Origin: Siphonodentalium dalli
Taxonomy: Eukaryota; Mollusca; Scaphopoda; Gadilida; Siphonodentaliidae
Length of the DNA: 64,000 nt
Reading direction: 5' to 3'
Assembly (NCBI GenBank): GCA_032622095.1
Contig: CP136063.1
Location: 184,987,956-185,051,955 of the forward strand
The translations under genes and the position numbers were made by a program. Below are positions 1 through 64,000 of the stretch, one piece after another. The notes under the pieces were generated by a model. That model searched no databases and was not told the origin of the DNA. It saw only the letters and a list, made by a program, of their open reading frames with translations. Position 1 is the stretch's first letter, and each line of letters begins with the position of its first letter.

Positions 1-1
1 G

Positions 2-148
2 TCTGACCATGCTTATGTAAAGCCATTAGAAAGTATCGATGTCCAAGTTCGTGAAAGTTCTATTGACTATGCCGATGATTTGAGAAGCTTTACTGTTTTA
101 GGATATTGTATAGGAAGGCTATTATGGCAGTGTCAAATTGAGCTATAG
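2..148 (+). other. short open segment running in from the window edge, possible exon end
   Basis: One plus-strand frame is open from the window edge for 48 codons to a TAG at about 146-148. Its composition is mixed and polar, unlike the Ile/Tyr/Val-rich frames produced by the repeats here, so it could be the end of an exon. It contains YADDL, which resembles an RT motif C, but nothing around it supports a reverse transcriptase. I recognise no family, and the upstream sequence is outside the window. Chance remains a good explanation. Confidence 0.2.
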
Positions 149-885
149 CGATGGGATTTCTCGCAGGACAACACATTTCGGGTTTTCGTGGGGTGTGTAT
201 TCGCTAGATGTCTTATAATTGCAGTATGTAACTATTATGACCGCGTTAATTGCTTTCGATGTTTAGGCTGGGCCTTGCACTCTTGAAGATTGTATGGCGG
301 GAACACAATGCCTCCGATGTTTGATCCGCATTTAGATGCTTTCTGGTATGGTGAATGAGAAACCTGCAGTAATAAGCCGTAGTGTTTTGTAATAATTTTA
401 AGGATTAGTTGTTTTAACGGAATACTGAGGCGGTGCATTCATGTAACCAATATATTTTATATTATAATTTATATTTATGGCTAATAATATGATCTTGACG
501 GCGTTACCATTTCTGATTATGGTTTTCTTGTTGAGGTTGTTAACGCGATGGAGTCATCGTTCTTGGTACGTTTTCCTTGCGCGAATTTCTGTTCTATAAA
601 TAACCCATAACACTGACCCATGAATTTCATAAGAAATTATAAAATCAAATTAATATCAATTGAGAGTCATATGCAAAGTAACACATTCGCACTGAGAGTC
701 GCAAATCGGTTTGGCAATGTGAGAATGAAACTGAACAAATAGTGCATTGTTTCTTAGCGAAATATTGTTAAAATAATTTCTTTATTCTCTGATCAAATCT
801 TACATGAGAAAACGAAATTATATACAAAAGATAGAGCGAATGATGAAATCATGTAAGTACAAGATATACATCGACTTTTCGAGCG
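149..885. other. unrecognised AT-rich DNA
   Basis: I see no gene, RNA or repeat structure here. A 67-codon open frame on the minus strand (235-438) has no recognisable motif and no splice context, and I treat it as chance. Confidence 0.5.
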
Positions 886-1165
886 TCATTATCATAATCA
901 GTATCATCATCATGTCGTCATCATCATCACCACCATCATCATCATCACCAATTTCATCGTCGTAACAATCATCATCACACCATCGTCGTCACATCGTCAC
1001 CATCATCACCATCATCATCACCACCACCACCACCACCACCACCACCATCATCATCATAATCATCATCATCACCATCACCAATTTCATCGTCGTAACAATC
1101 ATCATCACACCATATCGTCACATCGTCATCACCACCACCATCATCAGCATCATCACAATCATCAT

Positions 1166-1197
<32 letters not shown>

Positions 1198-1441
1198 TCA
1201 CCAATTTCATCGTCGTAACCAGTATCATCATCATGTCGTCATCGTCATCACCACCATGATCATCATCACCAATTTCATCATCGTAATAAGTATCATCATC
1301 ATAATCATCATCACCAATTTCATCATTGTAATAAGCATCATCATCACCACCAGAATCAGTGTCGTCGCCATCTTCATTATCATATCGTCGTCGTCACCAT
1401 TGATCATCATCGTCGTCGTCGATCATCATCATCATCAAACT
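886..1441. repeat. CAT/CAC/CGT trinucleotide microsatellite with internal duplication
   Basis: About 550 bp are built of CAT, CAC and CGT triplets. A larger unit containing ACCAATTTCATCGTCGTAA recurs near 948, 1077 and 1200, and degraded forms follow to about 1320, so the tract grew by segmental duplication as well as slippage. The 65-codon Ile-rich open frame at 1256-1453 is a by-product of the triplet composition. Confidence 0.95.
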
Positions 1442-1494
1442 GTCATTTACTGAAAATACATTCGATAACCGATACAGGTCAACATTAGTCTATA

Positions 1495-3170
1495 TTAAAA
1501 CAAACCTGTTAACAAATATTACGCACTTGTTCGGTACGTGACACTGGTAAGTTAGTATTCAGTCACCATGCTAACATAGCCGATAATCTGAAGCTAATCG
1601 ATCGTACCACTCCAAAGAAAACCACTGGGGGGAAACTGTTTCACCAGAATCGATTATATCGCCCTTCCGGTTCCGTCTCTATCGAATTAAGTTCCGACTC
1701 TTTCGCGATTTCTAAAACATATTTTCAAAGTTTTTACCGTTGTTTATAGACTGAATGTCAAAACAGAATGTATTCTCCAATAACAATCGACATATTATGT
1801 CTTTATACGTGTTTAGTGGTGACAGTAATGCAAAATCGGCTGCATATTGTGCACAGTTAGAGACGTGGTGGATTTGGGTGCATTTCCCATGCAAATTAAG
1901 CAGCACTTTGATGCTAAGATTATCGGCCTTGTCAACTTTAAATTGGACTGAAACTTGTCAAATTTTATGGTTGAACATTAGATAATTATAACACAATACC
2001 CCCCGACGGTTCCTCGCCGTATAAGTCCTTCAAATTAGTGCCTCAAAAAGCAACAAAAGGTTCCGATTCTATTGTGATGTTTATGTTCACGATCGGTTCT
2101 TTCGTTCCTGTTTACATGCAGTACATTCATATTCGATCAGATTATTTGATTGTACATCTATAGTTGCCCAATGACAATACATGGTCATATATGGTTTAAA
2201 ATGTAGCCATAGTAAATCAATAGATGAGTTTTAGTGGTCCCAAACGATCATAGGTCAGATATTAAAGATGATCGACCGATAATCTTTAATATCCAACCTA
2301 TGATGCTTTGGGACTACTGAAAACCTCATATTGGTGTTGCTGTGACTATAGTTTGAACCATATATGGTAATATGGCAACTAGAAACACAAATGAACTATC
2401 TGGTCGAATATAATATTGCATTAAATGGTGGGGCGAAAGAACCGATCGTGAACATAAAAATCACATTAGAATCGGAACATTGCGTTGCTTCTTTTGATGG
2501 ATTAATTTGAGGGTCTTTTACTGTGAGGAGCCATCGAGAGCTGTGCTGTAATCGTGTCCTGGTGTTCGATCACACAAGAAGACATATTTCAGTCTAATTA
2601 AAAGGTAAAAAGGCCGATAAAAGGAGCATAAAAAATGCTGCTTAATTTACAAAGGAAATGCACACAAACACATTACGCTTCTAAGTGTGCAAAAAATAGC
2701 CGACTTCGCATTATTATCACCAATAATTACGCACAAAGACACAATCTAGCGATAGTTTTTGGAAAATACGTTCTGTTTTAACATTTAGTGTATAAATGGA
2801 GGTCAAAACTTTGAAAACATTTGTTTCAAGTCGCGAAAGAGACGGGACTTAATTCGATAGAGACGGAACCCGATAGGCGATTGAATCGATTCTTGTGAAA
2901 CAGTTTCCCCCCAGTGAAAACATCGCCTGAACTACGCTCAAATGTAAATATTTACTTCTAGATTCGGGACGCAACTATCGGCGATAAACTTACGAGAATG
3001 ATTTCGCCATCGAGAGTCACTGCATTTCATTAATATATAAGACTGACGGTTCGTGGTGTCAATATGGATATAATATTTGTAAATTATAACTACTTGGAGG
3101 AGTATTATTCACCATTTCTATTTGATCACCCTACTGTAGTGTTTACCATCACTTTAACAAATATTAGCCT
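1495..3170 (+). repeat. dispersed repeat family A, copy 1 (split by a foldback element)
   Basis: The two flanks of the foldback element, 1495-1622 and 2917-3170, join into one ~375-bp repeat. It matches 9165-9545 (inverted) and 10839-11192 (direct), with a partial copy at 47628-47835. Shared landmarks in order are ACTTGTTCGG, ATCGTACCACTCCA, ATTCGGGACGCA, GCGATAAACTTACGA, CCATCGAGAGTC and the closing ATCACTTTAA. It has no coding capacity and its class is unknown. Confidence 0.8.
1623..2916. mobile_element. 1,294-bp foldback DNA transposon (non-autonomous) with 5-bp target duplication
   Basis: The element starts CACTGGGGGGAAACTGTTTC and ends with the inverse complement. Its two halves remain inverted complements, with some divergence, to a centre near 2270; for example GATCGGTTCTTTCG at about 2092 pairs with CGAAAGAACCGATC at about 2435. 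AAAAC flanks both ends (1618-1622 and 2917-2921), and two other family A copies carry the uninterrupted site with a single AAAAC. A CAC start with a 5-bp duplication suggests a Transib- or CMC-like source transposase, but that is a guess. Open frames of 64 and 76 codons inside it are not recognisable. Confidence 0.88.
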
Positions 3171-3225
3171 TCAGTACAGGCGAATAGTATCTGGGCTTTG
3201 TGATCTACCTTAATGATATTTAAAT

Positions 3226-3326
3226 TCGCGAAATAATATTTTTTCGCTCAGTTTTGAATTCGCGCACTTAAATTCGCGCACCTATCTGTGCGAATTCATA
3301 ACTGACAAAAATAATTTCGTAAAATT
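3226..3326. repeat. small imperfect inverted repeat (mini-MITE)
   Basis: GCGAAATAATATTTTTTCGC followed by CAGTTTTGAATTCGCGCA is mirrored by TGTGCGAATTCATAACTG and AAAAATAATTTCGT, giving a ~100-bp foldback with several mismatches. The rest of 3171-3900 shows nothing recognisable. Confidence 0.6.
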
Positions 3327-3929
3327 CTTGGATCTGATGACACTTGCATTTCATTTCTGAAGATGTATGTGTACATTAACCACGACCACGGCGGATAAAC
3401 ATCATGTAGACCATAACTGCATAATCATTATGTTGCCATGCTGAATGTGTATATGCTTCAAATTATTATTCTGATATTGAAATAGTTATGGACTGGACAT
3501 CAATGAAATGAACTCGAAAACAGAAAACCGTACAGGCAAAGGCCATTGACTTCAGAAAAATAAACACTTGGCTGCCGGTTGTGATGACATAGTTCGCTCA
3601 GACTGTATGGTCACGATGTCATCCATGGTGGTGAATATGGGGACGTGCCTTCATGCACGAGCAATCAATAATATGTGTATATCTTGCAAGCAACATCGAC
3701 TATGTTACCATGATTTATACATCGTTTGGCATTGAGTAATGGTTTGAATTTTAATATTGGTGGACCGAGTGTAAATATGGGCCAACGTGTATTCAATGTC
3801 CAACGTTTCGTAATATATGTAACACATCGAAATCACGGTGGGAATCACGCGTTTTCGAGTTGATGAGTATCACGCATTCAAAATGGCCGAGTCGATCGAA
3901 AACGTGACCAGAAAAGAGGAAAAGGTAAT

Positions 3930-4470
3930 AAACTAAAATCTCTCCGCGTGGGCTCGGGTAGAATAGGCCTGCCGCCCCACTGCGATTGGTAAGAATCCCC
4001 TAATGTGGCACCCTGTTTGCCGTGGGCTGCATCCCGTGAGGTCTGATGTAGGAGTCCTGGAGGTACTAGGGCGGTCGTATCGATCTGGGGATACGGCTTA
4101 GCTCATGGTCCTCTTTGGTTCTACATCTATTCAGGACGGGTGGTTGTGTTGACCAGACTCAAACAATCGGCTAGTGACGCCTCTCCACAGTGTTTCAGAT
4201 TCAATTTTTGTTATATGTTGTTTTGCTCGTCTGCGGTTTCAAATATTGTTTTCTGTTTTTCACGTATGCTGTTTCTGTTCTCTCCTGTCTGTTGTGTTCG
4301 TCCTGGTAACTTTTTAGTATTGAATCCTGTATTGTTCACGCCCGTCTCACTGTGGAGAGCTACCGGGAGGCTGCTATATGCGGGGCTAAACGGGTCACCG
4401 CTTCAGCGATGTACCAGTCTTTGGTCCGACCAGAATTCGAAGGGTAGTCCACGGCGGCTGCTGTGCTAGT
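3930..4470 (+). other. GC-richer block of unknown nature
   Basis: This block has clearly higher G+C than its surroundings, beginning near CTCCGCGTGGGCTCGGG and ending near GGCGGCTGCTGTGC. It resembles an untranslated leader of a retroelement or an old retro-copy, but I cannot identify it. A 109-codon open frame (4140-4469) lies in its 3' half and has no recognisable domain. No target duplications or terminal repeats are visible. Confidence 0.3.
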
Positions 4471-5027
4471 TGTCGATTTTTGCTATTTTATGGCAACTCA
4501 TATACAAAACAACGTATTGCTCGTAATAATGATGACTCACCAAGTTCCAATGATGCTGTGGTATTCCCTCGGTACTTGGTTCTTGGCTTTGACCCAAATC
4601 TTTGTCATTGATAAAACTCTACAAAGCATTGCTGGACAATTGAGATATGTTAAATAAGTTGCAGATCATGCAAATACATGCAAATCAAACCATAGACCTA
4701 CCGTAATAAAACTGCATGACCCTTTTAACTCTAGCGGTACGAAAGACGAAAGTTATGACAAAGTTAACAATATTTACCAAAAGGGCCCAGCGTGTGATAA
4801 ACAACCACTGAGGCTTTAACAGCGTGCTCTGACTACATAAATATAAGTATATAATAGAGTTTATTCATGTAGATAATTATGATATATTAAAATCACCATT
4901 ATGCTATATACCAATATATTTATACATGTTTACCGTACATGCATATTATTGTGAATTCTGACACCTTTCCTTCTCAATATGTGGACTGACCGCCTTGTTA
5001 GTGGACTGGAACACGTACATATTGGAA
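4471..5027. other. unrecognised AT-rich DNA
   Basis: No gene or repeat seen. The 64-codon open frame at 4463-4657 lacks recognisable features. Confidence 0.5.
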
Positions 5028-5339
5028 GAATATTTTGTGTATCGCCTGTGTCATGAGTTAATATTTTGTGTATCGCCTGTGTTATGAGTTAATATTTTGT
5101 GTATCGCCTGTGTTTTGAGTTAATATTTTGTGTATCGCCTGTGTTATGAGTTAATATTTTGTGTGTCGCCTGTGTTATGAGTTAATATTTTGTGTATCGC
5201 CTGTGTTATGAGTTAATATTTTGTGTATCGCCTGTGTTATGAGTTAATATTTTGTGTATCGCCTGTGTTATGAGTTAATATTTTGTGTATCGCCTGTGTT
5301 ATGAGTTAATATTTTGTGTATCGCCTGTGTTATGAGTTT
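5028..5339. repeat. 31-bp minisatellite, about 10 copies
   Basis: A 31-bp unit containing TTTTGTGTATCGCCTGTG and ATGAGTTAA repeats about ten times with almost no divergence (one unit has TTTTGAG for TTATGAG, another GTGTGTC for GTGTATC). The homogeneity implies recent expansion. Confidence 0.95.
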
Positions 5340-5387
5340 TCTAACAGTTTGACCTACACTTTTGCACCATATTTTTTACTCGATCAA

Positions 5388-5787
5388 TTAACCCTTTACC
5401 CAACAAACCGGCCAAAAACGGCCAAATAAAGCTGCAGCAGCCTAAATTATCTTGGGTCTGTCTCAATAAAACCATACAAATATGGATATCATTGGAACCG
5501 GCTCATTGACCACATTGTGAATGTTACAGTTATGCCCTGTGCCAATGCATTCTCTTATATATGCGAGTCGACCATAGGTCGCCTCGCATATATAAGAGAA
5601 TGCATTGGCCTAAAATAAATCTTTTTTAAACACTTTTTACCATTTTTTCTTACATTCTTTAACAATTTTATAATTTTTAATGTGTTAAGCCAATGCATTC
5701 TCTTATATATGCGAGGCGATCTATGGTCGACTCGCATATATAAGAGAATGCATTGGCACAGGGCCGTTCTGTTGGGTAAAGGGTTAA
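5388..5787. mobile_element. TTAA-flanked piggyBac-type MITE, copy 1 (complete, 400 bp)
   Basis: The element is bounded by TTAA on both sides with terminal inverted repeats CCCTTTACCCAACA and TGTTGGGTAAAGGG. TTAA target sites and CCC-starting termini are typical of piggyBac elements. Inside are two strong hairpins, at 5542-5608 and about 5690-5756, each with a ~26-bp stem beginning CCAATGCATTCTCTTATAT; the second has the opposite loop orientation. It encodes no transposase. Related copies lie at 11401-11763 and 12671-13031, with a degraded one near 14703-14815. Confidence 0.9.
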
Positions 5788-6610
5788 CGTTGGGATTTTA
5801 TTATTCAGCTTGTGAATTATGGCCGTTAGAAGTGAGGACGTATTCGAGTTTGTAATCTCCTTTGAGAAACATTATGTCAAAAGCGATGTGTTTGCTAAAG
5901 TGGCGCTCTCCTTAATTTTGATGTTTACTATTTTTATTTTTACTCGCATTTTTGAAGTCAAGCCTCTGTGTTAAAAGTTAAATCCAGTTCAAAATAGGTC
6001 GATAAACATATAATAAATTATCGAGTAAATTATGCAGGAAGTAATTTGATATTTCGTGTATTTATGGACATTCTTCGCTCGAAATTGATATAGCTATCAG
6101 TTGGAAGTTCAAATTAGCAATGAACACTACAAAGAGCATATGTTATAATATTTATCACGATATTGTAATAATAAAAAGCTTTTATGTAGAATGTTGGGAA
6201 CCGCTAATGACATTGTTTCTTCACTTGGTGGTTAAATTATGTATGAAGTTCAGCAGCCAATGATGGATGTGGGGTGCAATGATAAGAAACGATCTATATT
6301 CACATGTAATGCAGAACAAAAATTAGTTTGAACAACAGTTAGTATGCCTTACATCATACATTCAAATATATAACGTATGCATCACAAAATGTTTAATCTC
6401 TCACATAACATTTTTGATAAAAATAAAACCAACAATTCAACAAATATAAAGCATATATCCAGCGTCGGTAACGTTCGTCATAATTCTCTTGAAAATTGTG
6501 TCAAAATGTACATATCACATCGAAGAGAATGTTCACTATATTATATTTTCTTCACCTATATGCATAACTCAACCAAAAATATATCGAATGATCTAATCAG
6601 TTTTTGCTAG
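5788..6610. other. unrecognised AT-rich DNA
   Basis: Nothing recognisable. The 77-codon open frame at 6377-6610 is Asn/Ser/Ile-rich and looks like chance in AT-rich sequence. Confidence 0.5.
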
Positions 6611-7059
6611 TTAAAGGTACTCAATCCAATTCGATGGTCCCCATATCATCAGATTCCAACAACAACAACAACTTTTTTGAAATGCTGTTTCAGTTATTAG
6701 AATCGACTAATTGCCCAAAAATAATGCTAATCACAGCCCACTATAGTATAAAATTGCACAAAACCTGTTATTCATCAACATATTGTACAATGAAATTTTG
6801 ACGGTTTGTCAAATATCTGACACAAAAATGCCACTTGATTTTAGAGTTATCCATCTTCATCTGCTATTTGGTCTTCTCGTTGACTTTTATTGGGCCACTA
6901 TATATTCCAGGTGGTGAAAAATAATAGATTTAAAAAATCGATATCTGCTCACTCTGAGCTTTGATGAATGGGTGCCTCGATTCAAATCAAATATTTTTTA
7001 CCCCCGAAGCCAACTAAATAGTAACTGAGGGGGTGCTTAATTAGATTGAGTACCTTTAA
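6611..7059. mobile_element. TTAA-flanked MITE family B, copy 1 (449 bp)
   Basis: Both ends are TTAA next to inverted termini: AGGTACTCAATCCAATT on the left and AATTAGATTGAGTACCT on the right. The interior holds landmarks shared with 30262-30650, such as TTGATTTTAGAGTTATCC and ACTCTGAGCTTTGAT. The termini differ from those of the 5388 element, so this is a separate TTAA-targeting family (piggyBac- or Kolobok-like). No coding capacity. Confidence 0.82.
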
Positions 7060-7765
7060 CTATGAATCGATCCCTTTCAAATGTTAATAGAATATTATAG
7101 AATATATAGCAATATACCAAATATAGGCAATTGCAAGTTACATAATGATTAAAACATTTCAACACAAAAGGATATGTAATGCGTTTAACAAATGTTATAT
7201 GCAAAGTATTGTTATTCGACAACCACCATTATGGTATCAGGTTGTTGTCTGTAAATGTACACATATCTCAAAGATCCCCTAATTGGGAAAGAACAATCGG
7301 ATCATGTTGCATATGGTATTTACATGTGTAATCTTTACATCATCCTTTTCATCAGTATTTGAAATGTTTGACTATTGCTCATTTTCGAAAATTCATACTT
7401 ATAATCTTCAATATCTCGAAACAGTCTTTGAGTTAGATCGGAGTATGCACTGCACTCAATAACAAAATTCATTTCAGTTTCGATACGTGCCTGATCGCAC
7501 ATTGTATACAGTGTGTGTTAATTAACTGGAGTTTGTGCTTACCTTTCTCTATTTCCAAATTATGATCACTAACACGGAGTCTTGTGAACAATTATCGCGC
7601 ATCGTGCATTTTTTACAGGTAAGGTTCCTATATATACTCACCCTTAAAGGGTCGATACGTGCGAATCTTATTTCCTGCAGACGATTTTTCGTCATCATAT
7701 ATATATCGCGTATAAAATGTTCGATATACCTTGCTTTTAAATCACTCGCTAGATATTTCGTATGT
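7060..7765. other. unrecognised DNA
   Basis: No gene recognised. Open frames of 61 codons (7037-7222, minus) and 79 codons (7535-7774, plus) have no recognisable motifs. Confidence 0.5.
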
Positions 7766-7767
7766 TT

Positions 7768-7771
7768 TGAA

Positions 7772-7809
<38 letters not shown>

Positions 7810-8011
7810 TATTAGCAGTAGGAGTTATAGTAGTGGTAGCAGAGTAGTCGCAGTATTATTAGTATATTTAACAGTAGTGTCAATAGCATAGTAGTAGTAA
7901 AAGTAGTAATGGTAGTGGTAGTAGCAGCAGTGGTAGTAGTAGCAGTAGCAATATTAGTAATAGTAGTGGTGGTAGTAGAAGTGGTGGTAGTAGTAATAGT
8001 AGTAATAATAT

Positions 8012-8043
<32 letters not shown>

Positions 8044-8298
8044 AAAGTAGAAATAGTAGTTGTTGTGGTAGCAGTAGTAGAAGTAGTAGTAATATCAGCA
8101 GTAGTAGCAGTAGTAGTTGTAGTAGTTGTTGTAGAAGTAGCAGTAGTAGCAGCAGTAATTGTAGTAGTAGTAGTAGTAGTAGAAGCAGTAGTAGCAGGAG
8201 TAGTAGTATTAGTAGTAGCAGTAATTGTTGTAGTAGTAGCAGCCGTAATTGTAGTAGTAGTAGTAGAAGTAGTAGTATAAGTAGTAGTAGAAGTTGTT

Positions 8299-8329
<31 letters not shown>

Positions 8330-8369
8330 AAGTAGAAGTAGTAATAATAATAATAGTAGTAGTAGTATC

Positions 8370-8404
<35 letters not shown>

Positions 8405-8466
8405 TAGCAGCAGCAGTAATTGTTATAGTAGTAGTAGTAGTAGTAGTAGCAGTAATTGTTGTTGTT

Positions 8467-8518
<52 letters not shown>

Positions 8519-8534
8519 AAGTAGTGGTAGTAGC

Positions 8535-8614
<80 letters not shown>
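7768..8614. repeat. AGT/AGC trinucleotide microsatellite (~850 bp)
   Basis: Almost pure AGT triplets with scattered AGC, AAT, TGT and GGT variants. The plus-strand frames of 123 and 94 codons inside read as poly-valine and are artefacts of the triplet repeat. Confidence 0.97.
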
Positions 8615-8615
<1 letters not shown>

Positions 8616-8737
8616 TATTTATCTACGTGACATCACTGCACTATATAATACAGTTAATCGATTACATATATTGCTTATATAACGCACGTGACACAGTTTG
8701 GACCCACATGTCATACGATATACAAGTGCACAACCAT

Positions 8738-8867
8738 TTTCCTTGATCATTTTTTTAATTTATTGATTATAGTATTGTGATTCATTGATGGAAAGAGCTC
8801 TAAGAGATCTTTCCATCAATGTATCACATTATTATAATCAATAAATTTGAAAAAATGATCAAGGAAA
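8738..8867. repeat. 130-bp foldback (hairpin MITE)
   Basis: TTTCCTTGATCATTTTTTT at the left is mirrored by AAAAAATGATCAAGGAAA at the right, and complementarity continues inward through ATTGATTATA and GATGGAAAGA to a centre near 8803. No clear target duplication is seen. Confidence 0.85.
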
Positions 8868-9164
8868 TGCTGTCAGACGAAGAACATTTAGAATGTGCAG
8901 TATTTCAATGAATCCCTGTATTAACCCTTTCTTTACTAAACACTCATTCCCTCATGAAATATTTAGATAATAAGTTGAACAAACTATCATAGTTCGTCTG
9001 TTGAACTTGTTATCTGACAATTTCCCTCAAACGAATAGGAATTCTTCTGCACTGCGACTATCATTTCGTCTCTCTGTTGTCTGTTCACTTGTCCTGTACA
9101 CCCCATCCATATGAATAACATACTATTATAATATATACTTTAACAACAGTCAAAACTTTAATCT
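8868..9164. other. unrecognised DNA
   Basis: No gene or repeat structure seen. Confidence 0.5.
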
Positions 9165-9545
9165 TTAATTATTAAAGTGACGTGAAACACCCCGGTAGGG
9201 TGATCAAATATAAATGGAGAATATTCTTGTTCAAAGTAGTTATTTTTACAAATATTGTATCCAAATTGACAACACACACTGTCATTCTTAGATATTAATA
9301 CAACGCAGTGACTCTCGATTGTGAAATCGTTTACGTTAGTTTATCGCCAATAGATGCGTCCCGAATCGAGTAGTAAATATTTACAATTGAGCATAGATCA
9401 GACGATGTTTTCTATGGAGTGGTACGGTCGATTTGCTTCCGATTTTCGGCGATGTTAGTAGAATGCTACATTAATCCAGTTGGCATAGCGCCTGGATACT
9501 AACTGATCAGTTTCACGCACCCGAACAAGTACATAATATGTCTTT
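9165..9545 (-). repeat. dispersed repeat family A, copy 2 (inverted, uninterrupted)
   Basis: This is the reverse complement of the repeat at 1495-3170 without the foldback insertion. It retains the empty target TAGAAAACATCG (minus strand, around 9402-9413) where copy 1 carries the 1.29-kb element. It lies about 0.85 kb beyond the stop codon of the copper-transporter gene. Confidence 0.85.
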
Positions 9546-10389
9546 AAAACATTTTCCAATAACAAAATATCGTGTTGAAACCATTGTAATGTGAACAAAA
9601 CTGTTACGGTGATTTGTCAACAAACATAGCTAATCGCTTAGTAAGTTCAATTATTTTAGTCTAAAGATTATTTTCAGAATATTTCCAATGCTTTGAAATT
9701 TTCCAATGTTTACAGGGATACTGTACTCAAATGTTGTTGTTGGTTTCTATATTCTCTGATTCGTAGAATAAGGTAATCAGATTTCCATTATTTGAAAGTC
9801 TGTTGAGAAAGAAGTAATGTTACGGATGGCAGATTAGCCAGAATGCGAAAATACCAATTGTCGTTGTCGAGTAATTTTTGGACAGTTTTCAAGAAAATGT
9901 GTCAAAGAAATGTTATATTATATGCATACCAGTGCCATATGTTCATTTAAGTCATTGTATAGTCACTAGGCAGTGAGTGGCTTGAGTTTACCAACATAAT
10001 TTTTTTCACGATCATGTGTTACACGCGTTGCCCAATCCACTATCCGTGAATTATTTTAATTACGTCTTGTTCACGGAAATTCGTAATTTAATTTGTGGCT
10101 TCAGCCATAAATTAAATTTATATAGAGCCATAAATTAAATTTATATCAAATTATTAAATTTGATTTTAATATAACCTATTAACCTGAACGTTTTTTCGAC
10201 TCAAATTAGTTTTCTATATATAATCGATATTAGATCGTTGTTATCACCGGGAATTTATCGAAAATAGCGTACAGTACCCCTTTAATGTCAAAACTGTTGT
10301 TAAATGTTCATTTATGTTATTAGGATTGGAATCAAATATATTTACACTAATAACTGGTGGAAGAATCCATTTAGCATAGAAAAGGTTAA
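9546..10389. other. 3' flank / probable 3' UTR of the copper-transporter gene
   Basis: No coding sequence recognised. On the minus strand this follows the transporter stop codon at 10390-10392. I could not find a convincing polyadenylation signal close to it. Around 10085-10165 there are short AT-rich direct repeats of CCATAAATTAAATTTATAT. Confidence 0.4.
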
Positions 10390-10802
10390 TTAGCATTTTG
10401 ATGCCAATTCGGCACACCCATCGGCTCGGTCATTTAAAGTTGAAGAGCCACCATTTGGCAACATTTCCTCTGATTGACAACATCGTTCTTGTTTAATGTT
10501 CGACTGGTGACAGTCAGCTTTTTTGCTGCGATTTAATAGGAAACGCAAAACGACTGGCCGAACGAACATATGACCTAGTCCAGCGCCAACAACTATCGCC
10601 AATAAAATCCACAAATTGTAGGTCATTGAACAGAGCATCAAAAGGTACCCCATGGTAAGTCGCATCGCGTGGGCAATTGCTTGCAGCAATCGCCATGGTC
10701 TTGTCTTCTCTCTGCATCCACCTTGGGCATACCCTATGTATGAAATTAGTCCTTCGTAAGCAACAGATAGAAAGAACGTGGTCACCAAGGCTAGTGACAA
10801 TC
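10390..10802 (-). CDS. Ctr/SLC31-type copper transporter, last exon
   Basis: This exon encodes most of a Ctr-family copper transporter, which forms trimeric pores for Cu(I) uptake at the plasma membrane or endomembranes. A frame of 137 codons ends at TAG/TAA-type stop 10390-10392. It shows the family signatures: the end of TM1 with FFLSVAYEGL, TM2 with the MxxxM copper motif (MLCSM, followed by TYN), and TM3 with GxxxG (GAGLG), which packs the trimer. The tail is Cys-rich (CHQ, CC, CAEL, terminal KC), like the metal-handling tails of Ctr proteins. Reading the frame upstream gives an ATG at 10819-10821, but the intervening TTTCTTTTCTTGCAG is a textbook 3' splice site, so the exon more likely begins at 10802 in phase 1. 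Joined with 12105-12171 the protein is about 159 residues, a normal Ctr size. Confidence 0.85.
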
Positions 10803-10838
10803 CTGCAAGAAAAGAAACCATTCTGATTATATGACTAT

Positions 10839-11192
10839 TAAAGACATGTTATGTACTTGTTCGGGTGCGTGAAACTGATAAGTCAGTATTCAGGCGCATT
10901 CTACCAATATCGCCGAAAATTTGAAGCAAATCGATCGTACCGCTCCATAGAAAACATCGTCAGAACTACGCTCAATTCTAAATATTTACTACTCGATTCG
11001 GGACGCATCTATCGGCGATAAACTTACGAAAGCGATTTCGCCATCGAGAGTCTCTGCATTTAATTCACATATAAGAATGACGTTGTGTGTTGTCAATTTG
11101 GATATACTATTTGTAAACATTACTACTTTGAACAAGATTATTCTCAATTTCTATTTTATCACCATACCGGAGTGTTTATCATCACTTTAATT
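10839..11192 (+). repeat. dispersed repeat family A, copy 3
   Basis: Full-length direct copy with all landmarks of copy 1, from ACTTGTTCGGGTGCGTGAAAC to ATCACTTTAAT. It also carries the uninterrupted AGAAAACATCG target. With copy 2 it forms an inverted pair around the last transporter exon. Confidence 0.85.
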
Positions 11193-11400
11193 TCGTAATG
11201 CAAAAATAATGGGAACTATTAAATAAAACGCGCGCGGAAAGGCGCGGACGGTTAAATCATAGAATAGCTCGTATCCAAGATAGATAACTCTCGAAAAACG
11301 TACGATGCCCCCAGTCACACCACTTTTCGCCACACTACCATTACCACTTCCCCGAATACCAGTGGCAAATAACACACGATCTGTTTATGAACTATGGTCT

Positions 11401-11763
11401 AATAAAGCTTCAACAGCCTAAACCATCTTCGGTCTGTCTCAATAGAACCATACAAATATGGATATCATTGGAACCGGCTCCTTGACCACATTGTGATAGT
11501 TACAGTTATGCCCTGTGCCAATGCATTCTCTTATATATGCGAGTCGACCATAGGTCGCCTCGCAAATATAAGAGAATGCATTGGCCTAAAAAAAATCTTT
11601 TTTTAACACTTTTTACCATTTTTTCTTACATTCTTTAACAATTTTATAATTTTTAATGTGTTAAGCCAATGCATTCTCTTATATATGCGAGGCGACCTAT
11701 GGTCGACTCGCATATATAAGAGAATGCATTGGCACAGGGCCCTTCTGTTGGGTAAAGGGTTAA
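11401..11763. mobile_element. TTAA piggyBac-type MITE, copy 2 (5'-truncated)
   Basis: The sequence matches the 5388 element from AATAAAGCTTCAACAG onward, includes both hairpins, and ends TGTTGGGTAAAGGGTTAA. The left terminus is missing: the first ~40 bp including TTAACCCTTTACCC are replaced by unrelated sequence. It could no longer be mobilised as a two-ended element. Confidence 0.85.
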
Positions 11764-12104
11764 TAATCGTCGAAATAATCTACTCTGATGAATAAGTACC
11801 CCACGTAGGATAACTTTGCGTGTATACAATCAACATTTTAATTTGGTAACACGATACAGATGTGCAGTCGTATGCAGACCCTCAAGTTGGACGATTGAAG
11901 AATTCTTACACGACGTTTGTATTTGAACCCGCTGAATTATTCAATATGATAACAGAAATTTTCAATTTAAAACAACTAAACCATATTATCGTCCATTTTT
12001 CCTGGAAAGCACAATATTTTGTTCCTGTGTGTTATTTTAATTAATACATCATATTGGATATCAGTTCAAATTTGTTCAACACGACAATTCTATAAAAAGC
12101 AAAC

Positions 12105-12171
12105 CTGTAATTGTTCCAGTTGGCCACCATTCGAAAAGCAACGGCACTGTAGTGTGAGTAGAAAACACCAT
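12105..12171 (-). CDS. Ctr/SLC31-type copper transporter, upstream exon
   Basis: On the minus strand CTCTGTTTTCAG is followed by 67 nt and then GTTTGC. The 67 nt read as 22 codons plus one base, starting Met-Val-Phe and containing LLFEWWPTGT, then a terminal G. Joined to GA at 10802 this makes a glycine codon and leads straight into TM1 of the next exon. Ctr proteins have exactly this order: a conserved Met about 20 residues before TM1, an LF..W motif, then TM1. The matching phase and the protein continuity are my main evidence. The exon either begins the coding sequence at ATG or, more likely given the acceptor, follows a further exon with a Met/His-rich N-terminus that I could not find. Confidence 0.7.
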
Positions 12172-12670
12172 CTGAAAACAGAGTATCAAACTTCTATACA
12201 TATGAATGCAATGGTGCGTGGAGAGTTAATACACACATAACGCGAATCATACAATTCAATTCAATGCTGTAATGTTCTAACCATCTTATGGCATGAGCAC
12301 CGTTCATATAGAAAACAAAATACAATATACACATATGTCATTGGTGTAAATGTATGTAAATAAGATATGGGTTCATGAAAGAATAATAATACAATTAATG
12401 GATATAGTCGGGCTTATTCTGCGGTGATCCAACTTTAAGTATGTATCTGAGATACCCACAGGAATGGTCACATACCATTCTCATTGAGGTTGATGCTAGG
12501 TTTGGGTTACTACGAATTGAGAGTGTAAAGTTCAACAAGGATCATTTTATTGCAAGAATTTAGAAATTTAAACTTTGTTCTTCTGTCACGGGCTTAAGTA
12601 TGCATTTAAAATGCTATTTTTAACGCAAAGCAGATAGAAATGCTAAGTGAATACAGATTGTTACTGAAAC
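12172..12670. other. upstream of the copper-transporter exon; nothing recognised
   Basis: Further 5' exons and the promoter of the transporter should lie to the right of 12171. I found no Met/His-rich coding segment here. Confidence 0.4.
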
Positions 12671-13031
12671 TTAACCCTTTACCCAACAAACCGGCCAAAA
12701 CCGGCCAAATAAAGCTTCAACAGATTAAAATATCTTCGGTCTGTCTCAATAGAACCATATAAATATGGATATCATTGGAACCGGCTCCTTGACTACATTG
12801 TGATAGTTACAGTTATGCCCTGTGCCAATGCATTCTCTTATATATGCGAGTCGACCATAGGTCGCCTCGCATATATAAGAGAATGCATTGGCCTTACATT
12901 CTTTAACAATTTTATAATTTTTAATGTGTTAAGCCAATGCATTCTCTTATATATGCGAGGCGACCTATGGTCGACTCGCATATATAAGAGAATGCATTGG
13001 CACAGGGCCCTTCTGTTGGGTAAAGGGTTAA
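12671..13031. mobile_element. TTAA piggyBac-type MITE, copy 3 (361 bp, central deletion)
   Basis: Both TTAA ends and the CCCTTTACCCAACA termini are present. Relative to the 5388 copy it lacks ~39 bp of the AT-rich spacer between the two hairpins (first hairpin about 12826-12892, second about 12932-12998). Hairpin stems are intact. The 85-codon frame at 12800-13057 is an artefact. Confidence 0.9.
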
Positions 13032-14702
13032 TAGACTTGTTCCTGGTCCAAAACTAAAGTATCAGTTCAGTGATTGAAATCCCGGCGATATTTTCCGCCG
13101 TACCTCCAAGTTTGGAGTAGAATCTATTTTCTGGATTGCTCCTCCGTTACAACGACACGTCAAAATAAAAGACAAACATTGAATCTGAATACAATTACAC
13201 CACTAAACTAAAAGTTATATCGATGTCACCGTAAGTTCGGGTATCCAAGACATGAATCAAAGGCGTCTTATACCGTTTCTATATTGGACACTACACCTTA
13301 ATTTAAAACCATAATTTAAAATTTCGATTATGACTGAGGCATTATTGTGTATACACCATTTATTACAAATCCTTCCTATCTATTTCAATATATTTCCTAC
13401 CTACTTCATTATCTTCTCCCTGCTATCACACCTCCACCTTTCTCATCCCTGCACTCGCTTAACTAACTTCCCAACATTTATGAGGAAACACTGAACAATT
13501 TTCAAATTCCCGCCCTCTTTACCCTGTAGCTGTCTGTATTGACAAACGGGATAACATTTCTAGAGGAAAGGATTTTTAATAAAAAGCCATAGGCTTGTGG
13601 CTTGTTATCCAATCCAATAGTTCGAATAAAACTTGCTGGGCTCCCTAACTATAAATGGCTGGCCAATGCAGACAGCTTCAGGTTTCGTCATTGCATTTTT
13701 GTTTTTATTTGCCTTGGATAGCACAGCCGCAATTTTAAAGTCAATTAACCGGTATTTGTGAATAGACGCTGTTTATTATTAATAATATTCGATCGCTGTA
13801 GTGCGGAGGCTTTTTCAACCGGTTTGTTTGTTAAGTCTGCTACAAAAATACCAAAGAAGAAAAGCTTTGTGACCGACCCACCAACCTTCTCTACATATTA
13901 ATTATTCATAGGAATGACGTTGCCTGTTACCAATTTGGATATCAAATAAATTACATTTATGGCCACTTCATCATCTATGCAAACTCGTTCACCAAATCTT
14001 TTAAAGTATTCCACGTCAACTTATTTCAAGTCACGCAGATTGTCCGCATGAAAAGTATCATCGACAAATTGGCTTTCACATCTGACCTCATCAAAAACAA
14101 AGCGATCAGTTGGTTTAAACATACGTTATTAGCAAAAGTTAGAGGCATCGGGACAAGTTTTTAAAAGTGTCGTCATCAATTCATAATTTTCGATTGACAA
14201 TATAGTGGCAACTGTTCACGTTATTGGCAAGTGCGCTAGTTAAACACGGCTGTTGTCGTGAACTATTATTATCAATTTCATTTATTTGCAAAAGTAAGCA
14301 CGAGTCTTGTCGATTTCTCTAGGTACTTGGGCACTGAGTGTTAACTGTGCGGTTATTGTCGGGGCAGTCTTACCGAAGGAATTCTGATGCAACATCGAAT
14401 TTCCATTTTAAATAAAGGAAGTATCGAATAGTGTGCATGTACATTTTAGTCACGTGGTATACGTGTATAAAGGCGTGGCCACAGCACTCGGTGATGCTGT
14501 CATATCTGTGGCGGAAAGGGATCAAGACCTTTAGGTTGTCGAGAAATAACCTTAACTGGCTAAATGTGTGACAACCAATTGTTTTATAGAATATGGATTG
14601 ACAGCTTATGATTAAATTATATACATATTGATACGGCTATGTCGATGTAAAGTGTTAAATATTGGTTCCTTTTAAGAGCTTACTGAAATATTGCGAAAAC
14701 AC
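13032..14702. other. mostly unrecognised DNA with a family A scrap and a promoter-like site
   Basis: No gene recognised. Around 13905-13955 GGAATGACGTTGCCTGTTAC and CAATTTGGATAT resemble the 3' part of family A. At about 14452-14480 an E-box CACGTG precedes TATAAAGGCGTGG, which looks like a core promoter on the plus strand, but no coding sequence follows. 13380-13460 is pyrimidine-rich. Confidence 0.35.
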
Positions 14703-14815
14703 TATGCCAATGCATTATCATATATATGCGAGTCTCCCACATCATATATAAGAGAATACATTGGCCTACCAATATTGCCATTGACCTTTTAAGCCAGTGC
14801 ATTATCTTATACACG
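14703..14815. mobile_element. degraded fragment of the TTAA piggyBac-type MITE
   Basis: GCCAATGCATTATCATATATATGCGAG and AAGAGAATACATTGGCCTA match the hairpin arms of the 5388 family with substitutions and a shortened loop; a second half-arm follows near 14793. Ends are lost. Confidence 0.65.
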
Positions 14816-15049
14816 GTAGGTTCACGTGTGTGTTAATGACCGCGATGAACCATCGTCATTAATATCTTTTGTAACAAATAGCACTCAGTCTTGAATGATA
14901 AAATCAATTCGCTAGTGCGTGTGTCAGAGACCTGGCAAGTGTTGTCCGTATAGTAGAGGACAATGTCGCACTCACGCGTGCCGCTCCCACAATTAATTAA
15001 AGTGATATGAAACAAAATAGTGTGGCTCACAACGAATATAGACTTGTTC

Positions 15050-15745
15050 AACACTCTTATGACTAATGTGTAGGTCTTCTACACAAAATGTGTAGCCCTG
15101 CTACACAATCATTATTCAATTTTGATCTTAAACATATTTGTGTAATATATGTGTAGTTCACATTCGTACACAAATTGTGTAACAATTTTTACACATTTAT
15201 ACACAACTATGTGCCTAAAATCAACACATATCCCTTACACATTTTGTGTAGGTTCTTACACACAAAGTTCGTAGACAAGAAATGTAAGTTCAGTAGTCCG
15301 AACTGTGGGTATAGTATTAAAGATATATGCAGATTTATATGTTAAAACTTTCATGGCGTACAGTGGTAAGTAGAATTTTAGTATTATTTCAACAATCATA
15401 ACAAGGGTCTAAGGGCAGTAATCGCCATGAAAGTTTTAACAAATAAATCCTCATATATTATTAATACTATACCCACAAATCGGAATTCTGAACTTACAAT
15501 CCTTGTCTACGATCTCCGTAGATTGCATTCCGAAAACAAATTCTCAAACAATATGGCCGTCATGCAGCAGAAGATATGAATCTGAAAGTACCACAGTGGG
15601 CATGCTCTACGTTCATATACAATTTTTGTTAGAAAATATACACAATATGTATAGAATGGCCCTTGGTCCATGTAGTTATATGCAAAACTACACATTGATG
15701 TGTGTATTAATCGTGTTTACACATTCCATGTGTAATCGTTTCTAA
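15050..15745. repeat. foldback region rich in TGTGTA/TACACA motifs
   Basis: The inner part is an imperfect palindrome: 15271-15350 (GTAGACAAGAAATGTAAGTT through TTAAAACTTTCATGGCG) is mirrored by 15420-15515 (CGCCATGAAAGTTTTAAC through ACTTACAATCCTTGTCTAC). Outside it, 15065-15265 holds more than a dozen TGTGTA or TACACA motifs, and a weaker group lies at 15635-15735. It ends just left of the first 22-bp satellite array. Frames of 60-80 codons inside are not recognisable. Confidence 0.7.
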
Positions 15746-15801
15746 ATAATGGTATTTTCCTAAATTAATGAAAACCGCCGCGTTCCATCGACAGAGAAAA
15801 T

Positions 15802-18800
15802 AGATAATAAGATAATGAGCCTATGATAATAAGATAATGCGCCTATGATAATAAGATAATGAGCCTATGATAACAAGATAATGAGCCTATGGTAATAAGA
15901 TAATGAGCCTATGGTAATAAGATAATGAGCCTATGATAATAAGCCTATGATAATAAGATAATGAGCATATGTTAATAAGATAATGAGCCTATGGTAATAA
16001 TATAATGAGCCTATGATAATAAGATAATGAGCCTGTGGTAATAAGATAATGAGCCTATGTTAATAAGATAATAAGCCTATGATAATAAGATAATAAGCCT
16101 ATGATAATAAGATAATGAGCCTATGATAATAAGATAATGAGCCTATGATAATAAGATAATGAGCCTATGATAATAAGATAATAAGCCTATGGTAATAAGA
16201 TAATGAGCCTGTGGTAATAAGATAATGAGCCTATGATAATAAGATAATGATCCTATGGTAATAAGATAATGAGCCTATGGTAATAAGATAATGAGCCTAT
16301 GATAATAAGATAATGAGCCTATGGTAATAAGATAATGAGCCTATGATAATAAGATAATAAGCCTATTATAATAAGATAATGAGCCTATGATAATGAGATA
16401 ATGAGCCTATGATAATAAAATAATGAGCCTATGATAATAAGTTAACAAGCCTATGATAATAAGATAATGAGCCTATGATAATAAGATAATGAGCCGGTGA
16501 TAATAAGATAATGAGCCTATGATAATAAGATAATGAGCCTATGATAATAAGATAATGAGCCTATGTTAATAAGATAATGAGCTGATGTTAATAAGATAAT
16601 GAGCCTATGGTAATAAGATAATGAGCCTATGATAATAAGATAATGAGCCTATGATAATAAGATAATGAGCCTATGATAATAAGATAATGAGCCTATGGTA
16701 ATAAGATAATGAGCCTATGATAATACGATAATGAGCCTATGGTAATAAGATAATGAGCCTATGATAATAAGCCTATGATAATAAGATAATGAGCCTGTGA
16801 TAATAAGATAATGAGCCTATGATAATAAACATATGTTAATAAGATAATGAGCCTATGATAATAAGATAATGAGCCTATGGTAATACGATAATGAGCCTAT
16901 GCTAATAAGATAATGAGCCTATGATAATAAGATAATGAGCCTATGGTAATAAGATAATAAGCATATGATAATAAGATAATGAGCCTATGATAATAAGATA
17001 ATGAGCCTATGATAATAAGATAATGAGCCTATGATAATAAGATAATGAGCCTATGGTAATAAGATAATGAGCCTATGATAATAAGATAATGAGCCTATGG
17101 TAATAAGATAATGAGCCTATGGTAATAAGATAATGAGCCTATGGTAATAAGCCTATGATAATAAGATAATGAGCCTATGGTAATAAGATAATGAGCCTAT
17201 GATAATAAGCCTATGATAATAAGATAATGAGCCTATGGTAATAAGATAATGAGCCTATGATAATAAGATAATGAGCCTATGGTAATAAGATAATGAGCCT
17301 ATGGTAATAAGATAATGAGCCTATGATAATAAGATAATGAGCCTATGGTAATAAGATAATGAGCCTATGGTAATAAGATAATGAGCCTATGATAATAAGA
17401 TAATGAGTCTATGATAATAAGATAATGAGCCTATGGTAATAAGATAATGAGCCTATGGTAATAAGATAATGAGCCTATGATAATAAGATAATGAGCCTAT
17501 GATAATAAGATAATGAGCCTGTGATAATAAGATAATGAGCCTATGATAATAAGATAATGAGCCTATGGTAATAAGATAATGAGCCTATGATAATAAGATA
17601 CTGAGCCTATCATAATAAGATAATGAGCCTGTGATAATAAGATAATGAGCCTATGATAATAAGATAATGAGCCTATCATAATAAGATAATGAGCCTATGA
17701 TAATAAGATAATGAGCCTATGGTAATAAGATAATGAGCCTATGGTAATAAGATAATGAGCTTATGATAATAAGATAATGAGCCTATGGTAATAAGATAAT
17801 GAGCCTATGGTAATAAGATAATGAGCCTATGATAATAATATAATGAGTCTATGATAATAAGATAATGAGCCTATGGTAATAAGATAATGAGCCTATGGTA
17901 ATAAGATAATGAGCCTATGATAATAAGATAATGAGCCTATGATAATAAGATAATGAGCCTGTGATAATAAGATAATGAGCCTAGGATAATAAGATAATGA
18001 GCCTATGGTAATAAGATAATGAGCCTATGATAATAAGATAATGAGCCTATGATAATAAGATAATGAACCTATGGTAATAAGATAATGAGCCTATGGTAAT
18101 AAGTCTATGATAATAAGATAATGAGCCTGTGATAATAAGATAATGAGCCTATGGTAATAAGATAATGAGCCTATGCTAATAAGATAATGAGCCTATGATA
18201 ATAAGATAATGAGCCTATGATAATAAGATAATGAGCCTATGGTAATAAGATAATTTGCCTATGGTAATAAGTCTATGATAATAAGATAATGAGCCTGTGA
18301 TAATAAGATAATGAGCCTATGGTAATAAGATAATGAGCCTATGATAATAAGATAATGAGCCTATGATAATAAGATAATGAGCCTATGTTAATAAGATAAT
18401 GAGCTTATGTTAATAAGATAATGAGCCTATGGTAATAAGATAATGAGCCTATGATAATAAGATAATGAGCCTATGGTAATAAGATAATGAGCCTATGGTA
18501 ATAAGTCTATGATAATAAGATAATGAGCCTGTGATAATAAGATAATGAGCCTATGGTAATAAGTCTATGATAATAAGATAATGAGCCTGTGATAATAAGA
18601 TAATGAGCCTATGGTAATAAGATAATGAGCCTATGATAATAAGATAATGAGCCTATGATAATAAGATAATGAGCCTATGATAATAAGATAATGAGCCTAT
18701 GGTAATAAGATAATTTGCCTATGGTAATAAGTCTATGATAATAAGATAATGAGCCTGTGATAATAAGATAATGAGCCTATGGTAATAAGATAATGAGCCT

Positions 18801-21800
18801 ATGATAATAAGATAATGAGCCTATGATAATAAGATAATGAGCCTATGTTAATAAGATAATGAGCTTATGTTAATAAGATAATGAGCCTATGGTAATAAGA
18901 TAATGAGCCTATGATAATAAGATAATGAGCCTATGATAATAAGATAATGAGCCTATGATAATAAGATAATGAGCCTATGGTAATAAGATAATGAGCCTAT
19001 GATAATAAGATAATGAGCCTATGATAATAATATAATGAGCCTATGATAATAAGATAATGAGCCTATGATAATAAGATAATGAGCCTATGATAATAAGATA
19101 ATGAGCCTATGATAATAAGATAATGATCCTATGGTAATAAGATAATGAGCCTATGATAATAAGCCTACGATAATAAGATAATGAGCCTGTGATAATAAGA
19201 TAATGAGCCTATGATCATAAGCATATGTTAATAAGATAATGAGCCTATGATAATAAGATAATGAGCCTATGGTAATACGATAATGAGCCTATGCTAATAA
19301 GATAATGAGCCTATGATAATAAGATAATGAGCCTATGGTAATAAGATAATAAGCATATGATAATAAGATAATGAGCCTATGATAATAAGATAATGAGCCT
19401 ATGATAATAAGATAATGAGCCTATGATAATAAGATAATGAGCCTATGGTAATAAGATAATGAGCCTATGATAATAAGATAATGAGCCTATGGTAATAAGA
19501 TAATGAGCCTATGGTAATAAGATAATGAGCCAATGGTAATAAGCCTATGATAATAAGATAATGAGCGTATGGTAATTAGATAATGAGCCTATGATAATAA
19601 GCCTATGATAATAAGATAATGAGCCTATGGTAATAAGATAATGAGCCTATGATAATAAGATAATGAGCCTATGGTAATAAGATAATGAGCCTATGGTAAT
19701 AAGATAATGAGCCTATGATAATAAGATAATGAGCATATGGTAATAAGATAATGAGCCTATGGTAATAAGATAATGAGCCTATGATAATAAGATAATGAGT
19801 CTATGATAATAAGATAATGAGCCTATGGTAATAAGATAATGAGCCTATGGTAATAAGATAATGAGCCTATGATAATAAGATAATGAGCCTATGATAATAA
19901 GATAATGAGCCTGTGATAATAAGATAATGAGCCTATGATAATAAGATAATGAGCCTATGGTAATAAGATAATGAGCCTATGGTAATAAGATAATGAGCCT
20001 ATGGTAATAAGATAATGAGCCTATGGTAATAAGATAATGAGCCTATGATAATAAGATAATGAGCCTATGATAATAAGATAATGAGCCTGTGATAATAAGA
20101 TAATGAGCCTATGATAATAAGATAATGAGCCTATGATAATAAGATAATGAGCCCATGATAATAAGATAATGAGCCTATGGTAATAAGATAATGAGCCTAT
20201 GGTAATAAGATAATGAGCCTATGATAATAAGATAATGAGCTTATGATAATAAGATAATGAGCCTATGGTAATAAGATAATGAGCCTATGATAATAAGATA
20301 ATGAGTCTATGATAATAAGATAATGAGCCTATGGTAATAAGATAATGAGCCTATGGTAATAAGATAATGAGCCTATGATAATAAGATAATGAGCCTATGA
20401 TAATAAGATAATGAGCCTGTGATAATAAGATAATGAGCCTATGATAATAAGATAATGAGCCTATGGTAATAAGATAATGAGCCTATGATAATAAGATAAT
20501 GAGCCTACGATAATAAGATAATGAGCCTATGGTAATAAGATAATGAGCCTATGGTAATAAGTCTATGATAATAAGATAATGAGCCTGTGATAATAAGATA
20601 ATGAGCCTATGGTAATAAGATAATGAGCCTATGATAATAAGATAATGAGCCTATGATAATAAGATAATGAGCCTATGATAATAAGATAATGAGCCTATGG
20701 TAATAAGATAATTTGCCTATGGTAATAAGTCTATGATAATAAGATAATGAGCCTGTGATAATAAGATAATGAGCCTATGGTAATAAGATAATGAGCCTAT
20801 GATAATAAGATAATGAGCCTATGATAATAAGATAATGAGCCTATGATAATAAGATAATGAGCCTATGGTAATAAGATAATGAGCCTATGGTAATAAGATA
20901 ATGAGCCTATGATAATAAGATAATGAGCCTATGATAATAAGATAATAAGCCTGTGATAATAAGATAATGAGCCTATGATAATAAGATAATGAGTCTACGA
21001 TAATAAGATAATGAGCCTATGATAATAAGATAATGAGCCTATGATAATAAGATAATGAGCCTATGATAATCAGATAATGAGCCTATGATAATAAGATAAT
21101 GAGCCTATGGTAATAAGATAATTTGCCTATGGTAATAAGTCTATGATAATAAGATAATGAGCCTGTGATAATAAGATAATGAGCCTATGGTAATAAGATA
21201 ATGAGCCTATGATAATAAGATAATGAGCCTATGATAATAAGATAATGAGCCTATGTTAATAAGATAATGAGCTTATGTTAATAAGATAATGAGCCTATGG
21301 TAATAAGATAATGAGCCTATGATAATAAGATAATGAGCCTATGATAATAAGATAATGAGCCTATGATAATAAGATAATGAGCCTATGGTAATAAGATAAT
21401 GAGCCTATGATAATAAGATAATGAGCCTATGATAATAAGATAATGAGCCTGTGATAATAAGATAATGAGCCTATGGTAATAAGATAATGAGCCTATGGTA
21501 ATAAGATAATGAGCCTATGGTAATAAGATAATGAGCCTATGATAATAAGATAATGAGCCTATGATAATAAGATAATGAGCCTATGATAATAAGATAATGA
21601 GCCTATGATAATAAGATAATGAGCCTATGATAATAAGATAATGAGCCTATGATAATACGATAATGAGCCTATGATAATAAGATAATGAGCCTATGATAAT
21701 ACGATAATGAGCCTATGATAATAAGATAATGAGCCTGATAATAAGATAATGAGCATATGATAATAAGATAATGAGCCTATGATACTAAGATAATGAGCTG

Positions 21801-24800
21801 ATGTTAATAAGATAATGAGCCTATGGTAATAAGATAATGAGCCTAAGATAATAAGATAATGAGCCTATGATAATAAGATAATGAGCCTATGGTAATAAGA
21901 TAATGAGCCTATGGTAATAAGATAATGAGCCTATGATAATAAGATAATGAGCCTATGATAATTATATAATGAGCCTATGGTAATAAGATAATGAGCCTAT
22001 GATAATATGATAATGAGCCTATGATAATAAGATAATGAGCCTATGATAATAAGATAATGAGCCTATGGTAATAAGATAATGAGCCTATGATAATAAGCCT
22101 ATGATAATAAGATAATGAGCCTGTGATAATAAGATAATGAGCCTATGATAATAAACATATGTTAATAAGATAATGAGCCTATAATAATAAGATAATGAGC
22201 CTATGGTAATACGATAATGAGCCTATGCTAATAAGATAATGAGCCTATGGTAATAAGATAATAAGCATATGATAATAAGATAATGAGCCTATGATAATAA
22301 GATAATGAGCCTATGATAATAAGAAAATGAGCCTATGATAATAAGATAATGAGCCTATGGTAATAAGATAATGAGCGTATGATAATAAGATAATGAGCCT
22401 ATGGTAATAAGATAATGAGCCTATGGTAATAAGATAATGAGCCTATGGTAATAAGCCTATGATAATAAGATAATGAGCCTATGGTAATAAGATAATGAGC
22501 CTATGATAATAAGCCTATGATAATAAGATAATGAGCCTATGTTAATAAGATAATGAGCCTATGATAATAAGATAATGAGCCTATAGTAATAAGATAATGA
22601 GCCTATGGTAATAAGATAATGAGCCTATGATAATAAGATAATGAGCCTATGGTAATAAGATAATGAGCCTATGGTAATAAGATAATGATCCTATGATAAT
22701 AAGATAATGAGTCTATGATAATAAGATAATGAGCCTATGGTAATAAGATAATGAGCCTATGGTAATAAGATAATGAGCCTATAATAATAAGATAATGAGC
22801 CTATGATAATAAGATAATGAGCCTGTGATAATAAGATAATGAGCCTATGATAATAAGATAATGAGCCTATGGTAATAAGATAATGAGCCTATGATAATAA
22901 GATAATGAGCCTATCATAATAAGATAATGAGCCTGTGATAATAAGATAATGAGCCTATGATAATAAGATAATGAGCCTATGATAATAAGATAATGAGCCT
23001 ATGATAATAAGATAATGAGCCTATGGTAATAAGATAATGAGCCTATGGTAATAAGATAATGAGCCTATGATAATAAGATAATGAGCCTATGATAATAAGA
23101 TAATGAGCCTATGCTAATAAGATAATGAGCCTATGGTAATAAGATAATGAGCCTATGATAATAAGATAATGAGCCTATGATAATAAGATAATGAGCCTAT
23201 GATAATAAGATAATGAGCCTATGGTAATAAGATAATGAGCCTATGATAATAAGATAATGAGCCTACGATAATAAGATAATGAGCCTATGGTAATAAGATA
23301 ATGAGCCTATGGTAATAAGTCTATGATAATAAGATAATGAGCCTGTGATAATAAGATAATGAGCCTATGGTAATAAGATAATGAGCCTATGATAATAAGA
23401 TAATGAGCCTATGATAATAAGATAATGAGCCTATGATAATAAGATAATGAGCCTATGGTAATAAGATAATTTGCCTATGGTAATAAGTCTATGATAATAA
23501 GATAATGAGCCTGTGATAATAAGATAATGAGCCTATGGTAATAAGATAATGAGCCTATGATAATAAGATAATGAGCCTATGATAATAAGATAATGAGCCT
23601 ATGATAATAAGATAATGAGCCTATGGTAATAAGATAATGAGCCTATGGTAATAAGATAATGAGCCTATGATAATAAGATAATGAGCCTATGATAATAAGA
23701 TAATGAGCCTGTGATAATAAGATAATGAGCCTATGATAATAAGATAATGAGTCTACGATAATAAGATAATGAGCCTATGATAATAAGATAATGAGCCTAT
23801 GATAATAAGATAATGAGCCTATGATAATCAGATAATGAGCCTATGATAATAAGATAATGAGCCTATGGTAATAAGATAATTTGCCTATGGTAATAAGTCT
23901 ATGATAATAAGATAATGAGCCTGTGATAATAAGATAATGAGCCTATGGTAATAAGATAATGAGCCTATGATAATAAGATAATGAGCCTATGATAATAAGA
24001 TAATGAGCCTATGTTAATAAGATAATGAGCTTATGTTAATAAGATAATGAGCCTATGGTAATAAGATAATGAGCCTATGATAATAAGATAATGAGCCTAT
24101 GATAATAAGATAATGAGCCTATGATAATAAGATAATGAGCCTATGGTAATAAGATAATGAGCCTATGATAATAAGATAATGAGCCTATGATAATAAGATA
24201 ATGAGCCTGTGATAATAAGATAATGAGCCTATGGTAATAAGATAATGAGCCTATGGTAATAAGATAATGAGCCTATGGTAATAAGATAATGAGCCTATGA
24301 TAATAAGATAATGAGCCTATGATAATAAGATAATGAGCCTATGATAATAAGATAATGAGCCTATGATAATAAGATAATGAGCCTATGATAATAAGATAAT
24401 GAGCCTATGATAATACGATAATGAGCCTATGATAATAAGATAATGAGCCTGATAATAAGATAATGAGCCTATGATAATAAGATAATGAGCCTGATAATAA
24501 GATAATGAGCATATGATAATAAGATAATGAGCCTATGATACTAAGATAATGAGCTGATGTTAATAAGATAATGAGCCTATGGTAATAAGATAATGAGCCT
24601 ATGATAATAAGATAATGAGCCTATGATAATAAGATAATGAGCCTATGGTAATAAGATAATGAGCCTATGGTAATAAGATAATGAGCCTATGATAATAAGA
24701 TAATGAGCCTATGATAATTATATAATGAGCCTATGGTAATAAGATAATGAGCCTATGATAATATGATAATGAGCCTATGATAATAAGATAATGAGCCTAT

Positions 24801-26300
24801 GATAATAAGATAATGAGCCTATGGTAATAAGATAATGAGCCTATGATAATAAGCCTATGATAATAAGATAATGAGCCTGTGATAATAAGATAATGAGCCT
24901 ATGATAATAAACATATGTTAATAAGATAATGAGCCTATAATAATAAGATAATGAGCCTATGGTAATACGATAATGAGCCTATGCTAATAAGATAATGAGC
25001 CTATGGTAATAAGATAATAAGCATATGATAATAAGATAATGAGCCTATGATAATAAGATAATGAGCCTATGATAATAAGAAAATGAGCCTATGATAATAA
25101 GATAATGAGCCTATGGTAATAAGATAATGAGCCTATGGTAATAAGATAATGAGCCTATGGTAATAAGATAATGAGCCTATGGTAATAAGATAATGAGCCT
25201 ATAGTAATAAGCCTATGATAATAAGATAATGAGCCTATGGTAATAAGATAATGAGCCTATGATAATAAGCCTATGATAATAAGATAATGAGCCTATGTTA
25301 ATAAGATAATGAGCCTATGATAATAAGATAATGAGCCTATAGTAATAAGATAATGAGCCTATGGTAATAAGATAATGAGCCTATGATAATAAGATAATGA
25401 GCCTATGGTAATAAGATAATGAGCCTATGGTAATAAGATAATGATCCTATGATAATAAGATAATGAGTCTATGATAATAAGATAATGAGCCTATGGTAAT
25501 AAGATAATGAGCCTATGGTAATAAGATAATGAGCCTATAATAATAAGATAATGAGCCTATGATAATAAGATAATGAGCCTGTGATAATAAGATAATGAGC
25601 CTATGATAATAAGATAATGAGCCTATGGTAATAAGATAATGAGCCTATGATAATAAGATAATGAGCCTATCATAATAAGATAATGAGCCTGTGATAATAA
25701 GATAATGAGCCTATGATAATAAGATAATGAGCCTATGATAATAAGATAATGAGCCTATGATAATAAGATAATGAGCCTATGGTAATAAGATAATGAGCCT
25801 ATGGTAATAAGATAATGAGCCTATGATAATAAGATAATGAGCCTATGATAATAAGATAATGAGCCTATGCTAATAAGATAATGAGCCTATGGTAATAAGA
25901 TAATGAGCCTATGATAATAAGATAATGAGCCTATGATAATAAGATAATGAGCCTATGATAATAAGATAATGAGCCTATGGTAATAAGATAATGAGCCTAT
26001 GGTAATAAGATAATGAGCCTATGATAATAAGATAATGAGTCTATGATAATAAGATAATGAGCCTATGGTAATAAGATAATGAGCCTATGGTAATAAGATA
26101 ATGAGCCTATGATAATAAGATAATGAGCCTATGATAATAAGATAATGAGCCTGTGATAATAAGATAATGAGCCTATGATAATAAGATAATGAGCCTATGG
26201 TAATAAGATAATGAGCCTATGATAATAAGATAATGAGCCTATGATAATAAGATAATGAGCCTATGGTAATAAGATAATGAGCCTATGGTAATAAGTCTAT
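15802..26300. repeat. 22-bp satellite array 1 (~10.5 kb, ~475 units)
   Basis: A 22-bp unit with core AGATAATGAGCCTATG followed by A or G and TAATAA repeats for about 10.5 kb. Common variants are GCCTGTG, GAGTCTA, a shortened unit that drops GATAATGA, and a rare TAATTTGCCT form. Marker variants recur together at larger spacings, so a higher-order structure is overlaid on the 22-bp unit. Every full unit contains AGATAA, and units with A at the variable base also contain TGATAA; both fit the GATA-factor consensus WGATAR. No open frame of note is present. Confidence 0.97.
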
Positions 26301-26680
26301 GTAGTGGGGCGGATAGAAGACAAAATCGTGCATTTTATGGTAAAAGCACCAAACTTGACACGCATGTACTACATATAATAATAAGACATTTTGGATATCA
26401 TGCCAAGCTGAAAAATGCCCATGGTTGCCATGGTAACCGTGTTGACAAAAAATCTAGTTTTTCTCTCAATCCCAACAAGTATGCATCGTTATGACTCAGT
26501 TTCTGATCGAAAAACAATGTTTTATGTACCTATTTGTTCTGAAATGGGAATAGGCCATATATCCATTGACTCATGTTGCCGTTATAGTTGGGTTGATTCA
26601 AAATGGTGGATAAAATGGGCGCCATTTGTTTGAAAGTCCCTATTATTGGCTGCGTGTATCAACATTTTATTGAGATGTGT
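26301..26680 (+). repeat. dispersed repeat family C, copy next to array 1
   Basis: From GGGGCGGATAGAAGACA through CATTTTATGGTAAAAGCA, GATATCATGCCAAGC, GGTTGCCATGGTAACC to GATTCAAAATGGTGGA. Related copies lie at 28380-28760, 48830-49090 (inverted), 50285-50560 (inverted), 56822-57062 (inverted) and 63620-64000. This copy is identical over 398 bp to the last one. Open frames of 69 and 72 codons translate the repeat and carry no known domain. Confidence 0.8.
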
Positions 26681-27560
26681 GTACATTTTTTATTATAAAA
26701 ATGTACTTTGACAAGAAAATATAAACTGATAAATCACTCTTTTTTTTTTTTAATATTAAGTATTGCAAAACACAAATTAAAGGCTAGAAGATGATGGAAT
26801 AGCGTAAATATAATGCAAAAACAAAACAAAACAATGGTATGTACATAGGGTTGTTTGTTTTGATTACTATCATTGATGGTTACAATGAAACGAGAAGCAT
26901 TTCTATGATATAAAACTGTCAGAATGTTGATTATGACATCTTCCGCGTTAACTTTATATCATATTATCATTTTAGCGAGTGTGTGTGGACAATATTGGCC
27001 ATTGGTCTGGTACAAAACTGGCTGGCAACCGTTGCTATGGAGCTACCCGATTACCTTTGTGCAGCTATAATAACACAATTTGACAAGCTGCTATTCATTG
27101 TGGAATTATATGCGCAACATACAAGTACCGCAACGTTTAAATATTTATGATATTAACTATAATTCTTCAAAATAGAGGTCAGCAAATATTTTTATTACGA
27201 GCGTGGGTGCGAATTATATGCGACAAGGTATGATAGGAATTGTTTACATTTGCAATATGAAAATAGTGAGATATATGTAATTCCCCATATAGTTGTTATA
27301 CAACTGAAGTGTGCTAAAAAAAATTGATTATAATATATTATGAGAATCAATCGTGCAATAACTCGTGGCATTCGTCACTCCAATATGGGATAAAACAATC
27401 GAAGACACTCATTCTGCGATTCTAATAAGTGGCATTCAAGAATGTGCAAAGGATAGTCATTTATGAAGAATTCCTGACAAATCGCCAGTCAATTCTGCTA
27501 GTTGTGAACGCATCATAAAGAGTTGGAAAAATTTGCATACATGCCACTGTTGGCAACACT
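26681..27560. other. unrecognised AT-rich DNA
   Basis: No gene, RNA or repeat recognised, apart from a short poly-T at about 26740. Confidence 0.5.
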
Positions 27561-27728
27561 TACAGTAATGCCCTAAGTAATCGACCCTTTAACCACAGCA
27601 GAATTATGGGTAACTTCTCAGGATTTAGTCGGAAATATGGATATTTATTTCCGACTAAATCCTGAAAAGTTAGGCCAACCCATAATTCTGCTGTGGTTAA
27701 GGGGTCGATTACTTATGACATTACTGTA
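27561..27728. repeat. 168-bp foldback (hairpin MITE)
   Basis: TACAGTAATG...AAGTAATCGACCC...TTAACCACAGCAGAATTATGGG on the left is mirrored on the right to ATTACTGTA, with a short loop around GGATATT (about 27640). Only a few mismatches interrupt the ~70-bp arms. No clear target duplication is seen. Confidence 0.88.
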
Positions 27729-28379
27729 TTTGCAATTGCAGCTGCATAGATCAGTACAGCGTAATGATGCCCTCGAGAATTTAAAAATGTTTGTGCACCC
27801 TTTTTAGCAACCACATCGCAATAGTTCTCGGCAACCTTTGGATGCTTCAGGAAGATCGGTCCATTTCACACTCCAACTTCCTTCATAGTAGCCTGTCATT
27901 TGTATAAAAAAAATGGGTTTCATAAACAAATTTGGGGATTTTGGGCAATGTAGTTAATCGTAAATCCCATATACTGGAGACAATGAAAACCAATGCTGAC
28001 AAGCATCTTATCGATTAGTTGCCTCAAAAATGGCGTTACCATAGCAACAGTATGTGGTTTCTGAGAATTCTGGAAAATGATCAAATATGAAGTATTTTAG
28101 TTAGAACGGTTGACTTATTGGTGGATATAGTTATATAATAATACTTATATGTATATATTCTCCAAGACGAACCGCCAGTACTGATCTCAAGAGTCAAGGT
28201 GACTATGAAAGGTCAATTGTTTTTATCACTTCATGTCCTATTATTTGTCTTTATGAGGAACCTTTGTGAATTTATTGCATCATATTGATATTTTGTTACA
28301 TTCTGGAGATCATAGCCTTTATTTTGAGCCACATATCTTATCCATAGGCTGATTATTACTTATGTGAGAGATTTAACGA
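27729..28379. other. unrecognised DNA
   Basis: No feature recognised. Confidence 0.5.
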
Positions 28380-28760
28380 AACATGTGACCGGGCCAATTG
28401 CCGACCTTTAAAATTAGAAATTGCTCTTCCCGATAGACATTGGCCACACCATTAGTTGGGTGGAAAGAGGACACAGTCGTCAATTTTATGGTAAAAGAAT
28501 CGAAGTTGGCACACATGTATATCACACCATTATAAGTCATTTTGGATATGATCCGAAGAATGTACTCCGTTGTTGGAATGGCAACCATTTTGGTGAAAAC
28601 GCCTGTTTTTGCCATACTCTAGCCATTATGTATTGCTAATGACCAACAACCTCATAGAAAACTGTTCACAGTGCATCTATTTTGATTAGACATTTACTTG
28701 TTAGAACATATACATTTTATATATGGGTAGATTCAAAATGCTACCCCCCAACAGTATGGT
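28380..28760 (+). repeat. dispersed repeat family C, diverged copy
   Basis: Shares AATTTTATGGTAAAAG, CATTTTGGATATGAT, GGCAACCATTTTGG and GATTCAAAATGC with the copy at 26301-26680, in the same order and spacing, with many substitutions. Confidence 0.65.
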
Positions 28761-30261
28761 AATATGACGCACGTACGCCAATAATAATATATATTTAACT
28801 ACGGTTGAGCATCGAAGTTTTGATTTATTTCGAGATATTGTTGTAGAACAGGGATCAGTTCAGTTGAAATTCTTTAAAGTTATCGCCCTGGGATTGCCCA
28901 AGTACACAATTTAAAATCCATATCTCAGGTAAAACATCCGCTTTGCGAAAACGATCGAGTTATTTCTATGAAAAATCCGTTTATCAACTATGCATAAAAT
29001 CGGTCGTCGTTTGTTCAAGTCATATATCGCGATAACGACATTAATTTTTTTTAAAGAAAAATGAGCCTTTTGTTTTTGTTTGATTGCTTTGAAAAATTCG
29101 ACTGACTGACCACTGTGAAAGGATAGTTGAACACAATTTCAATATAACACAAACATGATATGTAAGACAGACGTAGAGAGGGAGAGAGATCATATAAAGT
29201 GAAAGACAAGGTGATATAGATGGAGAATGAAGAGCGAAGCGCGGGAAGGGAAAGATGCTTCTTTGACAGCACACTACATGTATTTGGTGCTTTGATTGTG
29301 TCATTCAATTGTTATAGTCTTAGTGCAATTTATTGTTTCAAATAATTAATATCATGCCATGCCATGTCCCATCCAACTCTTTCAATCCGTGTGTGTAGGT
29401 TTATACATTGAAAATGTATTTCGAAGATTTAAAATCGGATGGTGGTCATGTCATTCCCATGTATGGATTTTGTCTCGGAGAGATCAACGGGAAGTTATCG
29501 ACAAATATAACTGCACTGTGGTCCCCCGTCTGCAATATAAATCGTCAACACATCTGTATCTGGCTGAACCAGTTTTCATTGTTTTCAAAAAGGAAAAAAC
29601 GTTCGATACTAAGTCACGGAAGACTACTAATTTCTGAAGTTGTCATATATTACAATCCTACACCAACAGCGTGAATAACCGTGACAATTGTGTCATCAAG
29701 AACAAAAACAAATTGGAGGGGGGCAGTCTTCGATTTTGTATTGGTTATGGCACAGCATGGTGTGGACGGCTGTTACATATGTGTTGCAAGTGACACGTTA
29801 ACGGCTACTGTTTTTGGCGGCGATCAGTGGTAATGTCATACTGATCACGCAGCACGTAGCGCTGCTGGTGAAGCATCCTCGCGAATGAGAGTTTAGTCTG
29901 AACAACAGACCATCAGCAGTGTCGATAGTTCACAGTTTTCGCCAGCATAACAAGTCCAGACAATAGCAATTACTGATATTCTCGTACGAGATCATTTTGC
30001 TCTATAACCAATTGTTCTGATATGAGAGTACACAGAGGATGATAACAGTATATAGTATTTATGCGTGGGTGCATGCACCAATATTATCCAATGAGTGACC
30101 CAGACAAGTGTTTACTTTCGCGAGTGGGTTGCCATGAGCCGAAATAAACATCTATCTCAGTTACGAATGAGATATTGATTTACACTCAAAACACTATTTT
30201 TGTATTATACGCGTTCCAAAGAAATTCAACACTTACAACTATACCAGTCTGTTCTCGTTAA
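28761..30261. other. unrecognised DNA with several short open frames
   Basis: Open frames of 85-92 codons overlap at 29041-29308 (minus) and 29359-29674 (plus). None shows a recognisable domain, and I saw no convincing exon boundaries. They may be chance or decayed repeat. Confidence 0.4.
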
Positions 30262-30650
30262 ATTAAAGGTTCTTAATCCGATTCCATATAATCAGATTTC
30301 AATAACAACATTATTAGAAATGCCGCTTCAGCTATCAGAATCGATTAATTGCTAACCACTGTCAAATATACTATAAAATTGCCCGAAACGTGTTATTTAT
30401 CAACATGTTGTTCGATGAAATTTTGCCCTATTATCAGCACAAAGCCTCTTGATTTTAGAGTTATCCATCTTCATCGGCAATTTGGTCTGAGACCGTCAGC
30501 TCGTCGACTTTTTACTAGCGCAGTAATAAGTATTGACGGTGAAAATAAATAGATTTCAAAAATCGATTTCCAATAACTCTGAGCTTTGATAGGTGGGTTC
30601 CTCGACTCGAATCAAACATTTGTTCTTACCCCCGAATTAGTCTGATTATA
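30262..30650. mobile_element. MITE family B, copy 2 (right end decayed)
   Basis: The left end TTAAAGGTTCTTAATCCGATT corresponds to the TTAA-bounded terminus at 6611, and the interior landmarks TTGATTTTAGAGTTATCC and ACTCTGAGCTTTGAT follow in order. The right terminus is not intact. Confidence 0.72.
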
Positions 30651-31532
30651 CATCTTTGAGCACATATAGCGATCTTATTTTAGTTTAAACAGTATTTATT
30701 CCATGAACAATACAACATAAATTACAACATATCAGAATATAACATCATGGACCGGATTCGACATCAAGCGTGTGTGCTTATGTGAGTCGTTTCCGGGAAT
30801 CAGTTTTTGTCCATCCCACCCAGCGAGAGAGCGACTGTCTGATTTATATAATGTTGTGTCGTTCGATATACATTCCGTAATCCAGATACTACTGTCGTTC
30901 CATGTAGCCGATTATTACTCTCGCGAGGTGGGGTGGGTGTAGGTACTTCAGGTAATGGCATTATGTAATTGTGTATAGGCATGAATAATAATTAATGTTT
31001 TATAGATAATGATGGTGTATCTCTTCCCTATGTTTCTGTATAGATTCAGATATGTACATGTAGAATAAACTTCGTGTCGCAAAAGCGTCCAACATATTTC
31101 TTTTCACTGGCTCTTCTTTCCACTTTTTTCATTAATGTGCAATTATGTATGGTTTATATATTAAATGGATATATAAGTAGATAAAATATGGTCTTTTGAG
31201 TCTATTTTTAAAGGATATAACAATAACGTTTCATGTTCGAAATGCTGCTGGCAATGTTGATGGGAAGAGATAGATCACCAGTAATGGTAATGGTAGAACG
31301 GTATAAGTCTAAGTTAATAATAGGAAAGCAATGAGCTTAGAGTAGTAAATTGGGTTATGTCAGATATGGTTCAGGGGTTTTAGAATGGGTTTTTAGTGTT
31401 TTAAATGACTCGGTGACCTCGTACCAACGGACTGTATGGCATTGATACTCGCGCGAGTTATTGCTAAGTATACATTCATTCTTTTATGTCTGAGAGTATT
31501 AGATCATTTAACATGGCGATATACAAACTTAT
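30651..31532 (-). other. probable 3' flank / 3' UTR of the LINE
   Basis: On the minus strand this follows the last sense codons of the LINE. I cannot place the 3' end: no poly-A tail, simple-repeat tail or matching target duplication was found. A minus-strand AATAAA lies near 30697. Confidence 0.35.
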
Positions 31533-31922
31533 TTAGTTGGCGAAGCGCTTTGTCCTGGAGATGTATTTCTGTATTTCTCTGAAAAATTTTGCGTTGGTTT
31601 TGGGTGTTAATTCGGGGCATCCATACAGAAGTTTGTGTGTTGTCAGGTTGCATATATCATTTAATGACTGGAGAAGTGAGTTTCTTTCAGCTGTGTATCT
31701 ATCGCAATTCATTAGGTAATGGTCGTTGTCCTCTAATTGTCCGCATAAACAATATGGGTGATCGGCGATGAAATTTGTGTACTTGTGATAATTTAGATCG
31801 CTGCAGTTGAGTCTGAGGCGGGTGTGGTTAATTTGTGTTTTTCTGGTAATAGCTTCATAGTAATATCGGGGTACTCCCTCTCTAGTACAGTTTAAGGACT
31901 TTGTGAATGATGCAAGGGACTC
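31533..31922 (-). pseudogene. LINE ORF2 C-terminal CCHC-like segment, cut off by an in-frame stop
   Basis: After the TAA that ends the RT frame, the same frame stays open for about 129 codons to TAA at 31533-31535. It contains LNCSDLNYH and then CLCG..EDNDHYLMNCDRY, the spaced C-x-C...H....C pattern found after the RT domain of CR1/Jockey-type LINEs. It is therefore the true C-terminus of ORF2, removed by a nonsense mutation in this copy. Confidence 0.8.
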
Positions 31923-33098
31923 TTAACTTGTTGCGTTCGGGTCGAGTTTATTCCAGAGGTCTGTTGTTGAGGGGATGAAGGATTTCTTGAAGGAAGTGGA
32001 ATCGAACTTTGGGGCTCTCAGGGAATTAGCCTGTCGGGTGTTAACATTTGTTATTTCAACGTTTGTTGAGCGTATTAGATTTCGCAGATAAGAAGGGGCT
32101 TGGCCAGACATCATTTTGTAAAAGAGACGGAGCTTTAAACGTTTCCGCCGTACGGCGAGGAGTTCCCATCCGGTTTCCGTCAGGAGAGATTTGTTACTGG
32201 CAGATCGGGTTGCACCTGTTGCTATACGAGCTGCTTCATATTGTACTTTTTCTATGTCATCGCTTTCTTCTTTGGTGAAACCATCCCAGACAACACAAGC
32301 GTATTCTAATACAGTGCGTACCAGGGTAAAGTAGCATCTTTCTAATGATGCTCTATCCAACGAGAAACGATGTTTTCTGATAAGGGCTATTCTTTTCCAT
32401 GCTGAGCTTAATAAATTATCTATGTGTGGCTTCCATTTTCCGTCGCTACTTAAAACGACTCCAAGATGTGTATGAAGTTTTACTTCCGTGATGGGTTCAT
32501 TGTTCATATAAAGGGTTGGGTGGTCGATTAGATTTCTCTTCCTAGTGCAAGTTAACGCTTCAGTTTTTAAGACATTAAATTTTACGAGCCATTTGTTTGA
32601 CCAGGATTCAAGTCGTTTGACATCCTGTTGTAATCTTAGTGCGCAAACAGTCGGATCTTCTATTGAAAGAGATATAGATGTATCGTCAGCGAAAAGGCGG
32701 ATATTACATGATATGTCGTTAACAATGTCGTTAATAAAAACAAGGAATAGGATAGGGCCTAGTACTGAGCCTTGTGGAACTCCAGCTGTAATGGTTCCCC
32801 AGTTTGAGGCTTCGGATCCCATAACTACACGTTGGTGTCTTCCACGGAGGTACGATCCGAACCACTTTAAAATATTGTCGCGGATACCCACCGCGCTTAG
32901 CTTATATAATAAGCCATCGTGCCACACTTTGTCAAATGCCTTGCTGATGTCGAAGAATAGTAGGCGGGCGTCGCGTTCATCATCTAGTGATTTCGCCAAG
33001 TGATGGTATATGTCGCATAACTGATATGATGTTGAATCTGATGGCACAAATCCCGACTGTCGTTCGGTTATGATATTATTTGACTGGAGATATGACAT
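31923..33098 (-). pseudogene. LINE reverse transcriptase, catalytic part
   Basis: 391 codons from the first Met downstream of the insertion. RT motif A is LLFFDISKAFDKVWHD (residues 47-61, catalytic Asp50), motif B AGVPQGSVLGP (105-115), and motif C LFADDT (135-140) with the two catalytic aspartates. The thumb and connection follow. The frame also stays open upstream of this Met to the insertion point at 33159 and joins the NYRPIS motif on the far side. The Met is internal, not a start. It is non-functional because the N-terminal half is 11.4 kb away. Confidence 0.92.
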
Positions 33099-33150
33099 TA
33101 AATGCTTTGCAACACACTTCTCAAAAACCTTTCCAAAAACTCCTAATAAG

Positions 33151-33159
33151 GAGATTGGT
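33151..33159. repeat. left 9-bp target-site duplication of the foldback insertion
   Basis: GAGATTGGT, matched exactly at 44550-44558. It lies in the codons for the RPIS part of the RT motif. Retaining one copy restores the reading frame. Confidence 0.92.
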
Positions 33160-33174
33160 GGAAGTGTCTATTCG

Positions 33175-33228
33175 CCATCGGATGGCAAATAGCGATTCTA
33201 CCGATATGCGCTATTTGCCATCCGATGG
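33175..33228. repeat. left terminal hairpin of the foldback transposon
   Basis: A perfect 20-bp stem, CCATCGGATGGCAAATAGCG, closes over a 14-base loop. The right end has the same hairpin with the loop in inverse orientation. Confidence 0.92.
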
Positions 33229-33308
33229 TATTTAAAAAAAAAGAAAACATATCATATCATCACAATACGCTATTATAACGAGGATTCCTACCGCCTTCGT
33301 GATCATTA

Positions 33309-36300
33309 GGCCCAGTTGACCGTCGGTTGACCACCTACAGATATCATGGGGGGATGGCAAATAAGAAATCGACAAATTTTGAAGGAAATTTCGTATAGTT
33401 TGAACATTTAGTGGCACAAGCTGTCGCTATATGGCCACATAATCACCATTTGTACCCGCCTTACTGAAAACCCGGACCAGTTGACCGTCGGTTGACCACC
33501 CACGGATATCCTGGGGGGATGGCAAATAAGAAATCGACAAATTTTGAAGGAAATTTCGTATAGTTTGAACATTTAGTGGCACAAGCTGTCGCTATATGGC
33601 CACATAATCACCATTTGTACCCGCCTTACTGAAAACCCGGACCAGTTGACCGTCGGTTGACCACCCACGGATATCCTGGGGGATGGCAAATAAGAAATCG
33701 ACAAATTTTGAAGGAAATTTCGTATAGTTTGAACATTTAGTGGCACAAGCTGTCGCTATATGGCCACATAATCACCATTTGTACCCGCCTTACTGAAAAC
33801 CCGGACCAGTTGACCGTCGGTTGACCACCCACGGATATCCTGGGGGGATGGCAAATAAGAAATCGACAAATTTTGAAGGAAATTTCGTATAGTTTGAACA
33901 TTTAGTGGCACAAGCTGTCGCTATATGGCCACATAATCATCATTTGTACCCGCCTTACTGAAAACCCGGACCAGTTGACCGTCGGTTGACCACCTACAGA
34001 TATCATGGGGGGATGGCAAATAAGAAATCGACAAATTTTGAAGGAAATTTCGTATAGTTTGAACATTTAGTGGCACAAGCTGTCGCTATATGGCCAAATA
34101 ATCACCATTTGTACCCGCCTTACTGAAAACCCGGACCAGTTGACCGTCGGTTGACCACCCACGAATATCCTGGGGGGATGGCAAATAAGAAATTGACAAA
34201 TTTTGAAGGAAATTTCGTATAGTTTGAACATTTAGTGGCACAAGCTGTCGCTATATGGCCACATAATCACCATTTGTACCCGCCTTACTGAAAACCCGGA
34301 CCAGTTGACCGTCGGTTGACCACCCACGAATATCCTGGGGGGATGGCAAATAAGAAATCGACAAATTTTGAAGGAAATTTCGTATAGTTTGAACATTTAG
34401 TGGCACAAGCTGTCGCTATATGGCCACATAATCACCATTTGTACCCGCCTTACTGAAAACCCGGACCAGTTGACCGTCGGTTGACCACCCACGAATATCC
34501 TGGGGGGATGGCAAATAAGAAATCGACAAATTTTGAAGGAAATTTCGTATAGTTTGAACATTTAGTGGCACAAGCTGTCGCTATATCGCCACATAATCAC
34601 CATTTGTACCCGCCTTACTGAAAACCCGGACCAGTTGACCGTCGGTTGACCACCCACGGATATCCTGGGGGGATGGCAAATAAGAAATCGACAAATTTTG
34701 AAGGAAATTTCGTATAGTTTGAACATTTAGTGGCACAAGCTGTCGCTATATGGCCACATAATCATCATTTGTACCCGCCTTACTGAAAACCCGGACCAGT
34801 TGACCGTCGGTTGACCACCTACAGATATCATGGGGAGATGGCAAATAAGAAATCGACAAATTTTGAAGGAAATTTCGTATAGTTTGAACATTTAGTGGCA
34901 CAAGCTGTCGCTATATGGCCAAATAATCACCATTTGTACCCGCCTTACTGAAAACCCGGACCAGTTGACCGTCGGTTGACCACCCACGAATATCCTGGGG
35001 GGATGGCAAATAAGAAATTGACAAATTTTGAAGGAAATTTCGTATAGTTTGAACATTTAGTGGCACAAGCTGTCGCTATATGGCCACATAATCACCATTT
35101 GTACCCGCCTTACTGAAAACCCGGACCAGTTGACCGTCGGTTGACCACCCACGGATATCCTGGGGGGATGGCAAATAAGAAATCGACAAATTTTGAAGGA
35201 AATTTCGTATAGTTTGAACATTTAGTGGCACAAGCTGTCGCTATATGGCCACATAATCATCATTTGTACCCGCCTTACTGAAAACCCGGACCAGTTGACC
35301 GTCGGTTGACCACCTACAGATATCATGGGGGGATGGCAAATAAGAAATCGACAAATTTTGAAGGAAATTTCGTATAGTTTGAACATTTAGTGGCACAAGC
35401 TGTCGCTATATGGCCACATAATCACCATTTGTACCCGCCTTACTGAAAACCCGGACCAGTTGACCGTCGGTTGACCACCCACGGATATCCTGGGGGGATG
35501 GCAAATAAGAAATCGACAAATTTTGAAGGAAATTTCGTATAGTTTGAACATTTAGTGGCACAAGCTGTCGCTATATGGCCACATAATCACCATTTGTACC
35601 CGCCTTACTGAAAACCCGGACCAGTTGACCGTCGGTTGACCACCCACGGATATCCTGGGGGGATGGCAAATAAGAAATCGACAAATTTTGAAGGAAATTT
35701 CGTATAGTTTGAACATTTAGTGGCACAAGCTGTCGCTATATGGCCACATAATCATCATTTGTACCCGCCTTACTGAAAACCCGGACCAGTTGACCGTCGG
35801 TTGACCACCTACAGATATCATGGGGGATGGCAAATAAGAAATCGACAAATTTTGAAGAAAATTTCGTATAGTTTGAACATTTAGTGGCACAAGCTGTCGC
35901 TATATGGCCACATAATCACCATTTGTACCCGCCTTACTGAAAACCCGGACCAGTTGACCGTCGGTTGACCACCCACGAATATCCTGGGGGGATGGCAAAT
36001 AAGAAATCGACAAATTTTGAAGGAAATTTCGTATAGTTTGAACATTTAGTGGCACAAGCTGTCGCTATATGGCCACATAATCACCATTTGTACCCGCCTT
36101 ACTGAAAACCCGGACCAGTTGACCGTCGGTTGACCACCCACGAATATCCTGGGGGGATGGCAAATAAGAAATCGACAAATTTTGAAGGAAATTTCGTATA
36201 GTTTGAACATTTAGTGGCACAAGCTGTCGCTATATGGCCACATAATCACCATTTGTACCCGCCTTACTGAAAACCCGGACCAGTTGACCGTCGGTTGACC

Positions 36301-37814
36301 ACCCACGGATATCCTGGGGGGATGGCAAATAAGAAATCGACAAATTTTGAAGGAAATTTCGTATAGTTTGAACATTTAGTGGCACAAGCTGTCGCTATAT
36401 GGCCACATAATCATCATTTGTACCCGCCTTACTGAAAACCCGGACCAGTTGACCGTCGGTTGACCACCTACAGATATCATGGGGATATGGCAAATAAGAA
36501 ATCGATAAATTTTGAAGGAAATTTCGTATAGTTTGAACATTTAGTGGCACAAGCTGTCGCTATATGGCCACATAATCACCATTTGTACCCGCCTTACTGA
36601 AAACCCGGACCAGTTGACCGTCGGTTGACCACCCACGGATATCCTGGGGGGATGGCAAATAAGAAATCGACAAATTTTGAAGGAAATTTCGTATAGTTTG
36701 AACATTTAGTGGCACAAGCTGTCGCTATATGGCCACATAATCATCATTTGTACCCGCCTTACTGAAAACCCGGACCAGTTGACCGTCGGTTGACCACCTA
36801 CAGATATCATGGGGGGATGGCAAATAAGAAATCGACAAATTTTGAAGGAAATTTCGTATAGTTTGAACATTTAGTGGCACAAGCTGTCGCTATATGGCCA
36901 CATAATCACCATTTGTACCCGCCTTACTGAAAACCCGGACCAGTTGACCGTCGGTTGACCACCCACGAATATCCTGGGGGGATGGCAAATAAGAAATCGA
37001 CAAATTTTGAAGGAAATTTCGTATAGTTTGAACATTTAGTGGCACAAGCTGTCGCTATATGGCCACATAATCACCATTTGTACCCGCCTTACTGAAAACC
37101 CGGACCAGTTGACCGTCGGTTGACCACCCACGGATATCCTGGGGGGATGGCAAATAAGAAATCGACAAATTTTGAAGGAAATTTCGTATAGTTTGAACAT
37201 TTAGTGGCACAAGCTGTCGCTATATGGCCACATAATCATCATTTGTACCCGCCTTACTGAAAACCCGGACCAGTTGACCGTCGGTTGACCACCTACAGAT
37301 ATCATGGGGGATGGCAAATAAGAAATCGACAAATTTTGAAGGAAATTTCGTATAGTTTGAACATTTAGTGGCACAAGCTGTCGCTATATGGCCATATAAT
37401 CACCATTTGTACCCGCCTTACTGAAAATCCGGACCAGTTGACCGTCGGTTGACCACCCACGAATATCCTGGTGGGATGGCAAATAAGAAATCGACAAATT
37501 TTGAAGGAAATTTCGTATAGTTTGAACATTTAGTGGCACAAGCTGTCGCTATATGGCCACATAATCACCATTTGTACCCGCCTTACTGAAAACCCGGACC
37601 AGTTGACCGTCGGTTGACCACCCACGGATATCCTGGGGAGATGGCAAATAAGAAATCGACAAATTTTGAAGGAAATTTCGTATAGTTTGAACATTTAGTG
37701 GCACAAGCTGTCGCTATATGGCCACATAATCACCATTTGTACCCGCCTTACTGAAAACCCGGACCAGTTGACCGTCGGTTGACCACCCACGGATATCCTG
37801 GGGGGATGGCAAAT
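33309..37814 (+). repeat. 165-bp satellite, left arm (~27 monomers)
   Basis: The monomer contains GGATGGCAAATAAG, TTTTGAAGGAAATTTCG, GGCACAAGCTGTCGC and ACCAGTTGACCGTCGG. Monomers are nearly identical, differing mainly at CACC/CATC ATTTG, CCCACGGATATCC versus CTACAGATATCAT and the length of the G run. Variant types recur at multiples of 165 bp, so blocks were amplified together. Confidence 0.96.
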
Positions 37815-40800
37815 GGTGATTATGTGGCCATATAGCGACAGCTTGTGCCACTAAATGTTCAAACTATACGAAATTTCCTTCAAAATTTGTCGATTTCTTA
37901 TTTGCCACCCCCCCCCCCCATGATATCTGTAGGTTGTCAACCGACGGTCAACTGGTCCGGGTTTTCAGTAAGGCGGGTACAAATGATGATTATGTGGCCA
38001 TATAGCGACAGCTTGTGCCACTAAATGTTCAAACTATACGAAATTTCCTTCAAAATTTGTCGATTTCTTATTTGCCATCCCCCCAGGATATCCGTGGGTG
38101 GTCAACCGACGGTCAACTGGTCCGGGTTTTCAGTAAGGCGGGTACAAATGGTGATTATGTCGGCCATATAGCGACAGCTTGTGCCACTAAATGTTCAAAC
38201 TATACGAAATTTCCTTCAAAATTTGTCGATTTCTTATTTGCCATCCCCCCAGGATATTCGTGGGTGGTCAACCGACGGTCAACTGGTCCGGGTTTTCAGT
38301 AAGGCGGGTACAAATGGTGATTATGTGGCCATATAGCGACAGCTTGTGCCACTAAATGTTCAAACTATACGAAATTTCCTTCAAAATTTGTCGATTTCTT
38401 ATTTGCCATCCCCCCAGGATATTCATGGGTGGTCAACCGACGGTCAACTGGTCCGGGTTTTCAGTAAGGCGGGTACAAATGGTGATTATGTGGCCATATA
38501 GCGGCAGCTTGTGCCACTAAATGTTCAAACTATACGAAATTTCCTTCAAAATTTGTCGATTTTTTATTTGCCATCCCCCCAGGATATCCGTGGGTGGTCA
38601 ACCGACGGTCAACTGGTCCGGGTTTTCAGTAAGGCGGGTACAAATGGTGATTATGTGGCCATATAGCGACAGCTTGTGCCACTAAATGTTCAAACTATAC
38701 GAAATTTCCTTCAAAATTTGTCGATTTCTTATTTGCCATCCCCCCAGGATATCCGTGGGTGGTCAACCGACGGTCAACTGGTCCGGGTTTTCAGTAAGGC
38801 GGGTACAAATGGTGATTATGTGGCCATATAGCGACAGCTTGTGCCACTAAATGTTCAAACTATACGAAATTTCCTTCAAAATTTGTCGATTTCTTATTTG
38901 CCATCCCCCCATGATATCTGTAGGTGGTCAACCGACGGTCAACTGGTCCGGGTTTTCAGTAAGGCGGGTACAAATGATGATTATGTGGCCATATAGCGAC
39001 AGCTTGTGCCACTAAATGTTCAAACTATACGAAATTTCCTTCAAAATTTGTCGATTTCTTATTTGCCATCCCCCCAGGATATTCGTGGGTGGTCAACCGA
39101 CGGTCAACTGGTCCGGGTTTTCAGTAAGGCGGGTACAAATGGTGATTATGTGGCCATATAGCGACAGCTTGTGCCACTAAATGTTCAAACTATACGAAAT
39201 TTCCTTCAAAATTTGTCGATTTCTTATTTGCCATCCCCCCATGATATCTGTAGGTGGTCAACCGACGGTCAACTGGTCCGGGTTTTCAGTAAGGCAGGTA
39301 CAAATGATGATTATGTGGCCATATAGCGACAGCTTGTGCCACTAAATGTTCAAACTATACGAAATTTCCTTCAAAATTTGTCGATTTCTTATTTGCCATC
39401 CCCCCAGGATATCCGTGGGTGGTCAACCGACGGTCAACTGGTCCGGGTTTTCAGTAAGGCGGGTACAAATGGTGATTATGTCGGCCATATAGCGACAGCT
39501 TGTGCCACTAAATGTTCAAACTATACGAAATTTCCTTCAAAATTTGTCGATTTCTTATTTGCCATCCCCCCAGGATATTCGTGGGTGGTCAACCGACGGT
39601 CAACTGGTCCGGGTTTTCAGTAAGGCGGGTACAAATGGTGATTATGTGGCCATATAGCGACAGCTTGTGCCACTAAATGTTCAAACTATACGAAATTTCC
39701 TTCAAAATTTGTCGATTTCTTATTTGCCATCCCCCCAGGATATTCATGGGTGGTCAACCGACGGTCAACTGGTCCGGGTTTTCAGTAAGGCGGGTACAAA
39801 TGGTGATTATGTGGCCATATAGCGGCAGCTTGTGCCACTAAATGTTCAAACTATACGAAATTTCCTTCAAAATTTGTCGATTTCTTATTTGCCATCCCCC
39901 CAGGATATTCGTGGGTGGTCAACCGACGGTCAACTGGTCCGGGTTTTCAGTAAGGCGGGTACAAATGGTGATTATGTGGCCATATAGCGACAGCTTGTGC
40001 CACTAAATGATCAAACTATACGAAATTTCCTTCAAAATTTGTCGATTTCTTATTTGCCATCCCCCCATGATATCCGTGGGTTGTCAACCGACGGTCAACT
40101 GGTCCGGGTTTTCAGTAAGGCGGGTACAAATGGTGATTATGTGGCCATATAGCGACAGCTTGTGCCACTAAATGTTCAAACTATACGAAATTTCCTTCAA
40201 AATTTGTCGATTTCTTATTTGCCACCCCCCCCCCCCCATGATATCTGTAGGTTGTCAACCGACGGTCAACTGGTCCGGGTTTTCAGTAAGGCGGGTACAA
40301 ATGATGATTATGTGGCCATATAGCGACAGCTTGTGCCACTAAATGTTCAAACTATACGAAATTTCCTTCAAAATTTGTCGATTTCTTATTTGCCATCCCC
40401 CCAGGATATCCGTGGGTGGTCAACCGACGGTCAACTGGTCCGGGTTTTCAGTAAGGCGGGTACAAATGGTGATTATGTCGGCCATATAGCGACAGCTTGT
40501 GCCACTAAATGTTCAAACTATACGAAATTTCCTTCAAAATTTGTCGATTTCTTATTTGCCATCCCCCCAGGATATTCGTGGGTGGTCAACCGACGGTCAA
40601 CTGGTCCGGGTTTTCAGTAAGGCGGGTACAAATGGTGATTATGTGGCCATATAGCGACAGCTTGTGCCACTAAATGTTCAAACTATACGAAATTTCCTTC
40701 AAAATTTGTCGATTTCTTATTTGCCATCCCCCCAGGATATTCATGGGTGGTCAACCGACGGTCAACTGGTCCGGGTTTTCAGTAAGGCGGGTACAAATGG

Positions 40801-43800
40801 TGATTATGTGGCCATATAGCGGCAGCTTGTGCCACTAAATGTTCAAACTATACGAAATTTCCTTCAAAATTTGTCGATTTTTTATTTGCCATCCCCCCAG
40901 GATATCCGTGGGTGGTCAACCGACGGTCAACTGGTCCGGGTTTTCAGTAAGGCGGGTACAAATGGTGATTATGTGGCCATATAGCGACAGCTTGTGCCAC
41001 TAAATGTTCAAACTATACGAAATTTCCTTCAAAATTTGTCGATTTCTTATTTGCCATCCCCCCAGGATATCCGTGGGTGGTCAACCGACGGTCAACTGGT
41101 CCGGGTTTTCAGTAAGGCGGGTACAAATGGTGATTATGTGGCCATATAGCGACAGCTTGTGCCACTAAATGTTCAAACTATACGAAATTTCCTTCAAAAT
41201 TTGTCGATTTCTTATTTGCCATCCCCCCATGATATCTGTAGGTGGTCAACCGACGGTCAACTGGTCCGGGTTTTCAGTAAGGCGGGTACAAATGATGATT
41301 ATGTGGCCATATAGCGACAGCTTGTGCCACTAAATGTTCAAACTATACGAAATTTCCTTCAAAATTTGTCGATTTCTTATTTGCCATCCCCCCAGGATAT
41401 TCGTGGGTGGTCAACCGACGGTCAACTGGTCCGGGTTTTCAGTAAGGCGGGTACAATTGGTGATTATGTGGCCATATAGCGACAGCTTGTGCCACTAAAT
41501 GTTCAAACTATACGAAATTTCCTTCAAAATTTGTCGATTTCTTATTTGCCATCCCCCCATGATATCTGTAGGTGGTCAACCGACGGTCAACTGGTCCGGG
41601 TTTTCAGTAAGGCGGGTACAAATGATGATTATGTGGCCATATAGCGACAGCTTGTGCCACTAAATGTTCAAACTATACGAAATTTCCTTCAAAATTTGTC
41701 GATTTCTTATTTGCCATCCCCCCAGGATATCCGTGGGTGGTCAACCGACGGTCAACTGGTCCGGGTTTTCAGTAAGGCGGGTACAAATGGTGATTATGTG
41801 GCCATATAGCGACAGCTTGTGCCACTAAATGTTCAAACTATACGAAATTTCCTTCAAAATTTGTCGATTTCTTATTTGCCATCCCCCCAGGATATTCGTG
41901 GGTGGTCAACCGACGGTCAACTGGTCCGGGTTTTCAGTAAGGCGGGTACAAATGGTGATTATGTGGCCATATAGCGACAGCTTGTGCCACTAAATGATCA
42001 AACTATACGAAATTTCCTTCAAAATTTGTCGATTTCTTATTTGCCATCCCCCCATGATATCCGTGGGTTGTCAACCGACGGTCAACTGGTCCGGGTTTTC
42101 AGTAAGGCGGGTACAAATGGTGATTATGTGGCCATATAGCGACAGCTTGTGCCACTAAATGTTCAAACTATACGAAATTTCCTTCAAAATTTGTCGATTT
42201 CTTATTTGCCATCCCCCCATGATATCTGTAGGTGGTCAACCGCCGGCAACTGGTCCGGGTTTTCAGTAAGGCGGGTACAAATGATGATTATGTGGCCATA
42301 TAGCGACAGCTTGTGCCACTAAATGTTCAAACTATACGAAATTTCCTTCAAAATTTGTCGATTTTTTATTTGCCATCCCCCCAGGATATCCGTGGGTGGT
42401 CAACCGACGGTCAACTGGTCCGGGTTTTCAGTAAGGCGGGTACAAATGGTGATTATGTGGCCATATAGCGACAGCTTGTGCCACTAAATGTTCAAACTAT
42501 ACGAAATTTCCTTCAAAATTTGTCGATTTCTTATTTGCCATCCCCCCAGGATATCCGTGGGTGGTCAACCGACGGTCAACTGGTCCGGGTTTTCAGTAAG
42601 GCGGGTACAAATGGTGATTATGTGGCCATATAGCGACAGCTTGTGCCACTAAATGTTCAAACTATACGAAATTTCCTTCAAAATTTGTCGATTTCTTATT
42701 TGCCATCCCCCCATGATATCTGTAGGTGGTCAACCGACGGTCAACTGGTCCGGGTTTTCAGTAAGGCGGGTACAAATGATGATTATGTGGCCATATAGCG
42801 ACAGCTTGTGCCACTAAATGTTCAAACTATACGAAATTTCCTTCAAAATTTGTCGATTTCTTATTTGCCATCCCCCCAGGATATTCGTGGGTGGTCAACC
42901 GACGGTCAACTGGTCCGGGTTTTCAGTAAGGCGGGTACAAATGGTGATTATGTGGCCATATAGCGACAGCTTGTGCCACTAAATGTTCAAACTATACGAA
43001 ATTTCCTTCAAAATTTGTCGATTTCTTATTTGCCATCCCCCCATGATATCTGTAGGTGGTCAACCGACGGTCAACTGGTCCGGGTTTTCAGTAAGGCGGG
43101 TACAAATGATGATTATGTGGCCATATAGCGACAGCTTGTGCCACTAAATGTTCAAACTATACGAAATTTCCTTCAAAATTTGTCGATTTCTTATTTGCCA
43201 TCCCCCCAGGATATCCGTGGGTGGTCAACCGACGGTCAACTGGTCCGGGTTTTCAGTAAGGCGGGTACAAATGGTGATTATGTGGCCATATAGCGACAGC
43301 TTGTGCCACTAAATGTTCAAACTATACGAAATTTCCTTCAAAATTTGTCGATTTCTTATTTGCCATCCCCCCAGGATATTCGTGGGTGGTCAACCGACGG
43401 TCAACTGGTCCGGGTTTTCAGTAAGGCGGGTACAAATGGTGATTATGTGGCCATATAGCGACAGCTTGTGCCACTAAATGATCAAACTATACGAAATTTC
43501 CTTCAAAATTTGTCGATTTCTTATTTGCCATCCCCCCATGATATCCGTGGGTTGTCAACCGACGGTCAACTGGTCCGGGTTTTCAGTAAGGCGGGTACAA
43601 ATGGTGATTATGTGGCCATATAGCGACAGCTTGTGCCACTAAATGTTCAAACTATACGAAATTTCCTTCAAAATTTGTCGATTTCTTATTTGCCATCCCC
43701 CCATGATATCTGTAGGTGGTCAACCGCCGGCAACTGGTCCGGGTTTTCAGTAAGGCGGGTACAAATGATGATTAATTGGCCATATAGCGACAGCTTGTGC

Positions 43801-44398
43801 CACTAAATGTTCAAACTATACGAAATTTCCTTCAAAATTTGTCGATTTCTTATTTGCCATCCCCTCAGGATATCCGTGGGTGATCAACCGACGGTCAACT
43901 GGTCCGGGTTTTCAGTAAGGCGGGTACAAATGGTGATTATGTGGCCATATAGCGACAGCTTGTGCCACTAAATGTTCAAACTATACGAAATTTCCTTCAA
44001 AATTTGTCGATTTCTTATTTGCCATCCCCCCATGATATCTGTAGGTGGTCAACCGACGGTCAACTGGTCCGGGTTTTCAGTAAGGCGGGTACAAATGATG
44101 ATTATGTGGCCATATAGCGACAGCTTGTGCCACTAAATGTTCAAACTATACGAAATTTCCTTCAAAATTTGTCGATTTCTTATTTGCCATCCCCCCAGGA
44201 TATTCGTGGGTGGTCAACCGACGGTCAACTGGTCCGGGTTTTCAGTAAGGCGGGTACAAATGGTGATTATGTGGCCATATAGCGACAGCTTGTGCCACTA
44301 AATGTTCAAACTATACGAAATTTCCTTCAAAATTTGTCGATTTCTTATTTGCCATCCCCCCATGATATCTGTAGGTGGTCAACCGACGGTCAACTGGG
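37815..44398 (-). repeat. 165-bp satellite, right arm (~40 monomers, inverted)
   Basis: The same monomer in reverse orientation. Higher-order blocks are visible: the variant ATGTCGGCC recurs at about 38158, 39480 and 40477, a long C-run at 37914 and 40221 (2,307 bp, 14 monomers), and GCCGGCAACTGG at about 42241 and 43727 (~1,486 bp, 9 monomers). The three identical 95-codon frames (38015, 39336, 40333) come from the ATGTCGGCC variant joining two monomers in frame and are not genes. Confidence 0.96.
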
Positions 44399-44480
44399 GC
44401 TAATGATCACGAAGGCGGTAGGAATCCTCGTTATAATAGCGTATTGTGATGATATGATATGTTTTCTTTTATTTAAAATA

Positions 44481-44534
44481 CCATCGGATGGCAAATAGCG
44501 CATATCGGTAGAATCGCTATTTGCCATCCGATGG
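44481..44534. repeat. right terminal hairpin of the foldback transposon
   Basis: Same 20-bp perfect stem as the left hairpin, followed by the terminal ...GGCGAATAGCCGCTGCC. Confidence 0.92.
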
Positions 44535-44548
44535 CGAATAGCCGCTGC

Positions 44549-45037
44549 CGAGATTGGTCGGTAGTTTTCTGGATTACTGCGGTCCCCTTTTTTATGGATT
44601 GGGACTACGTTTGCTCGTTTCCATTCAGTTGGAAAATATGCTTCTTTAAGAAAACGATTGTATATTATAGAAAGGGGGGTGCTGAGACTGAGACAATTCT
44701 TCAGAATACGCGGGCTTATTTGGTCGGGTCCAGAGGCTTTGTCGGCTTTTGTTACTTTCAGGGCATTAAAAACGTCAATTTCACTAATTGGGATATTATT
44801 TAGCATGGGGGTGTTTGTCTCGTCGACAGGCGGGTCTGGCAGATCGTAGGTCATATTCAATGAGGCAATATTGCAAAAATAATCATTTAGTACAGTTGCT
44901 TTCTCGTAATCTGAGGAAGAAACTATTCCATTCCTCGAGAGGGGCGGGACCCAATTAACTTTTTTGCGGGACAGTTTGTTGAAAATCTTCCACCATTTTG
45001 AGTCGCCAGTTTCTGGATCTTGAAGGATTGATTCCAT
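44549..45037 (-). pseudogene. LINE ORF2 linker and N-terminal RT part, frameshifted from the endonuclease
   Basis: 163 LINE-derived codons. They include WKIFNKLSRKK, the KADKASGPDQISPRILK motif that opens the RT domain in these LINEs, and VVPIHKKGDRSNPENYRPIS, where the insertion cuts in. The last ~50 codons of the open frame (down to 44390) are read from the insertion. The first Met is internal; this frame continues the endonuclease frame after a one-base slip. Confidence 0.9.
44550..44558. repeat. right 9-bp target-site duplication of the foldback insertion
   Basis: GAGATTGGT, identical to 33151-33159. The next LINE bases encode the NYRP part of the RT motif. Confidence 0.92.
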
Positions 45038-46220
45038 TTTTTGTATATGAATTTTCTTTGAAGTTTCGTACTTCAGTAATTACTTCATTGCGGATTGTCC
45101 GATATTTTTGCCACATGGCTGGGGTGTTCCTAGCTTTTGCAGTTTTGTGTACCCTTTTCCGTTGTCTAATGAGATACTTAACTCTCGGTGTCATCCATTC
45201 AGGCTCGTTCTGACGGCATTTGACAATTTTGCTGGGTACATATTTGACGATAAGATTATTCATATATGATGTGAATGTTGAGCAGATTTCATCAGTTCCC
45301 AGGTTGTCAATTATTCGGTTCCAGTCACATGAACGAATTTCATTGTTTAAGGAAATAAAATTAGCCTCATCATACATGTAAATAAGACGATTAAAAGATT
45401 TGCTTCCTTTCTGTTTGTCTTCGATTTCTATCGTGGCATATACCGGCACATGATAGCGGACTAGATCGGAAAAAAAGGGATCCAGGGTACCAGATCCTTT
45501 CAGTTCACATAGATCATTTATGAATATTAGATCTATTATGGTTTCAGAGTATTCTGTGAAGTTTGTGGAGTCGTGAATAACTTGTTTCAGATTACATTCT
45601 GCGACTATGGTTTGTACTTTCTTGTTTACAGGGTTGTATTGATTTTCATTAAAGTCTCCAGAGACAATTAGTTTGTGTGTGGGATTCGAATTTATGGTGT
45701 CACCGATGTTTTCTAATATGTTGTGCCAGCAATTCACATTTGGGGGGCGGTAAAAAAAACCAATCAACACTCTTTCTCTCGGTAATATAACTTCAAGCCA
45801 AATGCTTTCTAAACCAGGTTTCTCGATATCTTTTCTGCGTGTATAGGCTAAATCGTTTTTGATATAAGCGATCACGCCCCCACCTACACTGTCCGTTCCT
45901 ACTCTGTCGGCTCGCTCGGGTTCGTGAAATCCGTGTATTAGTAAGTCATGCTGGTCCGTTTTATCGCTCAACCAAGATTCCGTAAAGCCGCATATATCGT
46001 AATTTTGTATTTCGGTGGCAAGTATGTCGATTTTAGGGAGGAAACTTTGTACGTTCAAATGGAATAGTGACAGTTGACCATTATTGGTGGGACCAGGATT
46101 TGGTTTAATATCACCAGAAGTGATGAGAAGATGCCTGAACCAGAAGGGAATTCCAATTTGGGTATTGACCAAAAGATTGTGTCGGACGTTTTTTTCGCGT
46201 AGATGTAGTTGAGATTTCAA
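44955..46220 (-). CDS. LINE ORF2 N-terminal part: EEP (APE-type) endonuclease
   Basis: The enzyme nicks genomic DNA to prime target-primed reverse transcription. EEP motifs in order: LFHLNVQS (Asn56), FTESWL (Glu81), GGGVIAYI (113-120), YRPPN, SGDFN (187-191), DLIFIND and SDLVRYHVPV (His257). Just before the domain is SGDIKPNPGP, a motif common at this place in CR1-like LINEs and similar to 2A peptides. The true LINE frame is left at about codon 395, where an A6 run (45037-45042 on the plus strand as T6) shifts it; the last ~27 codons are out of frame. The Met at 46218-46220 is the first in frame, but the real start is uncertain. Confidence 0.9.
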   Translation of the reverse strand: MKSQLHLREKNVRHNLLVNTQIGIPFWFRHLLITSGDIKPNPGPTNNGQLSLFHLNVQSFLPKIDILATEIQNYDICGFTESWLSDKTDQHDLLIHGFHEPERADRVGTDSVGGGVIAYIKNDLAYTRRKDIEKPGLESIWLEVILPRERVLIGFFYRPPNVNCWHNILENIGDTINSNPTHKLIVSGDFNENQYNPVNKKVQTIVAECNLKQVIHDSTNFTEYSETIIDLIFINDLCELKGSGTLDPFFSDLVRYHVPVYATIEIEDKQKGSKSFNRLIYMYDEANFISLNNEIRSCDWNRIIDNLGTDEICSTFTSYMNNLIVKYVPSKIVKCRQNEPEWMTPRVKYLIRQRKRVHKTAKARNTPAMWQKYRTIRNEVITEVRNFKENSYTKNGINPSRSRNWRLKMVEDFQQTVPQKS

Positions 46221-46862
46221 TTTTGTCGTTGTATCTCACCATAAACAGCATGAGTAAGGCCAGTAGTATTTCATTTTTACCAGCGCCCTTTAGTTGTAAT
46301 CCAATGTAAAAGATGAGTAATTCCGATATCAATGGGTCGCATCTATGTTTTCGCTTAGCATAACGCGCGCGAGTATAGAACATGCCTACCCGTGAACGGT
46401 GCGCGTCAGCCAGGATCATCGGTGTATATCTTAGTATATTTTAATTGGGTAGGCAGTTCGTTCCTGTCATCGGTTCGTCTGTTTGAGGCCTGAGTCAATA
46501 GCCGGGGATTGTATGAGTAATCATAAAGATGTAAGGATAGAGAGGGTGTGGCGATGGATGTAAGAATAAAGGTAATAATGATAAGCATGGTATAGAGATA
46601 TACACACATGAAAGTAGAAAATCATAAACAGTTCTGAAAAAAATAATTATATACACTGCAATACTTATGTGTTTGTTTGTAAGTTCAATATATAAAACGG
46701 TGACCTATGATACCAATATTGTCGTGTGAATTAATTCTACCAATATTAGTACAGATTGTGCGAGCGTTTATGGATGAGAATGATCAGATGTGAGCTTACA
46801 ATGTGTAGTAAATGACGGACATCCGTGTGTAAATATATTATGTAACTAAATTACGGATGTAT
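46221..46862 (-). other. probable LINE 5' flank; no ORF1 found
   Basis: Two frames of 102 and 67 codons (46111-46419 and 46406-46609, minus) lack ORF1-like motifs such as a coiled coil, RRM or zinc knuckles. They may be 5' UTR translated by chance. The 5' end of the LINE is not defined. Confidence 0.35.
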
Positions 46863-46922
46863 TGTGATCAAATTGGAAGTCCACTGGTTATATAACCAGT
46901 TGACTTCCATTTTGATCACAAC
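46863..46922. repeat. 60-bp hairpin
   Basis: TGTGATCAAATTGGAAGTC and CACTGGTTATATAACCAGTTG are followed by the complement ACTTCCATTTTGATCACA, an almost perfect 60-bp palindrome. It may be the core of a small MITE, since TACGGATG at 46852 and CCGTAATG at 46927 extend it weakly. Confidence 0.82.
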
Positions 46923-47627
46923 ACAACCGTAATGTACGTAGACATACAGTCCCAGACTTATCACCAATCGGTTACAATAATAATAGTATTCGTGTTTGGC
47001 GTGCATAACCAGGTGAAAGATCGGTCACTCTACGTGAGTACGAAGAACGATAACACAACATGGGCTTACGGTCGAAAGGGAGATAATTCTACGGTCGCCA
47101 GCGAGTGAAATAATCTCATATATGCATTATTTGACATCAATATACACTCTATATGGGCGTACAATGATGTTTTTAAAACAGTCCAATATGGGACTAGTTC
47201 CATACGAAATAAGCCAATAATGGCAATGTTGTGAATTGTTTAATCTACTTTTTTCGTCGGCATGACTTACCAGATTCACACTCTTTACAATATGTCGTCA
47301 CTGCGGCCCGCGTCATTCAACGGAATAAAGGGTATAAGCTCACCATTGGAATATTTGAGAATCGAATAAGGCCAATGTGCATTTATGTGCATATTTAGGT
47401 CCAATATGAACCTATTTGTACGAGGATATGTTGACAACACATGGTATTTGTAGTTTTGTATTATAATCACATTCAATCGATGCACCAAAAACAGCTGCAC
47501 TGGAGAAAAACAATTGTCAATAAGGCCAACTTAGGTTAGTCGAATGTTTGTCCACATGATGCACAACTAGCTAATTACATGTAACTCGAGTCACAGTTTT
47601 GCACATTTTGATCTTTCTTGCATTTTG
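46923..47627. other. unrecognised DNA
   Basis: No gene or repeat recognised. A 71-codon frame (47285-47500, minus) has no known motif. Confidence 0.5.
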
Positions 47628-47835
47628 TATTTGATGTGAAGCACTCCGGTAGGGTTATAAAATATAAATTAGGAATTATCGTGCCCAAAGTATTATTATC
47701 ATGTTATGTCTTTACGAATATTAATCCAAATTGACGATTCACACCATCATTATTATATGTTAATGTATTATATTATATATTATATATAAATGCAATGACT
47801 ATTGATGGCGAAATCATTTGTGTTAAATATTTCAT
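47628..47835 (-). repeat. dispersed repeat family A, partial copy 4
   Basis: GATGTGAAGCACTCCGGTAGGG through GATGGCGAAATCATTTG matches one half of the 9165-9545 copy. A (TA)-rich expansion at about 47767-47790 interrupts it, and the distal half is missing. Confidence 0.75.
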
Positions 47836-47893
47836 AGCAGCCATTGTCCTCCAGATCAGGGAATTTACGATAATAAACTGTAACATTATAACT

Positions 47894-47945
47894 CTTTAAT
47901 GTCAAGCTTTCGGACCGAGCTGGACCTTCATCAGGACAGTCGAAA
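47894..47945 (-). ncRNA. hammerhead-like core, possible Penelope-like element remnant
   Basis: On the minus strand CCTGATGAAGGTCC is followed by AGCTC and GGTCCGAAAGCTTGAC. The boxes CTGATGA and GAAA, with a potential stem II between them, are the conserved core of hammerhead ribozymes found in Penelope-like retroelements. Stem II here would be GGTCC/GGTCC with a central T-T mismatch, so it is probably inactive. I could not fold stems I and III with confidence. Confidence 0.3.
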
Positions 47946-48114
47946 TATTAGAACTACATCTTCACAGTACAGCAATAATGCAAATGATTTCTGTACTGTC
48001 TCAAAATTTCAAACCTCATACTTACCCTTAGGTTAGAAAATTCTCCAACTGATGACCCTTTCAGTCCACAGTTCTGACCAAATGTAGTAAAATTATGGAA
48101 TCCTATTATAGGGC

Positions 48115-48510
48115 CACTTGCTAATGGCGCTTTCGGCGCACCTTTTGTCGCTTTCGGCGCTTTCGGCGCGCGCCGAAACATACCCTAATGGCGCACCTTG
48201 TGTCGCTTCCGGCGCGCGCCATTAGGGAGTGGACCTAATAGTATGCCTAATGGCGCTTTCGGCGCGCGCCGAAAGCGACAAAAAGTGCGCCATTAGTAAC
48301 GCGCCGAAAGATGCGCTAATATCGCACATTTTGTCGCTTTCGGCGCGCGGCCGAAAGCGCCGAAAGCGACAAAAAGTGCGCCGAAAGCGACAAATAGTGC
48401 GCCGTAACGGCGCATATTTTTTCGCTTTCGGCGCTTTCGGCGCGTTACTAATGGCGCACTTTTTGTCGCGCGTGGCGCGCGGCGAAAGCGCCATTAGGAA
48501 GTGGCCCTAA
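48115..48510. repeat. GC-rich multi-palindromic block, copy 1
   Basis: GGCGCTTTCGGCGCGCGCCG, CGAAAGCGACAAAAAGTGCG and their complements recur many times, giving overlapping hairpins and very high CpG density in otherwise AT-rich DNA. Frames of 90 and 93 codons on opposite strands both translate this palindrome and are not genes. Confidence 0.9.
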
Positions 48511-48829
48511 TAGGATTCCATATAAAATAGTGCTTTCTTAACCTAATTAGCAGTTTTTTTATTAGTCACGGGGGAGGGACAACTTACAGGCAACGAAGCT
48601 TAAAATAAAAGGTCATAATATAAGAAAGACATGACTTATGTTAAAATTAACCTAATGAATATGTGAAAACATTCTGAAGAAATCTGGGGTAAATGATGTT
48701 TTTGAAGTAGTTATAAATTGAAGCATTTTTTAAATAAATAAATCAGAATCACCGAATATTGTTTTGTCTAGCCCACTTTTATTTTTTAAATAATGTTTTT
48801 ACACAAATTTCACCACAAATGGCGTTACA

Positions 48830-49090
48830 CACATTACATAAAAGGTTCTTTTTTTTCAAATGGCGGCCATTTTGAATCTATCCATATGCAAAAGGTATAT
48901 ATTCTAACAAATATATGGTCTGACACATATCCAATCCAAATAGATGCATAGCAAACAGTTTCATGTGAGGTTACTATAGGTATTAGCAATCCATAATGAC
49001 TAGTTTTGTTTTGGCAAAACACATGTGTTTTTACCAAATTGGTTGCCATAGGTTTCAAGCTTCGGAACGTTGCCCTTTCACAGTGATCGT
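48830..49090 (-). repeat. dispersed repeat family C, inverted copy
   Basis: On the minus strand it contains GGTTGCCATTTGG-like and GATTCAAAATGGCCGCC landmarks of the family, in the same order as at 26301-26680. The copy at 50285-50560 is its tandem-duplicated partner and keeps a longer central part. Confidence 0.65.
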
Positions 49091-49124
49091 GACCCTTGAG
49101 ATCAGTACTGGCGGTCCGTTATGG

Positions 49125-49237
49125 ATTATATATATATATATATATATATATATAGCTATATATATATATATATATATATATATAGATATATATATATAGA
49201 TATATAGCTATATAGATATATATATATATATATATAG
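49125..49237. repeat. (TA)n microsatellite
   Basis: About 110 bp of TATA with GATA and GCTA interruptions; the counterpart at 50688-50716 in the second duplicate is much shorter. Tyr/Ile-rich frames crossing these tracts are artefacts. Confidence 0.95.
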
Positions 49238-49732
49238 AAGGTGACCCGACTTCGTCCGAGCTTTGACCTTGAATTGTCCATTTTGAAGGTCAAGGTCAAG
49301 TGGGGTCACGATTTGACCAGTCCAAAACACTGCCCGGACAAAAGTACCCGACAAACGTGCCCGTCGAAATCCATCCGATTTTACCAGATTTGACCTTGAA
49401 TTGATCATTTTGAAGGTCAAGGTCAGGTCGGGTCACGATTTGACCCATCCAAAACACCCAGTGGACAAAAGTGACCCTATGTATAAAATTTCGTCGCAAT
49501 CCCATCAAAATTGGCGATTTGACCTTGAAACGGGCAAATGAATATGCTTATGAGACTCCCCATACGAAAGTATCCCCACATACAAAGTTTCATCGAAATC
49601 CCGTTATATTAGGGCGTTTGACCTTGAAATGACCCGATTTCAAGGTCAATGTCACGCCGCACGGGCAAATTAAACGGTTTATGCCACTCCCCGGCCGAAG
49701 GTACCTCCACATACCAAGTTTCATCGAAATCC
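49238..49732. repeat. block with TGACCTTGAA / TCAAGGTCA motifs, copy 1
   Basis: A repeat of GGTCACGATTTGACC, CCGGACAAAAGTACCC and TTTGACCTTGAA...TTCAAGGTCAAGGTCA modules. A second copy lies at 50717-51294 and a diverged copy at 55970-56300. The frames of 70 codons on the minus strand are repeat-derived. Confidence 0.82.
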
Positions 49733-49965
49733 CGAAAGCGACAAAAAGTGCGCCATTAGTAACGCGCCGAAAGATGCGCTAATATCGCACATTTTGTCGC
49801 TTTCGGCGCGCGGCCGAAAGCGACAAAAAGTGCGCCGAAAGCGACAAATAGTGCGCCGTAACGGCGCATATTTTTTCGCTTTCGGCGCTTTCGGCGCGTT
49901 ACTAATGGCGCACTTTTTGTCGCGCGTGGCGCGCGGCGAAAGCGCCATTAGGAAGTGGCCCTAAT
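49733..49965. repeat. GC-rich multi-palindromic block, copy 2
   Basis: Second copy of the 48263-48510 part of the block, starting at the duplication junction. It lacks one ~20-bp internal CGCCGAAAG repeat relative to copy 1. Confidence 0.9.
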
Positions 49966-50284
49966 AGGATTCCATATAAAATAGTGCTTTCTTAACCTAA
50001 TTAGCAGTTTTTTTATTAGTCACGGGGGAGGGACAACTTAGAGGCAACGAAGCTTAAAATAAAAGGTCATAATATAAGAAAGACATGACTTATGTTAAAA
50101 TTAACCTAATGAATATGTGAAAATTGGGAAAACATTCTGAAGAAATCTGGGGTAAATGATGTTTTTGAAGTAGTTATAAATTGAAGCATTTTTTAAATAA
50201 ATAAATCAGAATCACCGAATATTTTTTTGTCTAGCCCAATTTTATTTTTTAAATAATGTTTTTACACAAATTTCACCACAAATG

Positions 50285-50560
50285 GCGTTACACACATTAC
50301 ATAAAGGGTTCTTTTTGTTCAAATGGGGGCCATTTTGAATCTATCCATATGCAAAAGATATATATTCTAACAAATATATGGTCTGACACATATCCAATCC
50401 AAATAGATGCATAGCAAACAGTTTCATATGAGGTTACTAGGTATTAGCAATCCATAATTACTAGTTTTGTTTTGGCAAAACACATGTGTTTTTTACCAAA
50501 TTGGTTGCCATAGGTTTCAAGCTTCGGAACATATCCAAAATGACTTATAATGATGTTTTG
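50285..50560 (-). repeat. dispersed repeat family C, inverted copy in the second duplicate
   Basis: Same as 48830-49090, but with the adjoining ATATCCAAAATGACTTATAA, which is family C sequence missing from the first duplicate. Confidence 0.65.
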
Positions 50561-50684
50561 TTCATGTGTCAATATAAAGACAAATAATATGACGTAAAGT
50601 ATTAAAAACAGCATCGTTTGACAATAACCTTGCCCTTTCACAGTAATCGTGACCCTTGAGATCAGTACTGGCGGTCCGTTATGG

Positions 50685-50716
<32 letters not shown>

Positions 50717-50719
<3 letters not shown>

Positions 50720-51294
50720 GGTGACCCGACTTCGTCCGAGCTTTGACCTTGAATTGTCCATTTTGAAGGTCAAGGTCAAGTGGGGTCACGATTTGACCAG
50801 TCCAAAACACTGCCCGGACAAAAGTACCCGACAAACGTGCCCGTCGAAATCCATCCGGTTTTACCAGATTTGACCTTGAATTGATCATTTTGAAGGTCAA
50901 GGTCAGGTCGGGTCACGATTTGACCCATCCAAAACACCCAGTGGACAAAAGTGACCCTATGTATAAAATTTCGTCGCAATCCCATCAAAATTGGCGATTT
51001 GACCTTGAAACGGGCAAATGAATATGCTTATGAGACTCCCCATACGAAAGTATCCCCACATACAAAGTTTCATCGAAATCCCGTGATATTAGGGCGTTTG
51101 ACCTTGAAATGACCCGATTTCAAGGTCAAGGTCACGTCGCACGGGCAAATTAATAGGCATATGTTACTCCCCGGTCGAGCATATCCCCACATACCGAGTT
51201 TCATCGAAATCGGCTCGGCCGTTTTTGAGTCCATCGATTACAGACAGACAGACAGACACACACACACACACAGATCTTCCAAAATATATAATAG
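50717..51294. repeat. block with TGACCTTGAA / TCAAGGTCA motifs, copy 2, ending in a (CAGA)(CA) tail
   Basis: Parallel to 49238-49732 but complete at its 3' end: after TTTCATCGAAATCGGCTCGG comes CAGACAGACAGACACACACA and AAAATATATAATAG. Tails of this kind are typical of the 3' ends of RTE-like LINEs and their SINEs, which is an inference from style only. Confidence 0.75.
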
Positions 51295-52158
51295 ACTAGC
51301 CGATGAGGCCGGCGTTGTCCGGGCTATTCAAAAACCAAATTTCAAGTCGACAGTTCTACCCGTTTCCGAGATCTGGTCTGCGCATGCGCGAAGCTGGCGT
51401 CGCACGGGCTCGGCGACCCGATAAAATTCGTATCCGGGGCAAGATACATTCACGTACCAAATTTCAAGTCGATAGCTCCACCCGTTTCCGAGATCTTGTC
51501 TGCGCATGCGCGAAACTGGCGTCGCACGGGCTCGGCAACCCGATAAAATTCGTATCCGGGGCAAGATACATTCACATAGCAAATTTCAAGTCGATAGCTC
51601 CACCCGTTTCCGAGATCTCGACTGCGCATGCGCTGCACGGGCGTCGCACGGGCTCGCCAATACGACAGCGACGACCGGCTGGTCAAACTACACACACGTA
51701 CCAAGTTTCGAGTCGATAGCTCCACCCGTTTCCGAGATCTCTTTTGCGCATGCGCTTCACGGGCGTCGCACGGGCTCGCCAATACGACAACGACGATCGC
51801 CTGGTCAAACTACACACACGTACGAAATTTCAAGTCGATAGCTCCACCCGTTTCCGAGATCTGGTCTGCGCATGCGCGAAGCTGGCGTCGCACGGGCTCG
51901 GCGACCCGATAAAATTCTTATCCCGGGCAAGATACATTCACATAGCAAATTTCAAGTCGATATCTCCACCCGTTTCCGAGATCTCGTCTGCGAATGCGCG
52001 AAGCGGGCGCCGCACGGGCTCGCTAATACGACGTTGACGACCGCCTGATCAAACTACACACACGTACCAAGTTACGTCCCGATCGGTCGAGAATCGTAGA
52101 TTTATATAAATGACATACAGACATACAGACAGACAGAGGTCTTCAAAATATATACGAG
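51295..52158 (+). repeat. repeat cassette 1: ~122-bp units with NRF1-like sites
   Basis: It opens ACTAGCCGATGAGGCCGGCG and holds about six units of ~122 bp, each with TTTCAAGTCGATAGCTCCAC, CCGTTTCCGAGATCT and TGCGCATGCGC. It closes with GACATACAGACAGACAGA and CAAAATATATACGAG. Several overlapping frames of 84-138 codons on both strands translate the repeat; their agreement in length reflects the lack of stops in GC-rich units, not coding. Confidence 0.85.
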
Positions 52159-52465
52159 ACTAGCCGATGAGCCCGACGTTGTCCGGGCTATTCAAAAACC
52201 AAATTTCAAGTCAATAGCTCCACCCGTTTCCGAGATCTGGTCTGCGCATGCGCGAAGCTGGTGTCGCACGGGCTCGGTGACCCGATAAAATTCGTATCCG
52301 GGGCAAGATACATTCACATAGCACATAGCAAATTTCAAGTCGATAGCTCCACCCGTTTCCGAGATCTCGTCTGCGCATGCGCTGCACGGGCTCGCTAATA
52401 CGACAGCGACGACCGCCTGGTCAAACTACACACACGTACCAAGTTTCGAGTCGATAGCTCCACCC
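52159..52465 (+). repeat. repeat cassette 2 head with two ~122-bp units
   Basis: Starts with the same ACTAGCCGATGAGCCCG head as 51295, directly after the tail of cassette 1, and carries two to three of the NRF1-like units before changing into the 175-bp satellite. Confidence 0.8.
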
Positions 52466-55440
52466 GTTTCCTGACCCAATTTCTTAAAATCTCAACTGCG
52501 TGTGGCGGAAATCCTATACAGAATTGCCTGTCTGTGATATCGAATTCACGAAGAGCTAGGCCGTGATACTTACTCCTCACTAATTTTAATGGCGTAATAT
52601 GTGAATTTTCGGGGTCCCGACTCTATTTCGTGACCCGTCCTGACCCAATTTCTCAAAATCTGAACTGCGCGTGGTGGAAATCCTCTACAGAATTGCCTGC
52701 CCTGTCTGTGTTGTCGAAATCACGAAGATTTAGGCCGTGATACTTACTCGTCACCAATTTTAATGGCGTAATATGTGTATTTTCGGGGTCCAGACTCTAT
52801 TTCGTGACCAGTCCTGACCCAATTTCTCAAATTCTGAACTGCATGTGGCGGAAATCCTGTACAGAATTGCATGCCCTGTGTGTGATGTCGAAATCACAAA
52901 GAGTTAGGCCGTGATATTAACTCGTCACCAATTTTAATGGCGTAATATATAAATTTTCGGGGTCCAGACTCTATTTCTTGACCCGTCCGGACCCATTTCT
53001 TAAAATCTGAACTGCGTGTGGCGGAAATCCTGTACAGAATTGCCTGCCCTGTCTGTGATGTCGAAATCACGAAGAGTAAAGCCGCTATACTTACTCGTCA
53101 CCACATTAAATGGCGTAATATATGAATTTTCGGGATCCCGACTCTATTTCGTGACCCGTCCTGACCCCATTTCTTAAAATCTGAACTGCGTGTGGCGGAA
53201 ATCCTGTACAGAATTGCCTGCCCTGCTTATGTTGTCGAAATCAGGAAGAGTATGGCCGTGATACTTACTCGTCACCAATTTTAATGGCGTAATATATGAA
53301 TTTCCGGGGTCCCGACTCTATTTCGTGACCCGTCCTGACCCAATTACTCAAAATCTGAACAGCGTGTGGCGGAAATCCTATACATAATTGCATGCCCCTG
53401 TCTGTGATATCGAAAGCACGAAGAGTTAGGCCGTGATACTTACTCGTCACCAATTTTAATGGCGTAATATGTGAATTTTCGGGGCCCCGTCCCTATTTCG
53501 TGACCCGTACTGACCCCATTTCTTAAAATCTGAACTGCGTGTGGCGGAAATCCTATACAGAATTACATACCCTGCCTGTGTTGTCGAAATCACGACGAGA
53601 AAGGCCGTGATACATACTCGTCACACATTTCAATGGCGTAATATATTAATTTCCGGGGTCCTGACTCTATTTCGTGTACCGTCCTGACCCAATTTCTTAA
53701 AATCTCAACTGCGTGTGGCGGAAATCCTATACAGAATTGCCTGTCTGTGATATCCGATTCACGAAGAGCTAGGCCGTGATACTTACTCCTCACTAATTTT
53801 AATGGCGTAATATGTGAATTTTCGGGGTCCCGACTCTATTTCGTGACCCGTCCTGACCCAATTTCTCAAAATCTGAACTGCGTGTGGTGGAAATCCTGTA
53901 CAGAATTGCATGCCCTGTCTGTGTTGTCGAAATCACGAAGATTTAGGCCGTGATACTTACTCGTCACCAATTTTAATGGCGTAATATGTGTATTTTCGGG
54001 GTCCAGACTCTATTTCGTGACTGGTCAGTCCTGACCCAATTTCTCAAATTCTGAACTGCGTGTGGCGGAAATCCTGTACAGAATTGCCTGCCCTGTCTGT
54101 GATGTCGAAATCACGAAGAGTAACGCCGCTATACTTACTCGTCACCACATTAAATGGCGTAATATATGAATTTTCGGGGTCCCGACTCTATTTCGTGACC
54201 CGTCCTGACCCCATTTCTTAAAATCTGAACTGCGTGTGGTGGAAATCCTGTACAGAATTGCCTGCCCTGTCTGTGAAGTCGAAATCACGAAGAGCTAGGC
54301 CGTGATACTTACTCGACACCAATTGTAATGGCGCAATATTTGAATTTTCGGGGTCCCGACTCTATTTCGTGACCCGTCCTGACCCAATTTCTGAAAATCT
54401 CAACTGCTTGTGGCGGAAATCCTGTACAGAATTGCCTGCCCTGCCTGTGTTGTCGAAATCACGAAGAGTAAGGCGGTGATACTTACTCGTCACCCATTTT
54501 AATGGCATAATATGTAAATTTTCGGGGTGCCGACTCTATTTCGTGACCCGTCCTGACCCAATTTAAAAAAAAAAACTGCGTGTGCCGTGGCGGAAATCAT
54601 GTCTAGAATTGTCTGCCCTGCCTGTGTTTTCAAAATCACGAAGAATACGGCCGTGATACTTACTCGTCGCCACTTTAAATGGCGTAATATGTGAATTTTC
54701 GGGGTCCCGACTCTATTTCGTGACCCGCCCTGACCCAATTTCTGAAAATCTCAACTGCGTGTGACGGAAATCCTGTACAGAATTGTCTGCCCTGCCTGTG
54801 TTGTCGAAATCACGAAGTGTAAGGCCGTGATACTTACTCGTCACCACATTAAATGGCGTAATATATGAATTTTCGAGGTCCCGACTCTATTTCGTGACCC
54901 GTCCTGGTCCCATTTCTTAAAATCTGAACTGCGTGTGGCGGAAACCCTGTACAGAATTGTCTGCCCTGTCTGTGCTGTCGAAATCACGAAGAGCAAGGCC
55001 GTGATACTTACTCGTCGCCACTTTAAATGGCGTAATATATGAATTTTTCGGGATCCCGACTCTATTTCGTGCCCCGTCCTGACCCCATTTCTTGAATTCT
55101 CAACTGCATGTGGAGGAAACCCGGTTTTAAATGGTTCACCCTGGCTGGGTTGTCAATATCACGACCAGTAATAGCGTAATACTTACTCGTCGCCACATTA
55201 AATGGCATAATATATGAATTTCCGGGGTCCCGACTCTATTTCGTTACCCGTCCTGATCCCATTTCTTGAAATCTGAATTGCTTGTAGCGGAAATCCTGTT
55301 TGCTATGGTTCACTATGACTGCGTTATCAAAATCACGACGAGTTATGCCGTGATATTTACTCGTCGCCACTTTAAATGGCGTAATATGTGAATTTTCCGG
55401 GGCACGACACTAGTTCGTGAACCGGTCGGGTCACATTTCT
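52466..55440 (+). repeat. ~175-bp satellite (~17 units)
   Basis: Units contain CCTGACCCAATTTCT, CTGCGTGTGGCGGAAATCCT, GTCGAAATCACGAAGAG, GGCCGTGATACTTACTCGTC, TTTTAATGGCGTAATAT and GGGGTCCCGACTCTATTTCG. The CCTGACCC landmark recurs at about 52641, 52816, 52990, 53161, 53336, 53511 and onward, a period of 171-177 bp. Divergence rises toward 55440. Frames of 60-80 codons on the minus strand are fragments of this repeat. Confidence 0.92.
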
Positions 55441-56640
55441 CAAAACTGCACGTGATGGGAATACTGTTTGGAATGTGACCATGCAGATAAAAGTGTTCCG
55501 TCTTCTTATACCTATACAAACTAAATTTCAAATGGATATCCCCATTACTCCACGGAATGCTCGTTCAATGTAAAGTGCTTGAAGGTCAAGATCACGCAGC
55601 ACGAACTTGTCTGTAGCGTATAAATATTCCCCGGGTCAAAATAGTTCCACATACGAAGATTCAGCCTAATCGGTAAAACGGTTCTCAAGTTCTGAATTAG
55701 TATATAAAAACCGCAAATTTGTACGCCTGATCGCCTGTACGCCTGATCGCGTCGCGATTCACCTCGTGAAAAATCCTACCTCCATATATATATATACATA
55801 TATATACATATATATACATATATATATATACAAATATATATATGTACACACTAGCAGATTAGCCCGACTCTGGTGGCATTCGTCCCGTGGGTTTGTTCGA
55901 AAAAGCAATTGCAACAGCTTCCGAGACACATATGCTGCAATTGCACCAAATTTCGTCGAAATCCGCAAGTTTTACCCGATTTGAAGGTGAAGGTCAGGTC
56001 CTGGTCACGATTTGACCCGTCCAATACACTCCCCGGACAAAAGTCACCTAGGTATAACATTTCGTATCTGATTTGACCTTGAATTGATTATTTTGAAGGT
56101 CAATGTCAGGACGGGGTCACGATTTGACCCGTGCTTGACACATCCCGGACAAAAGTATCCCTAGGTAGCAAGTTTGGGCTCAATCGGTCCAGCCGTTTTC
56201 GAGTCTATAAAGGACACACACATATATATCATTTGTGGTACCCGTTTCAAGGTCAAGGTCACATCGGGCGGACAAACTGTCCCGATGAATATCTCCCCCG
56301 TTCCTTGGTACCACTAAGTACGAAATTTCGTCTCGAAATCCCCAGTTTCCGAGACGGTCGGTATTTATATTCGTCGTGTATATAAACGCTCTTTATCAAC
56401 GACGCCGCAGATACGAACGCTCTTTAACAATCACGCGATTAACCCATCAATCCCCATTGTGGTGGCAGTTGAAGGGTGAAGGAGTGGTCGTACGGGCTCG
56501 TGAATGGTCAGATGAAACTTCTCGTGTCTTTTTATCCTTAGATAGCAAGTTTGGGCCCAATCCGTCGAGCCGTTTTCGAGCTTTTTTAGCGTGCACATAT
56601 ATATACGAAGTCTAAAAAATATATGGTAGATATTTGTCAA
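55441..56640 (+). repeat. diverged mosaic related to the half-site blocks, with (TA) tract
   Basis: Contains TTGAAGGTCAAGATCACG (55579), a (TA)/(CATA) tract at 55784-55845, an ACTAGCAGATTAGCCCGAC head (about 55849), further AAGGTCA modules (55984, 56094, 56250) and tails with CACACACATATATAT (56209) and CACATATATATACGAAG (56590). It appears to be several truncated copies of the composite repeat in a row. No gene recognised. Confidence 0.7.
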
Positions 56641-56821
56641 TGTGTGTCTGTGTTATATGGAAATTCACAGGGACCATCTAGATAACAACAGAGGGGTCTA
56701 TTTTTGGTACTTTCTCCGGAAGGGGAGAGGTGCACACGAATTGATAAACCTGTTCAGCGCCGATTTCCACAAAGTTGATACACATTCATCTCCATGAAAC
56801 GAGGAATCTAATCATGTGATT

Positions 56822-57062
56822 TCAAGATGGCAAAAGTGGCGCTATTTGAGTAAGGGGAGCAGTGAAGGGATGGGGGCACCAAAATCGCACTTCCACAAAA
56901 AGCCAATTTGGCATTTTTGTCGGCCATGTTTTTCGGTGGTTACCATGGCAACCATGTGCTCTCCCTAGCTTGGCATGATATCTATATCCACAAGATATCA
57001 CCTCCGGATGTTGTATACAAAGTTTGTTGCTTTTACCATAAAATGCACAATTCACCCCTTTT
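56822..57062 (-). repeat. dispersed repeat family C, inverted copy at the left edge of array 2
   Basis: On the minus strand it carries TGCATTTTATGGTAAAAGCA, GATATCATGCCAAGCT and GGTTGCCATGGTAACC, matching the copy at 63620-64000 in the opposite orientation. The 22-bp array 2 thus lies between inverted copies of family C. 56641-56821 shows nothing recognised. Confidence 0.78.
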
Positions 57063-57083
57063 TTGATACGGAGCCGCCGTACT

Positions 57084-60000
57084 AATGATAATAAGATAAT
57101 GAGCCTGTGATAATAAGATAATGAGCCTATGGTAATAAGATAATGAGCCTATGATAATAAGATAATGAGCCTATGATAATAAGATAATGAGCCTATGATA
57201 ATAAGATAATGAGCCTATGGTAATAAGATAATTTGCCTATGGTAATAAGTCTATGATAATAAGATAATGAGCCTGTGATAATAAGATAATGAGCCTATGG
57301 TAATAAGATAATGAGCCTATGATAATAAGATAATGAGCCTATGATAATAAGATAATGAGCCTATGTTAATAAGATAATGAGCTTATGTTAATAAGATAAT
57401 GAGCCTATGGTAATAAGATAATGAGCCTATGATAATAAGATAATGAGCCTATGATAATAAGATAATGAGCCTATGATAATAAGATAATGAGCCTATGGTA
57501 ATAAGATAATGAGCCTATGATAATAAGATAATGAGCCTATGATAATAAGATAATGAGCCTATGGTAATAAGATAATGAGCCTATGATAATAAGATAATGA
57601 GCCTATGATAATAAGATAATGAGCCTATGATAATAAGATAATGAGCCTATGGTAATAAGATAATGAGCCTATGGTAATAAGATAATGAGCCTATGGTAAT
57701 AAGATAATAAGCATATGATAATAAGATAATGAGCCTATGATAATAAGATAATGAGCCTATGATAATAAGATAATGAGCCTATGATAATAAGCATATGTTA
57801 ATAAGATAATGAGCCTATGATAATAAAATAATGAGCCTATGGTAATACCATAATGAGCCTATGCTAATAAGATAATGAGCCTATGATAATAAGATAATGA
57901 GCCTATGGTAATAAGATAATAAGCATATGATAATAAGATAATGAGCCTATGATAATAAGATAATGAGCCTATGATAATAAGATAATGAGCCTATGATAAT
58001 AAGATAATGAGCCAATGGTAATAAGATAATGAGCCTATGATAATAAGATAATGAGCCTATGGTAATAATATAATGAGCCTATGGTAATAAGATAATGAGC
58101 CTATGGTAATAAGCCTATGATAATAAGATAATGAGCGTATGGTAATAAGATAATGAGCCTATGATAATAAGCCTATGATAATAAGATAATGAGCCTATGG
58201 TAATAAGATAATGAGCCTATGATAATACGATAATGAGCCTATGGTAATAAGATAATGAGCCTATGGTAATAAGATAATGAGCCTATGATAATAAGATAAT
58301 GAGCCTATGGTAATAAGATAATGAGCCTATGGTAATAAGATAATGAGCCTATGATAATAAGATAATGAGTCTATGATAATAAGATAATGAGCCTATGGTA
58401 ATAAGATAATGAGCCTATGGTAATAAGATAATGAGCCTATGATAATAAGATAATGAGCCTATGATAATAAGATAATGAGCCTGTGATAATAAGATAATGA
58501 GCCTATGATAATAAGATAATGAGCCTATGGTAATAAGATAATGAGCCTATGGTAATAAGATAATGAGCCTATGGTAATAAGATAATGAGCCTATGGTAAT
58601 AAGATAATGAGCCTATGATAATAAGATAATGAGCATATGATAATAAGATAATGAGCCTGTGATAATAAGATAATGAGCCTATGATAATAAGATAATGAGC
58701 CTATGATAATAAGATAATGAGCCTATGATAATAAGATAATGAGCCTATGGTAATAAGATAATGAGCCTATGATAATAAGATAATGAGCCTATGGTAATAA
58801 CATAATGAGCCTATGATAATAAGATAATGAGCCTATGATAATAAGATAATGGGCCTATGGTAATAAGATAATGAGCCTATGGTAATAAGTCTATGATAAT
58901 AAGATAATGAGCCTGTGATAATAAGATAATGAGCCTATGGTAATAAGATAATGAGCCTATGATAATAAGATAATGAGCCTATGATAATAAGATAATGAGC
59001 CTATGATAATAAGATAATGAGCCTATGGTAATAAGATAATTTGCCTATGGTAATAAGTCTATGATAATAAGATAATGAGCCTGTGATAATAAGATAATGA
59101 GCCTATGGTAATAAGATAATGAGCCTATGATAATAAGATAATGAGCCTATGATAATAAGATAATGAGCCTATGATAATAAGATAATGAGCCTATGATAAT
59201 AAGATAATGGGCCTATGGTAATAAGATAATGAGCCTATGGTAATAAGATAATGAGCCTATGATAATAAGATAATGAGCCTATGATAATAAGATAATGAGC
59301 CTCTGATAATAAGATAATGAGCCTATGATTATAAGATAATGAGTCTACGATAATAAGATAATGAGCCTATGATAATAAGATAATGAGCCTATGATAATAA
59401 GATAATGAGCCTATGATAATAAGATAATGAGCCTATGATAATAAGATAATGAGCCTATGATAATAAGATAATGAGCCTATGATAATAAGATAATGAGCCT
59501 ATGGTAATAAGATAATGAGCCTATGATAATAAGATAATGAGCCTATGGTAATAAGATAATGAGCCTATGGTAATAAGATAATGAGCCAATGGTAATAAGC
59601 CTATGATAATAAGATAATGAGCGTATGGTAATTAGATAATGAGCCTATGATAATAAGCCTATGATAATAAGATAATGAGCCTATGGTAATAAGATAATGA
59701 GCCTATGATAATAAGATAATGAGCCTATGGTAATAAGATAATGAGCCTATGGTAATAAGATAATGAGCCTATGATAATAAGATAATGAGCATATGGTAAT
59801 AAGATAATGAGCCTATGGTAATAAGATAATGAGCCTATGATAATAAGATAATGAGTCTATGATAATAAGATAATGAGCCTATGGTAATAAGATAATGAGC
59901 CTATGGTAATAAGATAATGAGCCTATGATAATAAGATAATGAGCCTATGATAATAAGATAATGAGCCTGTGATAATAAGATAATGAGCCTATGATAATAA

Positions 60001-63000
60001 GATAATGAGCCTATGGTAATAAGATAATGAGCCTATGGTAATAAGATAATGAGCCTATGGTAATAAGATAATGAGCCTATGGTAATAAGATAATGAGCCT
60101 ATGATAATAAGATAATGAGCCTATGATAATAAGATAATGAGCCTGTGATAATAAGATAATGAGCCTATGATAATAAGATAATGAGCCTATGATAATAAGA
60201 TAATGAGCCCATGATAATAAGATAATGAGCCTATGGTAATAAGATAATGAGCCTATGGTAATAAGATAATGAGCCTATGATAATAAGATAATGAGCCTAT
60301 GATAATAAGATAATGAGCCTATGGTAATAAGATAATGAGCCTATGATAATAAGATAATGAGTCTATGATAATAAGATAATGAGCCTATGGTAATAAGATA
60401 ATGAGCCTATGGTAATAAGATAATGAGCCTATGATAATAAGATAATGAGCCTATGATAATAAGATAATGAGCCTGTGATAATAAGATAATGAGCCTATGA
60501 TAATAAGATAATGAGCCTATGGTAATAAGATAATGAGCCTATGATAATAAGATAATGAGCCTACGATAATAAGATAATGAGCCTATGGTAATAAGATAAT
60601 GAGCCTATGGTAATAAGATAATGAGCCTATGGTAATAAGTCTATGATAATAAGATAATGAGCCTGTGATAATAAGATAATGAGCCTATGGTAATAAGATA
60701 ATGAGCCTATGATAATAAGATAATGAGCCTATGATAATAAGATAATGAGCCTATGATAATAAGATAATGAGCCTATGGTAATAAGATAATTTGCCTATGG
60801 TAATAAGTCTATGATAATAAGATAATGAGCCTGTGATAATAAGATAATGAGCCTATGGTAATAAGATAATGAGCCTATGATAATAAGATAATGAGCCTAT
60901 GATAATAAGATAATGAGCCTATGATAATAAGATAATGAGCCTATGGTAATAAGATAATGAGCCTATGGTAATAAGATAATGAGCCTATGATAATAAGATA
61001 ATGAGCCTATGATAATAAGATAATGAGCCTGTGATAATAAGATAATGAGCCTATGATAATAAGATAATGAGTCTACGATAATAAGATAATGAGCCTATGA
61101 TAATAAGATAATGAGCCTATGATAATAAGATAATGAGCCTATGATAATCAGATAATGAGCCTATGATAATAAGATAATGAGCCTATGGTAATAAGATAAT
61201 TTGCCTATGGTAATAAGTCTATGATAATAAGATAATGAGCCTGTGATAATAAGATAATGAGCCTATGGTAATAAGATAATGAGCCTATGATAATAAGATA
61301 ATGAGCCTATGATAATAAGATAATGAGCCTATGTTAATAAGATAATGAGCTTATGTTAATAAGATAATGAGCCTATGGTAATAAGATAATGAGCCTATGA
61401 TAATAAGATAATGAGCCTATGATAATAAGATAATGAGCCTATGATAATAAGATAATGAGCCTATGGTAATAAGATAATGAGCCTATGATAATAAGATAAT
61501 GAGCCTATGATAATAAGATAATGAGCCTGTGATAATAAGATAATGAGCCTATGGTAATAAGATAATGAGCCTATGGTAATAAGATAATGAGCCTATGGTA
61601 ATAAGATAATGAGCCTATGATAATAAGATAATGAGCCTATGATAATAAGATAATGAGCCTATGATAATAAGATAATGAGCCTATGATAATAAGATAATGA
61701 GCCTATGATAATAAGATAATGAGCCTATGATAATACGATAATGAGCCTATGATAATAAGATAATGAGCCTGATAATAAGATAATGAGCCTATGATAATAA
61801 GATAATGAGCCTGATAATAAGATAATGAGCATATGATAATAAGATAATGAGCCTATGATACTAAGATAATGAGCTGATGTTAATAAGATAATGAGCCTAT
61901 GGTAATAAGATAATGAGCCTATGATAATAAGATAATGAGCCTATGATAATAAGATAATGAGCCTATGGTAATAAGATAATGAGCCTATGGTAATAAGATA
62001 ATGAGCCTATGATAATAAGATAATGAGCCTATGATAATTATATAATGAGCCTATGGTAATAAGATAATGAGCCTATGATAATATGATAATGAGCCTATGA
62101 TAATAAGATAATGAGCCTATGATAATAAGATAATGAGCCTATGGTAATAAGATAATGAGCCTATGATAATAAGCCTATGATAATAAGATAATGAGCCTGT
62201 GATAATAAGATAATGAGCCTATGATAATAAACATATGTTAATAAGATAATGAGCCTATGATAATAAGATAATGAGCCTATGGTAATACGATAATGAGCCT
62301 ATGCTAATAAGATAATGAGCCTATGGTAATAAGATAATAAGCATATGATAATAAGATAATGAGCCTATGATAATAAGATAATGAGCCTATGATAATAAGA
62401 AAATGAGCCTATGATAATAAGATAATGAGCCTATGGTAATAAGATAATGAGCGTATGATAATAAGATAATGAGCCTATGGTAATAAGATAATGAGCCTAT
62501 GGTAATAAGATAATGAGCCTATGGTAATAAGCCTATGATAATAAGATAATGAGCCTATGGTAATAAGATAATGAGCCTATGATAATAAGCCTATGATAAT
62601 AAGATAATGAGCCTATGTTAATAAGATAATGAGCCTATGATAATAAGATAATGAGCCTATAGTAATAAGATAATGAGCCTATGGTAATAAGATAATGAGC
62701 CTATGATAATAAGATAATGAGCCTATGGTAATAAGATAATGAGCCTATGGTAATAAGATAATGATCCTATGATAATAAGATAATGAGTCTATGATAATAA
62801 GATAATGAGCCTATGGTAATAAGATAATGAGCCTATGGTAATAAGATAATGAGCCTATAATAATAAGATAATGAGCCTATGATAATAAGATAATGAGCCT
62901 GTGATAATAAGATAATGAGCCTATGATAATAAGATAATGAGCCTATGGTAATAAGATAATGAGCCTATGATAATAAGATAATGAGCCTATCATAATAAGA

Positions 63001-63619
63001 TAATGAGCCTGTGATAATAAGATAATGAGCCTATGATAATAAGATAATGAGCCTATGATAATAAGATAATGAGCCTATGATAATAAGATAATGAGCCTAT
63101 GGTAATAAGATAATGAGCCTATGGTAATAAGATAATGAGCCTATGATAATAAGATAATGAGCCTATGATAATAAGATAATGAGCCTATGCTAATAAGATA
63201 ATGAGCCTATGGTAATAAGATAATGAGCCTATGATAATAAGATAATGAGCCTATGATAATAAGATAATGAGCCTATGATAATAAGATAATGAGCCTATGG
63301 TAATAAGATAATGAGCCTATGGTAATAAGATAATGAGCCTATGATAATAAGATAATGAGTCTATGATAATAAGATAATGAGCCTATGGTAATAAGATAAT
63401 GAGCTTATGGTAATAAGATAATGAGCCTATGATAATAAGATAATGAGCCTATGATAATAAGATAATGAGCCTGTGATAATAAGATAATGAGCCTATGATA
63501 ATAAGATAATGAGCCTATGGTAATAAGATAATGAGCCTATGATAATAAGATAATGAGCCTATGATAATAAGATAATGAGCCTATGGTAATAAGATAATGA
63601 GCCTATGGTAATAAGTCTA
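57084..63619. repeat. 22-bp satellite array 2 (~6.5 kb, ~297 units)
   Basis: Same unit, variants and higher-order markers as array 1. From about 60600 to its right edge it follows array 1 (23280-26300) unit by unit at a constant offset of 37,320 bp, with only a handful of substitutions seen by eye. Confidence 0.97.
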
Positions 63620-64000
63620 TGTAGTGGGGCGGATAGAAGACAAAATCGTGCATTTTATGGTAAAAGCACCAAACTTGACACGCATGTACTACATATAATA
63701 ATAAGACATTTTGGATATCATGCCAAGCTGAAAAATGCCCATGGTTGCCATGGTAACCGTGTTGACAAAAAATCTAGTTTTTCTCTCAATCCCAACAAGT
63801 ATGCATCGTTATGACTCAGTTTCTGATCGAAAAACAATGTTTTATGTACCTATTTGTTCTGAAATGGGAATAGGCCATATATCCATTGACTCATGTTGCC
63901 GTTATAGTTGGGTTGATTCAAAATGGTGGATAAAATGGGCGCCATTTGTTTGAAAGTCCCTATTATTGGCTGCGTGTATCAACATTTTATTGAGATGTGT
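63620..64000 (+). repeat. dispersed repeat family C, copy flanking array 2
   Basis: Identical over the 398 bp compared (63603-64000) to 26283-26680. The window ends inside the match, so the duplicated segment continues beyond it. Confidence 0.95.

Follow-up and report, generated by a model that had tools for sequence, protein, structure and literature searches.

Foldback transposons with tandem repeats in their arms are known from Drosophila FB, in which the repeat units are ~31 bp long, much shorter than the 165-bp unit of the element described here from a 64,000-nt stretch of Siphonodentalium dalli DNA (the whole of this stretch is called the window). Because fibre-FISH of Tetris, a foldback transposon of Drosophila virilis, showed long TIR-220 arrays between two end domains, the general architecture has already been seen before; in the available text of that report, the arrays reach 66 copies and are thought to have expanded inside the element (PMC4079207). 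Both Tetris and our element have inverted ends with internal tandem repeats (~220 bp in Tetris) and target duplications (8–10 bp in Tetris, 9 bp here), both are without a transposase, and a 37-bp stretch common to the flanking domain and the repeat of Tetris can be likened to the motif sharing reported below (PMC4079207, as far as that text describes it). The unit length is 165 bp here versus ~220 bp in Tetris. In the complete Tetris copies described there, the arms reach 1,735 bp and the flanking domain 866 bp, and a middle domain is present (PMC4079207), whereas our element has a flanking domain of 153 bp, arms of 4.5 and 6.6 kb, and no middle domain, and is resolved at the sequence level.

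Comparable size is found in Galileo of the P superfamily: copy 112 of D. willistoni spans 9,021 bp with arms of 4,246 and 4,680 bp, and in the available description it likewise has no transposase segment, identical duplications, and ~140-bp tandem repeats that are unequal between the arms (PMC4168063). However, the duplications of D. willistoni Galileo are 7–8 bp rather than 9 bp, and the tandem regions of copy 112 cover approximately a quarter of one arm and slightly less than half of its partner, whereas here they occupy nearly all of both (PMC4168063, same description). In the accessible part of the report on Tm1, a Mutator/foldback family of root-knot nematodes, 45 of 53 elements have 8–10-bp (mostly 9-bp) duplications, with composite inverted ends, unequal tandem repeat numbers, and asymmetric short outer tips as in our element; in contrast, the repeat unit is ~14 bp, two of the elements measure 1,080 and 2,593 bp, and the family includes one copy that has a putative transposase (PMC3169594). 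Merlin elements, according to the portion of PMC8101967 at hand, resemble ours in ends starting with GG, 8- or 9-bp duplications, and internal tandem repeats (one of 163 bp), but their inverted ends are 24–462 bp long, and our element has no transposase. Non-autonomous Helentron elements of oysters are also mobile carriers of satellite-like arrays to new places, but they belong to another superfamily with a central array, and inverted satellite arms are not mentioned in the abstract (PMC7492417). The element is thus of a known kind, represented by Tetris, Tm1, and the 9.0-kb Galileo copy. The initial annotation called both its size and its purely satellite interior unusual; the former is weakened by the 9,021-bp Galileo copy and the Tetris arrays, as described in the available texts (PMC4168063, PMC4079207), while an element made almost entirely of homogenised satellite without a middle domain is indeed unusual.

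The insertion occupies window positions 33160–44549 (11,390 bp) inside a LINE retrotransposon (Table 1). The perfect 9-bp target-site duplication GAGATTGGT adjoins the inverted ends, the two features meeting at the same base, where a 9-base match would occur by chance with a probability of 4^-9 = 3.8e-6. Inverted-repeat pairing begins at the first base inside each duplication (33160–37814 versus 44549–39887) and continues with 97.6% identity over 4,665 columns. The terminal non-satellite domains of the two ends differ by 6 mismatches and no gaps, and 3 of the 6 lie in the outer 8 bp (hypergeometric P = 0.0018), the element tips being GGAAGTGT and GGCAGCGG; these differences may represent an asymmetry typical of the family instead of elapsed time. 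Each terminal domain contains a 54-bp hairpin (20-bp stem, 14-nt loop), and when 77 nt were folded for each, the stability z-scores were −8.3 (left) and −6.7 (right), and no shuffle among 200 matched the stability of either hairpin.

Table 1. Features of the insertion and its host LINE (window positions)
Feature	Position	Strand	Remark
Host LINE, 3′ part, RVT_1	31533–33159	-	one in-frame stop at 31923–31925
Left target-site duplication GAGATTGGT	33151–33159		identical to 44550–44558; adjoins inverted end
Left terminal domain, 153 bp, starting GGAAGTGTCTATTCGCC	33160–33312	+	147/153 identical to reverse complement of 44397–44549
Left terminal hairpin	33175–33228	+	by folding; 12-bp motif once per orientation
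Left satellite arm, 27 full ~165-bp monomers + 50 bp	33313–37814	+	by monomer matching and cutting
Centre junction, arms overlap by CAAAT (5 bp)	37810–37814		no middle domain
Right satellite arm, 39 full monomers + 145 bp	37810–44396	-	opposite orientation; by monomer matching and cutting
1,231-bp exact direct repeat, first copy, right arm	37908–39138	-	14-monomer lag
1,231-bp exact direct repeat, second copy, right arm	40226–41456	-	exact match to first copy
Right terminal domain, 153 bp, starting GGCAGCGGCTATTCGCC	44397–44549	-	compared with left domain
Right terminal hairpin	44481–44534	-	by folding; 12-bp motif once per orientation
Right target-site duplication GAGATTGGT	44550–44558		identical to left copy
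Host LINE, 5′ part, endonuclease domain and start of RT	44550–46235	-	frame changes within 44955–45079

When the duplication was collapsed to one copy, a single open LINE reverse-transcriptase (RT) frame was restored through NYRPISLLGVFGKVFEKC. A search with the LINE RT gave 3,637 matches, the best 120 of which were 43–53% identical; among these 120, 94 relatives span the insertion point, all 94 without a gap over the 30 residues around it, and the remaining 26 do not reach across the site. For this one case, the order of events is fixed, with the LINE arriving first and the foldback insertion second; a tandem array older than the LINE was ruled out because the empty site contradicts that order.

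The insertion has the anatomy of a foldback element: its terminal repeats are long, inverted, and internally tandem, a target-site duplication bounds it, and its empty site is exact. The foldback type of this insertion is well supported, as judged from the duplication, inverted ends, hairpins, and empty site of one locus. The initial annotation had placed an element of ~67 monomers of 165 bp in two head-to-head arms at exactly these coordinates, with 9-bp duplications, inverted termini, and terminal hairpins, cleanly disrupting a LINE reading frame, and each of these features is borne out; its designation as a foldback transposon agrees with this anatomy, for the one locus. Mutator (MULE) target duplications range from 8 to 11 bp (approximately 9 bp), and the single copy here has one of 9 bp. 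The terminal GG and the 9-bp duplication are also those of Merlin (8–9 bp). Helitron and Helentron elements are not known to insert with a target duplication, and they were ruled out by the 9-bp duplication. The P superfamily was rejected because the perfect duplication is 9 bp, versus 7–8 bp in D. willistoni Galileo (PMC4168063, available description).

Satellite of the 165-bp monomer makes up 97.3% of the element, in two head-to-head arms of 4,502 bp (left) and 6,587 bp (right) with 66 full monomers in all, or 68 when partial ones are included. Monomer matches in the window at E ≤ 1e-3 were confined to the two arms; the left match extends 22 bp further outward (to 33291), and the right match ends at 44397 without such an extension. 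The 66 full monomers differ pairwise by a mean of 4.0 alignment columns (2.4%), forming the long, head-to-tail, homogenised array of a satellite DNA. Two right-arm monomers (R05 and R14) have a variant start, which appears as several mismatches under a fixed cut. No transposase gene was found within the element, in which wholly internal open frames reach 98 aa (three are of at least 90 aa).

Both arms begin with the same first monomer type (L01, R01) and in the same monomer phase, and a linked pair of variants (141T followed by 24T/27A/34A in the next monomer) is kept in 7/7 cases on the left and 11/11 on the right; in this sequence comparison, the linked pair and the common starting monomer are counted for a probable shared ancestry of the arms. 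A long common monomer order was not found within the left arm or between the arms, where the longest identical run was 2, a value reached by 288/300 and 281/300 permutations, respectively; therefore, no trace is visible of one arm having simply been copied into the other. Fresh fold-back copying was rejected as well, the monomer order not being common to the arms beyond the linked pair. Variants private to one arm exist, none of them significant alone (Fisher P = 0.06–0.26).

Within the right arm, seven consecutive monomers are identical at a 14-monomer lag (0/300 permutations). The corresponding 1,231-bp duplication is present in this arm only, and because the left arm is without it, the simplest reading is that the duplication arose after the arms did. 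The arms contain 12 singleton substitutions in 10,894 bp, and at this rate 0.34 differences would be expected in the 153 bp compared between the ends, versus the 6 observed (P = 1.5e-6); without the outer 8 bp, there are 3 in 145 bp (P = 0.004). The small number of singletons relative to the end differences is counted for probable satellite turnover in the arms.

The hairpins and the satellite monomer have a 12-bp motif, GGATGGCAAATA, in common. Its 66 exact copies in the window all lie within the element, the two hairpins having 4 and the satellite arms 62. This is the longest exact match between the terminal domain and the monomer, and in a test set up after the motif had been noticed, it was reached in 0/500 shuffles (best, 11 bp); the local alignment score of the two sequences was equalled in 5/500 shuffles, so that its P is only ~0.01.

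We consider it likely that the locus holds a non-autonomous foldback transposon, which a transposase encoded elsewhere in the genome probably brought into the LINE and whose arms probably grew as their repeats exchanged unequally with one another. The exact insertion with its duplication, the restored empty site, the matched ends, the lack of a middle domain, and the large duplication that only the right arm has can be read directly from the locus. Around these, a putative Mutator-like or Merlin-like transposase would recognise the ends and move the element by cut-and-paste. The motif GGATGGCAAATA would be a putative site at which that transposase, or else a host factor, binds, and extra monomers may at first have been tolerated or favoured as added binding sites. 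Binding sites in foldback-like tandem repeats have a precedent in Galileo, according to the available part of PMC3688188. A joint at the CAAAT microhomology may have deleted whatever separated the arms, and unequal exchange or slippage would then have made each arm longer and more homogeneous independently of the other, at least in part after insertion. Growth inside a smaller element, one of two origins offered by the initial annotation, gains some support from the right-arm duplication and the arm-private variants, but no single variant is significant, and the growth may have come before or after this insertion.

The opposite proposition is that the full-size 11-kb satellite block jumped as it is, the whole array being mobilised with no growth after insertion. 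The satellite lies exactly between the inverted ends, and intact duplications are known from foldback-like elements that measure 9.0 kb and have 4-kb arms, as described in the available text (PMC4168063), but the exact duplication missing from the left arm points to recent change, though not necessarily after insertion; we regard this course as possible but doubtful. More speculatively, and with a similarly modest chance, the satellite may be the transposon itself: besides the 153-bp ends, the 165-bp monomer would be the whole mobile unit, each monomer carrying the putative 12-bp recognition motif of the hairpins, and the family would spread by alternating cut-and-paste jumps and runaway arm expansion, seeding satellite loci genome-wide. 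That part of an older genomic satellite was caught between two transposon ends as cargo, rather than arms, is unlikely; the monomers need not come from the ends, with which they have only 12 bp exactly in common, but each of the inverted repeats includes satellite, in mirrored orientations and with the same starting phase and first monomer variant.

Chimeric reads are known to arise from inverted palindromic arrays, and a foldback chimera or collapsed array might have produced the inverted arms. However, the ends differ at 6/153 positions, the arms are unequal in length and in monomer variants, and each end adjoins a different LINE half with one common 9-bp duplication; moreover, the longest exact repeats of the locus (567 bp inverted, 1,231 bp direct) are short for long reads, and the window is without any N, so an assembly artefact is very improbable. 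Still less credible is that the inverted array owes its retention to a transcript that would form long double-stranded RNA feeding small-RNA silencing: if transcribed, arms of such length and identity (97.6% over 4.66 kb) would yield RNA of this kind, but no sequence feature requires that reading.

The locus bears on the question of how new chromosome sites acquire satellite arrays, and a foldback transposon with growing arms is a way in which mobile DNA could seed satellite DNA elsewhere. Here, the order of events is fixed, the empty site is still readable, and one arm has a large exact duplication, so that alleles of differing arm length would allow a direct measurement of arm growth within a defined insertion.

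Relatives were also sought outside the window, in viral, prokaryote, and plasmid collections and with one protein search; no convincing relative, second copy, or transposase emerged from these, which tells against the favoured reading. The satellite and terminus patterns had 0 matches each in a viral contig collection, and the terminus pattern had one 19-bp match in prokaryote genome contigs (Larkinella knui), regarded as chance. A distant search of a plasmid collection with 33160–33480 gave no match, a 98-aa chance frame of the satellite found no candidate in a protein database, and Rfam detected 0 families in the window at the gathering threshold. Among the 120 best RT relatives of the host LINE, four are named as proteins in Candidatus Thiodiazotropha bins.

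The element, a foldback-like insertion with two facing satellite arms between inverted ends, has a total length of 11,390 bp, and its inverted repeat opens on both sides at the first base past a 9-bp direct repeat. The two ends (the outer 153 bp on each side, which are not satellite) match without gaps at 147 of 153 positions, and bases 16–69 of each are predicted to form a hairpin with a 20-bp stem and a 14-nt loop, whose stability was equaled by none of 200 shuffles at either end. The target duplications, inverted termini, and terminal hairpins proposed in the initial annotation were thus all recovered. Three of the six end-to-end differences fall within the outer 8 bp (clustering P = 0.0018). 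These tips (33160–33167 and 44542–44549) differ at three of eight positions, and the adjoining 66 bp are identical; Tm1 elements likewise have asymmetric tips.

The flanks of the element are the two halves of one minus-strand LINE with endonuclease (PF03372, E = 1.1e−7) and reverse transcriptase (PF00078, E = 1.3e−26) domains, and collapsing the duplication restored a single open frame across NYRPISLLGVFGKVFEKCV. A search with the LINE protein returned 3,637 relatives, the best 120 of which (43–53% identity) were used for site analysis: 94 span the insertion site, all of them gap-free over the 30 residues around it, and 26 do not reach across. The restored frame and the gap-free relatives indicate that the LINE is older and that the element was inserted second, in agreement with the clean disruption of a LINE frame originally described. 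The decay of the LINE is mild, with a frame change within 44955–45079 and one in-frame stop (31923–31925). Its N-terminal part (44955–46235, minus strand) contains SGDIKPNPGP, which resembles the 2A-like skipping peptides known in some animal LINEs. Four of the best 120 relatives carry bin names of Candidatus Thiodiazotropha, which are clam symbionts; this may point to a marine animal as the host.

The left arm consists of 27 full 165-bp monomers plus 50 bp, and the right arm, in the opposite orientation, of 39 full monomers plus 145 bp; the arms make up 97.3% of the element. The three frames of at least 90 aa lying wholly within the element (98 aa each) are all satellite sequence, and no match to the monomer was found elsewhere in the window at E = 1e−3. 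No middle sequence separates the two arms, which overlap by 5 bp (CAAAT, 37810–37814); in the monomer consensus this pentamer occurs at 46–50 (and 61–65) and as the reverse complement at 136–140. The junction resembles what would remain if a middle domain had been lost by microhomology deletion.

Full monomers differ pairwise by a mean of 4.0 alignment columns (2.4%). A linked variant (141T, followed by 24T, 27A, and 34A in the next monomer, together spanning approximately 65 bp) is intact in 7/7 cases in the left arm and 11/11 in the right, and the first monomer type is identical in both arms, suggesting most simply, from the sequences, that the two arms descend from a common ancestor. Repeated variants restricted to the right arm (e.g., columns 20, 26, 59, 98, 118, and 131) or the left arm (e.g., columns 42 and 46) were also observed, none of them significant singly (Fisher 0.06–0.26). 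The right arm contains seven successive identical monomers at a 14-monomer lag (0/300 permutations) and an exact repeat of 1,231 bp. The longest identical monomer run was two both within the left arm (matched by 288/300 permutations) and between the arms (281/300). Singleton substitutions in the arms (12 in 10,894 bp) were below the prediction from the end-to-end difference; conversely, the ends showed 6 differences in 153 positions against 0.34 expected, or 3 in 145 against 0.32 without the outer tips. Of 19 singleton entries, the seven in right-arm monomer R26 were left out because they represent an extended G run plus a single substitution that recurs in the partial monomer R40. The singleton deficit is compatible with ongoing turnover inside the arms, and with arm growth that started either before or after this insertion.

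On the evidence of this single locus, to which our conclusions on transposition apply, the element is probably a non-autonomous foldback: a transposase supplied in trans would move it, unequal exchange would lengthen its arms, and a microhomology deletion at CAAAT would have removed the former middle domain. The 9-bp duplication and GG ends are compatible with both Mutator-like elements and Merlin. Among Tm1 elements, 45 of 53 have 8–10-bp duplications, mostly of 9 bp (PMC3169594), and Merlin elements have GG ends, 8–9-bp duplications, and internal tandem repeats (PMC8101967).

Furthermore, the terminal domain (130 bp used) and the monomer have GGATGGCAAATA in common. When the terminal domain was subjected to 500 dinucleotide shuffles, none gave a match of 12 exact bases (best, 11), and five gave the same local alignment score. 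All 66 exact copies in the window (26 plus, 40 minus) lie within the element, four in the two hairpins and 62 in the arms. Because the motif was spotted before its shuffle test, this sharing is suggestive only. Galileo is described as having binding sites for the transposase THAP domain in the internal tandem repeats of its long inverted ends (PMC3688188), and Tetris as having a 37-bp stretch common to flanking domain and repeat, with a binding-site role proposed for its repeats (PMC4079207). By analogy, GGATGGCAAATA may be a putative binding site.

Tandem repeats in foldback arms are already established, and the size initially regarded as unusual is not new in itself, given a Galileo copy of 9,021 bp (PMC4168063). 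The same holds for satellite growth inside such an element, since Tetris repeats can number as many as 66 in one array, and two Tetris end domains were seen by fibre-FISH to bracket long arrays (PMC4079207). In the literature covered, which lies outside the original FB, TU, and TFB1 papers and most subscription papers, no sequence-resolved element was found in which satellite fills the whole interior between the end domains and a middle domain is absent.

Coordinates of the element and of other repeats in the window
Feature	Position	Details
Whole element	33160–44549	
Direct repeat GAGATTGGT (target duplication)	33151–33159 and 44550–44558	9 bp
Hairpin-forming repeat, MITE-like, 3 copies	5425–5787, 11401–11763, 12708–13031	86–96% identical
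Adjoining tandem arrays	51334–52471, 52469–55424	122-bp and 174-bp periods, respectively
22-bp satellite GATAATAAGATAATGAGCCTAT, two large arrays	15803–26295 and 57085–63615	same strand
Inverted repeats	9166–9547 and 10838–11191	~380 bp, 83% identical
Ctr copper transporter frame, exon-like	10390–10848, minus	PF04145, E = 2.5e−13
Second palindromic repeat	1509–3164	1623–2916 vs. own reverse complement, 76% identity
Direct match TTAACAAATAT	1509–1519 and 3154–3164	11 bp

Neither of the first two MITE-like copies is bordered by an 8–11-bp duplication. The Ctr frame lies between the ~380-bp inverted repeats, near whose ends the direct matches were only 8 bp and internal to the repeats themselves. 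The second palindromic repeat is related to these inverted repeats, and TTAACAAATAT may be its target duplication. The two GATAATAAGATAATGAGCCTAT arrays flank the LINE region.
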